From positions 124,001 to 188,000 of the forward strand of contig NZ_MAGO01000001.1 of NCBI RefSeq assembly GCF_001687335.1: a stretch of DNA of 64,000 nucleotides, in the 5' to 3' direction. Below are positions 1 through 64,000 of the stretch, one piece after another (position 1 is the first letter of the stretch; the number at the start of each line of letters is the position of its first letter). The DNA comes from Dissulfuribacter thermophilus (GTDB lineage Bacteria > Desulfobacterota > Dissulfuribacteria > Dissulfuribacterales > Dissulfuribacteraceae). The notes below the pieces were generated by a model that did no database searches, was not told the origin of the DNA, and saw only the letters and a list, made by a program, of their open reading frames with translations. The translations under genes were made by a program, and so were the position numbers.

Positions 1-530
1 CCTTTATATATTAGGCCTTCTTCAAACAGCCTTACAAAGACCTCACGAACAGCCCTACTTAGGCCTTCGTCCATAGTAAAACGTTCTCTTGACCAGTCAC
101 AGGAACATCCAAGCCGCTTTAACTGTTCTATTATCCTTCCACCGCTCTTTTTCTTCCACTCCCAGACTCGATCTATAAATTTTTCTCTTCCAAGGTCGTG
201 TCGTGTCAGACCCTCTTGTGCCAGCATCCTTTCCACCACGTTCTGGGTTGCAATTCCTGCATGGTCTGTACCTGGCACCCATAGGGTGGCGTAGCCATCC
301 ATTCGTTTGTATCTCGCAAGTATGTCTTGCAGGGTGTTGTTCAGTGCATGGCCAATGTGGAGTACCCCTGTTACATTTGGTGGAGGAATTACCATTGAAA
401 ATGCGGGTCTCGATGGATCCTCAATTGGCTTAAAAAGTCCTTTTTCTACCCACTCCCTGTACCATTTTTGCTCTACAGGGGCAAAATCGTAGGCCTTGGG
501 TAGGCCCTGATTGGATCTGGCTTCTGACAT
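1..530 (-). CDS. valS: Valine--tRNA ligase, N-terminal part (runs off left edge)
   Basis: Translation of the minus strand from the ATG at 530 gives 176 residues before the window edge. It shows the class I synthetase signature of ValRS: PPPNVTG followed by LHIGH (residues about 49-61), then [14 protein letters not shown], the conserved block after the HIGH motif. ValRS charges tRNA-Val with valine in the cytoplasm. An AGGAG lies 11 nt upstream of the ATG. The remaining ~700 residues, including KMSKS and the anticodon-binding domain, are outside the window. The gene diverges from serS across a 525-bp gap. IleRS and LeuRS share HIGH, but the TDHAGIATQ block is typical of ValRS. Confidence 0.95.
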
Positions 531-2339
<1,809 letters not shown>

Positions 2340-2340
2340 A

Positions 2341-2425
2341 GTGTTGAGTTTTGAGTGATGAGTTTTGAGTTAAAGGAAGAAAATCTTTTAAAGTTCTTTT
2401 CCTTCAATTCAACACTCAAAACTCT
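2341..2425. repeat. Inverted pair of TTTTGAGTGTTGAG-type repeats after serS
   Basis: The left arm, 2341-2382, reads GTGTTGAGTTTTGAG and continues into TTAAAGGAAGAAAA. The right arm, 2397-2425, is close to the reverse complement (TTTTCCTTC..AACACTCAAAACTC). They can fold into a hairpin just after the serS stop codon. The same sequence recurs at 41310-41400, 53178-53215 and, reversed, 63430-63460. Confidence 0.75.
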
Positions 2426-2443
2426 AAAAATACAGATACCCAC

Positions 2444-2495
2444 GGTGTCGTGTATTGGTAACTCTTTTATCCCAAATTATGCATGGCAAAAGGAG
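2444..2495. repeat. Fragments of dispersed intergenic repeats
   Basis: GGTGTCGTGTA at 2444-2454 matches the arms of the inverted repeat near 8391-8406. ATCCCAAATTATGCATGGCA followed by AAAGGAG (2469-2495) matches, on the opposite strand, the segment at 53236-53270, and resembles the left end of the 260-bp elements at 48492 and 54469. No coding potential. Confidence 0.5.
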
Positions 2496-2528
2496 TTAAA
2501 AATTTTTTTCTATTCACTTAATTTGGAT

Positions 2529-3170
2529 TTATCGGTTTTCAGGTAATATATTTAATATCTGATTAAAGTGTTTCACGTGAAACATAGCATTAAGGGCAGG
2601 GTTTTTATAGGCAATAAGAGGAATACCTGCCCTTTTTGCAACTTTTTCATCAACCTCTGAATCTCCAATATACATGGCTAATTCATTAGATACTCCAAAG
2701 TGATCTAAAATTTTTTGTACTCCTTCTGGATGAGGCTTAGGCTTTGATACATCGAGGGCACATACAATAAGATCAAACCATTTCTTAAGATCAAACATTT
2801 TAACCAATAGAGGCATTGTGGTACTTCTATTGGTAGATATTGCCGTAAAAAATCTCTTCTTTTTTATTTCAGACAAAACGTCTGGTACTCCCGGCTCAAA
2901 CTCCATATACTGTATAAAATCATCATAGGAGAGATTTCTTGCAATATCCAGGGCCTGATCCATCAATTCCGGAAAATTTCTAAAGAGAAATTTTACTGAT
3001 TCTTCAGCTGTGTGCATGTGAACGAAGTGGAATTCCTCCTCAGTAATAGGAGGCCTACCTGCAAGACTACATATGCGATTATAGTATTCAAAATTTGCTT
3101 TTCTAGAATCAAAAAGCACTCCGTCACAATCAAATATTAGAAGCTTTATCTGATCGAGTTTTCTATTCAT
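2529..3170 (-). CDS. HAD-superfamily phosphatase (Gph/PGP-like)
   Basis: A 213-residue haloacid-dehalogenase hydrolase. Motif I is FDCDGVLFD (D14 nucleophile, D16 acid/base), motif II is the S/T of AISTNRS (about 110-116), motif III is the lysine in SKPKPHPEG (about 142-150), and motif IV is IGDSEVDEK (D170, D174). A helical cap sits between motifs I and II. This layout is that of phosphoglycolate phosphatase/beta-phosphoglucomutase-type enzymes, but the substrate cannot be read from sequence. Its start overlaps the end of the upstream methyltransferase gene by 4 nt (ATGA type), so the two are very probably translationally coupled. Confidence 0.85.
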   Translation of the reverse strand: MNRKLDQIKLLIFDCDGVLFDSRKANFEYYNRICSLAGRPPITEEEFHFVHMHTAEESVKFLFRNFPELMDQALDIARNLSYDDFIQYMEFEPGVPDVLSEIKKKRFFTAISTNRSTTMPLLVKMFDLKKWFDLIVCALDVSKPKPHPEGVQKILDHFGVSNELAMYIGDSEVDEKVAKRAGIPLIAYKNPALNAMFHVKHFNQILNILPENR

Positions 3171-4327
3171 AATAGTTTATCAATCTTATTTTGAAATTTA
3201 AATCCTGAAAGACAAACATTTGAATTAATCCCTTTTGCCTGAATAAAAAATTTGTGTGAATCCCCCATCCCCTGAGGTAATAAAAGCATTTTTATACCGG
3301 CAAGAGCTGGAGAAAAAGGATCCAACCCCTTGGGATAAAGAGTTTCTATAACCTTTTCTATCCCCAATGAAGCTAGAAAACTCCATTGATTACAAAAACC
3401 AATAGGTTGAAGATTTAATTCAGATCCCCACTCTAACATATCAGTAAAATTAACATGATGAGTAATATCACGTTCCCCAGGATTTGAATACAAATCATCA
3501 CTTAAAGTGTGCTGATAAAAAGCCCTGAGCGTCCCTCTTTTTCTTAAAGGACTGTAGTAGTCTCTCCTAGAAAAACCATAATCAATGGTAAATAAAAAGC
3601 CTTTTTTAAGGACATTTGCCACCTCAGATAGCCAGTCCTTTAAGATTAAATTAATTTCTGTACGATATCCCAAATCAACATTACCTAAATATTGATGAAT
3701 ATAGGACTGAAGCCTTTCATCAGAAAGGCTACCATAGGTTTCTGTAAGATGTTTTCTATCTTCATGAGATATATATACTTCGAAAAAACCCTCTTCCCTC
3801 TTTTCAATCATATGAACTGGAAAGGCATCGATAAGTTCATTTGAGACAATACAACCATTGATAGACCCAATTTCCTCTAGACTATTAAACCAGGTACATG
3901 GAAATTCTTTTAATAAATCCCTTTGAACCGCCTCCAAAGACCCTATTGGTTCCACAATAAAAACTTTTAAATGAGAATAAAAGTCAGGTAAATTGGTCCT
4001 AATATAGTTGAGAATGTCATGCATAAAAAGGCCAGACCCAGCACCTATTTCACATAGGTTAAACTCATCTTTTCCTAAAAGATTCCACATTTCATAAAGT
4101 TGAAGGGCGATAACGCCTCCAAAGACAGGACTGGCATGAGGAGATGTAACAAAATCGCCGGACCTACCAATAGGAACATGCCCTCTGGCATAATAACCAT
4201 GATGAGGATAATAAAGGGCCATTTCCATAAATTCGGCAAAGGTAATTGGTCCAGAATTGTCGATTTTTTCAAAAATAATCTGCTCTAATTTTATGGAATT
4301 CCCCTTAATGTTGTGGTACATATTCAT
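3167..4327 (-). CDS. SAM-dependent methyltransferase, MidA/NDUFAF7 family
   Basis: A 386-residue protein of the COG1565/DUF185 family. It has the family N-terminus (GPITFAEFMEMALYYPHHGYY, here residues about 25-45), the GDFVTSP block, and the SAM-binding loop CEIGAGSGLFMHDIL. A later IVSNELIDAFPVH block is also diagnostic. The mitochondrial homologue NDUFAF7 dimethylates an arginine of a complex I subunit; the bacterial substrate is unknown to me. It is the first gene of a two-gene unit with the HAD phosphatase (4-nt overlap). The 209-bp AT-rich gap to the divergent dnaN probably holds promoters for both directions. Confidence 0.88.
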   Translation of the reverse strand: MNMYHNIKGNSIKLEQIIFEKIDNSGPITFAEFMEMALYYPHHGYYARGHVPIGRSGDFVTSPHASPVFGGVIALQLYEMWNLLGKDEFNLCEIGAGSGLFMHDILNYIRTNLPDFYSHLKVFIVEPIGSLEAVQRDLLKEFPCTWFNSLEEIGSINGCIVSNELIDAFPVHMIEKREEGFFEVYISHEDRKHLTETYGSLSDERLQSYIHQYLGNVDLGYRTEINLILKDWLSEVANVLKKGFLFTIDYGFSRRDYYSPLRKRGTLRAFYQHTLSDDLYSNPGERDITHHVNFTDMLEWGSELNLQPIGFCNQWSFLASLGIEKVIETLYPKGLDPFSPALAGIKMLLLPQGMGDSHKFFIQAKGINSNVCLSGFKFQNKIDKLL

Positions 4328-4536
4328 TTGTTGTTTATAACCTGTTTAAACCGATTTTGAAAGACTGTCAAAAAAATGTTGAAAAATGTTAAAGTTAATT
4401 TTACAAAAAAACTATACAATTTTTTTCAACAAACTTTAGAAAAAATTAAATAATAATTTCAGTTAGTTACGATTAATTAACAAAATAACCAACCCTTATT
4501 CTTACTTTTTTAATAAATTAAAGAAAAGAGGAAGAT

Positions 4537-5658
4537 ATGTTACGGGCAGTTGTAAAAAAAAGTCTAATTCTTGATCCACTTTCAAAGATTCAAACTGTCG
4601 TAGACAAAAAAACCACAATGCATCTCTTGAATAACGTGCTTATATATTCAGAAGGTGGAAAACTCTCCCTAGAAGCCACTGACCTTGAAATTAGTTACAA
4701 AGGGACTTTTGACGTTGAAATACAGGATGAAGGCGAATTAACTGTAAATGCTAGAAAACTATATGATATTATAAGGGAACTTCCTACTGAAGAATTTCTA
4801 CTGGAACAGCTACCTGACAATTGGCTACGAATAAATATTGGTGATAAGGGAGAGTATAAAATAGGAGGCCTACCAGTAGAAAATTTCCCTCGTTTTACAT
4901 TTTTAAATAATGGAAAAGGCTTTGAATTAGAACAATCACATTTAAAAAAGATGATATTGAAAACGGTCTTGGCTGTAGCTACTGATGAATCGAAATATGC
5001 CCTTACAGGGCTCCTAATCGAAAGTGATAGGGAAAATAAAGTTCTAAGAGCGGTAGGTTCAGATAGTCACCGGTTAAATCTTATGGAAGTTCCTATGCCT
5101 GAAGGTCTAGATTCTGACATCTCATTAATAATTCCTAGGAAAGGGGCCTTAGAAATAATAAAATTATTGGATAAAGAGTTGACAGTCAAAATTGAAACAG
5201 ATGAAAAGTTTCTTCACCTAGACTGCGGTAACGAGCATTTGAATATAAGATTGGTAGATGGATCCTATCCAGATTATAGGGCAATTCTCCCAGAGGAAAG
5301 GATAAGAAGCGTAATTTTTGATAGAGTAGAAATGATTAATATCTTAAAAAGAATTTCCATTGTTTCACCGGATCCTGAGGTAAAGGGCGTAAAAATGCTT
5401 TTTACACCAGGAGAGGTGCTTGTAGAATCAATGAGCAAAGAATCCAGTGATGCAAAAGAAAAAACAACAATAAATTACGATGGCGAGCCTTTTGTAACAG
5501 CATTGAATGCCCGTTATATGATAGAAACATTAAATGTTATGGATTCAACTGAGATAAAACTCACAATTAATGATGATGAATCCCCATGTATTTTAGAAGG
5601 TGATGAGGACAAAGGATTTTTAGCCTTAATAATGCCAATGACCCTGGAAGAAGAATAA
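4537..5658 (+). CDS. dnaN: DNA polymerase III beta sliding clamp
   Basis: A 373-residue protein, normal for a bacterial beta clamp, made of three similar ~120-residue domains. Recognisable blocks are the N-terminal LSKIQTVVDKKTTMHLLNNV, the mid-protein GSDSHRLN and the C-terminal LALIMPM, where the clamp ends as usual. The dimer encircles DNA and tethers polymerase III and other partners. GAGGAAG precedes the ATG. The order dnaN-gyrB on one strand is a classical near-origin arrangement, but neither dnaA nor recF is present and the upstream gap shows no clear DnaA boxes. Confidence 0.97.
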   Translation: MLRAVVKKSLILDPLSKIQTVVDKKTTMHLLNNVLIYSEGGKLSLEATDLEISYKGTFDVEIQDEGELTVNARKLYDIIRELPTEEFLLEQLPDNWLRINIGDKGEYKIGGLPVENFPRFTFLNNGKGFELEQSHLKKMILKTVLAVATDESKYALTGLLIESDRENKVLRAVGSDSHRLNLMEVPMPEGLDSDISLIIPRKGALEIIKLLDKELTVKIETDEKFLHLDCGNEHLNIRLVDGSYPDYRAILPEERIRSVIFDRVEMINILKRISIVSPDPEVKGVKMLFTPGEVLVESMSKESSDAKEKTTINYDGEPFVTALNARYMIETLNVMDSTEIKLTINDDESPCILEGDEDKGFLALIMPMTLEEE

Positions 5659-5828
5659 AACAATCCTCAGGGGAAAAAAAACAGCATTTCGCTAAACGCT
5701 TCCGAATAGAGGCTTAGGGACTAAGCAATAGATATTAGATAGGCATTCTCCCTGCATGTTAAATACCTAATAGCAAAATAGACGGGGTATTTTCCAAACA
5801 CTAGAATAAAAAAGAGGAGTGGAGTTAA

Positions 5829-8231
5829 ATGACCCAAAATAGTTCTGATTACGAGGCTAAACAATTAAAGGTATTAAGTGGCCTAACAGCAGTACGAAAA
5901 AGACCTGCAATGTATATAGGAAATACAGGAGAAGAAGGACTTCATCATTTAGTATATGAAGTGGTTGATAATAGTATAGATGAAGCCCTAGCAGGCTATT
6001 GCACAAAAATACTCATAACAATACATGAAGATAATTCAATTACAATTGAAGACAACGGGAGAGGTATTCCTGTAGACATTCATCCAACTGAAAAAATACC
6101 AGGTCTTGAACTTGTAATGACCAGACTCCATGCAGGGGGAAAATTTGATCATCAGACATACAAGGTTTCAGGAGGACTTCACGGAGTTGGTGTTTCAGTG
6201 GTCAATGCCCTATCACTATGGCTGAAGGCAGAAGTTTACAGAGATGGTTACATATGGACACAGTCGTATAAAAGAGGTGAACCAGAAGGTCCGCTACAAC
6301 AACTAGGCCGAACAAAAAAAACTGGAACAAAAATAACTTTTAAACCCGATCCAGAGATTTTCCAAGAGACTACAATATTCAAATACCCAATATTACAAGC
6401 ACGTATGCGCGAACTCGCCTATCTTAATCCTGCAGTAAAAATCATTCTACATGACGAAAGAAGTGGGGAGAAAAACGAATTTCACTACAAGGGTGGAATA
6501 TCAAGTTTTGTAGAATATTTGAATCGAAACAAGGACTTGGTAAATGAAAAACCAATCTATATCGAAGGTGCTAAAGATAATGTCGAAGTAGAGGTGGCAT
6601 TTCAATACAATCGCGGCTACCAGGAAAAGGTCCTCAGCTATGTAAATAATATTAGGACAAAGGAAGGCGGAACTCATGTAGCTGGTTTCAGAATAGCATT
6701 GACAAAATGTCTTAATAAATATGCAAGTGACGACGTGGTACCCAAAAAATTACGGGAAAAGATGGAAGGAGAAGACGTTCGAGAGGGCCTAACCTGTGTA
6801 ATATCGGTTAGAGTGCCAAATCCTCAGTTTGAAGGGCAAACAAAGACCAAATTGGGTAATAGTGAGGTAAGATCAATAGTAGCTTCAATAGTAAGCGAAG
6901 GACTTACCACATATCTTGAGGAAAATCCATCTGTTGCAAAAAAGATCCTTCAAAAAGCAGTTGAAGCAGCTAGGGCACGGGAGGCTGCAAGGAGAGCAAA
7001 GGAACTGGCTAGGAAAAAGGGTTCTGGAAATGAACTGTTAATGGCTGGAAAATTAGCCGAATGTCAGGAGAAAGACCCAGAAAAAAGAGAAATATTTATT
7101 GTAGAGGGAGATTCAGCTGGAGGTAGTGCAAAACAGGGAAGAGATAGACGTTTTCAAGCAATACTACCCTTACGCGGAAAGATAATGAACGTCGAAAAGG
7201 CCAGATTCGATAAAATGCTTGCAAGTGAAGAGATAAAACAGCTGATAGCAGCGCTAGGTACGGGAATAGGACCAGAAGATTTTGATCCTGATAAGGTCAG
7301 ATATCATAAAATCATTATTATGACAGATGCTGACGTTGACGGAGCTCATATTAGGACCTTACTTCTAACCTTTTTCTACAGACAGATGATTGATTTAATA
7401 GATAGAGGATATATTTATGTTGCTCAGCCCCCACTTTATAGAGTTTCAACAGGCAAAAAAAATGAACGTTTTTTAAAGGATGATGATGAATTAGATTCCT
7501 TTTTGTTTGAAAGGGTGACCAAAGATTTAAAAATCCGTATTCAAGGTTTTGATAAAACCTTTGAGGGAAATGAAGTAAAAAAATTATTTAATAAATTATC
7601 TAATTATGAAAAAGCCGTAACCGAACTCTGTAAAAAAGGCTTATGGAAAGAAGTAATTCAGGATATTTTTGAATTGAATATTTCCTCACAAGATCAATTT
7701 GATGACTATGAATATACCGTAAATTTAACAAAGAAGTTCAAAGATAAAGGATATATAGTAGGACCAATAAATCCATCATCAGGAGAACATGGAGGATATG
7801 AATTCAATATAGCAAAAAGAGATTTAGCGTATTTAAATACTACGATTGGTCCAGAATTATTGGTATTACCTGAATTTCATAGAGCAATAAAAGCATATCA
7901 AAAAATATCTGATTTTTTTGGAAAAGAATTCTTTGTGATATCCGGCAATGAAGAAAAGAAATTTGAAGAAATTGAAGTTATGCTGGATTACATAAGAAAT
8001 CTTGGAAGACGAGGCCTAAATATTCAAAGATATAAAGGTCTTGGAGAAATGAATCCAGATCAACTCTGGGAAACCACCATGAATCCAGAAAAGAGAAGAC
8101 TCTTAAGGGTAACAATAAGTGATGCAAATGAAGCAGAAAATTTATTTACAACTCTAATGGGAGATAAGGTTGAACCAAGAAAAGAATTTATACAGCAACA
8201 TGCTCTAGAAGTAGAGGAGCTGGATATATAG
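5829..8231 (+). CDS. gyrB: DNA gyrase subunit B
   Basis: An 800-residue type IIA topoisomerase ATPase subunit. The GHKL ATPase domain shows [12 protein letters not shown], the glycine-rich DNGRGIPV and [14 protein letters not shown]. The Toprim domain shows [28 protein letters not shown] and the Mg-binding DADVDGAHI. The C-terminus has [18 protein letters not shown], the conserved gyrase tail. With GyrA (not in the window) it introduces negative supercoils. Length is typical, and no intein or insertion is seen. GAGGAGTGGAGTTAA precedes the ATG. The 170-bp gap after dnaN suggests it may have its own promoter. Confidence 0.97.
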
Positions 8232-8288
8232 TAGTAACTAGCAAAAGGAGGCAAAAAGGATTTTTCTTTTTCATATCAGGTCATTGCC

Positions 8289-8406
8289 CATACTACACGA
8301 CACCAGGATAATATGCTTTAATCATTCTTCCTTCTACTGTTTTACAGGAAAACAACGACTGAATCACTATATCATAAATTGGCAGAATGTGGTGTCGTGT
8401 AGTATG
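8289..8406. repeat. Element with perfect 16-bp inverted repeats after gyrB
   Basis: Arms 8289-8304 (CATACTACACGACACC) and 8391-8406 (GGTGTCGTGTAGTATG) are exact reverse complements separated by 86 bp without a gene. Just upstream (8236-8255), GCAAAAGGAGGCAAAAA matches the interior of the 260-bp elements at 48492 and 54469. The right arm and its flank (AATGTGGTGTCGTGTAGTAT) recur in inverted form near 50248-50266. It looks like a small non-autonomous element or a two-way terminator between convergent gyrB and birA. Confidence 0.65.
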
Positions 8407-8409
8407 TGT

Positions 8410-9189
8410 TTATACGAATTTTACATCACCATCAACTATTTCAATTACATTTCCATTATCAGCTTTTATCAATAAAAATCCCTTACGAGAAAGACCAACT
8501 ATATCACCCGATATTGCTGAGTCATTACATGTAACAATGACTTTTTTTCCAATTGAGGAAGAAAGGCTTTCCCATTTTGAATATATATATGATGATCCCT
8601 TGACAATATAATCAGAAATTTGTCGATCTAAATGATCAAGAATTAATGACAATAGATACATTTTATCTACATTATTAATACCTTCTCTTTCAAGAGTAGT
8701 GATTTTTTCTTGAAGATCATTAGGGTAGTCCTCTAGCGTACCCCTAATATTTAACCCAATACCCACAACTATCGTTGTTAGCCTTTTCTCTGATTTTGCT
8801 TCAACAAGAATTCCAGCTACTTTTCTGCCTTTAATTAAAATGTCATTAGGCCATTTAATGGACACACATGGGACACCAATTTCAGTTAATGCATGATGTA
8901 AAGATATACCTGCAATAAGAGGAATTGTGGAAATGATTGGAGAAGCAGTGTTGTCATGAATAGTGCAAGAAAAATAAAGGTTTCCAGGAATATGTGAAAT
9001 CCAGTTTCGAGCCTTTCTACCACGGCCTTTGGTCTGGATGTCTGCTAGGATGACTAGTCCATCCTTTTTTAAGAGTTCTGGATCATTTAATGCAAGAGAA
9101 TTAGTTGATTCGACTTTATTTAAATGTAAAAGCCAGCGTCCAACATGGACCCTGGCTTTATTAAAGGGGATTATTTTTATTTGGTTCAT
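8410..9189 (-). CDS. birA: Biotin--[biotin carboxyl-carrier protein] ligase
   Basis: A 259-residue biotin protein ligase. The catalytic domain shows the biotinyl-AMP loop (TKGRGRKARNW), the signature SIKWPNDILI, and KVAGILVEAKS. A small SH3-like C-terminal domain follows. It lacks the N-terminal winged-helix repressor domain of E. coli BirA, so it should be a pure ligase without operator-binding function. It activates biotin to biotinyl-5'-AMP and transfers it to the lysine of EAMKMEN in the adjacent carboxylase subunit. It sits 6 nt after that gene on the same strand, which pairs enzyme and substrate in one transcript. Confidence 0.93.
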   Translation of the reverse strand: MNQIKIIPFNKARVHVGRWLLHLNKVESTNSLALNDPELLKKDGLVILADIQTKGRGRKARNWISHIPGNLYFSCTIHDNTASPIISTIPLIAGISLHHALTEIGVPCVSIKWPNDILIKGRKVAGILVEAKSEKRLTTIVVGIGLNIRGTLEDYPNDLQEKITTLEREGINNVDKMYLLSLILDHLDRQISDYIVKGSSYIYSKWESLSSSIGKKVIVTCNDSAISGDIVGLSRKGFLLIKADNGNVIEIVDGDVKFV

Positions 9190-9195
9190 ATTTCT

Positions 9196-11244
9196 TTAAA
9201 TTGGCTGTAAGACAAAGAGCAGCTGTTTCTCCACCACTGATTCATTTAATTTAACGCATATTTCTTTTACTTGAGCATCAAAAGGCGCTGTTATTGCATT
9301 TTCCATCTTCATAGCTTCGAGATTTGCAATCTCTTCTCCTTTGTGTACTATGTCTCCTACCTTTATCTGGCCACGTTTTGGATTTCCAATTCTCCAAACA
9401 TTTCCATTAATTGGAGCACCAATTTCATTTGGAGCCTTGGCCATCCTAATCTCTTTCTTTTTGGCCCTAGGGGTCTTTACAGTGTAAACCCTGGTCTTGT
9501 TATTTACCTTCATTACCACGTGAATCTCACCTTCGTGTTCAGCACCAACAGAGACAAGTTCAATACAGTAGGGTTTACCCATCAGTTCAAACTCTACCTT
9601 ATCACCAGGACGCCTGAGACCATTTCTCCAAACATCGGTAGGAAGTACCAGAGGAGCGTCTCCATATTCTTCTACGAACTCGAAGAGTCCAAGGGCATCC
9701 TTTGGATGCATCAAATAAAGGATAAATTCCTCTTCAGTAGGTGTTCTGCCCAATTGTTCAGCAAGATTTTTTCGTATAGTTTCAAGATCGTCTGGTTCTA
9801 ATGAATCCAGTGGAGATAGCTCTTTTCTCTCCTTAATTTTTTCTTCCCATTCATCACCAAATGCACTTTTATAAACCCATTCATCAGGCCACCCCATGGG
9901 AAGCTTACCATATCCACCTAGGAGCAAGTTTTTGAAATCCCCAGGGGCGTTCTTAAATAGACCAAGGAGTTCATTTTGCTCTTCCTCAGTCATGGCATCA
10001 AAGTCTTGATTCTTTTCTTCTACAAATTTAGTGAGAAGCTCTATGACGTGCTCAACCCCAGCCTCACCCTGTTCCTTTGCATATCTGTTAACAATACCAG
10101 AACAGGTGACCCATGTTATTTGAGATCCTGGAGTAACGTCAAAATACCGTACTATCCTGTTATAAAGGCTCATGACCTTCAAAATAGCAGGCATGAGGTG
10201 TAGGAAACCACCTTTTTCAGCCTGTTCAAAAGAACTTGGAAAAGCGCCTCCTGGCATCTTATGAAAGGTAACATTGTGATCAAATCCCTTGAAAGGAGAT
10301 TCTGCCCAGTCATATTGGCCTATCCATTCCCTTACCTTTTGAACTGCTGCTTCTGCCGCCTCCCTGTTTAAATGAACCTTTATACCTGATTCCTCGAAAT
10401 ACGCCTGTACAGCAAGGATTGGTGGTTGTCCGTAAAAACGGGTAAGAGAATCTTCTTCTGCATCAACTATTTTTGCTCCAGCCTGTGCTGCAGCGAGCAG
10501 AGCTGGAAGCGCGAGGCCATCTGTGGCATGTCTGTGGTATTGGATGACCATATCTGGATATGCATCAAGGATGGCGGAAACAAGACTCCTTATGCGTTCA
10601 GGACTTCCAACACCAGCCATGTCTTTTATACACAGAACTATTTCATCAGTACCACCACAAAGATCTACTATCTCTCGTACACATCCTAGATAATATTCAT
10701 TGGAGGTCCAATCTGCCTGGGTAAATGAGATGGCCGGTTGGAATAGCCGACCTCTCTTCATAACAACCTCTGCAACGGACCTCATGTTTCTAATATCATT
10801 CAAGAAGGAAAAGCAACGCCAGACGTCTATATCAACATTTGCCACAACGTATTCTATGACGTTTTTTGGATAGGGTCTGTATCCCCAAAGATTGGTCTCT
10901 CTAATTAGGGTCTGTAGCAAGACGCTGGGCATCTTTTCCCTGAATATTCTGAGTTCCTCAAAGGGGCTCTCTTTCCTGTTCATAACCCCTACGTGCCACC
11001 TTGCTCCACCGTGGCATTCTGCACTAAAGAGATTCATCTCTTCATAAAACGGAGCAAGTGTTGCTAGGTCAAATATTCGATGACGATTTTTATAGTCTGA
11101 TTGACCAGCATCTCTCATTCCCGTAGAGGTTATCATAACCCCGTCTAGGGACCTCAATGTATTGACTATCTCCCTTGGGGTCATCCCCGGCCTAACATAA
11201 TTCTTTTTTGTGGTGTTGTTTTGTTTCTTCATGGCTACATCCAA
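9196..11244 (-). CDS. pycB: Pyruvate carboxylase subunit B (carboxyltransferase plus biotin carrier)
   Basis: A 682-residue protein. Residues about 30-330 form the carboxyltransferase TIM barrel: the metal aspartate in TGMRDAGQSD, the lysine to be carbamylated in CIKDMAGVGSP, and the metal histidines in QYHRHATDG. A PYC/OADA conserved domain follows. The last ~75 residues are a biotinyl domain with the biotinylated lysine in LEAMKMENAITAPF. With subunit A it forms oxaloacetate from pyruvate and bicarbonate. The usual RDAHQS is RDAGQS here. The ATG at 11244 overlaps the subunit A stop region by 10 nt; an ATG at 11232 is also possible. Oxaloacetate decarboxylase alpha is the main alternative, but no membrane subunit is nearby and a biotin carboxylase is adjacent. 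Confidence 0.88.
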   Translation of the reverse strand: MDVAMKKQNNTTKKNYVRPGMTPREIVNTLRSLDGVMITSTGMRDAGQSDYKNRHRIFDLATLAPFYEEMNLFSAECHGGARWHVGVMNRKESPFEELRIFREKMPSVLLQTLIRETNLWGYRPYPKNVIEYVVANVDIDVWRCFSFLNDIRNMRSVAEVVMKRGRLFQPAISFTQADWTSNEYYLGCVREIVDLCGGTDEIVLCIKDMAGVGSPERIRSLVSAILDAYPDMVIQYHRHATDGLALPALLAAAQAGAKIVDAEEDSLTRFYGQPPILAVQAYFEESGIKVHLNREAAEAAVQKVREWIGQYDWAESPFKGFDHNVTFHKMPGGAFPSSFEQAEKGGFLHLMPAILKVMSLYNRIVRYFDVTPGSQITWVTCSGIVNRYAKEQGEAGVEHVIELLTKFVEEKNQDFDAMTEEEQNELLGLFKNAPGDFKNLLLGGYGKLPMGWPDEWVYKSAFGDEWEEKIKERKELSPLDSLEPDDLETIRKNLAEQLGRTPTEEEFILYLMHPKDALGLFEFVEEYGDAPLVLPTDVWRNGLRRPGDKVEFELMGKPYCIELVSVGAEHEGEIHVVMKVNNKTRVYTVKTPRAKKKEIRMAKAPNEIGAPINGNVWRIGNPKRGQIKVGDIVHKGEEIANLEAMKMENAITAPFDAQVKEICVKLNESVVEKQLLFVLQPI

Positions 11245-12704
11245 TCCTGTGGTCCTAATGCTGAAATTCTGGCTACATATTTGGCTATTTTTAGGGCCTC
11301 ATCTTCACTGTCCCGTTCTTTAAACATGGAAACTAGTTCATCCATGTGTTCTTCTATAAAACGAGTTGAAAATTCTCCCCTACGAAATGCCTCATGGCGA
11401 ATAATGCTTAAAAGTAGAGGAGCTAGAGTTTTTACTCCCTCAATTCTTAGATTTCTGCTCAAAGTCCTGTCCATCACGGCAATTGCACCGTCTCTGTCAG
11501 GGCCAGAGGTCATTATGAGCATGAATAGGGAATCATAATAAGGTGGAATATCAGCACCTTCGTACACCCCCTGAGCGATCCTAACTCCAGGACCTTGTGG
11601 AACTTGAAGCCTTGTAATAGATCCAAAGGATGGGCTGAACGTGCGAGGATCTTCAGCGTTAATTCTGACCTCTAGGGCCCACCTGTTAGGGCTGATTGAA
11701 CTCTGTCTGAAGGTAAACTCCTTGCCTTCTGCTGCATCGAGCATAAGGCCCACAATATCCATTCCAGTTATCAGTTCTGTGACTCCGTGTTCTACCTGTA
11801 GCCTGGTATTAACTTCCAAGAAATAAAATTTTTTGGTAGCTGAATCAAAGATAAATTCCACAGTACCAGCGGTTTCATATCCAATTTCGCGCATAAGTCT
11901 TGTGGCTGTGTAGCAGATCTCATGTCTCAAATCGTCGTTTAGACTTGGCGATGGGGCCTCTTCTATAATTTTCTGATTTCTCCTCTGGATAGTACATTCT
12001 CGCTCGTATAGGTGGTAGACATTTCCAAACTTGTCTGCCACCACTTGGACCTCGATGTGACGGCCTTTTTCAATGTATTTTTCAACTAAAAGCTTATCGT
12101 CACCAAAGGCCTTTTTTGCCTCACTCTTTGCCTGGTTGAGGGCTGAAGGAAGTTCTTCTTCGGATTCTACCTTAACCATACCTTTACCACCGCCACCTGC
12201 AGCGGCCTTGATCATTATGGGAAATTCAACAGCTTCTTCCTTCATCCAGTCCTTGATTTGTTGTACATCTTTTACATCTGTGATTCCAGGTATTGTGGGG
12301 ACATTAGCTCTCATTGCTAGCCTTTTGGCCTCAATTTTGTCCCCCATAGCCTTTAATACACGTGGAGGAGGTCCTATCCATATTAGCCCACAATCTTTTA
12401 CCATTTGAGCAAATTCGGCGTTTTCTGCCAAAAAGCCCCACCCTGGATGAATTGCATTTGCACCTACCTTTTTAGCCGCATCTATTATCTTCTCCATGTT
12501 TAAGTATGATTCTGCAGGAGGTGCATCACCGATGTGCACGGCCTCATCGCTCATTAATACGTGATAGGATAATCTATCTGGTGTACTGTAAACCGCTGTT
12601 GTTGGAATCCTTCTGTCCCTGCATGTATGCATCACCCTTACAGCAGGGACCCCCCTGTTTGCAATAAGCACCTTTTTTATTTGTGTTTCGTGTTTTTTTG
12701 TCAT
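11235..12704 (-). CDS. pycA: Pyruvate carboxylase subunit A (biotin carboxylase)
   Basis: A 489-residue ATP-grasp biotin carboxylase. It has the N-terminal KVLIANRG block, HPGWGFLAENAEFA, the glycine-rich ATP loop KAAAGGGGKGM and the catalytic EVNTRLQVEHGVTE. It carboxylates biotin on subunit B using ATP and bicarbonate. The ordinary ANRGEIA of the family reads ANRGVPA here. It is the first gene of a three-gene unit with pycB (10-nt overlap) and birA, so pyruvate carboxylase is a better assignment than the acetyl-CoA carboxylase AccC. The ~220-bp AT-rich region upstream (12705-12928) should carry its promoter. Confidence 0.87.
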   Translation of the reverse strand: MTKKHETQIKKVLIANRGVPAVRVMHTCRDRRIPTTAVYSTPDRLSYHVLMSDEAVHIGDAPPAESYLNMEKIIDAAKKVGANAIHPGWGFLAENAEFAQMVKDCGLIWIGPPPRVLKAMGDKIEAKRLAMRANVPTIPGITDVKDVQQIKDWMKEEAVEFPIMIKAAAGGGGKGMVKVESEEELPSALNQAKSEAKKAFGDDKLLVEKYIEKGRHIEVQVVADKFGNVYHLYERECTIQRRNQKIIEEAPSPSLNDDLRHEICYTATRLMREIGYETAGTVEFIFDSATKKFYFLEVNTRLQVEHGVTELITGMDIVGLMLDAAEGKEFTFRQSSISPNRWALEVRINAEDPRTFSPSFGSITRLQVPQGPGVRIAQGVYEGADIPPYYDSLFMLIMTSGPDRDGAIAVMDRTLSRNLRIEGVKTLAPLLLSIIRHEAFRRGEFSTRFIEEHMDELVSMFKERDSEDEALKIAKYVARISALGPQDWM

Positions 12705-12928
12705 TTGACTGCTCCTTAGGCTAAAAAAGAGGGTTTAAATTCTATGACATGAATTTGAAAATTTTTCAAGTTCTCCATTAATGAATGGAAATTTTAGATA
12801 TATATATATTCTTCTAATTCCATTAAGTTGGCTAAGGGAATCAGTGACTAATTTTTAATATTGTGGTAGTATTTTTAATAAAAAAGTGAGGTTTACTAAA
12901 GATATCATATAGATGATAGGAGATGAAA

Positions 12929-13132
12929 ATGGAGTGTCAAAAAGAAAAAAACAAAGAACGTTGTAATTGCACATACGAACCATGTCCAAGGAAGGGAATC
13001 TGCTGTGAGTGTTTGAGGTATCATTTAAAAATGAGACAGCTTCCTGGATGTTGCTTTCCAAAAGATGCAGAGGCTACATATGACAGGAGCTTTGAACACT
13101 TTGCAAGGCTTGTCCAGTCAGGGGTCTTATGA
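12929..13132 (+). CDS. Small cysteine-rich protein, DUF6485-like
   Basis: A 67-residue protein with cysteines in close groups: CNCTYEPCPRKGICCECL and later LPGCCFP, ending in TYDRSFEHFARL. I recognise this as the DUF6485 pattern of small proteins in anaerobes; the function is unknown and metal binding is only inferred. AGGAG at 12918-12922 is 6 nt from the ATG at 12929 but adjoins an earlier ATG at 12923, so 12929 is the better start. The last 59 nt overlap tail-to-tail with the 3' end of rimO on the other strand. Confidence 0.75.
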   Translation: MECQKEKNKERCNCTYEPCPRKGICCECLRYHLKMRQLPGCCFPKDAEATYDRSFEHFARLVQSGVL

Positions 13133-14429
13133 TTCGGCCTACTAAATCATAGTCAAAGGTTTCTGTAATCTCTACCTCATAAAAGGCCCCGGATTCACCA
13201 ATGCCTTCATTAATATATACTATTCCATCAATTTCCGGGGCCTGATATTCAGTTCGTGCCGAAAGTAAAAGGTCTGTTTCCTTGCTATGTCCTTCTATTA
13301 GGACAGGAATACGTTTTCCTAAAAATTTTTTTAAGCGATTTTTTGAGATTTCCTTTTGAACCTCAAGCACCCTTTCCTTTCGTTCAATTGCGATCTCTTT
13401 TGGAATTTTATTTGGAAGCTTTGAACTCTTTATCTCATCCTCATCCGAATAAGCAAAACATCCAAGATGATCAAACTGAACTTCTTCTATAAAATTTAAA
13501 AGGTTCTCAAAGTCCTCTTCTGTCTCTCCTGGAAATCCTACCATAACAGTGGTTCTTAGTGCAAAAGCAGGAAATCTTTCCCTAAGCATTGTAAACAGCA
13601 TTTTGAGTTTTGAACTGTCATAGGACCTTCCCATTCTTTTTAAGATCTTGTCTGAGGCATGTTGGATGGGAATGTCAAGGTATTTACAAACATTTTCCTT
13701 ATCTGCCATTGTCTCAAGGAGTTTCAAGTCCACGCCCTGGGGATGAAAGTACAAAAATCTGAGCCAATTAATATTCGTTCTGTCAGATACTTCTCTAACT
13801 AGGTCACAAAGATCTTTCGAGTCCCAGTCCCATGAGGTAAGGTCTTGGCCTACAAAGGTTACTTCTTTTATGCCTTGTTCTTCTAAAAGTTCCAATTCTT
13901 GAACAATATCAGTAAGAGGCCTAGAACGTTTAGGACCTCGAATTTGCGGAATAAGGCAAAAGGTACATCTATTGGAACAGCCTTCAAGCACCTTTAAATA
14001 GGCCCTCCAAGGAGGGGTCGTTATGAGCCTTGCAGGTCCGTTGAGGCCTATTTCAGGATAGGCAACGGGTTCTTCCTTGGGAAGAGAAGCTATAATTTTG
14101 GCTATAACTTGACGATCAAGTCTGTGTCCGAAAAAAATGTCAACTTCAGGAAGCTCCTTAATCAATTCATCTCTATATCTTTTAAAGAGACATCCCATAA
14201 CCACCAATACCTGGCCTTTTCGTTTTGTGTGTGCGAGTTCAAGAATAGTTTCTATGGATTCTTCAACAGCCTCTTGTATGAAGGCACACGTATTTACGAT
14301 AATCAGATCGGCATCATGATGGTCTTGGGTAATACTACCCCTTGGAAATATCTCAAGGATAGCACTTAAGGCCTCTTCTGTATCAATACGATTTTTGGGG
14401 CATCCGAGACTGACTACGAAGATCTTCAT
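13074..14429 (-). CDS. rimO: Ribosomal protein S12 methylthiotransferase RimO
   Basis: A 451-residue radical SAM methylthiotransferase. The N-terminal domain starts SLGCPKNRIDTE and carries further cluster cysteines in VNTCAF and VMGCL. The radical SAM cluster motif is CSNRCTFC (CxxxCxxC). A C-terminal TRAM domain ends near YDLVGRII. It adds a methylthio group to the aspartate of S12. SLGCPKNRVD-type N-termini separate RimO from the tRNA enzyme MiaB. About 16 residues extend beyond the usual TRAM end (to ..QSSCHM) and are read from DNA that is also the 3' end of the convergent small gene. It follows panD on the same strand without a gap. Confidence 0.94.
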   Translation of the reverse strand: MKIFVVSLGCPKNRIDTEEALSAILEIFPRGSITQDHHDADLIIVNTCAFIQEAVEESIETILELAHTKRKGQVLVVMGCLFKRYRDELIKELPEVDIFFGHRLDRQVIAKIIASLPKEEPVAYPEIGLNGPARLITTPPWRAYLKVLEGCSNRCTFCLIPQIRGPKRSRPLTDIVQELELLEEQGIKEVTFVGQDLTSWDWDSKDLCDLVREVSDRTNINWLRFLYFHPQGVDLKLLETMADKENVCKYLDIPIQHASDKILKRMGRSYDSSKLKMLFTMLRERFPAFALRTTVMVGFPGETEEDFENLLNFIEEVQFDHLGCFAYSDEDEIKSSKLPNKIPKEIAIERKERVLEVQKEISKNRLKKFLGKRIPVLIEGHSKETDLLLSARTEYQAPEIDGIVYINEGIGESGAFYEVEITETFDYDLVGRIIRPLTGQALQSVQSSCHM

Positions 14430-14804
14430 TTAAGAATTCCAGGAAATATTCCTTATCTCAGTGATTTCGTTTTCAGGCCCCATAATAAGCACGGTGCTTT
14501 TTCCCTGATGAATTTCTGGTTCTGAATAAAGGGCATAAGAAACCACGATTATAAGATCGCCTACTGCCCCTTTTCTAGCGGCAGCGCCGTTTAGGCAGAC
14601 CTCTTTTGATCCCCTTTTTCCTTCAATTACATAGGTGTCAAAACGCTCTCCGTTTGAGATATTGTAAATTTTTATCTTTTCAAAGGGACGCAGATCTGCC
14701 AGCTCCATAAAGTCTTTGTCAAGAGTGAGGCTACCTTCATAGTTGAGGTCGGCCTTTGTTACAGTAGCACGATGAATTTTTGATTTAAGCATATATCTAA
14801 ACAT
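14430..14804 (-). CDS. panD: Aspartate 1-decarboxylase (pyruvoyl enzyme)
   Basis: A 124-residue proenzyme when started at the ATG at 14804 (MFRYMLKSKIHRATVT, the family N-terminus). A longer in-frame start at 14834 would overlap panC and add ten atypical residues. The self-cleavage site is the Gly-Ser of NYEGSLT, where Ser becomes the pyruvoyl group. Further conserved residues lie in NGERFDTYVI and NGAAARKGAVGD. It makes beta-alanine from aspartate, which PanC joins to pantoate. It lies 10 nt after panC, so the two pantothenate enzymes form one unit. panB is not in the window. Confidence 0.94.
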   Translation of the reverse strand: MFRYMLKSKIHRATVTKADLNYEGSLTLDKDFMELADLRPFEKIKIYNISNGERFDTYVIEGKRGSKEVCLNGAAARKGAVGDLIIVVSYALYSEPEIHQGKSTVLIMGPENEITEIRNISWNS

Positions 14805-14814
14805 GGTACTTCTT

Positions 14815-15696
14815 CTATAAAATTGTATTATCAATTAATCTGGTATTTCCAACCCATACTGCCAAGGCAATCAAAGTGCCAGATGGACAGTCTTCGGTTT
14901 CCTTTAAGGTGGTTGAATCACCAATAAAGATGTAATCGATCCGGGTGTTAGGAGTTGAATGTATAAGTTTTTCCATTTCTTTTTTTATTTCTTTTGCATT
15001 TTTAATTCCTGTCTGATGCAATTTTTTTGCAAGTTCTAATGCCTTGAATAGGCAAAGAGCACTTTTTCTTTCGTCGCTAGAAAGATACGTATTTCTTGAA
15101 CTCATGGCAAGACCATCTTTTTCTCTAACAACTGGATGGCTCTTAATTTTTACCGGCAGATTGAGGTCCTGTACCATCCTTTCGATTACCTTGAGTTGTT
15201 GAAAATCTTTTTGTCCAAAAACTGCTACATGAGGTTGGACGATGTTGAATAATTTCAATACGACTGTTGCAACTCCCCTAAAATGTCCTGGTCTTTTATC
15301 ACCACAGAGCCCTTTGCTGACTCCTTCGACTTCGATCCATGTTTGAAATCCTTCAGGATACATGTATTTAGAGTTTGGAAAGAATATGCAATCCACACCC
15401 ACAGATTTTGCAAGGTCAATATCTCTTTTGAGGTCTCTGGGATATTTATCAAGGTCTTCATTTGGACCAAATTGGGTAGGATTTACAAATATGCTCACCA
15501 CGACCTTGTCTCCAAGGTGGCTAGCCATTTCCATGAGAGCTAAATGCCCCCTGTGAAAATATCCCATAGTTGGGACAAAAGCTATTTTATTTCCCTTTGT
15601 CCTTTCGTTTTGGGACCATTCAATCATTTTATCTATGGATTCAATGACTACAATCGAACTATTCACATTCCTCTTCAAGGCTACATACTCCATCAT
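14815..15696 (-). CDS. panC: Pantothenate synthetase (pantoate--beta-alanine ligase)
   Basis: A protein of up to 293 residues. It shows the nucleotidyltransferase motif FVPTMGYFHRGHLALM, then VVSIFVNPTQFGPNEDL, PGHFRGVATVV, FGQKDFQQL and SSRNTYLS, all diagnostic of PanC. It condenses pantoate and beta-alanine with ATP. The ATG at 15696 lies inside the upstream VKOR gene (38-nt overlap) and has no clear ribosome site. A GTG at 15666 would give 283 residues, the usual length, with AGAGG just upstream but only 3 nt away. The true start is therefore open. Confidence 0.93.
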   Translation of the reverse strand: MMEYVALKRNVNSSIVVIESIDKMIEWSQNERTKGNKIAFVPTMGYFHRGHLALMEMASHLGDKVVVSIFVNPTQFGPNEDLDKYPRDLKRDIDLAKSVGVDCIFFPNSKYMYPEGFQTWIEVEGVSKGLCGDKRPGHFRGVATVVLKLFNIVQPHVAVFGQKDFQQLKVIERMVQDLNLPVKIKSHPVVREKDGLAMSSRNTYLSSDERKSALCLFKALELAKKLHQTGIKNAKEIKKEMEKLIHSTPNTRIDYIFIGDSTTLKETEDCPSGTLIALAVWVGNTRLIDNTIL

Positions 15697-16594
15697 TAAG
15701 TTGAAATTCGTTATTAAGACCCTCTTTTAAAGTAGGAAATGGGCCAAAACAATGCTGTTCTATGTAGGAAATGATGTTTTTTTCACCTTTTATAAAAAGC
15801 ATACCTCCTTCACTCTTGTCAATGAGGACGGGGATTTCGTTTATACCTAAAAGCTTTAGAGTCATAATATTTATGTGTGGATCATAGTATTTTTCAGGCG
15901 TTATTCCTGGTAGGATTATTTCGTCTATCTTTTCTATTGGATTAAAGTGAAATTCACACTGATTGCATCCTGTTAGGGCATTCAAGACCTTTTTACAATG
16001 AGAGCAATCTTTTGAAAAAATTAGATAAAGAGTTTTTGAGGGATCGGAACAGGTTTTAACCGCATATGTTCCTGAATCAAGATTCTGATCTGTTGGTAAC
16101 ATTCCAGCTTCATAATTTAATAAAGAGGATGCGATAATCCCAGCCATCACAATTCCAGTCCCTGTAATGAACTGTTTAAAATCCAATAACATATTGATTA
16201 TAAAGATAGATGAAAAGATCGTAAGACAATATGAACAAAAGGTCTTTGCAACAAAGAGCTGATAGCTGATAAAGACGGATTCAGCAGCTAGAGATGAAAG
16301 TAAAATACATTTTAAAATGAATAAAAATATTTTTCTTCCTTTAGTCTGACGTTTTATGACAAACAATAGGGTAGCTAATACAATAAAAAAGCTTAGACCA
16401 ATGGCGTTAAATGCATTTGATGGAATATTTGTTAGTTTTTCTACAACCTTGCATCCTTGATTTAAACAATAAATTTCGCCTGTCTTTGATATGGAAAATA
16501 ATTGAAATCCTATTAGAAGGATACTTAAAATTGATATGATAAATGCAAATTTAATAGCTAGATTACTATTAGATTTCAGAGTCATTTTTAACAA
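15659..16594 (-). CDS. VKOR-thioredoxin fusion, disulfide-bond forming membrane protein
   Basis: A 311-residue inner-membrane protein. Helices near residues 12-34, 60-80, 88-112 and 118-138 form a VKOR four-helix bundle. Its loop cysteines are C43/C48 (IYCLNQGC), followed by NIPSNAFNAIGLSFF, and the quinone-side CxxC is C120/C123 (FCSYC). A further hydrophobic stretch at 142-160 leads to a C-terminal thioredoxin-like domain with CxxC at C197/C200 (DCSHC) and the cis-proline IPVLI. An extra CNQC lies at 210-213. Bacterial VKOR fusions oxidise periplasmic substrates and pass electrons to quinone, replacing DsbA/DsbB. It sits between the pseudopilin genes and panC, so its substrates may include secreted or secretion-system proteins. 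Confidence 0.85.
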   Translation of the reverse strand: MLKMTLKSNSNLAIKFAFIISILSILLIGFQLFSISKTGEIYCLNQGCKVVEKLTNIPSNAFNAIGLSFFIVLATLLFVIKRQTKGRKIFLFILKCILLSSLAAESVFISYQLFVAKTFCSYCLTIFSSIFIINMLLDFKQFITGTGIVMAGIIASSLLNYEAGMLPTDQNLDSGTYAVKTCSDPSKTLYLIFSKDCSHCKKVLNALTGCNQCEFHFNPIEKIDEIILPGITPEKYYDPHINIMTLKLLGINEIPVLIDKSEGGMLFIKGEKNIISYIEQHCFGPFPTLKEGLNNEFQLNDGVCSLEEECE

Positions 16595-16629
16595 TCCTTT
16601 TTTATTGTCTTAAATTCAGAAATTAGGTA

Positions 16630-17376
16630 TTAGTTGGTTGCATTATTAAGGTAAAAGGGTGTCCAGTTATTTTTGATACCAATTGCAATGGCAACTGGAA
16701 GAGCTCTTTTTGCATTCCATTCTTCATTCCAAGATTCGATCTCTATCTCGTGTTTTTTGCTGGTATACTTAAATGCCAAGTCTTCAAATTGATCTACAAT
16801 AGCGCAGTCCCAACCTTCTTTTTTAATTTCTGAAAGATTATCTTCTGATAATTCTTCAGGTGGATCTTCTTTAATATCTATAGGCCTTGTAACTATTTTT
16901 TGACAGTATGTAAGTACCTTTTTTTCTTGGTTAAAATTATATGACACCAATAATAGCCCCCCTCCCCTTGCACCTAAGGGGCCTGAGGTCGTAGTAAAGA
17001 CAATGGAGTGAGCATCTCCATTTAGACGAAAAAAGGCCTTTGTATTAGGGTTTTTCATAGATACTATCATTCTAAGCTGTCTATCAAGAAGATTGGTTAT
17101 TGAGGTCTTTAAAATAACATCATCACTTAGACCTTTGGCACGTTCATATGCTCTAAGTCCAGATCTCATAGCCATGGAAAGTATGAGCACTAGAAAGGAA
17201 GTAAGCGTTATTGATACGATTAGTTCAAGGAGGGTGAATCCAGCGCAGTCTCTGCCTCGCATATGGACTGAGGTTTGATATTGAGGAGTTAGCGGAGTTG
17301 AGCGCTTTTTGTCCTTTTGATAGGTTGGCATGTAGCTTTCCTGTAAAAAATCCATCCTTTGGGGCATTACCTCCAT
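16630..17376 (-). CDS. gspJ: Type II secretion pseudopilin, GspJ-like
   Basis: A protein of up to 248 residues with a class III prepilin signal: GFTLLELIVS followed by a hydrophobic helix (about residues 46-68), cleaved before the Phe. The mid-region REYERAKGL-like stretch, a long variable periplasmic part and its position as third gene after gspH and gspI point to GspJ, a minor pseudopilin at the tip. The start is unclear: the ATG at 17376 overlaps gspI by 10 nt and gives a ~46-residue leader, while inner ATGs at 17367, 17355 and 17262 give shorter leaders. Assignment as GspJ rather than another minor pseudopilin is by order and length. Confidence 0.75.
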   Translation of the reverse strand: MEVMPQRMDFLQESYMPTYQKDKKRSTPLTPQYQTSVHMRGRDCAGFTLLELIVSITLTSFLVLILSMAMRSGLRAYERAKGLSDDVILKTSITNLLDRQLRMIVSMKNPNTKAFFRLNGDAHSIVFTTTSGPLGARGGGLLLVSYNFNQEKKVLTYCQKIVTRPIDIKEDPPEELSEDNLSEIKKEGWDCAIVDQFEDLAFKYTSKKHEIEIESWNEEWNAKRALPVAIAIGIKNNWTPFYLNNATN

Positions 17377-17810
17377 GACACAATAGTAAAGATTCGCCCT
17401 TTAGGAGAAAAAATCTTGATGGTCATTTTTTTTAACTCATCAATTTCAAATACCTTTTCTTCCTCTTCCTGGTCAACAGAGCTGGTGTCTTTTATTCTTA
17501 CATTTAGATCGTCATAGTTTACTGAATAGCTCCAACCTTCCATGCCCTCTATTTCTCCCTCCATTTCTTCTTTGGAAGATTCTTGATTCAAGCTGGAGGT
17601 TTTATGCATTACTAACCTTGCAGCTCTCCCTGCCTCCTCCATTAAAACTGCTCTCATGTTAGATTGGTGGCCCTGACTTAGGCCAGACAATGCAATTCCT
17701 AGGGCTATACCACAGATGGCAGTTGCCACCAGTACTTCCATGAGCGTAAATCCTTTTTGGGATAAGCCTTCAGATGGCATTTGTTTTTCGATTTTATTTC
17801 TAACCTTCAT
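17367..17810 (-). CDS. gspI: Type II secretion pseudopilin, GspI-like
   Basis: About 147 residues from the ATG at 17810, which overlaps the end of gspH by 11 nt. An upstream in-frame ATG at 17912 would add 34 residues from within gspH and is less likely. The prepilin site is QKGFTLMEVLVAT with the Glu at +5, followed by a hydrophobic helix. The MEVLVA variant and small size are typical of GspI, a tip-complex minor pseudopilin. The C-terminal part is acidic (a run DQEEEEKVFEIDE). It is translated in a tight unit with gspH and gspJ. Confidence 0.78.
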   Translation of the reverse strand: MKVRNKIEKQMPSEGLSQKGFTLMEVLVATAICGIALGIALSGLSQGHQSNMRAVLMEEAGRAARLVMHKTSSLNQESSKEEMEGEIEGMEGWSYSVNYDDLNVRIKDTSSVDQEEEEKVFEIDELKKMTIKIFSPKGRIFTIVSWR

Positions 17811-18279
17811 CCTTCTCCAATTTAAAAGAACCAAAAAATTTATTGATTTGAAATCGATATAGAGTTCCATCTGGCATTGAGAAGATAATAGTTCCCCCGG
17901 TGGAACTCCCATCGGGATAAAATGTTATTGAATAAATTCCTTCATCAAATTCTTCTACCCCCTCTCCTCTAATCTCTACATCTTCTGGGATGGTAATCTT
18001 ATCTTCTCCTTCAATTCCAAAGGCCCTTTCTTCGCCGTAAATCAGCAAATTGACAGCTCTTCCCTGACCAATGCTCTTGGACCTTGCAAGGCTAAGTGTC
18101 TGACCAAATTTGTTCAAAAGGCCCTTGTCCTTGGTGCCAAGAAGGCCGCGTCCTACAGAAAGGAAGACCAGTGAAGAGGCAATGCCAATTATAAATAGCA
18201 CTACAAGTAATTCTATTAGAGTAAATCCCTTAAAATTTAACATAGCCATAAAATATAATTTATTTTTTGAAATTTGCAT
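17800..18279 (-). CDS. gspH: Type II secretion pseudopilin, GspH-like
   Basis: A protein of up to 159 residues with prepilin motif FKGFTLIELLVVLFIIGIA, then GspH-like features: SLARSKSIGQGRAVNLLIY and a beta-rich end with FYPDGSSTGGTIIF. ATGs at 18279, 18249 and 18243 are all possible and none has a clear ribosome site; 18249 would give a leader of normal length. It begins the surviving tip-pseudopilin block gspH-I-J, followed on the same strand by the VKOR-thioredoxin gene. The partner genes gspG, E and F lie 2 kb upstream beyond adenine deaminase. Confidence 0.78.
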   Translation of the reverse strand: MQISKNKLYFMAMLNFKGFTLIELLVVLFIIGIASSLVFLSVGRGLLGTKDKGLLNKFGQTLSLARSKSIGQGRAVNLLIYGEERAFGIEGEDKITIPEDVEIRGEGVEEFDEGIYSITFYPDGSSTGGTIIFSMPDGTLYRFQINKFFGSFKLEKDEG

Positions 18280-18343
18280 TCAAAACACTAGAATATAAAA
18301 ATATGTCTTTTATTTTTATACTTGCTGAATTTATGATGTTCCG

Positions 18344-18583
18344 TTTGGGTACACACCAAATCGTCCCCTCGCAGATGAATATAAGGGTTGTGCGCTACTA
18401 GGTAGAAGGAAGAAGGGAGAAGGTAGAAGTAAAAGAAAGGAATTTTGAATCTTGAATTTTGTATTTTGAATCATAAACTTTTTATCTGCCTCTGGCTTTT
18501 ATACAGGCAGGCCTACCTGTTGGCAGGCAGGGCTTGCTTCTACCTTCTTCCTTCTACCTGTAATTATGACTATTTTCACGGTA
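18344..18583. repeat. Degenerate copy of the composite 'tag' repeat between gspH and ade
   Basis: It contains GGTAGAAGGAAGAAGGGAGA (18401-18420), a GAATTTTGAATCTTGAATTT stretch, CTGCCTCTGGCTTTTATAC, GGCAGGGCTTGCTTCTACC and TTCTACCTG..ATTTTCACGGTA. These blocks appear in the same kind of order at 41268-41545 and 63288-63500. A local inverted repeat GGCAGGcctacCTGTTGGCAGG is present. It fills most of the 334-bp gap; no gene is seen. Confidence 0.65.
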
Positions 18584-18613
18584 TCATTTATTTTGATCCA
18601 AGGATTATAGGAT

Positions 18614-20347
18614 ATGGACATAAAAGAACTTAAAAGACTTATTGATGTGGCTTCAGGGAGAACTGAGGCAGATATCCTTTTAAAAGGCTGTCGGCTTTTA
18701 AATGTATTTACGGGAGAAATTTATACTACCAATATTGCCATTTCAGGCAAATGGGTTGCTGGCATCAGTGAGAACTATTCAAAGGCCAAAATTGTAAAAG
18801 ATTGCAAATCTAAATTTGCCATACCAGGGCTAATAGATTCACATATCCACATTGAAAGCACAATGTTGAGCCCCAGGGAATTTACAAGGGCGGTTATACC
18901 TCATGGGACCACCACAGTGGTTATAGATCCTCATGAAATAGCCAATGTATGCGGTATTGCCGGTATTGAGTACATGCTAGAGGCAGGCAAGGCCTTACCT
19001 TTAAATTTTTACGTCATGGCCCCATCTTGTGTACCTGCCACGGATCTTGAGACCTCGGGTGCAGAAATTAGAAGTGATGATCTTGTAGAGTTGTTAAAAG
19101 ATACAAATATCCATGGACTTGGGGAATTGATGAATTTCCCAGGGGTTGTCTTTAATGTTGATGACGTTATTGAAAAAATAACAGCGGCCCATCAAAGAGG
19201 GGTTTTAATTGATGGTCATGCTCCTGGTCTAAATGGTCTTCCACTAAATGCCTATATATGTGCAGGAATATATTCTGATCATGAATGTAGCTCCCCAGAA
19301 GAAGCATTGAAAAAGATTAGGCGGGGAATGAATATCTTTATAAGAGAAGGCTCTGGAGCAAGGAATTTAAATGAACTTTTAAAGGCAATAACAATAGAAA
19401 ATTACAGTAATTTTTCGTTTGCAACCGATGATCGCCATCCCGATGATCTAAAGGACAATGGGCATATAGACGATATTTTGAGACGTGCTGTATCCTTGGG
19501 ACTACCGCCTATTTGGGCAGTAAAAATGGCTACTGTTAACGCTGCAAGAAATTTGGGCTTAAAGATGAGAGGTGCTATAGCACCGGGTTATTTTGCAGAC
19601 ATTGTCCTTGTTGAAGATTTGAGAAATTTTGAAGTGTGTGAAGTCATTATAAATGGGAAATTGGTCTACTCTGATGGAACTATACAGTGTGATCTTAAAG
19701 AGATAGATAGTTCAAGCGTGAACCATACTATCAATATAGGGAATTTTTCCCAAGATTTATTAAAATTAGAGGCCGTTCCTGATCATAAAGTAAATATAAT
19801 AAAGGTAATAGAACACCAAATAGTAACAGAATGGATGATAGATAAACCCAAAGTAGAAAATGAGCTTGTGGTCTCTGATCCAGAAAGAGACATAATAAAA
19901 ATAGCTGTCATAGAACGTCACAAGGCTACTGGAAATATCGGTATTGGTCTAATCCACGGCCTGTCAATAAAGGATGGAGCTATAGCGAGTTCAGTGGCAC
20001 ATGACTCCCATAATATAATAACAGCAGGTACGTCAGATAGGGAAATGGCACTGGCAATAGAACATTTGAGATCAATAGGTGGAGGCTTTACTGTAGTAAA
20101 AGGAGACACGGTCCTTGCCTCCTGTCCGCTACCTATAGCTGGTCTCATGTCTGAAGATTCTTACGAAGATGTTGCAGACAGACTAGAAGAGGTGATTAAT
20201 GCATCTAAAGAGATCGGGATCAAGCTTTCAAATCCATTTATGACTCTTTCTTTTATGGCTCTCCCTGTAATACCAAAATTGAAGATAACTGATAGAGGGC
20301 TTGTAGATGTGGAAAGATTTAAGTTAATAGGTCTTTGGACAAAATGA
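18614..20347 (+). CDS. ade: Adenine deaminase
   Basis: A 577-residue amidohydrolase of the AdeC type. Metal-binding and signature blocks are PGLIDSHIHIESTML, DPHEIANVCG, IDGHAPGL, YSDHECSSPEEA and FATDDRHPDDL, followed by the C-terminal adenine-deaminase domain (IGLIHGLSIKDGAIASSVAHDSH, written here in shortened form as GLIHGL..SVAHDSHN). It converts adenine to hypoxanthine in purine salvage. It is a single plus-strand gene placed between two minus-strand secretion gene groups (gspG-E-F and gspH-I-J). The ATG at 18614 follows AGGATTATAGGAT. Length is typical. Confidence 0.93.
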   Translation: MDIKELKRLIDVASGRTEADILLKGCRLLNVFTGEIYTTNIAISGKWVAGISENYSKAKIVKDCKSKFAIPGLIDSHIHIESTMLSPREFTRAVIPHGTTTVVIDPHEIANVCGIAGIEYMLEAGKALPLNFYVMAPSCVPATDLETSGAEIRSDDLVELLKDTNIHGLGELMNFPGVVFNVDDVIEKITAAHQRGVLIDGHAPGLNGLPLNAYICAGIYSDHECSSPEEALKKIRRGMNIFIREGSGARNLNELLKAITIENYSNFSFATDDRHPDDLKDNGHIDDILRRAVSLGLPPIWAVKMATVNAARNLGLKMRGAIAPGYFADIVLVEDLRNFEVCEVIINGKLVYSDGTIQCDLKEIDSSSVNHTINIGNFSQDLLKLEAVPDHKVNIIKVIEHQIVTEWMIDKPKVENELVVSDPERDIIKIAVIERHKATGNIGIGLIHGLSIKDGAIASSVAHDSHNIITAGTSDREMALAIEHLRSIGGGFTVVKGDTVLASCPLPIAGLMSEDSYEDVADRLEEVINASKEIGIKLSNPFMTLSFMALPVIPKLKITDRGLVDVERFKLIGLWTK

Positions 20348-20369
20348 ACTCAAGAGAAGATTTTTTCTT

Positions 20370-21575
20370 TTAAAACTGAACTTCATTTATACCAAATATG
20401 GCCATGAGCATTGATAGGATGATTCCGCCTATAATGAGCCCCATGACCACAATTGTTACAGGTTCTATGAGGGACAGGAGCATTTTTGTACGAGACTGGA
20501 TCTTTTCATCAAAGTCGTCTGCCACCTTTAAAAGCATGGTACCAAGATCGCCGGTTTCTTCTCCCACTGCCACTAAGTGGACTAATAAAGAAGGGAATAC
20601 AGGATCTCTTCTCATAAGAAGGCTCATACTCTTACCCTGACGGACCCCTTTGTATAATTCATCAAGAGAGTCTTTTAGACGAGAATTTGAGATCACTTCT
20701 TTGGATAGAGATATTCCCTTTAAAATAGGTATCCCACTTTCTATTAGTGTGCCAAGGGTCCTTGCCATCCTGCCAAATTCAACAAATTGCACTATAGACC
20801 CAGCTATAGGAGCCTTTAATATATATGTATCAAAGATACGCCTTCCCTCAGGGGTCTTGAGTTTCCATTTCAGAAAAACGCCTATGGCAAAGATAATTCC
20901 TGCGATAATCCACCACCAGTTCTTCAGAAAAGTACTAAATTTTACGATCATCATGGTCATCAGGGGCATTGGCTGGTTTAAATCTTCAAATATTTCCCCG
21001 AATTTTGGTACAACGTAAGTGACCAAGATAAAGACTGAAAACATGCCCACTAACAATAGTACTGAAGGGTATATTGAGGAACTTATAATGAATTTTTTTA
21101 TCTCTCTGCTTCTTTCAAGAAATTCTTCCAAGCGTTTTAACACTTCTGGGAGCACCCCTCCCATTTCACCGACTCTCACCATATTTATATAGAGGGGACT
21201 AAATATCTCAGGATATTCTGACAGTGCCTCTGATAGATTTTGCCCTGACTGAATGGCCTGCCTAATAGATGTGACAATTTTTTTTACGATTTCATTGTCT
21301 GAGGCATCTGCAACAATCTTTAGGGCCCTTTCCATCTGGACCCCTGCTTGAAGTAGATCTGAAAGCTCTTTTGTAAAATATATTAGATCCTCATGGGAAA
21401 AACGTATTCGTTTTTTAAATAGAATTGCCTCTAGGGTCTGAACACGTTTTATCTTTATAGGCTGAAGCCCTCTCCTCGTGAGGTCTTTGATCAGTTCCTG
21501 TGCGCTTTTGGCCTCTTCTATAGAATTTTTTCTCTGACCATTTTGATCAAGGTATTCGCATGAAAATCTGGCCAT
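20370..21575 (-). CDS. gspF: Type II secretion inner-membrane platform protein GspF
   Basis: A 401-residue protein with two T2SSF domains, each ending in membrane helices. The N-terminal SRRGLQPIKI-like cytoplasmic part is followed by FTKELSDLLQAGVQMERAL, the helix IYPSVLLLVGMFSVFILV (about 160-180), a second hydrophobic segment near 220-240, the repeat ARTLGTLIESGIPILKGI, and a C-terminal helix near 370-395. GspF is the platform that couples the GspE ATPase to pseudopilus assembly. It lies 2 nt after gspE. The type IV pilus homologue PilC is excluded mainly by the neighbouring pseudopilins. Confidence 0.92.
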   Translation of the reverse strand: MARFSCEYLDQNGQRKNSIEEAKSAQELIKDLTRRGLQPIKIKRVQTLEAILFKKRIRFSHEDLIYFTKELSDLLQAGVQMERALKIVADASDNEIVKKIVTSIRQAIQSGQNLSEALSEYPEIFSPLYINMVRVGEMGGVLPEVLKRLEEFLERSREIKKFIISSSIYPSVLLLVGMFSVFILVTYVVPKFGEIFEDLNQPMPLMTMMIVKFSTFLKNWWWIIAGIIFAIGVFLKWKLKTPEGRRIFDTYILKAPIAGSIVQFVEFGRMARTLGTLIESGIPILKGISLSKEVISNSRLKDSLDELYKGVRQGKSMSLLMRRDPVFPSLLVHLVAVGEETGDLGTMLLKVADDFDEKIQSRTKMLLSLIEPVTIVVMGLIIGGIILSMLMAIFGINEVQF

Positions 21576-21577
21576 AA

Positions 21578-23119
21578 TTAGTTAGATACCCTGAGTACTT
21601 CTTCAAATGTAGTCTGACCAAGGAGTACCTTTTGGAGTCCATCCTCTCTAAGGGTCCTCATGCCATTTGCCTTTGCGGCCTTAAGAATAGATGCGCTGTC
21701 TTCACCTCGAACAATTAGGCGGCGTATGGTTTCATCCACCTTTAAGAGTTCATAGATGCCAGTTCTACCAGAATATCCTGTAGTAGCGCAGTTAGGACAT
21801 CCTTTACCACGCCATACCTCTTTGGGTACGACTGGCTGGTCCGTCCCTTCAATTCCATTCAGTAGTTCTTGATATAATTCTTCATCGATAGGATGAGACT
21901 CTTTACAATGGGGGCATATTACTCTCACTAGTCTCTGGGCCATGACCCCTAGGAGACATGAGGCCAAAAGATACGATTCAACGCCCATTTCCTGTAATCT
22001 TGTTATGGCACTTGGGGCGTCGTTGGTATGGAGAGTTGAAAAGACTAGGTGCCCTGTTAATGCAGACTGTATAGCAATTTCTGCTGTCTCTGCATCCCTG
22101 ATCTCTCCAATTAGGATGATGTCTGGATCTTGTCTCAATATTGTGCGAAGGGCATTGGCAAAGGTTAATCCAATTTTTGGTTTTACCTGGATTTGGTTTA
22201 TTCCATCTAACTGGTATTCAACAGGGTCCTCTACAGTTACTATCTTTTTGTCTGGAGAATTTATGAGGTTCATTACCGCATACAGAGTTGTGGTCTTACC
22301 GCTACCTGTAGGGCCTGTTACTAAGATGAGTCCATAAGGTCGTCTTATAATGGACTCGAAATCCATTAATGTATCTGGTGGAAATCCAAGACTTTCAAGT
22401 TCTAGTTTGACCTCTCCTCTATTTAGGAGTCTGAGTACAATACTTTCGCCAAAAAGGGTTGGGAGTGTTGAAACACGGATATCAATGTCTCGTTCGCGAT
22501 CTTTCACCTTTATGCGGCCGTCTTGAGGAAGCCGCATCTCCGCTATGTTCATTTTACCCATGAGCTTTATTCTGGAAGTTATGGCCGGTTGAAGTCTCTT
22601 GGCTATTGTCTCAACTTCGTGGAGTACCCCATCTATCCTGAATCTCACTACAAACTTATCGCGGTAAGGTTCAAAATGGATATCAGAGGCCTTAACCTCC
22701 AGGGCCTGACTAATTAGATGATTCACCAGGCGGATTACAGGGGCCTCAGAGGCCATGTCCTTTAATTGTTCAGGGTCTTCCCAGAGTTCGTCAATAGCCC
22801 TTGCCTCTTCATCTTCTTGACTTTCACCAGATATATCCATATCTGCTTCGTACCACCTATAGATAGTGGCAAGGATATCGTCTTCATTTGCCTTGAAAAT
22901 TTTAAGGGGTCTGTTGTAAATGTTTTCCAAGACTTCGATAAGATAGAGATCATTTGGCCTTGCCATTGCGATTTTGACCGCATCATCATCAACAGCCACT
23001 GGAAGGACCTTCCAGTGGCGCATCTGTTGAGGCGTAAGGCCATTTAAAAGTGGAGGTTTTTCCGGAAAGTCTGCTGGTTGAATTTCCTGAAACATATCAA
23101 ATAGTTTTCCTATTTCCAA
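21578..23119 (-). CDS. gspE: Type II secretion ATPase GspE
   Basis: A 513-residue secretion ATPase. An N-terminal domain of ~140 residues (N1E-like) precedes the core: Walker A GPTGSGKTTTLYAVM, the Asp box VTVEDPVEYQLDGINQIQV (start of block), Walker B ILIGEIRDAETAEIA and the His box TGHLVFSTLHTNDAPSA. A tetracysteine zinc element (CPHC..CPNC) is followed by GYSGRTGIYELL. It powers pseudopilus growth at the cytoplasmic face. The 10-nt overlap with gspG and 2-nt spacing to gspF show a single transcription unit G-E-F. gspC, D, K, L and M are not in the window. Confidence 0.94.
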   Translation of the reverse strand: MEIGKLFDMFQEIQPADFPEKPPLLNGLTPQQMRHWKVLPVAVDDDAVKIAMARPNDLYLIEVLENIYNRPLKIFKANEDDILATIYRWYEADMDISGESQEDEEARAIDELWEDPEQLKDMASEAPVIRLVNHLISQALEVKASDIHFEPYRDKFVVRFRIDGVLHEVETIAKRLQPAITSRIKLMGKMNIAEMRLPQDGRIKVKDRERDIDIRVSTLPTLFGESIVLRLLNRGEVKLELESLGFPPDTLMDFESIIRRPYGLILVTGPTGSGKTTTLYAVMNLINSPDKKIVTVEDPVEYQLDGINQIQVKPKIGLTFANALRTILRQDPDIILIGEIRDAETAEIAIQSALTGHLVFSTLHTNDAPSAITRLQEMGVESYLLASCLLGVMAQRLVRVICPHCKESHPIDEELYQELLNGIEGTDQPVVPKEVWRGKGCPNCATTGYSGRTGIYELLKVDETIRRLIVRGEDSASILKAAKANGMRTLREDGLQKVLLGQTTFEEVLRVSN

Positions 23120-23538
23120 CTTACAATGTCTGCATCTTCTCCCTCTCCTCCAGGCTCTCCATCTCTTCCGTAACTCATTAGGTCATAATCTCCATGCTCC
23201 CCAGGAGATTTATAGACATAGTCATGCCCCCAGGGATCTTTTGGGATGTCCTTTGGAAGATAGGGTCCAGCCCAATTCTCAAGGCCTTCAGGCTTTTTTC
23301 TTAGGGCTTCAAGCCCTTCTTCTGTGGTGGGATACCTACCATTGTCTAGTCTAAATTCATCAAGAGCAGCACCCAATAATTCGATCTGTGCCTTAGCGGC
23401 CTTAATCCTGCTTTGAGAGAGTTTTCCAAAAAATTTTGGGGCAACAAGACTTGCAAGAAGACCTATTATTATGACTACCACTAGGAGTTCTATTAAGGTA
23501 AATCCCTTTTGATTTGTAGTGATTTTGCGATGTTTCAT
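23110..23538 (-). CDS. gspG: Major type II secretion pseudopilin GspG
   Basis: A 142-residue protein with prepilin site QKGFTLIELLVVVIIIGLLA and a short positively charged leader (MKHRKITTNQK). The body carries the GspG signatures LDEFRLDNGRYPTTEEGLEAL, PYLPKDIPKDPWGHDYVY and the calcium-site tail SYGRDGEPGGEGEDADIVSW (blocks shortened). It is the main subunit of the pseudopilus that pushes exoproteins through the outer-membrane secretin. First gene of the G-E-F unit. AAGGAGCATTCTATC precedes the ATG. Confidence 0.95.
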   Translation of the reverse strand: MKHRKITTNQKGFTLIELLVVVIIIGLLASLVAPKFFGKLSQSRIKAAKAQIELLGAALDEFRLDNGRYPTTEEGLEALRKKPEGLENWAGPYLPKDIPKDPWGHDYVYKSPGEHGDYDLMSYGRDGEPGGEGEDADIVSWK

Positions 23539-23649
23539 GATAGAATGCTCCTTATAAATGTGATCAAAATTCGTATCTTCAAAACTTCACATTTTTCAAA
23601 TATATCCATATCTATGAAAAAGGCAAATACCTTATCCTATGTAGAGATT

Positions 23650-24378
23650 ATGCCCCATCTTCCCCCTTATTTTAGGGACAAGTTGAAGGCCCTCACGTAT
23701 AAACGAAGGGGTGGAGTCAGTCTTCCTCCTTATGACACTTTGAATCTGGGTCTTTTTGTTGGAGATACCCCAGAGAATTTAGAGAGAAATCTCAGGATAA
23801 TCTGTAATCACTTTGGAGTGGATCTTGAGAGACTGGTGGCACTAAAACAAGTACATAGTAATAAAGTGTTGGTGATATCAGAGGTACCTGATTCATTAGT
23901 TGTTGGAGAGGCAGATGGGTTGGTGACAGATGTCAAGGGACTGGCACTCATGATTCACCACGCAGATTGCCAGGCCATAGTCTTTTTTGATCCCAGGAAA
24001 CAGATAATTGGGAACTGTCATGCTGGCTGGAGAGGTCTCTCAAATGGAATTGTCGAGAACATGGTTTCAACCATGGTTAGATTTTTTGATTCGAGACCTA
24101 AGGATCTTTGGGTTGGCATAAGTCCAGCCCTCGGCCCATGCTGTGGAGAGTTTAAAGGATGGAGGGAGTTATTGCCAGTTTGGATGAGGGACTTCATATT
24201 CAATGGAGATCATCTTGATCTAAAGAGAGCAACCCTTAGCAAACTTCATGAGGTTGGAATTCACCCCAATCACATATTCTCATCTAATATATGTACCAGA
24301 TGCTCCAAAGACTTTTTTTCTTATAGGAGAGATAAAAAAACAGGAAGACTTGGAACGTTGGGAATGTTGACTCCATAG
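23650..24378 (+). CDS. pgeF: Peptidoglycan editing factor PgeF (YfiH/laccase-domain family)
   Basis: About 242 residues from the ATG at 23650. The N-terminal GGVSLPPYDTLNLGLFVGD and the catalytic zinc-type residues in HHADCQAIVFFDP, NCHAGWRGL and GPALGPCCGEF-like SPALGPCCGEF define the family. YfiH proteins hydrolyse mis-incorporated L-Ser-containing muropeptide precursors; older annotations call them polyphenol oxidase. Earlier in-frame ATGs (23614, 23509) lie in the divergent gspG promoter region and would give an unusually long N-terminus; the 23650 start places GGVS at the same distance as in E. coli YfiH. No terminator is visible downstream. Confidence 0.88.
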   Translation: MPHLPPYFRDKLKALTYKRRGGVSLPPYDTLNLGLFVGDTPENLERNLRIICNHFGVDLERLVALKQVHSNKVLVISEVPDSLVVGEADGLVTDVKGLALMIHHADCQAIVFFDPRKQIIGNCHAGWRGLSNGIVENMVSTMVRFFDSRPKDLWVGISPALGPCCGEFKGWRELLPVWMRDFIFNGDHLDLKRATLSKLHEVGIHPNHIFSSNICTRCSKDFFSYRRDKKTGRLGTLGMLTP

Positions 24379-24533
24379 AGGGCAATTTTTTTAAGGTTTA
24401 CGTTATATTTTGACGATATAAATCTCAGTATAGTTTAAACTCCAAGAGGGTAGCATGTCCATTAATAGGACAATGTTGGTCGTATTGTCTTATTGGATCT
24501 AAAAAAATTTTTTTCACCAAGAGAAGGGTTTTC

Positions 24534-24716
24534 ATGTCTGATTTTTGTGGGCTGGATAGAGTTAAATACGACTTTTCCATTAATAAGACCACTATCCTTA
24601 ATCGAGAGATGTCCCATGCCGCACTAAATCACACTCCCGATCAATTTGAGCGCAGAATTCCAAATGCTTTTTCATTCCTAGAACAAAATGAATTTGTAGC
24701 CACTACTGGAAACTAG
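24534..24716 (+). CDS. Possible small ORF of unknown function
   Basis: A 60-codon frame with AGAAGGG 5 nt upstream of the ATG. Its product (MSDFCGLDRVKYDFSINK..) has no domain I recognise, no signal peptide and no membrane segment. It lies between pgeF and a decayed sensor gene, and may itself be debris. The preceding stretch 24379-24533 is AT-rich with an imperfect hairpin (GGACAAT/ATTGTC) near 24460-24495. Confidence 0.25.
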   Translation: MSDFCGLDRVKYDFSINKTTILNREMSHAALNHTPDQFERRIPNAFSFLEQNEFVATTGN

Positions 24717-24787
24717 CTGCTTGGATAGACCCTTTTAATAAGATTTTGGTTAGGAGGAAAGGCGTCAAAATTTGAAAAGGGGGGCTT

Positions 24788-25060
24788 ATGAAGTTTAAAT
24801 GCGATACTTCTATGTCTATTCGGATCCTTTTGCCAGTAGTGGGCGTAATTATTGTGCTCACAGGTATTCGAATTTGGTGGGCCTGGTTTAACGCAAATAA
24901 TGAAAAGAATCGCCTTATTGAGTCAGATTTAGATGATCATGTTCGTCTAATGAATCAAGCAGCTATAATAGATAGCTAGGGAAAATCTCCAATTGGCCTT
25001 GGTGCTTTCCTCTATAGATGGAGTGAAAGAGGCAATAGGTCTTGAAGACCGATTCTCAGG
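24788..25060 (+). pseudogene. Remnant of a membrane-anchored sensor or chemoreceptor gene
   Basis: AAGGGGGG precedes an ATG that opens 63 codons: a short start, one strong membrane helix (RILLPVVGVIIVLTGIRIWW, part), then charged residues NEKNRLIESDLDDHVRLMN, ending at TAG 24977-24979. Shifting by +1 near 24974 continues the same style of protein (IARENLQLALVLSSIDGVKE) to a TGA near 25059. This is how the periplasmic sensor domain of many chemoreceptors and kinases begins. A single frameshift and loss of everything downstream mark it as a pseudogene. A dispersed repeat motif (GTGCATAATTTGGGATAA, 25067-25084) sits at the break. Confidence 0.5.
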
Positions 25061-25132
25061 CATTTGAAGTGCATAATTTGGGATAAACCTGGAATGCTCC
25101 CAATGGATTTATGGTAAGGGTTTTAGAATTGT

Positions 25133-26329
25133 TCATAGATAAACTTCAAAAAGAAGTTCCTGGAAACTGAGAAATTTTAAGTTGATATTTGTGTCTATTA
25201 TAATCTCCCTTAATTGTTCAGCACACTGATGGCAATAGGTAGTTAATATTCCTGTCTCTTTTAATTTTAAAAGTTGTTTTCTTTTGAGTAAGGTCAACTG
25301 CCTTCTATCCTCTAGTCCTAAAAGTCCAGCTCCTGCCCCTCCACCACAGCAGATGCAGTTAGGTGGTGCTGGTTCCAGAGTTTTGACTGAAAAACCATAG
25401 GCAGAGAGTATATTTCGTACTGATTTGTAAATCTCTGAGTCAGGTTCTACATTACAAGGATCATTTACTATCACCAATGGATAAGAGTCCATGGCCTGCT
25501 TTTGGTTGTTTTTTTTAGGAGGTGAAAGGCGCCCTTTTTTTAAATAACGCCAAATGAGTACAGGGGTAGATAAAATTTCAATATCTGGGAATTGGATCTT
25601 TGTAGGCAAAGGGCCAAAGCCTGCCTTTAAAAAGGCATGTTCGCATGAATCCATCAATATTATTCTAGACCCTAGGTTTCTACATGTCTGGATTTTTTGT
25701 AAGGAAATGTTTTTTTGGGCATCAATATTACCAGCCATGGCTGCAAAATTTGATTCTTCAAATCCATAGCTTGGGATAGTCCAGTCTGCCTTGGCCATAT
25801 TGAGGAGAAATGATAGGGCAAGGATCGTCTTAGGATTGAACTTTAAATCTCTTGAACTAACAAAGACTAGGATCTCTGCTCCGGTCTTATCTATAGGAAT
25901 AGAGAAATCTGGCCTATTTGAAATACGTCTAAGTTCTTGTTCTAGCCACTGGAGTGTTTTTATTACCTCGAATGGTGTAAGAGAGAGCACATTTCCAGTA
26001 GTTAAGGTGCGGACATAAAATTCTTTTAAAATTTTTGGTGCAAAGGATTCACCTTGGCATTGTCGCAGGTAGTAAATTATGCCTGGTATATCGATATCAA
26101 CTGGGCAGTGTCGTCTACACCTGCCACAAAGGGAGCATCTCCAAATCCAGGTAGTATTTAATGCCTCTTCATCAAGCCCTAATAATATCAGCCTCAAAAG
26201 TCGTTCTGGATCCATATTCTGAATGCCTGATGCATGACAAACAGATGCACAAGATCCACAGTGAAGACAAGAAAGGAGGTTATTGCCGCATACTTTTAAG
26301 ATCCTGTCTCTCAAAACATAATTCTTCAA
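25133..26329 (-). CDS. HdrC-HdrB type iron-sulfur protein (CCG domain)
   Basis: A 398-residue cytoplasmic protein. Residues about 18-35 and 63-75 form two 4Fe-4S motifs (CLHCGSCASVC and CSLCGRCRRHCP) as in HdrC. The rest is HdrB-like with two CCG-type units: the second is complete (DPCNVEP, NCICCGGGAGAG, TYCHQCAEQL), while the first has lost nearly all cysteines (ESNFAAMAG where ESCCGG is usual, and DSCEHAF). There is no membrane segment, so it is not a QmoC of the classical HdrC-HdrE kind. It lies 11 nt after the giant HdrA/Qmo-type gene and is its likely partner for thiol/disulfide or quinone-linked electron transfer. The substrate is unknown. Confidence 0.82.
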   Translation of the reverse strand: MKNYVLRDRILKVCGNNLLSCLHCGSCASVCHASGIQNMDPERLLRLILLGLDEEALNTTWIWRCSLCGRCRRHCPVDIDIPGIIYYLRQCQGESFAPKILKEFYVRTLTTGNVLSLTPFEVIKTLQWLEQELRRISNRPDFSIPIDKTGAEILVFVSSRDLKFNPKTILALSFLLNMAKADWTIPSYGFEESNFAAMAGNIDAQKNISLQKIQTCRNLGSRIILMDSCEHAFLKAGFGPLPTKIQFPDIEILSTPVLIWRYLKKGRLSPPKKNNQKQAMDSYPLVIVNDPCNVEPDSEIYKSVRNILSAYGFSVKTLEPAPPNCICCGGGAGAGLLGLEDRRQLTLLKRKQLLKLKETGILTTYCHQCAEQLREIIIDTNINLKFLSFQELLFEVYL

Positions 26330-26340
26330 ATTATTTGCTC

Positions 26341-29300
26341 CTAGTTTAGGTGGTCATTTATTTCTTTTCTTGTATAGATGAGAAAAACATTTTCTTCTGG
26401 TATGAGTTTAACCTCGAATCCTTTATCTAGGTGTTTCTTGAGAGACCGTTGAGCACTCTTTGATGATCTGTATCTATGTCCATCCCAATAATATAAGACT
26501 CCATCAAAGCACCTGGTCATTGGTGGATATCTTCTTTCATCTTTCAAGTTATTGGCAGTAGGGGGCTGGAATGTTGTTATCGTATGAGTATTAGGGCCTA
26601 GGTCCTTAATTTTTTCAACGAACTCTGTCACTATATTGACAAATCTCTCTGCTTGCCCGGATGAACACCAATCAAGGAGATATCTCTCTGGAGAGATTCC
26701 ATATTCTTCCAGTATTAACTCGATGGTCTCTTTTCTTTCTAGGGCCACTAAATTTCCCTTGTGGTAATGACATTCCCCTGGATGACATCCAAGGACTATG
26801 ACCCCGTCTATACCCCTAGACAGAGCATACACTATTATATTTGGGTTTACTGTACCGGTACACATCACTCTAATAAAACGCACATTTGCTGGGTATTCTA
26901 TCTTGTGGGCCCCTGCCAAATCAGCGCTGGCGTAGGCACACCAATGGCATAAAAAACCCAGGATATAGGGTTCAAAATCGCCATTGTTGCGTTCTTTTAT
27001 TATAGCGTCTATTTGTGAGAGAATTGTTGAGGGCTCAAACCCCGATACCTCTATTCCTTCTTTTGGACAGGTTGCCACACAGATACCACAACCTGTGCAA
27101 TTGGCTTCCTCTATTTCAATAGTTCTTTTGACTTCTTTCTTGAATATATATTCAATGATCTTGATAGCCCTGAATGGACATGGGTCAACACATAGGCCAC
27201 AGCCATCACATTTGTCCTTAATGACTCGGGCAATAGGTGTGTCAAGTAGGAGAGTATCCTTTGATAGGATTGAGGCTGTTGCACGTGAAACAACTGCTGA
27301 ACATTGGCTAAATGTCTCATCGAGTTCCTTTGGAAACTGTGCCAACCCTGTAATAAATATCCCTTTTTGAATGGTCTCTACAGGCCTTAGTTTCAAGTGG
27401 GCCTCTTTAAAAAATCCCTCTTCATCCAGAGGTATTCCAAGGATATCGGAAAGTTCCTTATTGTCTCTTAAGTCAGGAACTATGGCAGATGCGAGTATAA
27501 CCAGATCAGGATAGAGTTTGAGAATTTGATTGGTATATGGATCCTGATAGGAGAGTTTCAGCTTAGTAGAGACCTGACCTGTTTCATCCATAGCCAAAAT
27601 CTTTTTAACTATAGGCTTGTGGTCAGTAGAAAATGGGATCATATGGACCCCTTTTTTCTTTGCCTCCAAGAAAAATTTTTCTCGAAGTCCATAGGTCCTC
27701 ATCTGCCTGTAAAAAATGAAAATATCAAGGGCAGGGTTTATTTCTTTTAATAAAAGGGCCGTCATGATGGTGTGAGTACAACAGACTCTGCTACAATAAG
27801 GCCTGTTTTCCTCTCTGGATCCCACACATTGAATAAAAGCGATCTCTTTAGCCTTTGAAATTATTTTTGTGGCATCTTCTTTGGAATTGAGTATCCTATC
27901 CAGTTCAAGATGTGTCAAAATTCGTTTGGAGTCTCCATAGAGATATTCGTCTGGTCTAAATTCTTTTGCTCCTGTTGCTACAACTGTAACGCCGTGGTTT
28001 ATGACGATAGTGCCCTTTTCTTTTGTCTCTATTTTTGAGGTGAAAGATCCTGCTCTCCCTGTATGAGTCAGTAATTTTGCCTCGGTCAAGACTGTGATTT
28101 TGGGATGGTTCTGCACGCGTTCTGTTAAGTCTTTAAGCAATTGTTTAAAAAATGTTCCCCGCCATGTTTTGTGCACAAAGCGGGCATTTCCCCCCAATTC
28201 CTTTTCTTTTTCTAAAAGGGTTACAGGAAAGCCCAGGCGTGCGAAGTCAATTGCACACTTCATCCCACTGATCCCACCCCCGATAATCAAAACCTCCTTT
28301 ATAACTGGATATTGTTTTGGGGCTATAGGCTTTAGTTTTCGTACACGCTCGATTTCGATTCGAATTTGATCCTTGGCCTTTTCCTCTGCAAGGATTGGTT
28401 GGGATTTATGTACCCAGGCATTATGATTTCGGATATTTGCCATGGAAATTGCCCACGGCCCAAGTCCTAATGGCTTTATTGCCTCTTGAAAGGTGGCTTC
28501 GTGAGTGTGGGGGCTACAAGCGGCAACAACAATTCGGTTGAGTCCTTTATTTTTTATTTGTTCTTTGATGATCGAAAGTGCGTCTTTGCTGCATGCAAAC
28601 TCTACAATTTCACAGTGCTCAACTCCATCCAAGAGTAGACTTGCCTGCTTTAAAGATTCTACTGGCAAATGATCGCTGATGTTTCCCCCACATTTACAAA
28701 TAAAAACTCCAATTTTAGCAGGAGATTTCTGGGAACAATTTAAAGTGGACGGATGTTCATATTTTGAATTGTCACTTTTATGTGACATGTTTATTATTAC
28801 GGCCCCAGCAGCTGCGCTACCTTCTATAACCGAGTGAGGTATTGATTTGGGAGAAGTAGAAGAGCCGCATGCATAGATACCCCCTATTGGGGTTTTGAAG
28901 GTCTCCTCGCCTTTTGTGGCAATAAATCCAAAATCATCATATAGTTTTTGGGGTTGTTCGAGAAACTGTTTTAAGGTCTGAGATGGTGATCTTCCAGTTG
29001 CTAAGACTACGAGATCATAAGTCCTGGACTCTACTGTGCCGCCAATTCGTCTGGCCCTTAGTTCTATTTTGTCTCCTGGAGCCCAATCTAGACTACATAT
29101 CCTGCTTCTAATGAAGTTGACCCCTAGGGCCTTTGCCTTTTGATAATATATCTCACTACCCTTTTGATGGGCACGGAGGTCAAGAAAATAAATATCTGTA
29201 ACAATTTTATGACAAACCTCTTTTGTGTTTAAGGCCTCTTTGACAGAAGACATGCAGCATGTATCTGAACAAAAAGGTCGAGTTAAAGGTGCGATCATCC

Positions 29301-30057
29301 TTGAACCAACACATTGAATCCAGGCAACTGATTGGGGTTCTTTTCTGTCTGAAGGACGTAGCACCTTTCCTCCAGTTGGGCCAGTGGCCTTAAGCATCAA
29401 TTCCATTTCGAGGTTAGTGATTACGTTTGGAAGGGTTTTGTATCCTAGAGCCTTGAGTGGTGTAGGGTCAAAAAGACCTGCGCCAGTTGCTATAACTAAA
29501 GCCTGGGCCTTTATCCTGGTTCCGACCTTGGTTTCTTCGAGGTTTATGGCTTTTGTGGGGCAAATAGCTTCACATTTTTTGCAAGATCCATAAAGGAAGT
29601 AAAGACAGGCCTTGGGATTTAAGACAAAACTGTTTGGTATGGCCTGGGGAAATGGTATTGAGATGGCCTTTTTCCTAAGTGTATGTGTAGCGCCTTGTGG
29701 TGTCACAAAAACAGGACATACATCTTCACAACGTCCGCATGATATACATTTTTTTTCATCCACAAAGCGAGGATTTAAGGTTACAGCTATGGTGAACTCC
29801 CCTTCTTCTGCATGAATGCCATTAATTTCTGCCCGAGTCAGGATTTCCACGTTGGGTCTTTGGGATAGATCAACAAGCTTAGGGGCAAGGGTGCACATTG
29901 AGCAGTCATTTGTTGGAAAGGTCTTGTCAAGTAGGGCAGATATGCCACCTAAGGCATCACCAGATTCAACAATTATGACATTTAGGCCTGCCTCCGACAG
30001 GTCCAGAGCGCATTGAATGCCTGCAATGCCACCTCCTATTATGCAAATCTTACTCAT
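26341..30057 (-). CDS. Fused double HdrA (QmoA-QmoB-like) flavoprotein with MvhD domain
   Basis: A 1238-residue flavin/iron-sulfur protein. Residues 1-430: HdrA/QmoA-like unit with FAD loop IIGGGIAG (6-13), 4Fe-4S ligands C104/107/110/114 and C151/159/162/166, and AWIQCVGSR. Residues 448-930: a second, complete HdrA unit with ICKCGGNISD, FAD loop 590-598, FIQCVGSREENRPYCS. Residues 950-997: two ferredoxin motifs (CDGCGLCVDPCP, CTGCGICVATCP). Residues 1032-1150: MvhD-like domain (FLCHWCAYASADLAG, LGCHPGECHY, DWCSSGQA). About 60 C-terminal residues are unassigned. QmoA and QmoB are separate genes in sulfate reducers; here their layouts appear fused. It probably links H2- or ferredoxin-level electrons to the HdrCB protein; flavin bifurcation is inference. 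Confidence 0.88.
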   Translation of the reverse strand: MSKICIIGGGIAGIQCALDLSEAGLNVIIVESGDALGGISALLDKTFPTNDCSMCTLAPKLVDLSQRPNVEILTRAEINGIHAEEGEFTIAVTLNPRFVDEKKCISCGRCEDVCPVFVTPQGATHTLRKKAISIPFPQAIPNSFVLNPKACLYFLYGSCKKCEAICPTKAINLEETKVGTRIKAQALVIATGAGLFDPTPLKALGYKTLPNVITNLEMELMLKATGPTGGKVLRPSDRKEPQSVAWIQCVGSRMIAPLTRPFCSDTCCMSSVKEALNTKEVCHKIVTDIYFLDLRAHQKGSEIYYQKAKALGVNFIRSRICSLDWAPGDKIELRARRIGGTVESRTYDLVVLATGRSPSQTLKQFLEQPQKLYDDFGFIATKGEETFKTPIGGIYACGSSTSPKSIPHSVIEGSAAAGAVIINMSHKSDNSKYEHPSTLNCSQKSPAKIGVFICKCGGNISDHLPVESLKQASLLLDGVEHCEIVEFACSKDALSIIKEQIKNKGLNRIVVAACSPHTHEATFQEAIKPLGLGPWAISMANIRNHNAWVHKSQPILAEEKAKDQIRIEIERVRKLKPIAPKQYPVIKEVLIIGGGISGMKCAIDFARLGFPVTLLEKEKELGGNARFVHKTWRGTFFKQLLKDLTERVQNHPKITVLTEAKLLTHTGRAGSFTSKIETKEKGTIVINHGVTVVATGAKEFRPDEYLYGDSKRILTHLELDRILNSKEDATKIISKAKEIAFIQCVGSREENRPYCSRVCCTHTIMTALLLKEINPALDIFIFYRQMRTYGLREKFFLEAKKKGVHMIPFSTDHKPIVKKILAMDETGQVSTKLKLSYQDPYTNQILKLYPDLVILASAIVPDLRDNKELSDILGIPLDEEGFFKEAHLKLRPVETIQKGIFITGLAQFPKELDETFSQCSAVVSRATASILSKDTLLLDTPIARVIKDKCDGCGLCVDPCPFRAIKIIEYIFKKEVKRTIEIEEANCTGCGICVATCPKEGIEVSGFEPSTILSQIDAIIKERNNGDFEPYILGFLCHWCAYASADLAGAHKIEYPANVRFIRVMCTGTVNPNIIVYALSRGIDGVIVLGCHPGECHYHKGNLVALERKETIELILEEYGISPERYLLDWCSSGQAERFVNIVTEFVEKIKDLGPNTHTITTFQPPTANNLKDERRYPPMTRCFDGVLYYWDGHRYRSSKSAQRSLKKHLDKGFEVKLIPEENVFLIYTRKEINDHLN

Positions 30058-30098
30058 GCTATTTCCTCATGATGAGTAGTATTCATGTAATCTTATTT

Positions 30099-30239
30099 GA
30101 TCTATGCACGGATAATACCTAAATTCCTAGTTGAAGAATTTATCATGGATAAAAGGCGAAATGGACTCCGCTTATTCGAATATCTGTAATTTTTCCATAT
30201 CAACCAATGGAATTAAGGTATTATTTTAATGCATAGATC
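30099..30239. repeat. 141-bp imperfect palindrome upstream of the HdrA-type gene
   Basis: Arms 30099-30127 (GATCTATGCACGGATAATAC then CTAAATTCC) and 30209-30239 (GGAATTAAGGTATTAT then TTTAATGCATAGATC) are inverted copies with small gaps. The ~80-bp centre has no gene. It fills most of the gap between the sigma54 activator stop and the flavoprotein start. A separate perfect palindrome ATGACATGTCAT lies at about 30265-30276, over the activator stop codon. Confidence 0.6.
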
Positions 30240-30272
30240 CTATCAGTATTGGTGTCTTAATTTTATGACATG

Positions 30273-31268
30273 TCATTTCTTTTTTCTAAATTGATCAAGG
30301 TCTATCTCATATTGTTGAATTTTCAAGTAAAGATTTTGGCGTCTAAGGCCTGAGAGGTTTGCGGCCATAGATACATTGCCATTTACCCGCCTCAATAGCC
30401 CTTCTAAATATTTCTTTTCAAATTCTCTTTTTGCATTTTTGAGTGGTTTATCAAATAAGGGTAAATGAAACTGCATGGAATCTTCATTTTGGTTATCAAT
30501 TTCTTGGTTTATTTCAAGGAGTTGTGGAGGTAAAGATGCAGGTGTAATAAGTGAAGATTGTTCTACGATTACTGCCCGTTCAACAACATGAATTAATTCT
30601 CTCACATTGCCGGGCCAGTGATATTGCATAAAGATTTTTTTTACTTCCTTTGATAGGCCCGTTAGTTTTTTTTTGTATTTTTGGTTGAAAAAATGCAGAA
30701 AATGCTCTGCTATCAACATACAGTCGTCATCTCTGTCCCTTAGTGGAGGCATCTTTATTTCCACAACATTAAGCCTAAAAAAAAGGTCTTGCCTAAATGT
30801 GCCAAGAGATACTCCTTTTCTGAGGTCTTTATTGGTGGCTGCAACTATTCTAACGTCAACTTTAGTGGGACGGGTCGAACCAATCTTGCAAAATTCTTCT
30901 TCTTGAAGTACGTGGAGAAGGGCTGTCTGGAAGGCCATTGAGCTATCACCTATTTCATCGAGTAAGAGTGTCCCCTTGTGTGCTTCTTCAAAGAAACCTT
31001 TTGAACGTGTAGATGCCCCGGTGAATGCGCCTTTTTCATGTCCGAAAAGGGCACTTTCTATAAGGGTATCCGGAATTGCACCGCATTGTACAGTAACAAA
31101 GGGTTTGTCCTTTCGTGGACTTAGTTGATGAATAATCCTTGCGGCAAGACCCTTTCCAGTACCTGTTTCTCCGCTAATTAATACTTGGACTCCTAGGGGT
31201 GCAACTCTAGATATTAGGCGTAATACCTCTCTGATTTTCGGCGACTTCCCAATTAGTTTAATGTCCAT
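30273..31268 (-). CDS. Sigma54-dependent activator without sensor domain
   Basis: A 331-residue enhancer-binding protein. The AAA+ domain begins at once (MDIKLIGKSPKIREVL) and has Walker A GETGTGKG, the sigma54-contacting loop KGAFTGA, Walker B LLLDEIG and NVRELIHVVERAVI. A Fis-type helix-turn-helix ends the protein (NGNVSMAANLSGLRRQNLYL, about 293-315). No receiver, PAS or GAF domain precedes the AAA+ domain, as in PspF, so activity must be set by expression or by a partner protein. It is divergent from the hydrogenase operon, whose upstream region holds a -24/-12 sigma54 promoter, and lies 215 bp upstream of the HdrA-type gene on the same strand. It is the obvious candidate regulator of both. 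Confidence 0.93.
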   Translation of the reverse strand: MDIKLIGKSPKIREVLRLISRVAPLGVQVLISGETGTGKGLAARIIHQLSPRKDKPFVTVQCGAIPDTLIESALFGHEKGAFTGASTRSKGFFEEAHKGTLLLDEIGDSSMAFQTALLHVLQEEEFCKIGSTRPTKVDVRIVAATNKDLRKGVSLGTFRQDLFFRLNVVEIKMPPLRDRDDDCMLIAEHFLHFFNQKYKKKLTGLSKEVKKIFMQYHWPGNVRELIHVVERAVIVEQSSLITPASLPPQLLEINQEIDNQNEDSMQFHLPLFDKPLKNAKREFEKKYLEGLLRRVNGNVSMAANLSGLRRQNLYLKIQQYEIDLDQFRKKK

Positions 31269-31346
31269 TCCAGTTCAAGGATAACATGAAGAAAATGAGG
31301 GTAAAGTGGACCTTGTTAAAAAGCTCAAATATTGTGAAAAAAATCT

Positions 31347-31362
31347 TGGAATGTATTTTGCA
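31347..31362 (+). promoter_or_regulatory. Sigma54 (-24/-12) promoter of the hydrogenase operon
   Basis: TGGAATGTATTTTGCA matches TGGCAC-N5-TTGCA with exact spacing; the invariant GG and GC are both present. Transcription would start near 31373, about 68 nt before the small-subunit ATG. A sigma54 activator gene lies immediately on the opposite side of the same 172-bp gap. Upstream activator sites were not identified. Confidence 0.75.
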
Positions 31363-31440
31363 TAAAATATTTTGAGTATTCATTGAAGATTCCATAGGAA
31401 GGGACATGCATATGAGATTTTTAAAAGGAGGTAAATAACG

Positions 31441-32523
31441 ATGTCTCGAACTTTTTGGGATTTTGATACAAAGGTGAACAGGCGTAGTTTTTTGAAAGGA
31501 TGCGCCATGGTCTGTGCGGCAATGGGGCTTTCGGATGAGCTAGTTCCCAAAATGGCCGAGGCTGCTTCGAAAAAGAAACGTCCTCCAACGGTGTGGCTTC
31601 ATTTCCAGGAGTGCACTGGATGTACAGAGAGTCTATTGAGGGCATCACATCCAGATGTGGCACGACTCATCCTCGATCTCATCTCAGTAGATTATCACGA
31701 GACCCTCTTAGCTGCAGCAGGAACCCAGGCAGAAGAGCTGTTGACCTCTACGATTGAGGAGAACAAGGGAAAATTTATTTGTATAGTGGAAGGTGGAATT
31801 CCCACTAAAGATGGAGGCATATATTGTAAAATTGGAGGAAAAACAGCCCTTGAAATAATAAATGAAGTTGCTCCTAAGTCTGCTGCTGTTATTGCCATTG
31901 GTTCCTGTGCAGCATTTGGAGGCATTCAGGCTGCAAATCCAAATCCTACAGGAGCCAAAGGAGTTTCCGACATCATAAATTCTGTCCCTATAATAAATTG
32001 CCCGGGTTGTCCTCCCAATCCAATCGCCTTTTTGGGGACCGTACTACACTATCTCACATTTGGGCGACTGCCTGCAACGGATAAGCTCGGACGGCCACTA
32101 TTTGCATACGGACGCAGAATTCATGATCACTGTGAGAGGCGGCCCCACTTTGATGATGGAAGATTTGTCGAAGAATTTGGTGATTGTGCTCATAAGAATG
32201 GATACTGCCTCTATAAAGTCGGATGCAAAGGCCCAGAGACCTTTTCTCACTGCCCCTCTGTGAGATTTAATGATGTTGGAGTCTGGCCAGTATCTGTAGG
32301 TCATGGTTGTGTGGGATGCACAGAGCCAAATTTCTGGGACACCATGACTCCATTTTATGAAAGGTTGCCAGGTGTCCCAATTCCAGGGGATAGGGGCTCA
32401 ATATCAAGTTCTGAATCCTTTGGGAAAAAGGTGCTCGGGATTACAGGTGCTGCAGTGGCGTTGCATGCCTTAGCAGGCGTTGGAAAGAAGATGGTCCAGA
32501 AAAAGGACAATAAGGAAGAATAA
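31441..32523 (+). CDS. hyaA: [NiFe] hydrogenase small subunit (group 1, membrane-bound, Tat-exported)
   Basis: A 360-residue precursor. The Tat motif NRRSFLKG (13-20) precedes a hydrophobic stretch and a probable AEA cleavage site near residue 41. The proximal 4Fe-4S ligands begin in ECTGCTES (C58, C61) with GSCAAFGG and NCPGCPP. Distal and medial cluster ligands lie in DHCERRPHF, GCKGPETFSHCP and GHGCVGCTEPNFWD. A C-terminal hydrophobic segment (about 332-348) anchors it. It carries electrons from the NiFe site to the cytochrome b. The proximal site has the standard CTGC rather than the CTCC of oxygen-tolerant enzymes, so oxygen sensitivity is likely. AAAGGAGG precedes the ATG. First gene of the ten-gene operon. 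Confidence 0.95.
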   Translation: MSRTFWDFDTKVNRRSFLKGCAMVCAAMGLSDELVPKMAEAASKKKRPPTVWLHFQECTGCTESLLRASHPDVARLILDLISVDYHETLLAAAGTQAEELLTSTIEENKGKFICIVEGGIPTKDGGIYCKIGGKTALEIINEVAPKSAAVIAIGSCAAFGGIQAANPNPTGAKGVSDIINSVPIINCPGCPPNPIAFLGTVLHYLTFGRLPATDKLGRPLFAYGRRIHDHCERRPHFDDGRFVEEFGDCAHKNGYCLYKVGCKGPETFSHCPSVRFNDVGVWPVSVGHGCVGCTEPNFWDTMTPFYERLPGVPIPGDRGSISSSESFGKKVLGITGAAVALHALAGVGKKMVQKKDNKEE

Positions 32524-32549
32524 GCTTTCTGGAAGAGGAGGTCATTATT

Positions 32550-34253
32550 ATGGCAACACGAATAACAGTAGATCCCATTACAAGGATAGAGGGACATTTG
32601 AGAATAGATGCTGAGATAGAAAATGGAAAAATACAAAAGGCCTGGTCTTCAGGTTCGATGTGGCGTGGTATTGAAGTGATTTTAAAGGGGAGAGACCCAA
32701 GGGATGCCTGGATCTTTACCCAGAGAATCTGTGGCGTCTGCACAACAGTACACGCTATAGCATCGGTTAGGGCAGTGGAAAATGCCCTCAATTTGGAGAT
32801 ACCTATAAATGCCCAGTATATAAGAAATCTTGTCCTTGCAATTCATGCCCTTCACGATCACATAGTACATTTTTATATCCTTTCTGCCCTAGATTGGGTG
32901 GACGTGGTATCGGCCTTAAAGGCAGATCCTAAAAAGACTGCTACTCTTGCCCAGAGCTTGTCTGAGTGGCCTGGAAATAGCGTTAAACGATTCAAGGCAG
33001 TACAAGAAAAGGTCAAGGCATTGGTGGATAGCGGCCAGCTTGGGCCTTTTGCCAACGGCTATTGGGGCCATCCAGCAATGAAATTACCTCCTGAGGTAAA
33101 CTTAATGGCTGTTTCCCACTATCTTGAGGCACTTGATTATCAGAGAAAGGCAACTCAGGCACTGGGAATAATTGGAGGAAAAAATCCTCACATACAAAAT
33201 CTGTGTGTGGGAGGCGTTGCAACTGCAATAAATCCTGATAGCGATTCCGCCCTTAATATGGAGCGTCTTTATTGGATAAAGCAACTTGTGGATGAAGTAA
33301 GAGGGTTCATCATGAACGTCTACCTCCCAGATGTCTGTGCAGTTGGTGCCATGTATGCGGACTGGTTGAGCTTCGGTAGTGGTGTGGTCAATTATCTTGC
33401 CGTCCCAGACCTGCCTTTAGATACGAAGGGTGAGCAATTTGACTTACCTGGAGGCACTATTTTTGACGGCGATCTGTCAACTGTTAGGGAGATTAAGAGT
33501 TTTAATGATCCCTATTTTAGAGACAATATTTCAGAGTGTATAGCACATTCATGGTATGACGGTCACTGGACCAAACATCCGTTTGAAGAAGAGACAGTTC
33601 CTGAATACACTGACTTCCAAGATGATGGAAAATATTCCTGGGTAAAGGCCCCTCGCTTCAAGGGTAAACCAATGCAGGTAGGCCCTCTTGCCCAGGTACT
33701 TGTAGGCTATGCAACAGGGCATGAATTAACGAAAAAGTACGTAGATCATGCTCTTAAAACTATATCGTCTTTGGCCGGGACTAAGGTTTCGGTCCAAGCC
33801 CTTTACTCAACCCCTGGTAGACATGTAGCTCGTGCCGTGCGTGCTGCCATGTTAGCGGATCTCGCTCAAAAACACTGGGAACTCTTGGTCAACAATGTTT
33901 CAAGAGGTGATCTAGAGATATTTTCCAAACCTGAGTTTGGAAAAGGAAAACAAATGGGCTTTGGGTTCCATGAAGCCCCTCGCGGCACACTCTCTCATTG
34001 GATAGTGATAGAAGATGGAACAATTGCCAACTATCAGTGTGTAGTTCCTTCTACATGGAATGCAGGTCCAAGGGATGACAAAGGACAGCCAGGACCATAT
34101 GAAGCCTCTCTTGTTGGTAATCCAGTGGCTGATCCCCATAAACCCCTCGAACTACTGCGCACAATCCATTCATTTGACCCATGTCTTGCCTGCGCTATCC
34201 ACATTATAGACCCGGTTGGCAGAGAGTTATCGAGGGTTAAGGTAAATGTTTAA
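32550..34253 (+). CDS. hyaB: [NiFe] hydrogenase large subunit
   Basis: A 567-residue catalytic subunit. The nickel ligands are in the N-terminal RICGVCTTVHA (about 58-68) and the C-terminal DPCLACAIH (about 543-551). About 16 residues after that His (IIDPVGRELSRVKVNV) form the extension removed by the endopeptidase encoded at 39668. It has no signal of its own and should cross the membrane with the Tat-tagged small subunit. All four nickel ligands are Cys; no in-frame TGA is present, so it is not a [NiFeSe] enzyme. AGAGGAGG precedes the ATG, 26 bp after the small-subunit gene. Confidence 0.97.
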   Translation: MATRITVDPITRIEGHLRIDAEIENGKIQKAWSSGSMWRGIEVILKGRDPRDAWIFTQRICGVCTTVHAIASVRAVENALNLEIPINAQYIRNLVLAIHALHDHIVHFYILSALDWVDVVSALKADPKKTATLAQSLSEWPGNSVKRFKAVQEKVKALVDSGQLGPFANGYWGHPAMKLPPEVNLMAVSHYLEALDYQRKATQALGIIGGKNPHIQNLCVGGVATAINPDSDSALNMERLYWIKQLVDEVRGFIMNVYLPDVCAVGAMYADWLSFGSGVVNYLAVPDLPLDTKGEQFDLPGGTIFDGDLSTVREIKSFNDPYFRDNISECIAHSWYDGHWTKHPFEEETVPEYTDFQDDGKYSWVKAPRFKGKPMQVGPLAQVLVGYATGHELTKKYVDHALKTISSLAGTKVSVQALYSTPGRHVARAVRAAMLADLAQKHWELLVNNVSRGDLEIFSKPEFGKGKQMGFGFHEAPRGTLSHWIVIEDGTIANYQCVVPSTWNAGPRDDKGQPGPYEASLVGNPVADPHKPLELLRTIHSFDPCLACAIHIIDPVGRELSRVKVNV

Positions 34254-34291
34254 TAATCTCTTGTAGGCTGGAGCCACTAAAGGAGGTAATT

Positions 34292-34939
34292 ATGGAATAC
34301 AAGATAGAAAAGGTATGGAGTCCTTTATTGAGACTCTATCACTGGACTTTTGCCCTATCTATCGTTGTCCTGGTTGTGACGGGGTTTTACATACATGACC
34401 CCTGGACCAATACCAGTTTGGAGGGGGTAGATAGCTTTCCTATGGCCTTTGCGAGGGAACTACATTTTTCTGCAGGATATGCTCTCTTGGCGGCCTTTAT
34501 TGCAAGGGTCTATCTCCTGTTTTTTGGGAATAAATATGAGAGGATATTATCATTTGCTCCTGTTACAGGCGCCAACATCAAGAACTTTTTTGGCACAATA
34601 GGCCATTATCTGTATTTTGGAAAAAAATGTCATAGGACGGGACATAACGTATTTGCAGGGACCTTTTACTTGTTGACCCTGTTTTTTGCTCTGGGACAAG
34701 TCCTTTCGGGTCTGTACTTGATGTATCCAGAGACCCTCTCTATTCAAGGTATGGGACTAGCCTTTTTTGGCAGCCAACAAGAGGCCAGATTCATACATAA
34801 CCTGCTCATGTGGTATTTCCTGTTCTTTGTGATGGCGCATGTCTATATCGTGATTTGGAATGATATCATGACACCAGAAGGCCTAATTTCCTCTATATTT
34901 AGCGGAAGAAAGTTTGTGGAAAAGAAAGATGGTGTATGA
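34292..34939 (+). CDS. hyaC: Ni/Fe-hydrogenase b-type cytochrome subunit
   Basis: A 215-residue integral membrane protein of the HyaC/CybH family. It has four hydrophobic segments (about 18-38, 55-75, 120-145 and 168-190). Candidate haem ligands are histidines in RLYHWTFA, ELHFSAGYALL, GHNVFAGTFY and AHVYIVIWND. It accepts electrons from the small subunit and passes them to the quinone pool, which makes this an uptake-type, membrane-linked hydrogenase. AAAGGAGG precedes the ATG. Confidence 0.92.
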   Translation: MEYKIEKVWSPLLRLYHWTFALSIVVLVVTGFYIHDPWTNTSLEGVDSFPMAFARELHFSAGYALLAAFIARVYLLFFGNKYERILSFAPVTGANIKNFFGTIGHYLYFGKKCHRTGHNVFAGTFYLLTLFFALGQVLSGLYLMYPETLSIQGMGLAFFGSQQEARFIHNLLMWYFLFFVMAHVYIVIWNDIMTPEGLISSIFSGRKFVEKKDGV

Positions 34940-37361
34940 GAGGTTAAACTCAATACATCAGATAGAGGGATTGAATGGGGTACCAAGTGGTACCCCATTA
35001 GGAGGAAGAAAAACTATTAAGGTTAGTGTCTTTGTAAGGGGGGTGGTTCAGGGAGTAGGCTTTAGACCTTTTTGTTATCGTCTTGCTGTATCACTGGGAT
35101 TGGATGGAACTGTTAGAAATACTGGAAAGGGCGTGGTAATAGAGCTCCAGGGAGAAAGAGATGTGGTAGAGGCCTTTTTAAAAGGTCTTAGAGAGGCTCA
35201 TCCGCCTCTAGCTTCAATAAAGTCCATAGATATTAAATGTGCTGATTTTCCAGATACTAATGGATTTAAGATTGTAGAGAGCGAGGATGAACACGGTAAT
35301 AAGACCCTTATTCCTCCTGATATATCCATTTGTGATGACTGTTTAAGAGAGCTCCTTGATCCAGAGGACCCAAGATATCTTTATCCGTTTATAAACTGCA
35401 CTAATTGTGGCCCAAGATACACTATAATCAAGAATCTCCCTTATGATCGTGCAAAGACAACTATGGCCCAATTCGAGATGTGTAGCCATTGTGAAAGCGA
35501 ATACTTAGACCCATCCTGCAGACGATTTCATGCTGAGCCCACAGCGTGTCCTGAATGCGGACCCAAGGTCCATTTAGAGGATCACAATGGAGTAATTTTT
35601 AATGATGAAGATGCGTTAGCCAAGGCCTCTACCCTATTGAGACAGGGGAAGGTTATAGCTATCAAGGGACTTGGTGGATTTCATATAGCGGGAGACGCAT
35701 TTAATCCAGACACTGTAAAGAGGATAAGGGAGGTAAAGAATCGTCCAGCAAAACCCTTGGCCCTAATGATGAGGGATCTAAAAGTTGTTAAAAGATATTT
35801 GAAGGTGACTTCAGAAGAAGAGGCCCTTCTCTTGAGTCCTAAAAGACCAATAGTACTGTTGGAAAAGAAGGCAGATTATTATGGGCTATTTGAGTTAGTG
35901 TCTCCGAATATTTCCCATGTTGGGGTGATGCTACCCTACACCCCGCTTCATTATCTTTTGATGTCATATTATGAGGCCCCCTCATGCCTTGTGATGACCA
36001 GTGGTAATCCCAAAGGAGACATAATAGCGATTTCAAATGACGAGGCTTTTAACAAATTGAAGGGGATGGTCCAGGCATATTTAGTCCACAACAGACCTAT
36101 ACTCAGGCCGGTGGATGACTCAGTAGTAATGATTGTAGAAAAAAAAGAGAAAGTGATTCGGCGAGCAAGGGGCTATGCCCCAATGCCTTTAAGGATTAGA
36201 GAAAATCTCCCACCAATATTAGCCTTTGGGGCAGATTTGAAAAATACTATTTGTATTGGGTGTGGAGATGAACTTTTTCTTTCGCAGCATATTGGAGATC
36301 TCGATAACGTAAATATTCAGGACCATCTTGAACATACAGTGCAAGATATTACCACTCTACTTGGTGTCAGGCCCCAAGCAGTGGTGGTAGATATGCATCC
36401 AGATTATCACTCTACGCGGCTTGGACGAAAGTATGCCAAGCAACATGGGGTGCCAGTTTATGAAGTACAACATCACCACGCCCATTTTTGGGCAACAGTT
36501 GCAGAACACGATCTTAGCGGGAAGGTACTCGGATGCATCCTCGATGGTACAGGTTTTGGTTTAGATGGTACTGTTTGGGGTGGAGAAATCTTTTTTGGAA
36601 ATATAACATCGAGTTATTCAACTTTACCTACCTTTGTTCGTCTTGCCCATCTTGAACATCTCTTCTTACCTGGAGGGGATAAAGCTTCGAGGGAACCATG
36701 GAGAATGGCCATTTCAGCTCTTTATTCTGTTTTTGGAGATGATGTTTTGGATGATTGCGATGTATTGAAAGATTTCGTAGGTGCCTCTGTTGAGAATAAG
36801 AGACTTATTTTGAACATGATGAAAAAAGGCGTAAACAGTCCAAAGACCTCGAGCGCAGGAAGATTATTCGATGCAGTTTCAGCCATTCTAGGACTACGAT
36901 ATTTTAATGATTATGAAGGCCAGGCAGCAATGGAATTGGAGGCCCTAGCAAAAGGCGTTGATGATCCTAATGTCTATCCCGTTGCTATTAAAAATCGTAT
37001 TTCTCACCCATGGGTGATTTCCTCTAAAGAGGCCTTGAAGGAGATTTTAACCGACCTTTCCAATGGAGTCCCAAAGGAGATTATATCTTTTAGGTTTCAT
37101 GCATGGTTGGCATCTTCAATGTTTATTACGCTTACGAACTTTGCCAGGATCTACGATGTTAACCAGATAGTCCTGTCAGGAGGAGTATTTCAAAATAGAC
37201 TCCTATTCACGCTACTGTTCAATAAATTAAGAGAGTTTGGCCTACAGGTTTATTCTGGAGAAAATATACCTATAAATGATGGAGGTATTGCATTAGGTCA
37301 GGCATTTGGCGGAGGATTGATACATGTGTTTAGCAATTCCAATGGAAGTAATAGAGGTTGA
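34929..37361 (+). CDS. hypF: Carbamoyltransferase HypF
   Basis: About 810 residues from the ATG at 34929, overlapping the cytochrome b gene by 11 nt; a TTG at 34914 is also in frame. Domains in order: acylphosphatase (FVRGVVQGVGFRPFCYRLA), two zinc-finger units (CDDCLRELLDP, CTNCGPRYTII, CSHCESEYLDP, CPECGP), a YrdC-like domain (IKGLGGFHIAGDA) and a C-terminal Kae1-like domain (VQHHHAHFWATVAEH, LSGGVFQNRLL). It makes thiocarbamate on HypE from carbamoyl phosphate, the source of the cyanide ligands of the NiFe site. About 30 extra residues precede the acylphosphatase domain. hypC begins inside its 3' end. Confidence 0.95.
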   Translation: MVYERLNSIHQIEGLNGVPSGTPLGGRKTIKVSVFVRGVVQGVGFRPFCYRLAVSLGLDGTVRNTGKGVVIELQGERDVVEAFLKGLREAHPPLASIKSIDIKCADFPDTNGFKIVESEDEHGNKTLIPPDISICDDCLRELLDPEDPRYLYPFINCTNCGPRYTIIKNLPYDRAKTTMAQFEMCSHCESEYLDPSCRRFHAEPTACPECGPKVHLEDHNGVIFNDEDALAKASTLLRQGKVIAIKGLGGFHIAGDAFNPDTVKRIREVKNRPAKPLALMMRDLKVVKRYLKVTSEEEALLLSPKRPIVLLEKKADYYGLFELVSPNISHVGVMLPYTPLHYLLMSYYEAPSCLVMTSGNPKGDIIAISNDEAFNKLKGMVQAYLVHNRPILRPVDDSVVMIVEKKEKVIRRARGYAPMPLRIRENLPPILAFGADLKNTICIGCGDELFLSQHIGDLDNVNIQDHLEHTVQDITTLLGVRPQAVVVDMHPDYHSTRLGRKYAKQHGVPVYEVQHHHAHFWATVAEHDLSGKVLGCILDGTGFGLDGTVWGGEIFFGNITSSYSTLPTFVRLAHLEHLFLPGGDKASREPWRMAISALYSVFGDDVLDDCDVLKDFVGASVENKRLILNMMKKGVNSPKTSSAGRLFDAVSAILGLRYFNDYEGQAAMELEALAKGVDDPNVYPVAIKNRISHPWVISSKEALKEILTDLSNGVPKEIISFRFHAWLASSMFITLTNFARIYDVNQIVLSGGVFQNRLLFTLLFNKLREFGLQVYSGENIPINDGGIALGQAFGGGLIHVFSNSNGSNRG

Positions 37362-37545
37362 AGGAGAAATTGCAAAGGTAGATTCCCGCGGCATGAAAAA
37401 GGAAGTTCGTTTAGATATTGTAGACAGGATACCGAAAGTCGGGGATTTTGTCATAGTCCATGCGGGATTTGCAATTCACACTATGGAAAAAGAAGAAGCA
37501 AAAAGGAGCCTAGAGCTATTTTATGAAATGGCAAAATACGTTTGA
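37324..37545 (+). CDS. hypC: Hydrogenase maturation chaperone HypC
   Basis: A 73-residue protein starting MCLAIPMEVIEVEG. The Met-Cys N-terminus is essential in the family: Cys2 binds the Fe(CN)2CO fragment after Met removal. It bridges HypD and the large subunit. The ATG lies 38 nt before the end of hypF with GGAGG 7 nt upstream inside the hypF coding region, and its own 3' end overlaps hypD by 23 nt, so translation of F, C and D is tightly coupled. Confidence 0.95.
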   Translation: MCLAIPMEVIEVEGEIAKVDSRGMKKEVRLDIVDRIPKVGDFVIVHAGFAIHTMEKEEAKRSLELFYEMAKYV

Positions 37546-38635
37546 TCCTTTTAGGTCTCGCGAGACTGTTAAGGGACTTCATAAGGTCCTTTTGAGGGAA
37601 GTTGAAAGACCTGTACGGATCATGGAGGTCTGTGGGACCCATACTATGAGCATTTTTCAGCATGGGCTCAGAGAGCTTTTCCCTGAAAAGCTTAAAATGA
37701 TTTCAGGGCCAGGGTGTCCTGTTTGCGTTACTTCTCAAGGGGATATCGACACCATGATAGGCCTTAGCCGTGAGCCCAATTGTCGCCTAGTTTCTTTTGG
37801 AGATATGCTGAGAGTTCCAGGATCGAATGGCAGTTTAAGGGATGCTATGGCCCAGGGGGCCAAGGTCCATATAGTTTATAGTCCCATGGATGCTCTGGAG
37901 ATAGCGAAAAAATTTTCAGATGATGAAGTAGTATTTTTAGGAATAGGTTTCGAGACTACAGCGCCAAGCATTGCCGCAACTATAATCCGTGCAAAAAAAG
38001 AGAAAATAAAGAATTTTTCTGTACTTTCTACAATGAAACTTATGCCCCCGGCACTCCATTCTTTGTTTTCCCAAGAGGATGTGGAGGTGGACGGATTACT
38101 GTGCCCTGGTCATGTCAGCGCCATAATAGGTGCTAGGGCATATGTACCTATTTCAGAGGAGTTTAAGATTCCTTGTGTTATAGCAGGATTTGAGCCAGCT
38201 GACATCTTAGCAGCTTTAATCTTGCTTATAAGACAGATAAAGAACGGAGAAAGCAAAGTTGAAAATGCATATGAGCGAGCAGTTTCCTGGGATGGGAATG
38301 AAAGGGCTTTAGAGATTGTAAAAAAGGTATTTTATCCAGTAGATGTGACTTGGAGGGGTATTGGCGTTATTCCTCAAAGCGGACTTAGTATTCGTAAGGA
38401 ATTTGAAGAGTTCTGTGCCAGAAAGAAATTAGGCCTGAAGATAAAGGAATTACCTGAACCAAAGGGGTGCAGATGTGGAGAAGTGTTAAAGGGAGCTATA
38501 ACTCCACCAATGTGTCCATTATTTAAAAAGGCCTGTACCCCAGCTACTCCTGTAGGGCCTTGTATGGTCTCAAGTGAAGGGATTTGTCATGCTTATTATA
38601 GATACGGATTTGCGGATAACGACTCTGGAGGTTGA
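37523..38635 (+). CDS. hypD: Hydrogenase maturation protein HypD
   Basis: A 370-residue iron-sulfur protein. Motifs are MEVCGTHTMSIF, SGPGCPVCVTSQGDID, GIGFETTAPSIA, LCPGHVSAIIG, and C-terminal cluster cysteines in GCRCGEVLKGAITPPMCPLF (block) and CTPATPVGPCMVSSEG. It holds the iron that receives the cyanide and CO ligands together with HypC and HypE. Its start lies within hypC and its stop abuts the start region of hypE. Confidence 0.96.
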   Translation: MKWQNTFDPFRSRETVKGLHKVLLREVERPVRIMEVCGTHTMSIFQHGLRELFPEKLKMISGPGCPVCVTSQGDIDTMIGLSREPNCRLVSFGDMLRVPGSNGSLRDAMAQGAKVHIVYSPMDALEIAKKFSDDEVVFLGIGFETTAPSIAATIIRAKKEKIKNFSVLSTMKLMPPALHSLFSQEDVEVDGLLCPGHVSAIIGARAYVPISEEFKIPCVIAGFEPADILAALILLIRQIKNGESKVENAYERAVSWDGNERALEIVKKVFYPVDVTWRGIGVIPQSGLSIRKEFEEFCARKKLGLKIKELPEPKGCRCGEVLKGAITPPMCPLFKKACTPATPVGPCMVSSEGICHAYYRYGFADNDSGG

Positions 38636-38643
38636 AAATAGAA

Positions 38644-39666
38644 ATGGGGGGCGAGATTAAACGGCAGATTACGCTTGATCACGGTAGTGGAGGATTAAAG
38701 ACTAGGGAACTTATTGAGGGGCTTTTTTTAAAGAGGCTCAACAATCCCTTTTTGTCTAATCTTGAAGACAGTGCCACTTTAGAGCTAAACCAGGGGCGAA
38801 TTGCATTTACTACAGATTCATATGTGGTAGATCCCATAAGTTTTCCAGGAGGTGATATTGGAAGCCTATCAGTCCACGGGACCATAAATGACCTTGCCAT
38901 GAAGGGAGCATGGCCTGTGGCCTTGAGTCTTTCCTTTGTACTGGAGGAAGGATTTTTCTTTGATGAGTTAGATCAAATATTGGCTTCCATTGAATTAGCC
39001 TCTAAAAAGGCGGGAGTTCCCATCGTTACTGGGGATACCAAGGTAGTTCCCAGGGGTAAAGGCGATAAGATTTTTATAAATACGTCAGGTATTGGGATTA
39101 TTCCAGACGGCGTGGATGTTGGATACCACAGAATTCAATCAGGAGATGTAATAATTGTATCAGGATCTGTAGGAGATCATGGTGTCACCATCCTAACTCG
39201 ACGAGAGGGGCTTGGATTTTCTGGTGACCTAAAAAGTGACACCATGGCGCTTCATGGTCTAGTCAAGACATTAATTGAGGAGTTAGGCCCTGACCTACAC
39301 TGTCTGAGGGACCCTACAAGAGGAGGGGTCGCAACCGTATTGGTAGAACTTGCTGAAAGAACCGGTCTTTCCATGGAAGTAGATGAAGAGAGTATTCCCA
39401 TTCGTGACGAGGTCAAAGGGGCCACGGAGATCCTAGGGCTTGATCCCCTTTATATCGCAAATGAGGGGAAATTGATTGCGTGGGTGTCAGAAGGTTCTGC
39501 AAAAAGGGCTGTAGAGATAATGAGACAGAGAATTGAGGGAAAAGAGGCAAATATCATTGGTAGAGTCTTAGATGGAAAGGATGCTAGAGTGACTTTGAAC
39601 ACTATCGTTGGAGGAAAGAGGGCAATCTATGCCCTTACTGGAAATCCTCTGCCTAGGATATGTTGA
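38644..39666 (+). CDS. hypE: Carbamoyl dehydratase HypE
   Basis: About 340 residues from the ATG at 38644; an in-frame TTG at 38632 overlaps the hypD stop. The AIR-synthase-like ATP fold shows LDHGSGGLKTRELI, DSATLELN, FTTDSYVVDPISFPGGDIG (part) and LRDPTRGGVATVL. It ends in the canonical PRIC, whose terminal Cys carries the thiocarbamate that HypE dehydrates to thiocyanate for iron ligation. Ends 1 nt before the endopeptidase ATG. Confidence 0.96.
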   Translation: MGGEIKRQITLDHGSGGLKTRELIEGLFLKRLNNPFLSNLEDSATLELNQGRIAFTTDSYVVDPISFPGGDIGSLSVHGTINDLAMKGAWPVALSLSFVLEEGFFFDELDQILASIELASKKAGVPIVTGDTKVVPRGKGDKIFINTSGIGIIPDGVDVGYHRIQSGDVIIVSGSVGDHGVTILTRREGLGFSGDLKSDTMALHGLVKTLIEELGPDLHCLRDPTRGGVATVLVELAERTGLSMEVDEESIPIRDEVKGATEILGLDPLYIANEGKLIAWVSEGSAKRAVEIMRQRIEGKEANIIGRVLDGKDARVTLNTIVGGKRAIYALTGNPLPRIC

Positions 39667-39667
39667 T

Positions 39668-40135
39668 ATGAAAAGTCCCAAAAAAGGAATACTTGGAATA
39701 GGCAATATCCTATTAAAGGATGAGGGCTTTGGAGTCCAGGTGGTTAGGTATCTTGAAGAAAATTTCGAGATTCCAGAAGAAGTAGAGGTCATGGACGGCG
39801 GGACCTCTGGTATGGCTCTATCCGATTTTATTAAAGGGCTGAATCGTCTTCTAATAATCGACGTAGTGCGCCTGGAAGATAGCCCTGGGACCTTGAAAGA
39901 ATTTTCATTGAAGGACTTGATGCTTTTGTCTGATTCCTTTCGCATGAGTCCACATCAGGTAGGCATTTTGGACGTGTTAAGTCTTCTAAGTTTTGAAGGT
40001 ACCTTGCCTGAAAAGGTGGATTTTCTTTGTGTGGTTCCAAGGGATCTTGGCACTGGGCTTGGACTTTCCAAGGAGTTGGAGCCCCTTGTACCTGAGGTGG
40101 CAAAAAGGGCATATGAGTGGTTAATAAATGCATGA
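39668..40135 (+). CDS. hyaD: Hydrogenase maturation endopeptidase (HyaD/HybD family)
   Basis: About 155 residues from the ATG at 39668 (MKSPKKGILGIGNILLKDEG). An in-frame start at 39608 would lie inside hypE and add 20 atypical residues. Nickel-sensing acidic residues are in GNILLKDEGFG and MDGGTSGMALSDF, and a His is in MSPHQVGILDVL, as in HybD. It cleaves the large-subunit C-terminus after the DPCLACAIH histidine once nickel is inserted. Being inside the operon, it is probably specific for this hydrogenase. Its end overlaps hypA by 8 nt. Confidence 0.92.
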   Translation: MKSPKKGILGIGNILLKDEGFGVQVVRYLEENFEIPEEVEVMDGGTSGMALSDFIKGLNRLLIIDVVRLEDSPGTLKEFSLKDLMLLSDSFRMSPHQVGILDVLSLLSFEGTLPEKVDFLCVVPRDLGTGLGLSKELEPLVPEVAKRAYEWLINA

Positions 40136-40499
40136 GTTAACGCTTGCAGAGGGCCTGGCCCGAGAGCTAAGGGAGATAGCAATAAGACATCGCGCAAGTG
40201 CGATTAGGGATGTTTTTGTTAGCATTGGTGCACTTTCTGGAATTGTCCAGGAAAGCTTTGAATTTGGATTTGAGATCATAAAAGAGCAAGAGCCATTATT
40301 AAAAGAGGCAAATCTACACGTGGAAGTCGATTATCCCAGTTACCGGTGTAAAGGCTGTGGTTCTATCATAGAGAAATCGAGTGTGGTGCCTTCTCAGTGC
40401 CCAAAGTGTAAGGGACTTCAATTTTTTCCAATAGGTGGGGATGACCTCAGGCTTTTGAGGGTCGAATTGGATTTAGAAGAAGAAATGGAGGATATTTAG
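40128..40499 (+). CDS. hypA: Nickel-binding hydrogenase maturation protein HypA
   Basis: A 123-residue protein starting MHELTLAEGLARE; the N-terminal Met-His-Glu is the nickel site. A zinc site is formed by two CxxC pairs, CKGC and CPKC (about residues 73-76 and 91-94). It delivers nickel to the large subunit with HypB. Overlaps the end of hyaD by 8 nt and lies 3 nt before hypB. Confidence 0.95.
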   Translation: MHELTLAEGLARELREIAIRHRASAIRDVFVSIGALSGIVQESFEFGFEIIKEQEPLLKEANLHVEVDYPSYRCKGCGSIIEKSSVVPSQCPKCKGLQFFPIGGDDLRLLRVELDLEEEMEDI

Positions 40500-40502
40500 G
40501 CC

Positions 40503-41174
40503 ATGTGTGATACATGTGGATGCGAAAAAAAGAGGACTGTTGATCTTGAAAGGAGTCTTTTTTCTAAGAACAGGGAGATAGGAGAAGCTAATCGTAAATT
40601 TGTCGAAAAATATGGCACAAAGTTAATTAACTTAATAAGTGCTCCTGGTTCTGGTAAGACTACTCTTTTAGAGGCTACTATTGAGAGACTGTTACCCTCC
40701 TATTCCATTGGGGTCATAGAGGGTGATATTGAAACAGAGCGCGATGCGGAAAGGATAAGAAGAAAGGGAGCAGAGGCAGTACAGATAACCACTGGAGGCG
40801 CTTGTCACCTTGATGCAAATCTCGTTCATAAGGCCCTACATAGGCTTTTTGAGAAACGTGATAAGTATGATTTGATATTTATAGAAAATGTCGGCAATCT
40901 TGTGTGTCCTGCAAGCTTTTATCTCGGAGAACATATAAGATGCGTACTTGTCTCTGTGCCAGAGGGTTCTGACAAGCCAGCAAAATATCCCACTACTTTT
41001 AAAGAAGCAGACATATTTGCAATTACCAAGGTGGATCTCCTGTCTTTTTTTGATTTCTCTATAGAAGAGGCTCGAAAGGAGGCCAAAAGAATAAATCCCC
41101 AGGTCTCCGTGATAGAGATATCGGCAAAGACTGGTGATGGCATCGAGGAGTGGATTAAGGCTTTGGGGTTTTAA
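40503..41174 (+). CDS. hypB: Hydrogenase nickel-incorporation GTPase HypB
   Basis: A 223-residue GTPase. The N-terminus has a CxxCGC metal motif (MCDTCGCEKK) but no histidine-rich storage stretch. The G domain shows SAPGSGKTTLLEAT (P-loop), EGDIETERDAERI, GGACHLDA (metal site between subunits), ENVGNLVCPA and the base-recognition TKVDLL. It drives nickel transfer from HypA. Last gene of the operon; no clear rho-independent terminator follows, but a dispersed repeat starts ~95 bp downstream. Confidence 0.95.
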   Translation: MCDTCGCEKKRTVDLERSLFSKNREIGEANRKFVEKYGTKLINLISAPGSGKTTLLEATIERLLPSYSIGVIEGDIETERDAERIRRKGAEAVQITTGGACHLDANLVHKALHRLFEKRDKYDLIFIENVGNLVCPASFYLGEHIRCVLVSVPEGSDKPAKYPTTFKEADIFAITKVDLLSFFDFSIEEARKEAKRINPQVSVIEISAKTGDGIEEWIKALGF

Positions 41175-41267
41175 AAATACAGTAATTGACTCTATTCCCT
41201 CTAAGAGAACTCTCTCTTCTTATCTAAGTTTCATTTATTTAACATATCAGTATATATGGGTATCTTA

Positions 41268-41545
41268 CCCAAACTTTCATGACGAACGAATTCGTCAGCC
41301 CCGTATAGAAGTTTTGAGTTTTGAGTGTTGAGTTTTGAGTTGAAGGAAGAAAGACCTTTATAGAAGTTTTGAGTGTTGAGTTTAGAGTTGAAGAAAGAGA
41401 AGTTTGGACCTTAAACTTTTTATAACGTCTTCGCCCTTCAGCCTCTGGCTTTTGTCCATGCAGGGCTTGCTTCTACCTTCTGCCTTCTACCTGTTATTGC
41501 ATTATGTACCAGACGAATTATCCCAATGGGTATTTTCACTGTAAA
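41268..41545 (-). repeat. Composite 'tag' repeat, near-complete copy after hypB
   Basis: Read on the minus strand it starts TTTACAGTGAAAATACCC and ATTGGGATAATTCGTCT, then (after a 13-nt insertion) AACAGGTAGAAGGCAGAAGG, the block GCCAGAGGCTGAAGGGCGAA, two TTTTGAGTGTTGAG units and the hairpin GACGAATTCGTTCGTCATGA, ending AAGTTTGGG. The same blocks in the same order occur on the plus strand at 63288-63500. It is inverted relative to that copy and has no coding potential. Confidence 0.8.
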
Positions 41546-42347
41546 CTTTAATGACGAAGAAAAATCGATCCTCCCGTGGATGAAAATGTAACATTTGTTT
41601 GAGAGGGGACTTGCCTCAACGAATAACAAAACCCGTTTTGGCCCCTACCCTTTCTCCCCAAGAGGGCTACGTCTGCCATTCTTTTGACTTTATTCATTAA
41701 GCTGTGTTTGAGAACCGTCGTAAGAGGTCAACTATTTCTCCGAGAAAGAACGTTGATATCACTGTGTAGGAAAAAATATTAGATGTCAGATATATGACAG
41801 ACTAAATGATAGTACCAGAATAAGATCTACACCAATTGATAAAGGGAATCAAATAAAGGCAGAATTTCGGTCTTGTTTGTATGGAGCTGTTTATTGAGCA
41901 GGGTCAATTGAATCATATAGGCGGAACGAGTGTTCATATGTGCCCATATCTTAGGCTCTGATTCAGTAGCGTGGTTTGGGATGTTGGCCGAAACTGCCTC
42001 AAGTTAGGTGAGAAGTTGACTTCCCTTTCTGGGAAAGGATAAGTCTGCTCCCTTTCAATTTTGGGATCATAAAGTGGATACAGGGAAACGACGGCGATCT
42101 CCAGTGGGGGCGCCGTCGTGGCATGGCCCTGTGCGAACTCATAAATGCAATCATAGGAAACAGTTTTGGGCAATTGGGAGAATGAGCCCGATTTGTGTGA
42201 AGTGCTGCTCACAGGCTTTGGTTCCTCAGAAAACTCAAGGTGGTTTTGAGGAGAGGGTCTTTCTAAGAGAGGAGGGTTTCAGCAAGTAAGGCATCAATGG
42301 CTGTTCTTTTTGGGACAGCTATAAATTGAACATTTAGGAGGTTTCTT
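41546..42347. other. Long non-coding stretch with a possible structured leader
   Basis: About 800 bp with no convincing gene between the composite repeat and the outer-membrane protein gene. A G+C-richer folded segment stands at 42080-42132, and further short hairpins follow at about 42154-42188, 42193-42213 and 42224-42251 (CCTCAGAAAAC / GTTTTGAGG). Short reading frames here, such as 42074-42289, have biased composition and no domain. The region may be a long 5' leader or a small-RNA locus. Confidence 0.35.
42080..42132 (+). ncRNA. Candidate structured RNA upstream of the outer-membrane protein gene
   Basis: Outer stem ACAGGG (42080-42085) pairs with CCCTGT (42127-42132). The inner 9-bp stem ACGACGGCG (42088-42096) pairs perfectly with CGCCGTCGT (42111-42119) around a 14-nt loop. 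No U-run follows, so it is not a simple terminator. It does not fit the c-di-GMP, cobalamin, SAM, TPP or glycine riboswitches, tmRNA, RNase P or 6S RNA as far as I can tell. Which strand is expressed is not known. Confidence 0.3.
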
Positions 42348-43406
42348 ATGAGATTTGGGAATTTTTCAAAGGTGTTTTTGGTGTGTTTTGTTCTGATCTT
42401 GTCGAGCATGGGTTTAGCATTTGCGGAGGGGTTTGAGAGGTTTCACATGCCTGTGAGTAATCCAGTTTACAATGGGGACCCACGCAATGTGACAATGGTG
42501 CGACCGATCTATCTCTATCAGAGACTTCCCAACAAGATTGAGCCATCACCAGCAGTAAAGGCACTTTTAAAACAAAAGCTTGGGGTCGATAAGATTCCTT
42601 TAGATGGTCATGTTAATGGATTTGCTGTTCAATTTAGCTATGCTTTTAATGAGAGATTTTCTTTTGTCGCTGTCAAGGACGGTTATGCTGATATCAATGC
42701 TGACGGTGGCGTCCTGGACTGGGAAGATCACAGTGGCTGGTTAGACCTTGCAGCAGGATTTCAGTATTCCTTTTTGTACGATCCAGAAAATGATTTCATT
42801 GTCAGTGGTCGTCTAGTTGCTGAATTGCCAACAGGTTCTGATGATGTATTCCAGGGCAATGGGGATGGCAATATCGCTCCATCAGTCTTGTTTTTGAAAG
42901 GAATTGGAAACCTTCAAATTAACGGTGTGCTCGGTTTTGTTATTTCCATGGATAATGATGATGAAAATACACTGTTTTATGATTCTTGGCACATTAGCTA
43001 CGCAGTGACCAACTGGTTTAGGCCCCTTGTTGAACTGAATCATTTTCACGTGTTGAGCGCAGGAGATAGAGATCTTAAAGATGCCTTGGGACAGAGCACT
43101 GTAGATGCACTTCCAGAACTTGATGGATCAACTATTGCATCAGCACTCCATGATACTTCAAACACTAATAAATGGGATGAGCTTGTGGCTGGCGCTACAT
43201 CTTTTAATGGTTGTGATATCATTAATCTTGGTGGCACGGCCAATGATGAAAATCGCGACCTTGTTACCCTTGCGATTGGGGCCAGATTCAGAGTAACTGA
43301 TTGGCTGGATTTTGGTGCCGTTTATGAATTTCCGCTTACAGATGAAGAAGAGAGCTTAATGGAAGACAGATTCCTCCTTGATGCAATGATTACCCTCCGG
43401 TTTTAA
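42348..43406 (+). CDS. Outer-membrane beta-barrel protein of unknown function
   Basis: A 352-residue protein with a signal peptide (MRFGNFSKVFLVCFVLILSS.., cleavage near AFA-EG, residues ~26). Alternating amphipathic strands (FAVQFSYAFNERFSFVAV, WLDLAAGFQYSFLY, FIVSGRLVAELPTGSDD, LVTLAIGARFRVTDWLDFGA) and a terminal aromatic residue in MITLRF mark a transmembrane barrel. It is reminiscent of the MetA-pathway/phenol-degradation-type barrel proteins, but the cargo is unknown. AGGAGG precedes the ATG. A strong hairpin terminator follows. It has a long, possibly structured upstream region of its own. Confidence 0.8.
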   Translation: MRFGNFSKVFLVCFVLILSSMGLAFAEGFERFHMPVSNPVYNGDPRNVTMVRPIYLYQRLPNKIEPSPAVKALLKQKLGVDKIPLDGHVNGFAVQFSYAFNERFSFVAVKDGYADINADGGVLDWEDHSGWLDLAAGFQYSFLYDPENDFIVSGRLVAELPTGSDDVFQGNGDGNIAPSVLFLKGIGNLQINGVLGFVISMDNDDENTLFYDSWHISYAVTNWFRPLVELNHFHVLSAGDRDLKDALGQSTVDALPELDGSTIASALHDTSNTNKWDELVAGATSFNGCDIINLGGTANDENRDLVTLAIGARFRVTDWLDFGAVYEFPLTDEEESLMEDRFLLDAMITLRF

Positions 43407-43433
43407 GTGTCAAATTTAAAGGAATTTTTAATT

Positions 43434-43471
43434 AACAATAGCCCCCGTCGAATAAAATGGGGGCTATTGTT
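43434..43471 (+). terminator. Hairpin terminator after the outer-membrane protein gene
   Basis: AACAATAGCCCCC (43434-43446) pairs perfectly with GGGGGCTATTGTT (43459-43471) around a 12-nt loop. A T-rich, not pure T, tail follows. The nearly symmetric A/T flanks could allow function in both directions. Confidence 0.85.
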
Positions 43472-43687
43472 AAATATTCCTAGGATCTTCTTAACGGCCA
43501 AAGAAAACAAGATAATTTCATTAAAACCCCCCCTTTCCCATCTTTAAAATGGTGTGTTACTATAAGATGCTGTTTTGGCATCCTAGAATTATTTTTTATC
43601 GGGCCTATTTTAGAATTCAACTTCTTGCTCAAAGTGCCTCGAGTGTTTACAGTAAATATTTGAATAATTTTTGTTGGGTAATGGAAG

Positions 43688-44989
43688 ATGTTGAACTGTG
43701 CAATTCTTGGTTATGGAACAGTAGGAACTGGTGTATATAAGCTCTTAACAGATAAGGAAAAAGACATTTTTCAGAAGTCAGGTTCAAATATAAGGGTAAA
43801 ATGGGTCTATGATAGGAGCTTTAGGCGTATAAAAGACTACCCTTTGCCTTCGGAGGTCTGTACTAAAGACCCCGATGTCATCTTTAATGATCCAGATGTC
43901 CATTGCGTAATAGAGTTGATTGGTGGAATAGAACCAGCCAGGACTTTCATCTTTAATGCCATCCGAAAAGGGAAACACGTGGTTACTGCTAATAAGGCAG
44001 TACTTTCAGCCTCTGGGCCTGAAATTTGGAAAGAAGCCGAGTCCAATGGAGTATTGTTAGGCTATGAGGCAAGTGTTGGCGGAGGCGTGCCCGTTATAAA
44101 AACAGTGAAGGAATCGCTTGTTGGAAACAGAATTTCTACGATTGTAGGGATAATGAACGGGACCGCAAACTACATCCTGTCTAGGATGACAAAAGAAAGA
44201 AAAGATTATCACGAAATTCTTAAAGATGCTCAGAGGCTTGGCTATGCTGAGGCAGACCCAACATTTGATGTTGAGGGCTATGATACTGCCCATAAGCTGG
44301 CAATTTTATCGATGTTGACCTTTGGGCAAAAGTTTACTCAAGACGATATTTATACTGAGGGAATAACTCGTATTGCCCCCTTAGATATAGATTTTGCTAA
44401 AGAATTGGGATATCGAGTTAAGTTACTTGCCATAGGAAGGCTTAACGATGATGGTGTAATGTTAAGGGTTCATCCAACTATGATTCCTGATACCCACCTC
44501 TTGGCCCAGGTGGATGGTGCCTTTAATGCATTTTATTTTGTTGGCGACGAAATAGGAAAGATGCTTCTCTACGGAATGGGGGCAGGACAGGGACCTACAG
44601 CAAGCGCAGTTGTTTCAGATTTAGTGGATATAGCGCGTTTAAAAGGACACTGCAGCATGAAACCCTTGCAGACCAAGGTGTTGTCCAAAGCATCTCTAAA
44701 AAAAGTCCCTGTGGCTTCCCTGAATTCTAGGTATTATTTTAGATTTTCGGCCGTAGATAGACCAGGAGTACTTGCCAAAATTAGCGGCATTTTAGGAGAG
44801 TATGGAATTAGTATACAATCTGTAGTGCAAAAGGGACGAAAGGAGAAAGGTGCTGTTCCTATAGTGATGTTAACTCATGAGGCATGTGAAGAAAACGTAT
44901 GTCAGGCGTTGAAAAAGATAGATTCTCTAGATGTTACAATGGAAAAAACTGTACTCATTAGGATAGAGGACCTTTCTGCTCTTGAATAG
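43688..44989 (+). CDS. hom: Homoserine dehydrogenase
   Basis: A 433-residue monofunctional enzyme. The Rossmann motif is LGYGTVGTGVYKLL (8-21). Further signatures are HVVTANKAVLS, EASVGGGVPVIKTV, GIMNGTANYILSRM and GYAEADPTFDVEGYDTAHKL (block), the catalytic region. A C-terminal ACT domain starts near RPGVLAKISGILGEYGISI and probably gives threonine feedback. It reduces aspartate semialdehyde to homoserine for threonine and methionine synthesis. The putative homoserine kinase gene follows 44 bp downstream. Start ATG 43688 gives the expected N-terminus; the ribosome site is weak. Confidence 0.95.
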   Translation: MLNCAILGYGTVGTGVYKLLTDKEKDIFQKSGSNIRVKWVYDRSFRRIKDYPLPSEVCTKDPDVIFNDPDVHCVIELIGGIEPARTFIFNAIRKGKHVVTANKAVLSASGPEIWKEAESNGVLLGYEASVGGGVPVIKTVKESLVGNRISTIVGIMNGTANYILSRMTKERKDYHEILKDAQRLGYAEADPTFDVEGYDTAHKLAILSMLTFGQKFTQDDIYTEGITRIAPLDIDFAKELGYRVKLLAIGRLNDDGVMLRVHPTMIPDTHLLAQVDGAFNAFYFVGDEIGKMLLYGMGAGQGPTASAVVSDLVDIARLKGHCSMKPLQTKVLSKASLKKVPVASLNSRYYFRFSAVDRPGVLAKISGILGEYGISIQSVVQKGRKEKGAVPIVMLTHEACEENVCQALKKIDSLDVTMEKTVLIRIEDLSALE

Positions 44990-45033
44990 ATAGAGCGTAA
45001 TTTACACAATTTTTTGAAAAAGGAGTGAAAAAC

Positions 45034-46299
45034 GTGAGTGAGCAACAGCAACCGCCAGTTGAGCGTTACTGTATACTAATAGGGGACGGCATGGGAGATT
45101 TCCCAATGGAAGAGCTTGGGGGAAAAACTGCCCTTGAAGCTGCAAGGACCCCTGCTATGGACAGAATGAGCCGCCTTGGTGAAATTGGCACTGTCCAGAC
45201 TATCCCAGAAGGTTTTTCTCCTGGAAGCGATGTAGCCAATATGAGCTTGCTTGGATATGATCCAAGGCAGTTCTATACGGGACGTGGTCCACTGGAGGCA
45301 GCAGCAATGGGGATTTCAATGAATCCCGAGGATGTTGCCTTTAGATGTAATTTGGTTACCCTTGGTTTTAAAGAAGGGCGCGTTTTTATGGTGGATTATA
45401 GCGCCGGACATATTTCAGATGAAGAGGCTCATCAGCTCATTGAAGATTTTGCACCGACCATTGCAGGCCGTTCTTTCCATTTGTATCCAGGGGTGAGTTA
45501 CAGGAATCTTCTGATGTGGCATGGTGGTCCTGAAGGGCTTGCTACCGTCCCTCCCCACGACTTTACTGGAATGGATGTGACTGATGCCTGGCATGTCTAT
45601 GAAGAAGAACCCCTACTCTATGAGATGCTTACCAAGGCGATTCAATTTTTTCACAAACACCCTGTTAACGAAAAGAGGCGTCAAGAGGGAAAACGTCCTG
45701 CAAATGCACTTTGGCCATGGGGCCAGGGTAGAAAGCCCCTAATGCCCAAAATTAGTGAACGTTTTGGCCTAAATGGCGCAGTTATTGCTGCTGTAGACCT
45801 GATTAGGGGACTGGGAGTATGGGCAGGATTGGATGTTCTAAAAGTTGAAGGGGCAACTGGTTACCTTGACACAGATTACGGTGCCAAGGCAAACGCCGCT
45901 ATTGAGGCGCTTAAGGATAATCAACTTGTAGTGTTACATCTTGAGGCCCCAGATGAGGCCTCACATATGGGGAATGTTAAAGAAAAGATAAAGGCTATTG
46001 AAAGATTCGATAAAGAAATAGTGGCCGTTGTTTGGGACGCCTTAAAAGATATGGGGTGTACCTACAGATTAATGGTGGTAACAGACCACTTTACCCCAAT
46101 TAGACTCAGGACCCATGGGCCATTTCCTGTGCCCTATTGCATTTACGACAGTACTGATATTCAGGATAATCCAAATGCTTCTTTTTCCGAAAAAGTAGCA
46201 GAAAATATTAAAGACGAGCCTCTTGAAGGCCACGAATTATTTGAGCGGTTTATAGGGATAGAGCCTGTTTATGTAGAACTTGATCCAAAGAAGAAATAA
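45034..46299 (+). CDS. ApgM-family metalloenzyme, proposed homoserine kinase or phosphoglycerate mutase
   Basis: About 421 residues of the archaeal-type, cofactor-independent phosphoglycerate mutase superfamily (COG3635). Metal and phosphoserine features are GDGMGDFPMEELGGKT, GSDVANMSLLGYDP (the nucleophilic Ser), YTGRGPLEAAAMGI, HLEAPDEASHMGN and VVTDHFTPIRLRTHGP. One subgroup has been proposed to act as homoserine kinase because its genes adjoin homoserine dehydrogenase or threonine synthase, and here it follows hom directly. The GTG at 45034 has AAAGGAG at 8-nt spacing, better than the GTG at 45025. Glycolytic mutase activity remains the alternative. Confidence 0.85.
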   Translation: MSEQQQPPVERYCILIGDGMGDFPMEELGGKTALEAARTPAMDRMSRLGEIGTVQTIPEGFSPGSDVANMSLLGYDPRQFYTGRGPLEAAAMGISMNPEDVAFRCNLVTLGFKEGRVFMVDYSAGHISDEEAHQLIEDFAPTIAGRSFHLYPGVSYRNLLMWHGGPEGLATVPPHDFTGMDVTDAWHVYEEEPLLYEMLTKAIQFFHKHPVNEKRRQEGKRPANALWPWGQGRKPLMPKISERFGLNGAVIAAVDLIRGLGVWAGLDVLKVEGATGYLDTDYGAKANAAIEALKDNQLVVLHLEAPDEASHMGNVKEKIKAIERFDKEIVAVVWDALKDMGCTYRLMVVTDHFTPIRLRTHGPFPVPYCIYDSTDIQDNPNASFSEKVAENIKDEPLEGHELFERFIGIEPVYVELDPKKK

Positions 46300-46301
46300 A
46301 G

Positions 46302-46742
46302 ATGGTTCACACAAAATTGTATAGAGTCATATATGGAGATACTGATAAGGCAGGAGTTGTCTATTATGGTAATTACCTCCGTTTTTTTGAAATTGGAAGA
46401 ACCGAATTCTTTAGAGATTTAGCAAACTTAAGTTATAAGGATCTAGAAGAAGAAGGAATAATGATGCCTGTTGTTGAGGCATATGTCAGGTATAAATCTC
46501 CTGCCTTTTATGACGATCTATTGAGTATTGAAACAGCGATTTCTGGTCTTGATGATTATAGCGTCACCTTCTTTTATCGCATTACTCGTCATGGAGAGGA
46601 CAAGGTTATTGTTCAAGGAAGTACTAAACTCACTGTAGTAGATAAGGAGAAAGGAAGTATTAGAAAGATGCCTTCAAAACTTCTTAACCTCCTTGATCCA
46701 CTTGTCATAAGACCAGAACCACAAAAAGCTAATTTAAATTAG
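46302..46742 (+). CDS. Acyl-CoA thioesterase, YbgC/4-hydroxybenzoyl-CoA type hotdog fold
   Basis: A 146-residue hotdog-fold protein with the family signature YGDTDKAGVVYYGNYLRFFE, whose Asp is catalytic, followed by VVEAYVRYKSPAFYDDLL and KMPSKLL near the end. It should hydrolyse an acyl-CoA or acyl-ACP thioester; the natural substrate is not evident. YbgC in other bacteria is found with Tol-Pal, which is absent here. It lies 2 nt after the ApgM-type gene and 10 nt before dnaG, so it is co-transcribed with both. Confidence 0.88.
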   Translation: MVHTKLYRVIYGDTDKAGVVYYGNYLRFFEIGRTEFFRDLANLSYKDLEEEGIMMPVVEAYVRYKSPAFYDDLLSIETAISGLDDYSVTFFYRITRHGEDKVIVQGSTKLTVVDKEKGSIRKMPSKLLNLLDPLVIRPEPQKANLN

Positions 46743-46752
46743 GTCTACACTT

Positions 46753-48492
46753 ATGGTATCCTTCATACCAGAGGATATCATACAAAGAATACAGGATCTT
46801 GCAGATATCCGTCAAATTGTCTCTGAATACGTCCCTTTAAAAAAACGTGGCAACAACTGGGTTGGACTATGCCCTTTTCACCATGATCGTGATCCTTCTT
46901 TCACTGTCAACGAAGACAAACAGATCTTTCATTGCTTTGGTTGCGGGGTCGGAGGCGGTGTCTTTAAGTTTTTGATGCTCATTGAGGGAATGAGTTTTGT
47001 AGACGCTGTTAAAGCCTTGGCAGATCGCTATGGAGTCACCATTCCAGAAAAGGCACCTTCAGCTGTTCATTCCGCTAGGAAGATAAAAAGGGAACTTCTT
47101 CTAGAGTGTATGAATAAGGCCATGGAATTTTTTCATCAAAATCTCGTGGGGTCTCGACTTGGAGTGGTGGCAAGAGAGTACCTAGAGGATAGAGGCATTA
47201 GTGATGCTACTATTAATCATTTTAAATTAGGTTGGGCACCGCATGGATGGGAAAATCTTGTAAAATTTTTAAAAAAAGCATCTTTAGATCTTGACGTAGC
47301 CAGAGAAGCTGGTCTTATAATAAGACGAGATGGTGGAGGTGGATACTATGACCGTTTTAGAGCCAGAGTAGTATTCCCAATTCATGATAGGCGCGGGCAT
47401 ATTGTTGCCTTTGGCGGACGAGTTATTGGAGATGGAGATCCCAAGTACATTAACTCTCCTGAAAGTCCCATTTACCAAAAAAAAGAGTGTTTATATGGGT
47501 ATTTTCTAAATAAGTCCTATATACGAAAAGAAGGTGTTGGTATTGTAGTCGAAGGCTACATGGATCTTGTGGCATTGTTTGAACATGGGATCACAAATGT
47601 GGTAGCAACTCTTGGTACTGCTTTGACCGAGCAGCATGCAAGACTAATGAAGGGGCTTACAAAGGACTGGATACTAGTGTTTGATGCTGATGAAGCAGGC
47701 TTTAAAGCAGCGAGTAGGGCTCTTCCAATCCTTTATTCACTAGGATTAAGGCCAAAGGTGCTCAGTTTGCCAGAAGGACATGATCCTGATACCTTTATAC
47801 GCTCTGAAGGCCGTGTGGCATGGAATAGGCTCCTTGACAGTGCTGATCAGGGGATAGATTTTGTGTTGAAAATGGCGTCAGAGACTTACGGAAGTGGTCC
47901 AGAAGCCAGGATGGAGGCTACTGAAGAGATTCTCAAAATGATAAATGGGATAGAGGATCCAGTAAGAAAGTCCCTCTTAATCAGTCATGCTAGCCAGAAG
48001 CTTGGCATAAAAGAATCCATCTTGATGGATCGTGTATTTTCCTCAAGAACGCCAACTACAAAAAAGAAAACACAGGTGAGAGATATAGGGACCCGTAGTT
48101 TAGAATCTGCTCCTGCTCAACTTGTTTCGTTTATCTTAAATAATCCCCATAGAATTGAAGAATTTCTCGACGTAGGGTTCGATTATTGGCTTGAGGACGG
48201 CACCTTAAGAGATCTTTGGTTGAGTATGGTGCATGCCCATGAAATTTATGGTGCACTGGAAATTGAACGATTTGTAGAATATATTTCCTCTTGTGAGGAG
48301 GTTCGCAAGTTGGCAAAAAAACTAATAGAGGCCTCGCCTCCCTTGGAAGATAGTGATGAAACAATTAGGCGGTTAAAAACTTATTGTCTATCAATGAAGA
48401 ATCGCGAACTTAGAAGGCGGTTAATTGAACAACTCAGGGACGACGAGGCCAATGCAGAAATGATTTTAAGAAGGATCGAAGAATTACATTAA
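46753..48492 (+). CDS. dnaG: DNA primase
   Basis: A 579-residue primase. The zinc-binding domain has C40-P-F-H43 and C61-F-G-C64 (GLCPFHHDRDPSF, HCFGCG). The catalytic core has GRVIGDGDPKYINSPE and the Toprim block VVEGYMDLVALFEHG, ending in FDADEAG. The C-terminal region of ~130 residues would bind the DnaB helicase. It makes RNA primers at the fork. It precedes rpoD as in the classical macromolecular-synthesis operon, but rpsU is not present and a 259-bp repeat separates the two genes. The left end of that repeat shares the last base of the dnaG stop codon. Confidence 0.96.
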   Translation: MVSFIPEDIIQRIQDLADIRQIVSEYVPLKKRGNNWVGLCPFHHDRDPSFTVNEDKQIFHCFGCGVGGGVFKFLMLIEGMSFVDAVKALADRYGVTIPEKAPSAVHSARKIKRELLLECMNKAMEFFHQNLVGSRLGVVAREYLEDRGISDATINHFKLGWAPHGWENLVKFLKKASLDLDVAREAGLIIRRDGGGGYYDRFRARVVFPIHDRRGHIVAFGGRVIGDGDPKYINSPESPIYQKKECLYGYFLNKSYIRKEGVGIVVEGYMDLVALFEHGITNVVATLGTALTEQHARLMKGLTKDWILVFDADEAGFKAASRALPILYSLGLRPKVLSLPEGHDPDTFIRSEGRVAWNRLLDSADQGIDFVLKMASETYGSGPEARMEATEEILKMINGIEDPVRKSLLISHASQKLGIKESILMDRVFSSRTPTTKKKTQVRDIGTRSLESAPAQLVSFILNNPHRIEEFLDVGFDYWLEDGTLRDLWLSMVHAHEIYGALEIERFVEYISSCEEVRKLAKKLIEASPPLEDSDETIRRLKTYCLSMKNRELRRRLIEQLRDDEANAEMILRRIEELH

Positions 48493-48750
48493 ACCTAAAT
48501 CCTGCACGGCAAAAGGAGGCAAAAATGATTTATTTACGATTTTATGGAAGGTTAGCTAACATTCGGCTATTCACTAAATTCACTTTTTGGGTGAATCAAC
48601 ATTTTGTGTTTTTTGCCCCCTTTTGCTGCCCTTCGGGATTGGCGATTTTGCCCAATCTACTTTGTCGCTCAGGGCTCGAAGTACCTAAGTACGTCTTCGC
48701 CCCTCGCTCCTTGTATCTTGGGCAAACTCGCCAATTGCAGGATTTAGGTT
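48492..48750. repeat. 260-bp element with perfect 15-bp terminal inverted repeats, copy 1
   Basis: The left end AACCTAAATCCTGCA (48492-48506) and right end TGCAGGATTTAGGTT (48736-48750) are exact inverted repeats. Inside, GGCAAAAGGAGGCAAAAA pairs with TTTTTTGCCCCCTTTTGC, and GATTGGCGATTTTGCCC pairs with GGGCAAACTCGCCAAT, giving two nested hairpins. No transposase is encoded; the short frame inside is a by-product. Copy 2 is at 54469-54729. It sits between dnaG and rpoD and may alter their coupling. Confidence 0.85.
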
Positions 48751-48763
48751 AAAGGATTTTCCC

Positions 48764-50152
48764 ATGAGTGATTTTGAGAAAGGCTTAGGTGACAACCTTC
48801 ATCCAGTCTTAGATGATGAGATTGAAGAAGAGGGATTGTCTAGTCTCGATTTTTCAAGTCCCTCCATTGATCCAGTTAAGGTCTACCTTAAAGAAATGGA
48901 GGCAAGTTCCCCTTTAACCAAGGAACAAGAGCAGGAAGTCTCTCAGAAGATGGAAGAGGGGGAATTAAAGATATTGCTTTCAGGGCTCAAGCTACCTGAG
49001 GTAATGCATGTTTTTATCAAGAATGCCATGTGCTTTTTAAAGATTGCAAAAGAATTAGACATCGAGCCGTGTAGTGCCCTTCCTATTGGAACTAAGGATG
49101 GGACACTATGTGAAAAGGTATTGTGGCATATAAACAATGTTTACCATGAAAATGTTGAGCTCTTAAAAGAACTTAGCTTTACTGATGATGACAAACAGAA
49201 GACAGAAATAATTGCTCAGATCAAAAGGAATCTTTCTACTCTTAGAGACCTATTTGACGGTATAAGGATGGAAAAAAGCCTCCTTGATACTGTTATAAGA
49301 ATATTTAGAGAAGAAATTAAAAGACTCAAAAAGCTATCACAGCAAGAACTTCTATTGGAGACAGGCCTTTCAAAAGACGAGTTAGAGGAGACTGAAAAGG
49401 ACTTTATTGATGGATTGTCCAATGCCACTTCAGCAAAAAGGCATCTAATACAATCGAATTTGAGATTGGTTGTTAGTATTGCAAAAAGATATGCTCACAG
49501 GGGACTTCATCTCTCTGACCTTATTCAAGAAGGTAATATAGGGCTCATGAAGGCCGTAGAAAAGTTTGAATATAGGCGCGGTTACAAGTTTAGTACCTAT
49601 GCTACTTGGTGGATAAGACAGGCAATTACCAGGGCCATTGCTGATCAGTCTAGAATTATTAGGATACCAGTTCATATGATAGAGACTATGAACAAGGTAT
49701 TGAGGACTATGAGGGAGATACATCATGAGACTGGACAGGAGCCAGATCTGGCTGAGGTCGCTGAGCTTGTGGGATTAACAAAGGAAAAGGTAGAGCAGAT
49801 ATTAAAAATTGCCAAGGATCCAGTAAGTCTTGAAACTCCTATTAATGATGAAGATGATTCATATCTAATAGATTTTATAGAGGATGAGGAGACTCCTACC
49901 CCAGATGAATGGGCAATTAGGATGAATCTTATGGAGCAAATGAGGATAGCACTGGCCACCTTGACTCCAAGAGAGGAAAAGGTCATTCGAATGCGCTTTG
50001 GAATAGGGGAAAAAGCCAATCATACCTTGGAGGAAGTGGGTAAGAACTTTTCTGTTACCCGAGAGCGCATTCGTCAAATAGAGGCAAAGGCCCTAAAGAA
50101 GCTCAGACATCCAATTCGTGGTAAGGACTTAAAAAACTTCATAGAAAAATGA
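48764..50152 (+). CDS. rpoD: RNA polymerase primary sigma factor (sigma70 family)
   Basis: A 462-residue sigma factor. Region 1.1 is largely missing: after ~35 acidic residues region 1.2 starts at [11 protein letters not shown] non-conserved region (about 75-215) precedes regions 2.1-2.4 ([37 protein letters not shown]). Region 3 holds [12 protein letters not shown], and region 4 has [16 protein letters not shown] and [18 protein letters not shown]. The 2.4 and 4.2 helices are those of housekeeping sigma factors. It follows dnaG on the same strand beyond the 259-bp repeat. Confidence 0.94.
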
Positions 50153-50272
50153 TGTATTTGCTCACAGGGCACCGCATCTACTGCGTTGTCGGGCATTCGA
50201 CGTACAAGGAGTACTCCTTCATGCCCTTCGCCTTGTATCTGAGGCAATACTACATGACACCACATTTTGCTA
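50153..50272. repeat. Palindromic intergenic repeat after rpoD
   Basis: GGGCATTCGACGTAC (from 50190) faces GTACTCCTTCATGCCC (to 50226), a hairpin of the same style as the GTACCTAAGTAC core of the 260-bp elements. The right end, AATACTACATGACACCACAT (50248-50267), matches in inverted form the arm at 8384-8406. Non-coding. Confidence 0.6.
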
Positions 50273-50273
50273 A

Positions 50274-50466
50274 TTTACCGTGAAAATACCCGTTGGGGTA
50301 ATGCGCCTAATATAACAGGTAGAAGGCAGAAGGTAGAAGGAAGCCCTGCATGTAAAAAAGCCAGAGCCCCTACCTTCTACCTCTATTCAGCTTCTGCCTT
50401 CTACCTTCTACCTATTCTTATTTTCATCCACGAGGGTGACGAACCAGGTCGTCATGAAGGTTTGGG
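50274..50466 (+). repeat. Composite 'tag' repeat with 58-bp end, left of the metalloprotease gene
   Basis: The first 58 bp (50274-50331, TTTACCGTGAAAATACCCGT to AGGTAGAAGGCAGAA) are an exact reverse complement of 51203-51260. After that come GGTAGAAGGAAGCCCTGC, an inverted block TACCTTCTACC, and the end hairpin with GTGACGAACCAGGTCGTCAT and AAGGTTTGGG. Its first 58 bp match 54 of 58 bases at 63288-63345. Confidence 0.8.
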
Positions 50467-50478
50467 ATGATTGTTTGG

Positions 50479-51111
50479 TCATGCATATAAATCTATTCTG
50501 GTCCCACTTTCGGTTTTTTCATCAGATGAAGTTTGCATTTTGTCTGGATTATTTAATTGATTCATCTCTTTCATAATTTTAACCATGGCTTCTATAGCTT
50601 TGGCGGCTGCTAGGACTGCAACGCGTCTGTCCTGGGCAGATGGATGGGCTGGAGCCAAAGCAGCATGCTGGACTGCGTACATCTTTTGGAGCGTTTTTCT
50701 TGGGTTGGCTTCTTCAGATACGTCAATAGAGACCTCTCCTGCAACTGCATATCTTTTCCCATCTGGTCCCATTTTATATTCAAACGTCGCTCCTCCTCTA
50801 ACATAAATGCCACCTGCGGCAATGTGGGCCATTTCGTGTTGTTTGACTTCTCGATCTCTTTGCTTGAGCTTGAAGAGTTCTTGAATCTCTTGAGGAGATA
50901 GTTTTTCTCTTTGAAAAACTGAGGCTTTTTTTTGAGAGGCAGATTCTGTCTGAATTTTATTTTTTGATTCTACGTTTTTTAGGCCAACTTGTCCACTTTC
51001 TTTATTGGCAGCACTTAGGGAAGAGGGATCTGTCTTGTCTTTTTCCCTCATTATCTGTTGGGAAAAATAGAGATTTGGGAAAGAACTAGAATTTAATGCA
51101 CCAATTTTCAT
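50479..51111 (-). CDS. Putative metalloprotease, SprA-related/CJM1_0395 family
   Basis: About 210 residues from the ATG at 51111; a TTG at 51159 would add 16 residues. The N-terminal ~85 residues are polar and low-complexity. The core has VKQHEMAHIAAGG, an HExxH zinc motif, then YVRGGATFEYKMGPDGKRYA (block), GEVSIDVSEEANPRKTL and AHPSAQDRRVAVLAAA, the pattern of SprA-related putative metalloproteases of unknown role. No signal peptide is seen. The gene is enclosed by a perfect 58-bp inverted repeat (50274-50331 and 51203-51260), which may mean it was moved or duplicated as a unit. Confidence 0.75.
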   Translation of the reverse strand: MKIGALNSSSFPNLYFSQQIMREKDKTDPSSLSAANKESGQVGLKNVESKNKIQTESASQKKASVFQREKLSPQEIQELFKLKQRDREVKQHEMAHIAAGGIYVRGGATFEYKMGPDGKRYAVAGEVSIDVSEEANPRKTLQKMYAVQHAALAPAHPSAQDRRVAVLAAAKAIEAMVKIMKEMNQLNNPDKMQTSSDEKTESGTRIDLYA

Positions 51112-51202
51112 TTGTATCTTCAAGAGAGACTTTAAATTTTCTAGTCCTTTTTTCGTCAATATTTTGTGTCAACTTTAAAAATGATGTTTAAATGTACATT
51201 CT

Positions 51203-51260
51203 TTCTGCCTTCTACCTGTTATATTAGGCGCATTACCCCAACGGGTATTTTCACGGTAAA
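51203..51260 (-). repeat. 58-bp end of the composite repeat, right of the metalloprotease gene
   Basis: An exact reverse complement of 50274-50331 (58 of 58 bases). Only this end is present here; the rest of the composite repeat is missing. The 51112-51284 gap holds nothing else recognisable. Confidence 0.85.
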
Positions 51261-51284
51261 AATAATGCTATTTTAAAAGGCTAC

Positions 51285-52043
51285 TTAATTTGATACGATG
51301 AAGGCCTGGGGGAATCCTGACTTTTCAAGCTTATATTCAAGTCTCTTGGCCTGATTTAATGAAGTGCCTCCAAAAATTTGGACTCCATATAGAAGTCCAT
51401 GATGAGACCATCGTTTTAAAATTATTACACGGGCGTATTGTCGAGACAGCCTTTTTTTCAGTCTTATTGCATTTTGTTTATTTTTAAAGGCACCGACTTG
51501 TATGTAAAAGTTTCCATGTTTTAAGTCAGGGATGTGTTTAAAATGAGGAGGCCTCCCTACCCTACTCTTAGTTCCTTCACCAAGTGCTGTCACTCTAACT
51601 TTTGCAACTCCAGGTCCGACCAAGCCGATAGCCTTTGCAGCAGTATAACTCAGGTCTATAATGCGATTTTTTACAAATGGTCCCCGGTCATTTATCCTTA
51701 CAATAGTTTTCTTGCCATTTTCAAGGTTTTCCACAAGGCAGTACGTTCCTAGAGGAAGAGTCTTGTGGGCAGCAGTGTAGGCATACATATTGTACATTTC
51801 GCCACTTGATGTGGGCCTTCCGTGAAAATTTCTTCCATACCAGGATGCATAGCCAACCTTGCTATAGCCTACTGATGTTGGTAGCGGATAGTAAATGCGT
51901 CCTCCAACCACGTAGGGCTGTTGGGTTGGAGGGAGTCCTGGATACCTAGGGGGTTTGGGTCCAGCACAGGACCACAGAAGGTTTATGATGCTTACTATGC
52001 AAAAAAGCCTTAATATGGTAGAAGTCTTAGAAAAAATTTTCAT
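51285..52043 (-). CDS. rlpA: RlpA-family lipoprotein (septal lytic transglycosylase) with SPOR domain
   Basis: A 252-residue lipoprotein. The signal ends in a lipobox at LLWSC (C26), followed by a Pro-rich linker. The double-psi beta-barrel shows YASWYGRNFHGRPTSSGEMY, AAHKTLPLG and VRINDRGPFVKNRIIDLSY (part). A C-terminal SPOR domain (FYIQVGAFKNKQNAIRLKK, part) binds denuded peptidoglycan. RlpA cleaves glycan strands without stem peptides at the septum. It is head-to-head with the cysteine desulfurase gene, the two ATGs only 3 nt apart, and neither has a clear ribosome site. Confidence 0.92.
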   Translation of the reverse strand: MKIFSKTSTILRLFCIVSIINLLWSCAGPKPPRYPGLPPTQQPYVVGGRIYYPLPTSVGYSKVGYASWYGRNFHGRPTSSGEMYNMYAYTAAHKTLPLGTYCLVENLENGKKTIVRINDRGPFVKNRIIDLSYTAAKAIGLVGPGVAKVRVTALGEGTKSRVGRPPHFKHIPDLKHGNFYIQVGAFKNKQNAIRLKKRLSRQYARVIILKRWSHHGLLYGVQIFGGTSLNQAKRLEYKLEKSGFPQAFIVSN

Positions 52044-52046
52044 GGT

Positions 52047-53198
52047 ATGCCAGTGAGAAAAATATATTTAGACTATAATGCCACTACTCCAGTATCTAGT
52101 AAAGCCAAAGAGGCTGCTTTAATTGCAATGCAGGAGGCCTGGGCAAATCCGGGTTGTGGTCATGAGGCAGGTCAAAAGGCAAAAGAATTGGTTGAAGACG
52201 CCAGAGGCAAGCTTGCTTCTTTAATAGGGGCGAAATCTAAAGAGATTGTATTTTTAAGTGGAGGAACTGAGGCAAATAATACAGTAGTCCTTTCCATTTT
52301 TCCTAATCTGAGACAAACGAGAGGCCATTTTATAACGTCACAAATTGAACACCCATCAGTTCTAAATCCTGCTATTAGACTCCTTGAAATGGGATTTGAC
52401 TGTACATTTTTGAGAGTGGATAAAAACGGTGTCGTTGATCCTGATGATGTAAAAAAGGCTATAAGGCCTGATACTTGTCTGATATCTATAATGCTTTCAA
52501 ATAATGAGCTGGGAACAATTGAGCCTATAGAAGAGATTTCAAGAATTACTCGTGAAAGAGGGATACTTTTTCATACAGATGCATCCCAAGCTATTGGGAA
52601 AATACAAGTAGATGTCAATCACCTTGGCGTAGATTATCTTACTATTGCAGGTCACAAGTTTTATGCCCCAAAAGGGATTGGAGCGCTATATGTGAGGGAT
52701 GGCGCCCCCTTCTTTTCGTTGTTTTACGGCGGCGGCCAGGAGGGTGGCAGGAGGCCAGGGACTGAGCCGGTACCACTCATTGCAGCGCTTGGAGAGGCGG
52801 CACATGAGGCAAGGGTGCTTCTTCCAGAAGAAATCCGAAGGATAAGGGCTCTTAGAGATACATTTTTTGATCTTCTAAAAGAGAAGGTCTCTACTGATTT
52901 GACCAATAACGTGGATCTCAATAGGTGCCTTCCGAATACTCTGAGTGTGAGATTTAAGGGGGTAAATGGAAAACATCTCCTAGCTGCTTCAAAATTGGTG
53001 TTAGCTACAACAGGAGCAGCATGTCATGCGCAAAATGATTCTATTTCTCATGTTTTGTCCTCTATAGGACTTGGAGTAGAGGAGGCAAAGGGCACTATTC
53101 GTTTCTCGCTAGGACGCTATACCACAAAAGAAGACGTGGAACTTGCAGCTATGGATATAGCCAGTGCAGTAGTTAAAGTTTTGAGTGTTGAGTTTTGA
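52047..53198 (+). CDS. Cysteine desulfurase (NifS/IscS family)
   Basis: A 383-residue PLP enzyme. It begins IYLDYNATTPVS and has SGGTEANN (71-78), the cofactor His in QIEHPSVL, HTDASQAIGKI and the PLP lysine K204 in AGHKFYAPKGIGALY. The persulfide cysteine is probably C326 in TTGAACHAQ, in place of the commoner SGSAC. It provides sulfur for FeS clusters or thio-modification, possibly selenium for SelA-linked Sec synthesis; this is inference. The last codons (..KVLSVEF, stop) are read from a dispersed TTTTGAGTGTTGAG repeat, so the C-terminus has been replaced or trimmed. A GTG at 52053 is an alternative start. Confidence 0.88.
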   Translation: MPVRKIYLDYNATTPVSSKAKEAALIAMQEAWANPGCGHEAGQKAKELVEDARGKLASLIGAKSKEIVFLSGGTEANNTVVLSIFPNLRQTRGHFITSQIEHPSVLNPAIRLLEMGFDCTFLRVDKNGVVDPDDVKKAIRPDTCLISIMLSNNELGTIEPIEEISRITRERGILFHTDASQAIGKIQVDVNHLGVDYLTIAGHKFYAPKGIGALYVRDGAPFFSLFYGGGQEGGRRPGTEPVPLIAALGEAAHEARVLLPEEIRRIRALRDTFFDLLKEKVSTDLTNNVDLNRCLPNTLSVRFKGVNGKHLLAASKLVLATTGAACHAQNDSISHVLSSIGLGVEEAKGTIRFSLGRYTTKEDVELAAMDIASAVVKVLSVEF

Positions 53199-53270
53199 GT
53201 TAAAGGAAGAAAATCATTTAAATTTTTTTTGCGCCCCTTGCGCCGTGCATAATTTGGGATAATCCAAGGA
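53178..53270. repeat. Dispersed repeat overlapping the desulfurase stop codon
   Basis: AGTTTTGAGTGTTGAGTTTT followed by GAGTTAAAGGAAGAAAAT (53178-53215) is nearly identical to the left arm after serS at 2341. The segment 53236-53270 (GCGCCCCTTGCGCCGTGCAT, AATTTGGGATAAT) is the inverse of the motif at 2469-2495. Non-coding apart from the last codons of the desulfurase gene. Confidence 0.75.
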
Positions 53271-53290
53271 AAGGAGTCTCAGTTAGTCAC

Positions 53291-54415
53291 ATGGAATTTA
53301 TAGACTTAAAGAGGCAGTATGCTGCCTATAAAAACGAAATTAACGTTTCTATACAGGAAATACTTGATAAAAGCCGTTTTATCCTCGGAGAACCAGTAAG
53401 TGCACTTGAGGAAAAACTCTCTCGATATGTGGGACAAAAGGGTGCTGTAGGAGTAGCCTCAGGTACAGACGGGCTTCTCTTGAGCCTTATGGCACTTGAT
53501 GTGAGGGCCGGAGATATAGTGATTACTACCCCTTTTACCTTCATTGCTACTGCTGAGGTCATAAGTTTTCTGGGGGCTAGACCTGTTTTTTCAGACATTG
53601 ATCCTGAAACATTTAATCTTGATGTTGAAAAGTTGGTCCAGACAATAGAAGAGCTCAAAAGTAAAAATAAAAAGCCCAAGGGAATAATAGCGGTAAGTCT
53701 TTATGGACAGTGTCCAGATATGGATGAATTGGTGGGTCTTTCAGAAGAAAATGAACTCTTTTTAATAGAAGATGCATGTCAATCCTTTGGGGCTAAATAC
53801 AAAGGACATCTGTCCTGTGGCCTTACCCCAATTTCAGTGACTTCATTTTTCCCTGCAAAACCACTGGGATGTTACGGCGATGGGGGAATGGTCTTTGCCA
53901 AAAATGACGCTATATTGGAGAGGATTGAGTCTCTGAGGAACCATGGGCAAAAAAAGAGGTATCTTCATGAAGAGATAGGCCTTAATTCCAGACTTGATGC
54001 CCTGCAGGCAGCGATTCTTCTGGTGAAGTTTAAGTACTTTGAGGAAGAAATAGAAAATAGAAATAAGGCAGCGTGCATATACAATGAGCTGATAAAAGGT
54101 ACTGGCCTTCCTATTTCTGTACCAGTGGTAAGACCTGACAGGACCAGTGTTTTTGCCCAATACACCATCCGAATTCCAGGGGGGAAAAGAGATAGGGTAA
54201 GAGATGTATTGGCCCAAAAAGGCATTCCTACAGCTATCCATTATCCAATTCCTCTTCACCTTCAACCATGTTTTGCAGGACTTGGTTATAAGGAGGGGGC
54301 CTTCCCAGAGGCAGAAAGGGCTTCAAAAGAGGTGTTGAGTCTTCCCATGCATCCTTTTATTACAAAAGAGGAACAGGAACAGATAGTGGAAGCAATTAAA
54401 GAAGCTTTAACATGA
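53291..54415 (+). CDS. DegT/DnrJ/EryC1-family sugar aminotransferase
   Basis: A 374-residue PLP aminotransferase. It begins FIDLKRQYAAYKNEI and has GVASGTDGLLLSLMAL, DIVITTPFTFIATAE, IEDACQSFGAKYKG and the PLP lysine K190 in SFFPAKPLGCYGDGG, followed by RNHGQKKRYLHEEIGLNSRL (block). The opening and the overall pattern resemble WbpE-type enzymes that aminate a UDP-3-keto sugar in surface polysaccharide synthesis. No other sugar gene is nearby, so the exact substrate is open. AAGGAG lies ~15 nt upstream of the ATG. Confidence 0.85.
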   Translation: MEFIDLKRQYAAYKNEINVSIQEILDKSRFILGEPVSALEEKLSRYVGQKGAVGVASGTDGLLLSLMALDVRAGDIVITTPFTFIATAEVISFLGARPVFSDIDPETFNLDVEKLVQTIEELKSKNKKPKGIIAVSLYGQCPDMDELVGLSEENELFLIEDACQSFGAKYKGHLSCGLTPISVTSFFPAKPLGCYGDGGMVFAKNDAILERIESLRNHGQKKRYLHEEIGLNSRLDALQAAILLVKFKYFEEEIENRNKAACIYNELIKGTGLPISVPVVRPDRTSVFAQYTIRIPGGKRDRVRDVLAQKGIPTAIHYPIPLHLQPCFAGLGYKEGAFPEAERASKEVLSLPMHPFITKEEQEQIVEAIKEALT

Positions 54416-54468
54416 GCGTAAAAAATAGATTGTTAAAAAATACAGTAAAATGGTAAAATTCACTTTTC

Positions 54469-54729
54469 ACCTAAATCCTGCACGGTAAAAGGGGGCAAAA
54501 ATGATTTTTAAACATTATATTAGCCAGTTGCTTGACAAAAGCCATAGATTTAACCTTCATTGTTTAGGTGAAAGCAGAACTCGTTTGTTTTTGCCCCCAT
54601 TTGCCGCCCTTCGGGATTGGCGATTTTGCTCGGGTCTCTTTGTTGCTCCTGGCTCGAAGTACCTAAGTACGTCTTCGCCCCTCGCGCCTCGATATCAAAG
54701 GGCAAACTCGCCAATTGCAGGATTTAGGT
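54469..54729. repeat. 260-bp element with perfect 14-bp terminal inverted repeats, copy 2
   Basis: The left end ACCTAAATCCTGCA (54469-54482) and right end TGCAGGATTTAGGT (54716-54729) are exact inverted repeats. The outer parts (GCACGGTAAAAGGGGGCAAA; CTTCGGGATTGGCGATTTTG; GGCTCGAAGTACCTAAGTAC) match copy 1 at 48492-48750 closely; the inner ~60 bp differ. An extra ACAGGATTTAGGTAAC follows at 54773-54788. The 54730-54829 remainder is the purB leader. No transposase. Confidence 0.85.
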
Positions 54730-54829
54730 TTCATATGAAACCGGTTTTTGCCGGTGTGCCTCAGATTGGCATACAGGATTTAGGTAACATGCCCTGTGGG
54801 GTGGACTAAATGAAAGGAGCATATAAGCA

Positions 54830-56122
54830 ATGATAGAACGCTACTCACGGCCTGAAATGACAAGGATTTGGAGTCAGGAGAATAAATATAAGACCTGGCT
54901 CGAGGTAGAGTGTCTTGCAGCAGAGGCCTGGGCAGAGCTTGGGGTTATACCTAAAGAGGCGGCTAAGGCCATACGGGAAAAGGCATCTTTTGATCCCAAG
55001 CGTATTGAGGAAATAGAAGAGACCACCCGTCATGATGTAATTGCATTTTTGACTAATGTTGCAGAGTACGTTGGGAAGGATGCTCGCTATCTCCACTGGG
55101 GACTTACATCCTCTGATATGCTGGATACTGCCATGGCAGTAATCATGACTCAGGCAATGGATCTCATTTTGAAGGATGTAGATGAACTCCTAGAAGTTAT
55201 AAAGAAGCGGGCTTTTGAACACAAGGACACAGTGATGATAGGTAGATCCCACGGCATTCATGCCGAACCTATCACATTTGGTCTGAAACTCGCTGTCTGG
55301 TATGATGAAATGCGCAGGAATAAGGAACGCCTCAAGAGTGCCAGAGAACGTATTGCATATGGCAAGATATCCGGGGCTGTTGGTACCTTTGCCAATGTGG
55401 ATCCCAGGGTAGAGGCCTATGTATGTGAAAAACTCGGGCTTAAGCCAGCTCCTGCCAGTACCCAGGTAATTCAAAGAGACAGGTATGCAGAGGTTTTTTG
55501 CGCCCTTGCCATTCTAGCAAGTTCAGTTGAGAAGATTGCTGTAGAGATAAGACATTTACAAAGGACTGAAGTACTTGAGGCAGAGGAATATTTTAGACCT
55601 GGCCAGAAGGGTTCTTCTGCAATGCCCCACAAGAGAAATCCGATACTTACAGAGAACCTGACAGGGCTTGCCCGTCTAGTGCGCTCATACAGTCTGCCAG
55701 CCCTTGAAAATGTGGCTTTATGGCATGAGAGAGATATAAGTCATTCTTCAGTGGAGCGTGTAATAGGCCCAGATGCATTCATAGCTGCAGACTTTATGCT
55801 TGCTAGGTTAAAAGGCGTTTTGGAAAAACTAGTGGTATATCCTGAACGCATGAAAAAGAACCTAGAGCTCTTAAAGGGACTTATTTTCTCCCAACAGGTA
55901 CTTCTTGTACTTACACAAAAGGGGATTTCTAGGGAAGAGGCATATCACCTGGTGCAGAGAAATGCCATGAAGGTATGGGAAGGTGATGGAGATTTTAAGT
56001 CAAAGCTCCTCGAAGACCAAGAACTTATGAATCATCTTTCAAAAGAGGAGATTGAGGAGATCTTTGATCTACGCTATCATCTTAAACATGTAGACACTAT
56101 CTTTAGCCGAGTTTTTGGATAG
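54830..56122 (+). CDS. purB: Adenylosuccinate lyase
   Basis: A 430-residue fumarase/aspartase-superfamily enzyme. It begins MIERYSRPEMTRIWSQENKY, has the catalytic-His region TRHDVIAFL, WGLTSSDMLDTA, RSHGIHAEPITFG, and the flexible signature loop GSSAMPHKRNPIL. It acts twice in purine synthesis (SAICAR to AICAR, and adenylosuccinate to AMP). AAAGGAGCATATAAGCA precedes the ATG. A strong terminator follows. A decayed, internally deleted copy of the same gene lies at 58403-58640. Confidence 0.96.
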   Translation: MIERYSRPEMTRIWSQENKYKTWLEVECLAAEAWAELGVIPKEAAKAIREKASFDPKRIEEIEETTRHDVIAFLTNVAEYVGKDARYLHWGLTSSDMLDTAMAVIMTQAMDLILKDVDELLEVIKKRAFEHKDTVMIGRSHGIHAEPITFGLKLAVWYDEMRRNKERLKSARERIAYGKISGAVGTFANVDPRVEAYVCEKLGLKPAPASTQVIQRDRYAEVFCALAILASSVEKIAVEIRHLQRTEVLEAEEYFRPGQKGSSAMPHKRNPILTENLTGLARLVRSYSLPALENVALWHERDISHSSVERVIGPDAFIAADFMLARLKGVLEKLVVYPERMKKNLELLKGLIFSQQVLLVLTQKGISREEAYHLVQRNAMKVWEGDGDFKSKLLEDQELMNHLSKEEIEEIFDLRYHLKHVDTIFSRVFG

Positions 56123-56133
56123 TAAGTACTGGT

Positions 56134-56162
56134 GGGGGGATTTTATTTAATCCCCCCTTTTT
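56134..56162 (+). terminator. Rho-independent terminator of purB
   Basis: GGGGGGATT (56134-56142) pairs perfectly with AATCCCCCC (56149-56157) around a 6-nt loop, followed by TTTTT. It also lies just past the stop of the convergent PKD gene at 56175 and may serve it from the other side. Confidence 0.9.
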
Positions 56163-56174
56163 CATCATTGCAAT

Positions 56175-58055
56175 CTAGTCTTTGTCCATTGTCAGTTGCC
56201 CAGTGCCATTAAGGTCCAGGAGTTCCCAATGTACCTTAAGCCCGGTTTCAGGGTGCACGTAGGTGCCTCCGCTTGGAGGAACAGAAAAGGTTATTGGCAG
56301 TGGCCAGTCAACAGCGTTGTTGTCTATTATGATACCAAAAACACCACCAAATGATGCATCAGCACTGCCCATGGCTCGTATGTTAGGCTCAAGCCAACTG
56401 CCGTCAAAAGAGATCGTCTGTCCAGAAATACCTAGAGTCCCCTGCCAGGTACCGCTATAAGGAATGTTGATTGGGTAGGGACCAATAGGCGTTGACACGG
56501 AAGTTTTTATTGAGCCAGAAAATTGTCCTGATGCCGTTCCGGTAATGGTTCCACTAGAGGAAGATGCCCTCCAACTCCCGGATACACTGCCTGTGGTAGG
56601 TATTGTATCAGAAAGACTTATTGGGACCTTTATTTCTTGACCCAAGATGGAAGTGGTTACTGTACCACTTACAGAATATTTTATTTGGGCAGTAAATGTC
56701 CCGCTTACAGAACCGCTTACTTCAACATCTGGTGCTCCCAATAGCTCTAGTTTGATCACCCCATCAAATGGGAGACCACCATCTGAGGTTGGGATTCGAC
56801 CATGGACTGGTGCACTGAATCGAATTCCATCTCCTTGTTCCATTGCAAATACTATTGGCTGGGATAGTATTTCACCTTCCATATCTCCCCAACTACCAGT
56901 AAGTTGCCCGCTAGATGGATCATAGGCCACTTTGAAAACCCCACTTATTCCTTCTGCTCCAAAGGTGCCTTTTGCTGAGGCTACTAAATTGCCATTTTTG
57001 TCAATATTAGCATTCCAGGAGCCGTTGACGTTTCCGTTTACTGATCTACTAGTTCCGTCTGGCATCTTAACTGTGCCAATGAAAACGCCCCCTATTGTAC
57101 CTTGTAGACTGGATGCATCTGGTGCAAGCACAACAATTTCCAGTGTCTCCTGACTCTGTTGTCCAGACGAATCGGTTACTGTGACTGTGACATGATAGGT
57201 GCCCGGTTTATCAAAAATGTGGGTCGAATGATTGACATCAGTAGTATTGTCTACTTGTCCATTTCCATCCCAGTCCCAGTTCCATGTAAGTTTGTCAGTG
57301 CCGCTGGCACGACAGGTCACAGTTACCTCAAGAGGAGCATGTCCGGAATATGTATCTGCGCTACACGGTTCAATGGCTGGGGCATTAGCGCTAGTTGACG
57401 CCATAATGGATAAAATGCTAGCCGGTTTCTCAAAAGTTCTAACGAAGAATACTAGAGGACCATGGAGAACCTTGGCATTTTGTGAGATTTTTCGGTCGTT
57501 AAGATAGAATGATATGTTTCCCTCTTCATCCCATTCTATCTTATAATTTGCACAGAATAGGTCCTCATGCGGAGACTCTCCTTCTATGTATGAGCATGAA
57601 TCTCCCACACAGGTCTGGATGGCATTTTGATTTTCCCATCTTGTCTGAAATACAGCCTCTCTAAAAATGCCTCCATTGTAGGGCTTGCCTAAGCCAAACA
57701 TGTTGTAACCATAACGTGTTACAGGTAGGCAACCATTCCATTCAATGGAAGCAGGTGGTGAAAATAGCCTTTTACTAATTAAAAAATCATAGTCTATTTT
57801 TGACCCACCTTGCCCGTTGTTGTTATAGTTACCGTCGTTATCTGTGTCACTTTGGTCGTAACCTTTATAATCTCCTATTTTTATTCCTTTGACTGTAAAT
57901 TCGGCGCTACCCCTTACCTCCCAATCAGACTCGGACTGTACGTCTAAAAGAAGCTTTGCCTCTACAGTTGAAAAAAACAATAGGCTTACTGATAGTAGCA
58001 AAAGAATGGTATATTTTTTCTGTGAGACCATTGTCCATTTTTTAGTTTTTTTCAT
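56175..58055 (-). CDS. Secreted PKD-domain protein with beta-strand repeat region
   Basis: A 626-residue exported protein. The signal peptide ends near VEA-KL (residues ~33). Residues 34-225 hold six cysteines and no recognised domain. Residues 227-312 form a PKD domain (SGHAPLEVTVTCRASG, WNWDWDGNGQVDN, FDKPGTYHVTVTVTDSSG). From about 315 to the end are beta-rich repeats with GSVSGSW, GNVNGSWN, GSWGDMEG and GTASGQFSGS cores. An acidic DTDNDGNYNNNGQ-like stretch near 70-82 may bind calcium. It is a plausible substrate of the type II system, but no direct sign supports that. GGAGG lies ~10 nt upstream of the ATG. Confidence 0.75.
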   Translation of the reverse strand: MKKTKKWTMVSQKKYTILLLLSVSLLFFSTVEAKLLLDVQSESDWEVRGSAEFTVKGIKIGDYKGYDQSDTDNDGNYNNNGQGGSKIDYDFLISKRLFSPPASIEWNGCLPVTRYGYNMFGLGKPYNGGIFREAVFQTRWENQNAIQTCVGDSCSYIEGESPHEDLFCANYKIEWDEEGNISFYLNDRKISQNAKVLHGPLVFFVRTFEKPASILSIMASTSANAPAIEPCSADTYSGHAPLEVTVTCRASGTDKLTWNWDWDGNGQVDNTTDVNHSTHIFDKPGTYHVTVTVTDSSGQQSQETLEIVVLAPDASSLQGTIGGVFIGTVKMPDGTSRSVNGNVNGSWNANIDKNGNLVASAKGTFGAEGISGVFKVAYDPSSGQLTGSWGDMEGEILSQPIVFAMEQGDGIRFSAPVHGRIPTSDGGLPFDGVIKLELLGAPDVEVSGSVSGTFTAQIKYSVSGTVTTSILGQEIKVPISLSDTIPTTGSVSGSWRASSSSGTITGTASGQFSGSIKTSVSTPIGPYPINIPYSGTWQGTLGISGQTISFDGSWLEPNIRAMGSADASFGGVFGIIIDNNAVDWPLPITFSVPPSGGTYVHPETGLKVHWELLDLNGTGQLTMDKD

Positions 58056-58402
58056 TTTTTCTGTCTCCTCCTTTAAACCATAAATTCATTTAGACAAGAT
58101 GCCTTCTAAGCTTAAGGCGGCATATAGAAACGAATTTTCAGCAATTGAGTTGAATGGAGAAAAGATCAACATAGCTTTATTTTTAGTATGCTCTAATGAA
58201 TGATAATGTCAAAAATATTTTCCTTGGTTTAAAAAAATATATCGACAACAATTGACAAAAAAATTAAAAAAAATATTCAGATTATGATGATCTCGATAGT
58301 CGATACAATATTTCGATGAATAGGAATGGTAAGTATATGGTGATATTATTTAAAGTCTAATCTAAAAAAATTTTAATTAACGACTCAAAAAAAAGAGAAG
58401 CA
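58056..58402. other. AT-rich intergenic region between the PKD gene and the purB remnant
   Basis: About 350 bp, strongly AT-rich with A-tracts (58250-58275), probably including the PKD gene promoter. No gene, tRNA or named repeat seen. Confidence 0.4.
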
Positions 58403-58640
58403 GTGATAGCGGGCTATTCACGCTCTCAAATGAAAAGCTCTTGGGTTCAGATGCCCAAATACTAGGACTAGCCTTAGGTGGAATGTCTTGAGGCAGAGGC
58501 CTGGGCAGAGCTTGGGGTTATGCCTAAAGAGGTGGCTAAGGCCATACGTTTTTAGTCATATCTTAACAGAAGAGATTGAGGAGATCTTTGATCTAGGCTA
58601 TCATCTTGAACATATAGACACTATCTTTTAGCAAATTTTT
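58403..58640 (+). pseudogene. Decayed, internally deleted copy of purB
   Basis: 58403-58548 aligns without gaps to the first ~150 nt of purB (54830 on), diverged at first and nearly identical from GGCAGAGGCCTGGGCAGAGC on. It then jumps to the last ~85 nt of purB (GAGATTGAGGAGATCTTTGA.., matching 56046 on). About 1.06 kb is missing in between. The reading frame has TAG codons (ACTAGGACTAG) and cannot make enzyme. The true gene is intact 2.3 kb upstream. Confidence 0.85.
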
Positions 58641-58743
58641 TGCTAAAAATATTGAGACCTGAATCCTAAATGTCATAGATATGTCAAAAATGGTAGGATT
58701 TAGGAGATATAATTTGTTATGAAATGTTGGTGTGGAGTTTATT

Positions 58744-59322
58744 ATGATAAAAGAGGATTTGTCTTTTGACGAAAAACGAAAAAGGTTGATGGAGATATTA
58801 AAGGAGCGTTCTTATAGAGAGGGTGATTTTACTCTGACTTCTGGTAAGAAGAGTCCCTACTATATTGATTGCAAAACCACTACCCTTTTGCCTGAAGGGG
58901 CGTATCTTACTGGAATGCTTTTTTTAGAAATGCTTATGAACAAGGGACAAAAGGTGGAAGCAGTTGGGGGAATGACCCTCGGTGCTGATCCCTTGGTGAC
59001 TTCAGTTTCCGTCCTTAGTTTTTTAAAAGGTTTTCCCTTGCCTGCCCTTATAATTAGGAAAAAGCCCAAGGGACATGGCACTAGTGCCTGGATCGAGGGG
59101 ACAGACAATGTGCCTCCAGGTTCCAAAGTAGCGCTCCTAGAGGATGTGGTTACAACAGGTGGGACTCTACTGACTTCTGCAAAAAGGCTCCAGGATGCTG
59201 GCTACCTTGTAACTAGAGTGCTTTGTTTGGTCGATAGAGAAGAAGGTGGAAAAGAGGCATTGGAGGCCTCAGGTTTCCATCTTGAATCTATCATTACGAG
59301 AAAGGAGTTGAGTGAACTATGA
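58744..59322 (+). CDS. pyrE: Orotate phosphoribosyltransferase
   Basis: A 192-residue type I phosphoribosyltransferase. It shows [20 protein letters not shown] (block), [14 protein letters not shown] and the PRPP loop [15 protein letters not shown]. It joins orotate to PRPP, giving OMP in pyrimidine synthesis. The ATG at 58744 has GGAG 7 nt upstream and is preferred to the GTG at 58732. Its last 4 nt overlap the start of the NifU-domain gene. It lies just after the decayed purB copy. Confidence 0.94.
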
Positions 59323-59546
59323 GAGAAAAGGTTCAAGAAGCACTGGATAAAGTGAGACCCATGCTTCAAAGAGATGGTGGAGACGTGGAACTTGTAGATG
59401 TGGATGAAGAGATGGGAATTGTGCAGGTGAGACTTACTGGTGCGTGTAAAGGATGCGCCATGAGCCAGATGACTCTTAGGATGGGTATTGAAAGGTTTTT
59501 AGTCCAAGAGGTCCCAGGAGTCCGTGGGGTAGAGGCCGTTCCTTAA
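59319..59546 (+). CDS. NifU C-terminal-domain (Nfu-type) iron-sulfur scaffold protein
   Basis: A 75-residue protein consisting only of the NifU-like domain: [18 protein letters not shown] and the cluster-binding CxxC in [18 protein letters not shown] (cysteines at about 43 and 46), ending in [10 protein letters not shown]. Such proteins carry 4Fe-4S clusters to target enzymes. ATGA overlap with pyrE implies translational coupling. The window is rich in FeS proteins (HdrA-type, HdrCB, hydrogenase, HypD, RimO) that would need it. Confidence 0.9.
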
Positions 59547-59549
59547 GGC

Positions 59550-59999
59550 TCAGTGGTGATACGGAAGGCCCTTTTCAATGGTTAATGCCCTGTAGACCTG
59601 CTCTAATAGAATTACCCTTGCCATTTCATGGGTAAAGGTCATTGGAGACAGGGATAGTATAAAATCGCCCTTGTCCTTGGTAGCAGGGCTTAATCCGTAT
59701 GGGCCTCCCAGCAAAAAGACGATGTGATTTGGAGGTTGAGTGAGCCTTTGGGAAATGAATTTAGAAAAGGCCTCGCTATTGAAACTACGTCCTCTTTCGT
59801 CGAGTATTACACAAAAAGAGTCCCTGGGGATTGCATCTACTATAGAGGCCTCCCTAGACCTTCCATCTCTTTTAGTGTCTTTAAGAGTATGGACGTCTAT
59901 TTTTACAAAGTGTTTTATTTTTTTGAGGTAAATCTCAATTCCATTTTTAATCCATGGTTCTTTAGTCTTTCCTACCCAGAGAAAGGAAATTTTTGCCAT
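59550..59999 (-). CDS. rlmH: 23S rRNA (pseudouridine1915-N3)-methyltransferase RlmH
   Basis: A 149-residue SPOUT methyltransferase, normal length for RlmH. It has VGKTKEPWIKNGIEIYLKK, CVILDERGRSFNSEAFSKF, the knot region FLLGGPYGLSP and the C-terminal THEMARVILLEQVYRALTI and YHH end. It methylates pseudouridine 1915 in helix 69 of 23S rRNA. It converges on the NifU-domain gene (3 nt apart) and its ATG overlaps the selA ATG head-to-head in the sequence CATG. Confidence 0.95.
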   Translation of the reverse strand: MAKISFLWVGKTKEPWIKNGIEIYLKKIKHFVKIDVHTLKDTKRDGRSREASIVDAIPRDSFCVILDERGRSFNSEAFSKFISQRLTQPPNHIVFLLGGPYGLSPATKDKGDFILSLSPMTFTHEMARVILLEQVYRALTIEKGLPYHH

Positions 60000-61398
60000 G
60001 ACTTACTCCAAGATTCAAAGTGAGTTGTTTAGAAGCCTACCAAAGATCGATGAACTTTCAAAGAATGCTCCACCTTCCTGCCCTCATCAGGTGGCTGTGC
60101 GTGCTGCTAGACTAGTTGTTGAAGAATTGAGAGAGCTAATAAAAACTGCCCCGCAAGAGGCGAAGAAGAAATTAGAGAGGGCAAATGTTGAGGATCTTTA
60201 TCTCTCTCGAGTGAGGCAGTTACTCACGCCTTCACTCAGACCAGTGATAAACGCCACAGGAGTTGTGATACACACGAATCTTGGACGATCTCTTATTCCA
60301 AAGGAGATCCTGGAGGAGATGGCCGAGATAGGCTCCCGGTATTCAAACCTAGAGTTTGATCTTGAGAAGGGTGTTAGGGGCTCGCGATATGTTCATGTAG
60401 AAGATATCTTATGTGAAATTACCGGAGCTCCTGCTGCTCTTGTAGTTAACAATAATGCCGCAGCGGTTCTTCTGGTGCTTTCTACCTTTGCCAAAGGTAA
60501 GGAAGTAGTGGTCTCGAGGAGCGAATTAGTTGAAATCGGAGGCTCTTTCAGGATACCAGACGTAATGAAGCAAAGTGGTGCCATACTTAGAGAAGTCGGT
60601 GCCACAAATAGGACTCATCTTAGGGATTTTGAAGACAATATTTGTGAAGACACAGCCTTACTTTTGAAAGTACACCAATCAAATTTTAAAATATTAGGAT
60701 TTACAAAGTCTGTTAGCGTTAAAGAACTCAGACTACTAGCTGACAAATACGGATTATTGGTGTTTGAAGACCTTGGAAGTGGTTCTTTTGTCGATTTTTC
60801 AAAATATGGAATGGAATACGAACCTACAGTTCAAGAGGCATTGAGGGCAGGCGCTGACATTGTAAGTTTTAGTGGCGATAAGCTACTTGGAGGCCCTCAA
60901 GCAGGGATCATTCTGGGTTCTGAAGAAGTTATAGCACAGATTAGGAAAAATCCATTGAATCGTGCCTTAAGAATTGACAAATTTACGCTTGCCGCCCTAG
61001 AAGGGATTTTAAGACTATATAGGGATGAGGAAAAAGCACGGGCTATTATCCCCACCCTTCGTATGTTGACAGAGGCGCCAGACATTACAAAAAAGAGGGC
61101 CACAAGGCTTTTAAGGAGGCTAAGGAGGACTAAAAACAAAGGACTTCGTTTTACTCTTATTCCTTCCATTGGCAGGGTTGGGGGAGGCGCATTGCCTCTT
61201 CAAGAACTTCCCTCATACGGGGTGAGAGTGGAAACCGTAGAAGATCAGGGATTGAGCCCACACGAGCTAGAAGAATCTTTACGCTATTTGGACCCTCCAA
61301 TTATTGCCAGGATAGATGAAAACGGACTCATCCTCGATGCCAAGACTCTCCTTGATGGAGATATTCCTATTATTGAAAAGGTCTTTAGAAGACTATGA
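59998..61398 (+). CDS. selA: L-seryl-tRNA(Sec) selenium transferase
   Basis: A 466-residue PLP enzyme. It begins with the family pattern RSLPKIDELSK, then RPVINATGVVIHTNLGRS, VVNNNAAAVLLVL, EIGGSFRIPDVM, VHQSNFKILGFT and the PLP-lysine block FSGDKLLGGPQAGIILG. It converts Ser-tRNA-Sec to Sec-tRNA-Sec with selenophosphate, so the cell makes selenoproteins. selB, selC and selD are not in the window, and no selenoprotein gene with in-frame TGA was found here. The ATG shares two bases with the start codon of rlmH on the other strand. The 3' end overlaps the next gene by 4 nt. Confidence 0.95.
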   Translation: MTYSKIQSELFRSLPKIDELSKNAPPSCPHQVAVRAARLVVEELRELIKTAPQEAKKKLERANVEDLYLSRVRQLLTPSLRPVINATGVVIHTNLGRSLIPKEILEEMAEIGSRYSNLEFDLEKGVRGSRYVHVEDILCEITGAPAALVVNNNAAAVLLVLSTFAKGKEVVVSRSELVEIGGSFRIPDVMKQSGAILREVGATNRTHLRDFEDNICEDTALLLKVHQSNFKILGFTKSVSVKELRLLADKYGLLVFEDLGSGSFVDFSKYGMEYEPTVQEALRAGADIVSFSGDKLLGGPQAGIILGSEEVIAQIRKNPLNRALRIDKFTLAALEGILRLYRDEEKARAIIPTLRMLTEAPDITKKRATRLLRRLRRTKNKGLRFTLIPSIGRVGGGALPLQELPSYGVRVETVEDQGLSPHELEESLRYLDPPIIARIDENGLILDAKTLLDGDIPIIEKVFRRL

Positions 61399-63191
61399 TG
61401 CTCCAACAATCTGATTTATGGCGGCTTGGCCCTGAAATTTTAAAAGAGCTTTGGCAGTCCTTTTCCTTTAAAGAAGGGGCCTGGTATCAGTTTGAAGATC
61501 TCGAGGTAGTAGTCCAGGAATCCTTCCCACGGACGAGTTACAAAAGGGCATATGAGAATCTTTTGGAGGGGCGTCCTGTATGGGACAGAGTAAATAATAC
61601 TGTATGGGTACCCGTAGGCCAGTTCAATGGCAGCAATCTTGTGGGGGTTTTGACTCTAAAAGGAGTAGAACGGACCGTATCTCCAGAAGAAGACTCTAGG
61701 TGGCTACCTGTCTTGAGTCAGCTGGTAGATAATCTTTACATGAACAAAAAACAAAAGAGTATTCAGACAAACCATGGGGAGGTTCCACTCTATCTGAAGC
61801 TCTGGCTTTGGGCACTGAGGAGGGGGGAACACGAGAAGATCTTTCCTTTTATTCTTTATGTATCAGGAACAGATGTTCGAAGTATAAAACTTTCTAAAAT
61901 TTTTAAAGAAATTAACTACTTGGGTGGAAATGATCATGAGGCATGGTGGGCAGTATCTGGCTCTCAAGACAAAGGAGCTCTTTATTTTGAGAAGCTTTCA
62001 AAGGCAGGAGCAAAGAGGGCCTTTTTATTCGAGATTGAAGTCTTCTTAAGTGAAGAAAGATCAATAGATGAGGAGTTTTCAAGGCTTAATAAGATATCAA
62101 AGCGCTTAGCTTTGAGGATGCTTAGCACATTTGGCATAGATGATCTTCTAAAACGGTCTGGCATAGGAGATGACGTAGAGTTCCTAAATGCTTTGGAAAA
62201 ATTGTCACGCCTTCGAGGCTATTCTAGGATATATGGGGTCTATGGACCAGGATTTAGAGATGAAGACAAAGATGGTCTGAGGTCGATCTTTAGAGGCGAG
62301 TCAGTCTTTTTCTTTCTTAAAGAAGATGGGCCTTCTAGGAACTCATTAAATGATGTTGATGAAGCAAACGTCTTTTTTGAAACATCAAAAGAGACCCTCT
62401 TCAAGATCAAAGTAAATATTTTTCAGGCCCTATTTTGGACTGCATTGCATGGAAGTCTATTAAAAGAAGGTTCTTTTTTCCAAACAGATTCTGTGACCTT
62501 TCAGCTTGCAGGAGATGAATGTTTTGCTCTGGGAGATTTAAAAGCAGCCCAATATTACTATAAAAAGACTGTGAGACTTAATGAACAAAATGTAGAGGCA
62601 TGGAACAGCCTTGGGGTGTGTTATGCCCGTTTAGGAAGGAAGAAGATGGCTGAGAGGGCCTTTGAAGAGGCCATAAAGCGTGCTCCTTCCGATTGCATGG
62701 GCTACTATAATCTTGGGGAGATCTTTTTGACTCGAGGGGAAATTGAAAAGGCTATTGAGGTGTTGGCAAGAGCCCATGAACTCTGTAGAGATGAAGAGGC
62801 AATCTCCACCAGATATCTTGAGGCCTTGATTGAAAATTATGATGATAGCGAGGCATCGAGGTTACTGAGTGAAATTAAAGCTAATTTAAACAATACAAAG
62901 ATACCTTTTAGAATAGAGAGGGCCCTTGCCCGGGCAGAATTTCTTTTAGGGGACTTAAAGGCCGCATCAGTTAGGGCGAGAAGGGTTCTGTCTTCAAGAT
63001 CAACAGATCCCGAGGCATTATTTATTGTGGCGTTTGCCCTTTTCGCCCTTGAGGGCGAAAAAGATGCAGCTTATAAGTTGTTACGTCCTATTAAATTGTC
63101 AAATTTTTCCTCGAATAGAATGCGAAGTAAGTACATTGATTTTTTACGAATAGACGTCCTACCCTCCCAGAAGGGAGGGGATTTAAAGTAG
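61395..63191 (+). CDS. GAF-like/TPR protein of unknown function
   Basis: A 598-residue cytoplasmic protein. Residues about 25-115 look like a GAF domain (VWDRVNNTVWVPVGQ, NLVGVLTLKG). The middle (about 145-330) is alpha/beta with no clear motif. Residues about 368-465 contain TPR units (AGDECFALGDLKAAQYYYKK, AWNSLGVCYARLGRKKMAER, YYNLGEIFLTRGEIEKAIEV), with further helical repeats to the end. Similar layouts occur with signalling domains in related bacteria, but no GGDEF or EAL motif is seen. It overlaps selA by 4 nt (ATGATG over the stop), although no link with selenium is evident. The function is not recognised. Confidence 0.7.
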   Translation: MMLQQSDLWRLGPEILKELWQSFSFKEGAWYQFEDLEVVVQESFPRTSYKRAYENLLEGRPVWDRVNNTVWVPVGQFNGSNLVGVLTLKGVERTVSPEEDSRWLPVLSQLVDNLYMNKKQKSIQTNHGEVPLYLKLWLWALRRGEHEKIFPFILYVSGTDVRSIKLSKIFKEINYLGGNDHEAWWAVSGSQDKGALYFEKLSKAGAKRAFLFEIEVFLSEERSIDEEFSRLNKISKRLALRMLSTFGIDDLLKRSGIGDDVEFLNALEKLSRLRGYSRIYGVYGPGFRDEDKDGLRSIFRGESVFFFLKEDGPSRNSLNDVDEANVFFETSKETLFKIKVNIFQALFWTALHGSLLKEGSFFQTDSVTFQLAGDECFALGDLKAAQYYYKKTVRLNEQNVEAWNSLGVCYARLGRKKMAERAFEEAIKRAPSDCMGYYNLGEIFLTRGEIEKAIEVLARAHELCRDEEAISTRYLEALIENYDDSEASRLLSEIKANLNNTKIPFRIERALARAEFLLGDLKAASVRARRVLSSRSTDPEALFIVAFALFALEGEKDAAYKLLRPIKLSNFSSNRMRSKYIDFLRIDVLPSQKGGDLK

Positions 63192-63287
63192 CTATGCCGT
63201 TAGCTGATGCGGCATTACCTCAAGACATCTTGCTGGTTCCTGTTTTCGTGAAAATACCCCTCTCATTCTGTACAGGGCCGATAAAAA

Positions 63288-63500
63288 TTTACCTTGAAAA
63301 TACCCGTTGGGATAATTCGTCTAATATAACAGGTAGAAGGCAGAAGGTAGAAGGAAGAAGTAATCCCTGCCTGTACAAAAGCCAGAGGCTAAAGGGCGAA
63401 GACGCTATAAAAAGTTCAAGGTCCAAACTTCTCTTCCTTCAACTCAAAACTCAACACTTTTATACGGGGGTGACGAATTCGTTCGTCATGAAAGTTTGGG
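63288..63500 (+). repeat. Composite 'tag' repeat, complete copy near right edge
   Basis: The 58-bp end 63288-63345 matches 54 of 58 bases with 50274-50331. Then follow GGTAGAAGGAAGAAG, GCCAGAGGCTAAAGGGCGAA, ATAAAAAGTTCAAGGTCCAA, TTCAACTCAAAACTCAACAC and the hairpin GACGAATTCGTTCGTC, ending AAAGTTTGGG. The whole is the inverse of 41268-41545. It fills the 340-bp gap between the TPR gene and the convergent EAL gene. Confidence 0.85.
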
Positions 63501-63531
63501 ATGTAAAAGACAGAATAGGTATATTTTTAAA

Positions 63532-64000
63532 TTAGGATGGGGGCTTAGTTGTGAATTCATTCAGCAAAATAGGAGCGCCTGTAATGAATCCCTGTATATA
63601 GTCAACGCCAGTTTCTTCTAATAACCTTAGACAGAGTTCGTCTTCTACAAATTTAGCAACGGTCTTTTTTCCAAGGACATGGGCGACGTCGTTGATGGCC
63701 TTTACGACTGCGCGGTCAAGGCTATCAAAGCCTATATCTCTTACAATAGGTCCGTCTATCTTTACCAGGTCTATGGGTAATTCCTTTAAGTATGAAAAGG
63801 ATGAAAATCTTGCACCAAAATCGTCTAGTGCTGTCAGGCATCCGAGTTTTTTAAGACCATGAAGAAAACGTTTTATGGCCGCCAAATCGGAAAATACCGT
63901 TGTCTCTGTGATTTCAAAAACAAGTGTCTCTGGACTAATTAAAAAACCTTGGATTGTTTCTTCGATAACCTTTAGTAGGCCTTCATCATTAATAGCCTGT
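63532..64000 (-). CDS. EAL-domain protein, C-terminal part (runs off right edge), probably degenerate
   Basis: The minus strand is open from the edge to a TAA at 63532-63534, giving about 155 residues. They match the second half of an EAL (cyclic-di-GMP phosphodiesterase) domain: FEITETTVFSD, ALDDFGARFSS, LPIDLVKIDGPIVRDI, TVAKFVEDE and GVDYIQGFITGAP. Spacing between these motifs is exactly as in RocR. The metal/ligand residues are kept except that the glutamate matching RocR E352, the general base, is lysine (AKFVE instead of AEFVE/AEGVE). The EVLAR motif and any N-terminal sensor lie beyond the window. Confidence 0.85.
   Translation of the reverse strand, partial: QAINDEGLLKVIEETIQGFLISPETLVFEITETTVFSDLAAIKRFLHGLKKLGCLTALDDFGARFSSFSYLKELPIDLVKIDGPIVRDIGFDSLDRAVVKAINDVAHVLGKKTVAKFVEDELCLRLLEETGVDYIQGFITGAPILLNEFTTKPPS

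Follow-up and report, generated by a model that had tools for sequence, protein, structure and literature searches.

The gene at 26341–30057 (reverse strand) of the window, meaning the whole 64,000-nucleotide stretch of Dissulfuribacter thermophilus DNA analysed here, raises two questions: what kind of flavoprotein it encodes, and how that protein relates to the hydrogenase genes next to it. A preliminary description had read it as QmoA and QmoB joined in one chain, with a link to H2. The gene is a single uninterrupted ORF with the endpoints exactly as first described, and its 1238-amino-acid product is almost certainly a bacterial HdrA of the type II, or double, form with MvhD fused to it (HdrAA'-MvhD), identified by profile and structure matches.

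The N-half of the chain (residues 1–430, 28768–30057) is an HdrA FAD/thioredoxin-reductase domain containing an inserted ferredoxin (29560–29748; C104/107/110/114 and C151/159/162/166); by profile and structure matches it has neither an N-terminal nor a C-terminal Fe-S domain. The C-half (residues 447–1022, 26992–28719) consists of the HdrA N-terminal Fe-S domain, a second FAD domain that has no inserted ferredoxin, and a C-terminal dicluster ferredoxin (27049–27231; cysteine motifs C950–960 and C987–997). An MvhD/FlpD domain is fused in frame (residues 1027–1157, 26587–26979; PF02662 at residues 1032–1154, 2.4e-48), and a C-terminal tail completes the chain (residues 1158–1238, 26344–26586); all of these lie on the reverse strand. 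In structure comparisons, residues 1–427 resemble HdrA of M. marburgensis (8rvu_a 151–575, VIA Z 47) and residues ~445–1022 HdrA of M. thermolithotrophicus (5odc_A, Z 42). An AlphaFold model of the 1238-residue chain has a mean pLDDT of 78.6 and a pTM of 0.77, with confidence below 50 for residues 44–57, which include Cys55. Profiles, structure and cysteine motifs all confirm the early count of two HdrA-type FAD units, two ferredoxin modules and an MvhD domain in 1238 residues.

The join between the two HdrA halves, at residues ~430–448, is common to dozens of relatives and to three paralogs in the same genome, which excludes a sequencing error there; the gene stands as one chain, not as two ORFs joined by mistake. 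All 119 relatives searched give some match, and most of those listed have a double HdrA (query residues 3 to ~1020). The three further double HdrAs of the window genome lie beside MvhGA, MetF/AcsD and a GltD-FdhA fusion.

Two thioredoxin-reductase/FAD units on one chain are the mark of type II HdrA, the name given to fusions of two HdrAs, and MvhD at the C-terminus of the same chain is that of class A3+MVH (PMC12054007). The cysteines follow the type II pattern as well: the C-half has the N-terminal domain and lacks the equivalent of Cys197, and the N-half is the converse, with C52 and C55 present and C55 in the Cys197 position. Relatives that contain selenocysteine carry it precisely at the Cys197 position and also in MvhD; the window protein has cysteine at both. 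When the FAD sites were compared with those of bifurcating HdrA, E219 and K273 of the N-half proved to be the equivalents of E356 and K409, while the C-half has Asp at the E356 position and Met (M766) at the K409 position. Every type II N-half examined keeps the E/K pair. The C-halves are variable, and those of Met- and Fdh-associated type II HdrAs keep both E and K. The FAD-site residues would therefore permit bifurcation in the N-half only; bifurcation itself is something we infer.

The FAD-unit tree places the N-half within a 35-row type II_N clade (SH-aLRT 100) and the C-half within the type II_C clade (SH-aLRT 98), with QmoA and QmoB outside both; this was a quick tree with long branches flagged, a single QmoB sequence and no archaeal A3 sequence. 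One sequence, L050, is the sister of both query halves and, because it is the nearest relative of both, the two halves have travelled together. A clade of the N-half with QmoA was rejected (p-AU 0.008, nine QmoA sequences). The genome (2.52 Mb, 99.97% complete) has its own QmoA and QmoB, which are 33% and 28–32% identical to the query. They are encoded in an intact aprBA-qmoA-qmoB-qmoC cluster on a separate contig (C7), where QmoC and AprA score above curated cut-offs; neither QmoC nor apr genes are found beside 26341–30057. The joined QmoA-QmoB of the preliminary description is rejected on this phylogeny and on the separate qmoABC genes. The search for apr and dsr genes also showed that dsrAB is encoded. 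In gene content, the genome has apr, qmo, dsr and acsD-type genes. The protein is not an HdrA2 either, as it scores 993.1 bits against a cut-off of 1100 (NF040770) and has two FAD units. The possibility that it belongs with HdrA fusions already described has largely come true, in that fused double HdrAs are widespread and published.

The fusion to MvhD is a different matter. MvhD is a separate ORF in relatives, including the nearest ortholog G002 (55% identical), in which the HdrAA' and MvhD ORFs overlap by 23 nt. Relative to G002, the HdrA'-MvhD junction of the window shows a net deletion of 10 nt and the MvhD start codon is changed from ATG to ATA, which makes a sequencing error at this join unlikely. 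Apart from the window itself, there was no stop-free full-span match among the matches listed in 119 genomes; seven candidate full-length fusions (G088, G065, G077, G102, G049, G036, G081) were rejected on finding a stop in the linker. Judged from these sequences, the MvhD fusion is real and lineage-specific, and it apparently arose independently of the archaeal fusions, MvhD being still separate in G002. The ~80 residues after MvhD have no Pfam match. They include a conserved motif (YYWDG...SAQ...FEAKLVP...LIYTRR) in a ~50-residue module found on the MvhD of this subclade, and free-standing copies of 64–108 aa occur in other families.

The gene is part of a conserved block. On the reverse strand, the first gene of the Hdr group encodes a sigma54 activator with AAA+ and Fis-type HTH domains and no sensor domain (30273–31268). 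It is followed by HdrAA', the MvhD-tail and then, 11 nt downstream of HdrAA'-MvhD, a soluble HdrC-HdrB fusion of 398 aa (HdrCB, 25133–26329, reverse strand). Divergent from these, on the forward strand, are profile matches to a [NiFe]-hydrogenase small subunit with a Tat signal (31441–32523) and a hydrogenase-2-like large subunit (32550–34253), and a b-type cytochrome subunit (34292–34939; TIGR02125, above cut-off). A sigma54 −24/−12 promoter-like site, TGGAATGTATTTTGCA, faces the hydrogenase (31347–31362, forward strand).

This block is conserved in all five loci of the tail-bearing subclade that have full context (G033, G029, G043, G025 and the window); the other tail-type loci end at contig ends, and the four complete loci besides the window come from one family, making two families overall and the independent support modest. 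Across them the hydrogenase is 66–80% identical and the activator 57–59%. None of the 19 other type II loci has a hydrogenase small subunit of this kind. All five intergenic regions have a −24/−12 site (TGGAAYRY..TTGCA type) facing the hydrogenase at the same place. Compared with segments drawn at random from these loci, of which four are related, this gives Fisher p 1e-6. The H2 link of the preliminary description is upheld to the extent that the hydrogenase neighbour is real, the block is conserved in two families and a predicted sigma54 promoter is common to the loci. Direct contact between hydrogenase and Hdr proteins is excluded by the Tat signal of the small subunit and by the cytochrome b subunit; since the hydrogenase is on the opposite side of the membrane, any connection is indirect.

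HdrCB, with two 4Fe-4S motifs (C21/24/27/31 and C65/68/71/75), one complete CCG site (C292, C327-C328-G, C366-x2-C369) and a lone conserved C229, bears out the earlier suggestion of a soluble HdrC-HdrB partner in place of membrane QmoC. It resembles TmcB, HmcF and DsrK. TmcB and HmcF are the best curated matches, and all three scores are below the curated cut-offs (138/735 bits for TmcB, 129/750 for HmcF and 89/400 for DsrK). The Mvh-type paralog cluster encodes an HdrCB that it also resembles. The genome encodes DsrAB and a true DsrC, in which both cysteines of the C-terminus are present.

From these parts, we infer a complex, an electron path, its direction and DsrC as the partner. The two HdrA halves would pair within the chain like the two HdrA protomers of the methanogen HdrABC dimer, and Cys55 of the N-half would complete the cluster of the N-terminal domain borne by the C-half. 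The N-half FAD, the only one with bifurcating-type residues, may be the site of bifurcation, and that of the C-half probably does no more than relay electrons. The co-regulated periplasmic hydrogenase would supply (or receive) the electrons via cytochrome b and the quinone pool, the order being hydrogenase, cytochrome b, quinone, MvhD, HdrA and HdrCB, as proposed for S. ovata. The window cluster has no MetVF, and therefore the HdrCB site probably serves a disulfide, which it would reduce, most plausibly that of DsrC in place of MetVF as acceptor. No partner that would feed MvhD (MvhG, NuoF or Fdh) was found in the cluster, which counts against this model. As a whole – paired double HdrA, H2 electrons via cytochrome b and quinone to the Hdr complex, HdrCB and DsrC as acceptor – it has about an even chance of being right. 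Menaquinol by itself is too oxidising to drive MvhD, and one has to consider either confurcation with a second, low-potential donor or flow the other way, from disulfide/ferredoxin to H2. A bolder version is tentative and rather doubtful: that in sulfur-metabolising bacteria the sigma54-linked block couples a periplasmic cytochrome b hydrogenase to a soluble complex of double HdrA, MvhD and HdrCB, in which quinol-derived electrons are confurcated with low-potential ones onto DsrC (or the reverse), with the tail serving for docking.

Alternatively, the complex might serve the cytoplasmic hydrogenase MvhAG, encoded on contig C6, as its second Hdr partner, with MvhAG docking on the fused MvhD and the periplasmic hydrogenase merely co-regulated. 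MvhD is the usual docking subunit of MvhG, and in this genome the type II paralog closest to the query has MvhG and MvhA as neighbours. However, the C6 cluster has its own MvhD and HdrAA', and in the loci examined the tail-bearing clade occurs with the periplasmic hydrogenase and never with MvhAG, which leaves this arrangement unlikely. The resemblance of HdrCB to TmcB and HmcF, the cytoplasmic ends of transmembrane complexes fed by periplasmic hydrogenases, points to another route, a non-bifurcating one of the Tmc/Hmc type: HdrCB would sit on a membrane cytochrome b and pass H2 electrons to DsrC, with HdrAA'D as a ferredoxin side branch. We think this quite improbable, as the HdrCB scores are far under the cut-offs, HdrCB also resembles its counterpart in the Mvh-type paralog cluster, and the window cluster has neither a cytochrome c3 nor a Tmc/Hmc membrane subunit. 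The sensor-less activator at the head of the Hdr block, together with the sigma54 site at the hydrogenase in five of five loci, would also suit an Hdr complex that acts as a redox sensor controlling the activator, and hence hydrogenase expression; large multi-cofactor Hdr complexes have proved catalytic in all tests and are not known to act in signalling, and this role is very unlikely. A one-chain QmoAB passing quinol electrons to AprAB, for which the domain order and the 33% and 28–32% identities could be cited, is hardly credible given the placement of both halves in type II HdrA, the rejected QmoA grouping, the separate aprBA-qmoABC and the lack of QmoC or apr neighbours.

The fusion type is already known; what is new is its lineage-specific one-chain form in a hydrogenase-linked, sigma54-associated double-HdrA module. 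Double HdrAs are abundant and their biochemical study is almost nil. This subclade links one to a periplasmic uptake hydrogenase by conserved gene order and promoter, which suggests that H2 drives an electron route in this sulfur-metabolising bacterium and gives independent genomic support to the chain from periplasmic H2 to cytoplasmic HdrA proposed in Sporomusa ovata. The fused protein, with Cys in place of the selenocysteine needed by most relatives, makes it possible to test the missing link from H2 oxidation in the periplasm to disulfide/ferredoxin reduction in the cytoplasm.

Several known systems share parts of this design. QmoA and QmoB of sulfate reducers match the domain order of the window chain, but they are phylogenetically apart and are two genes, which this genome has together with apr and qmoC. 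HdrA2 (NF040770; HdrA2B2C2 of Methanosarcina acetivorans, PMC5296606) is also an HdrA-MvhD fusion, but has one FAD unit. The type II A3 and A3+MVH proteins of methane-metabolising archaea (PMC12054007) and HdrA3/HdrA4 of ANME (PMC9012536) likewise have two FAD units, with Cys197 and the N-terminal domain divided between the halves in complementary fashion. As in the window protein, MvhD stands at the C-terminus of A3+MVH, and the same HdrA-HdrA'-MvhD polypeptide is seen in duplicated archaeal HdrAs, 17 of 54 of which have a C-terminal MvhD (PMC11237513). Unlike the archaeal type II HdrAs, the window protein is in a bacterial clade, has no bifurcation lysine in its C-half and has a tail after MvhD; archaeal type II loci encode a molybdopterin oxidoreductase or FdhAB, where the window locus has the HdrC-HdrB fusion and the hydrogenase instead. 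Dissulfurimicrobium has the same reported hydrogenase-hyp gene order as the window (PMC8780430), which, together with the gene content given above, points to Dissulfuribacterales. The HdrCBA-MvhD-MetVF system of S. ovata likewise has an HdrA with two FAD sites and E/K in only one, and its HdrA interacts with MvhD, HdrB and MetF in pull-downs (PMC9430772). S. ovata membranes couple H2 to methylene-THF, and a functional link from a periplasmic cytochrome b hydrogenase to Hdr was proposed from the pull-down and membrane assays (PMC9430772). Five [4Fe-4S] clusters are predicted overall for S. ovata HdrA, whereas the N-half of the window protein keeps an inserted ferredoxin. The window also differs from S. 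ovata in that the hydrogenase genes are linked to the Hdr genes, HdrC and HdrB are fused, and the cluster contains no MetVF.

Fusions of other kinds adjoin HdrAA' genes elsewhere in the genome of D. thermophilus. On contig C11, a selenocysteine-free HdrAA'-MvhD is next to a GltD-FdhA fusion of 1372 aa (locus L021, 3898–8016). A second copy of this fusion, 72% identical to the first, lies on contig C4 (locus L020, about 600–4730). The C4 copy contains an in-frame TGA, possibly a selenocysteine codon, and its reading frame is open only with read-through. The same C4 locus encodes a joined MetF-AcsD protein of 1042 aa (9605–12733), in which residues 5–302 are MetF and residues 737–1042 are AcsD, the corrinoid subunit of acetyl-CoA synthase. 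This gene adjoins those for a selenocysteine-containing HdrAA', MvhD and HdrC, and its counterparts in two relatives (genomes G029 and G021) are 61–62% conserved.

A further cluster is found on contig C6 (34000–50000, at about 3200–10240 of this locus, L018), encoding HdrB, HdrC, two HdrAs, MvhD, TusA and a DsrE-like protein. One HdrA has 587 aa; the other, of 716 aa, is type III-like, with a GltD/NfnB-like insertion inside its ferredoxin region. For methane-metabolising archaea, a survey reported nine type III HdrA sequences (PMC12054007).

In four relatives, the sigma54 promoter is separated from the hydrogenase by a gene for a protein of 340–358 aa with a signal-like start (MSNPVYTVGGALNKTFVRP...; L086:6644–7720, L087:10403–11446, L090:4634–5662, L091:13899–14921). 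This protein is absent from the window, and the four proteins had no matches in Pfam or NCBIfam. The tail module seen at the end of HdrAA'-MvhD in the window also occurs free-standing, as proteins of 64–108 aa in several families of the phylum (loci L118–L124 and further matches), in one case (genome G117) adjoining ATP synthase genes.

The N-terminal HdrA of fused HdrA3/4 is said to carry the N-terminal domain and to be without Cys197 (PMC9012536), but the halves are in the reverse order in every bacterial double HdrA aligned here. The A12-like half is described as C-terminal (PMC12054007). In the archaea Borrarchaeum and Sifarchaeum (loci L013 and L014), the domain order is that of the window protein, but the parts are unfused – a QmoA-like gene (about 424 aa) and a QmoB/MvhD-like gene (about 700 aa) are separate.

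Follow-up and report, generated by a model that had tools for sequence, protein, structure and literature searches.

Inverted repeat arms around the sprA-like gene

In the 64,000-nt stretch of Dissulfuribacter thermophilus DNA analyzed here (the window), a sprA-like gene stands between two perfect inverted arms; these arms are very probably two oppositely oriented copies of one species-restricted, non-coding intergenic repeat family, and sprA itself is a resident gene. The dispersal of the family, the anatomy of its element and the residence of sprA in one relative are documented below. The repeat search placed the arms at 50274-50331 (+ strand) and 51203-51260 (- strand), where they are 58 nt long, 100% complementary and spaced 871 nt apart; a 58/58 match of this kind lies far beyond chance level and confirms the perfect 58-bp inverted repeat enclosing one gene that the initial annotation had described. 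Arm 1 forms the left end of a complete copy of a dispersed repeat (58/58 inverted match; 49 genome matches), located in the gap between rpoD and sprA. Arm 2 is the left end of a second copy, located between rlpA and sprA and truncated inside its heptamer array, as seen from the inverted match, the copy comparison and a right-end scan in which no right end was found within 600 nt. The two flanking copies are therefore unequal in extent, with arm 1 running into a full element and arm 2 stopping in the heptamer array.

The sprA-like gene (50479-51159, - strand) matches PF12118 ‘SprA-related’ with an E-value of 5.4e-28. Its ORF opens with TTG, and an ATG at 51111 appears the likelier true start, as judged from its N-terminus (MKIGAL...) beside that of a relative (MKILPQ...). 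The product contains HEMAH, which, reading by eye, we take to be a zincin-like motif, and NCBIfam offered no name for the protein. ORF and domain analysis found just this PF12118 gene plus short overlapping ORFs between the arms, with no transposase there or in either flanking element. The convergent neighbor of sprA is rpoD (48764-50152, + strand), and an rlpA-like gene (51285-52043, - strand) lies upstream of and co-directional with it. Promoter and terminator scans around sprA gave nothing above shuffled sequences that was relevant to the pair of arms.

Gene order in a relative without the repeats

Relatives of the SprA-like protein are encoded in 19 of the 41 genomes searched. The metagenome-assembled contig WGBU01000047.1 has the order dnaG-rpoD-sprA-(extra ORF)-rlpA-nifS, which apart from the extra ORF is the order found here, and sprA and rlpA have the same relative orientation in both. 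No inverted repeat flanks sprA on that contig. The extra ORF, of 302 aa and missing from the window, lies at 1836-2744 of locus L081 on the contig, between rlpA and sprA. The stop-to-stop distance between rpoD and sprA is 19 nt in WGBU01000047.1 vs 326 nt here, where positions 50154-50466 are repeat-derived. A second, shorter stretch (locus L032 in genome G002) carries rpoD-sprA-rlpA with identities to sprA and rpoD that match those of WGBU01000047.1, and the two are probably the same genome; a 102-nt left-end query found no match in G002. At the remaining sprA loci, most of which were seen with 1.5 kb flanks, neither rpoD nor rlpA adjoins sprA, and so the synteny and the empty site amount to one comparison, with a relative at large distance in another genus of the same family. 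Since the same neighbors in the same orientation occur there without the repeats, sprA is a resident gene around which repeats have accumulated. The gene at the same place in a relative lacking the repeats is also the first of the two findings, the other being a lack of inversion reads, that the initial annotation had named in advance as speaking together against its own reading.

That reading was of a composite mobile element in which two inverted ends carry sprA as cargo, and one gene bounded by two perfect inverted ends has this outward form. We rejected it on the gene order of the relative, where sprA has the same position and orientation, and consider it extremely improbable. The unequal flanking copies and the lack of a transposase in them or between the arms also oppose it, as does the fact that arm 1 belongs to a complete element whose own right end falls inside the supposed gene-carrying unit. 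Moreover, the left ends elsewhere in the genome stand singly: the proposed check for other genes bounded by the same 58-bp end yielded no second facing pair less than 1 kb apart among the 25 best of the 49 matches.

Copies, placement and apparent restriction of the repeat family

A 60-nt query from arm 1 gave 49 matches in the genome, which comprises 27 contigs and 2,524,199 bases. The matches lie on both strands and many contigs, and 25 have E <= 7.2e-8. The arms are thus copies of something spread through the genome, and the suggestion of recent copying or mobility in the initial annotation holds to that extent. The draft of strain S69 was assembled from 454 reads with a mean of 411 bp, according to PMC5276818. 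By a simple heuristic that counts ORFs of at least 90 aa as genes, all 25 left-end copies are intergenic once six ORFs of 90-121 aa running through the repeat itself are discounted, and 12 of the 25 have convergent ORFs on their two sides. Further family members in the window lie at 41275-41547 on the - strand (left end near 41547, right-end hairpin near 41277; left-end match C1:165476-165545) and at 63288-63504 on the + strand (left-end match C1:187288-187347, with the right-end scan), and a degenerate member with GGNAGAA- and TTGAATT-type heptamers plus a left-end remnant lies at 18330-18590 on the - strand. Period-7 arrays of three heptamers (GGNAGAA, ACTCAAA and TTGAATT types) were seen inside family members at 18400-18560, 41310-41341 and 63331-63360 of the window.

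An 18-nt left core was present in one of 395 genomes of the phylum, namely D. thermophilus itself. At E <= 0.001, the 102-nt left-end query had matches in 7 of 60 genomes. One was its own, and the six foreign genomes matched only over stretches of 24-37 nt at or beside the heptamers. Triple GGNAGAA heptamers gave 102 overlapping matches here, one each in 4 of 59 other genomes and none in two genomes of the same family, with a reversed-pattern control of 0. Phage records contained no match to the element, plasmid records a single one (Vibrio sp. J383, 22% of the query, interior alone), and viral contigs no exact match to a 23-nt left core; no Rfam RNA family matched in the window. Among the D. 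thermophilus papers listed in a literature search, judged by titles and the openings of abstracts, none is on such repeats. From these searches the family appears to be restricted to the D. thermophilus genome, with the proviso that most relatives' genomes are in many contigs and their assemblies may have lost repeats.

Anatomy of the element and its neighbors in the rpoD-sprA gap

In a typical element, period-7 arrays (GGNAGAA, ACTCAAA) separate the left end from a right-end hairpin; the 18 full elements measure 186-304 nt, i.e., about 190-300 nt. Most copies start with TTT[A/C]C and continue with a left end resembling CGTGAAAATACCCGTTGGG, GGNAGAA heptamers and a variable interior of TTCTNCC heptamers able to pair with the first array, and/or ACTCAAA-type heptamers. 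The right-end hairpin (best example GGTGACGAATTCGTTCGTCATGA) follows 18 of the 25 left-end copies at a distance of up to 600 nt and in matching orientation, as found by an ungapped scan that required at least 20/29 matches when the best of 100 control stretches reached 18/29; arm 2 is among the seven copies that lack it. A genome-wide count gave 15 occurrences of the pattern GGTGACGAANNNNNTCGTCATGA and 0 of its backward control.

The arm 1 element (50274-50466, + strand, ~193 nt) has all of these parts: a left end with a small hairpin, GGNAGAA heptamers pairing with TTCTNCC heptamers, and the right-end hairpin GGTGACGAACCAGGTCGTCATGA, after which it ends near GTTTGGG. It forms a long internal hairpin (197 nt folded, z -4.3), which none of 200 shuffled sequences equaled in stability. 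Beside arm 1, the rest of the rpoD-sprA gap (50154-50273) is filled by two further modules, namely a member of another dispersed family next to the element, toward rpoD (GCATCTACTGCGTTGTCGGGC..., 50154-50246, + strand) and a short third module, ACTACATGACACCACATTTTGCTAA (50247-50273, + strand), which also stands directly before the left end of the copy at C5:62081. Positions 50140-50273 gave 34 genome matches, in which several module families are taken together.

In the explanation that we favor, that of two opposite copies around a resident gene, the family would spread as short, non-autonomous units (about 190-300 nt) in which a defined left end and a defined right-end hairpin bound a variable period-7 interior. 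The convergent gap between rpoD and sprA would have received one full copy, next to the other repeat modules, and the gap between rlpA and sprA a second one that breaks off within the heptamer array.

Identity of the two arms

The arms were compared with other family members in an ungapped alignment of 19 copies over 58 positions, giving 171 pairs (one copy, L019, scores low through small indels). The two arms form the best pair, at 58/58; the next, at 57/58, joins copies on different contigs, and seven pairs reach 56/58. The perfect identity of the arms is at the upper end of the family range, though the best pair is also the adjacent one. Both arms share the variant combination GGGGTAATGCGCC, which occurs in none of the other 17 copies compared. 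When 25 copies were placed at random in 2.52 Mb, 21% of trials had a pair within 990 bp and 6% had a facing pair, and as the model covers the whole genome, restriction to intergenic DNA is expected to raise both values. Such an arrangement can be explained without a special cause, even if other outcomes are commoner, and the 6% for so close a facing pair is a point against the explanation favored above.

Independent insertion would not predict that the best match falls on the only two adjacent copies. This coincidence points to some local event, and the exact identity would reflect a recent common origin or gene conversion between neighbors. Local conversion between the arms is plausible. More specifically, copy 2 may have been made from copy 1 or converted by it, through short-patch gene conversion or template switching, a possibility to which we give somewhat less than an even chance; it concerns the perfect identity alone and is compatible with the explanation favored above. 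The top rank of the arms among the 171 pairs and their private variant combination argue for it. However, 57/58 is reached by unlinked copies, and because the shared stretch begins exactly at the left boundary of the family, as in members elsewhere, copy 2 also looks like an insertion in its own right.

The same identity bears on whether the 58-bp arms recombine with each other and so turn sprA around with respect to rlpA and its promoter. In principle, homologous recombination could act on perfect inverted arms spaced 871 nt from each other, and it would also maintain an identity above that of all other pairs, yet each arm is an unremarkable member of a dispersed family, no recombinase gene is among the identified neighbors, and the orientation of sprA equals that in WGBU01000047.1; we therefore regard an invertible segment as very unlikely. 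Equally slight, in our estimate, are the chances of a broader proposal, that the arms are kept identical by acting as a pair (as a panhandle or by flipping) and that the genome holds mobile elements of a new class, in which the ends are constant and the interior is made of interchangeable heptamer arrays. In the minimum-energy fold of the rlpA-sprA transcript strand, the sprA frame is enclosed by a single panhandle stem made of the 58 bases; the inverted repeat by itself is enough to give this predicted fold, which is not a sign of function. If the pair does act, a read-through rlpA-sprA mRNA would have a long double-stranded stem as a cap, controlling its stability or translation.

Spread of the element

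No target-site duplication was detected in the 18 full elements, where the mean shared word was 4.17; shuffled pairings gave 4.07 +- 0.16, with 100 of 300 reaching the observed value. Terminal inverted repeats were not evident by eye either. Movement of the element would resemble passive mobilization by an enzyme, of the REP/MITE type. Hairpins together with no detected target-site duplication would fit mobilization by a Y1/HUH enzyme.

Two copies of a Y1-transposase gene occur in the genome, with open frames of 313 codons. These IS200-like copies, at C5:143798 and C12:38057, are 96% alike over 964 nt and have unrelated flanks, and thus seem to have been mobile recently. As the mobilizer of the repeat, the Y1 transposase was rejected, because both loci lack the two end cores and the heptamers within about 3.2 kb each. 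A reverse transcriptase domain (PF00078) gave a match on contig C20, in two stretches, and a weak match on C2. The C20 domain (3284-3893) is split over the two stretches, one with an in-frame TGA, which suggests a broken gene or an assembly error.

Comparison with known repeat systems

The repeat belongs to a known general class, that of intergenic repeats restricted to a species. Heptamer repeats are familiar from cyanobacteria as the STRR repeats. In Beggiatoaceae, direct repeats of the heptamer TAACTGA are described as period-7 intergenic arrays scattered in one genome (PMC4679880). The arrays seen here are likewise period-7, intergenic and scattered in one genome; in contrast to both of those systems, the heptamers are other ones, and they make up the interior of a constant-ended element where those arrays are free-standing. 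Neisseria intergenic mosaic elements and dRS3 form mosaic chains of short repeat modules in intergenic DNA. The chains of different short intergenic modules in D. thermophilus are similar to these by description. The dRS3 repeat is named among bacterial repeats in PMC3733652, which describes REP elements, REPINs and BIMEs as short, non-coding, intergenic and multicopy, with hairpins, often downstream of or between convergent genes and in some cases species-specific.

The element here likewise is non-coding, intergenic and multicopy and has hairpins, but at about 190-300 nt it is far longer than the 20-40 bp of a REP and is built round period-7 arrays. An unpaired GTAG or CGTC tag at the hairpin foot was not recognized by eye, and unlike REPs with a RAYT, the Y1 transposase genes are not flanked by the repeat. 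It resembles MITEs in being short, non-autonomous and dispersed with defined ends, and differs from those of the DDE type in its terminal inverted repeats, not evident by eye, and target-site duplication, not detected. What was found, a dispersed multicopy non-coding element with constant ends, is MITE or REP-like in the wide sense.

A family with constant ends and a heptamer-array interior may interest researchers of REP-like elements, because it has no evident terminal inverted repeats, detected target-site duplications or linked transposase. Together, these data correct the tempting reading of a gene-carrying mini-element. They also show that the intergenic DNA of a thermophile has grown through one repeat family, and if the relative represents the older state, repeats would have enlarged the intergenic DNA on the rpoD side of sprA from 19 to 326 nt.
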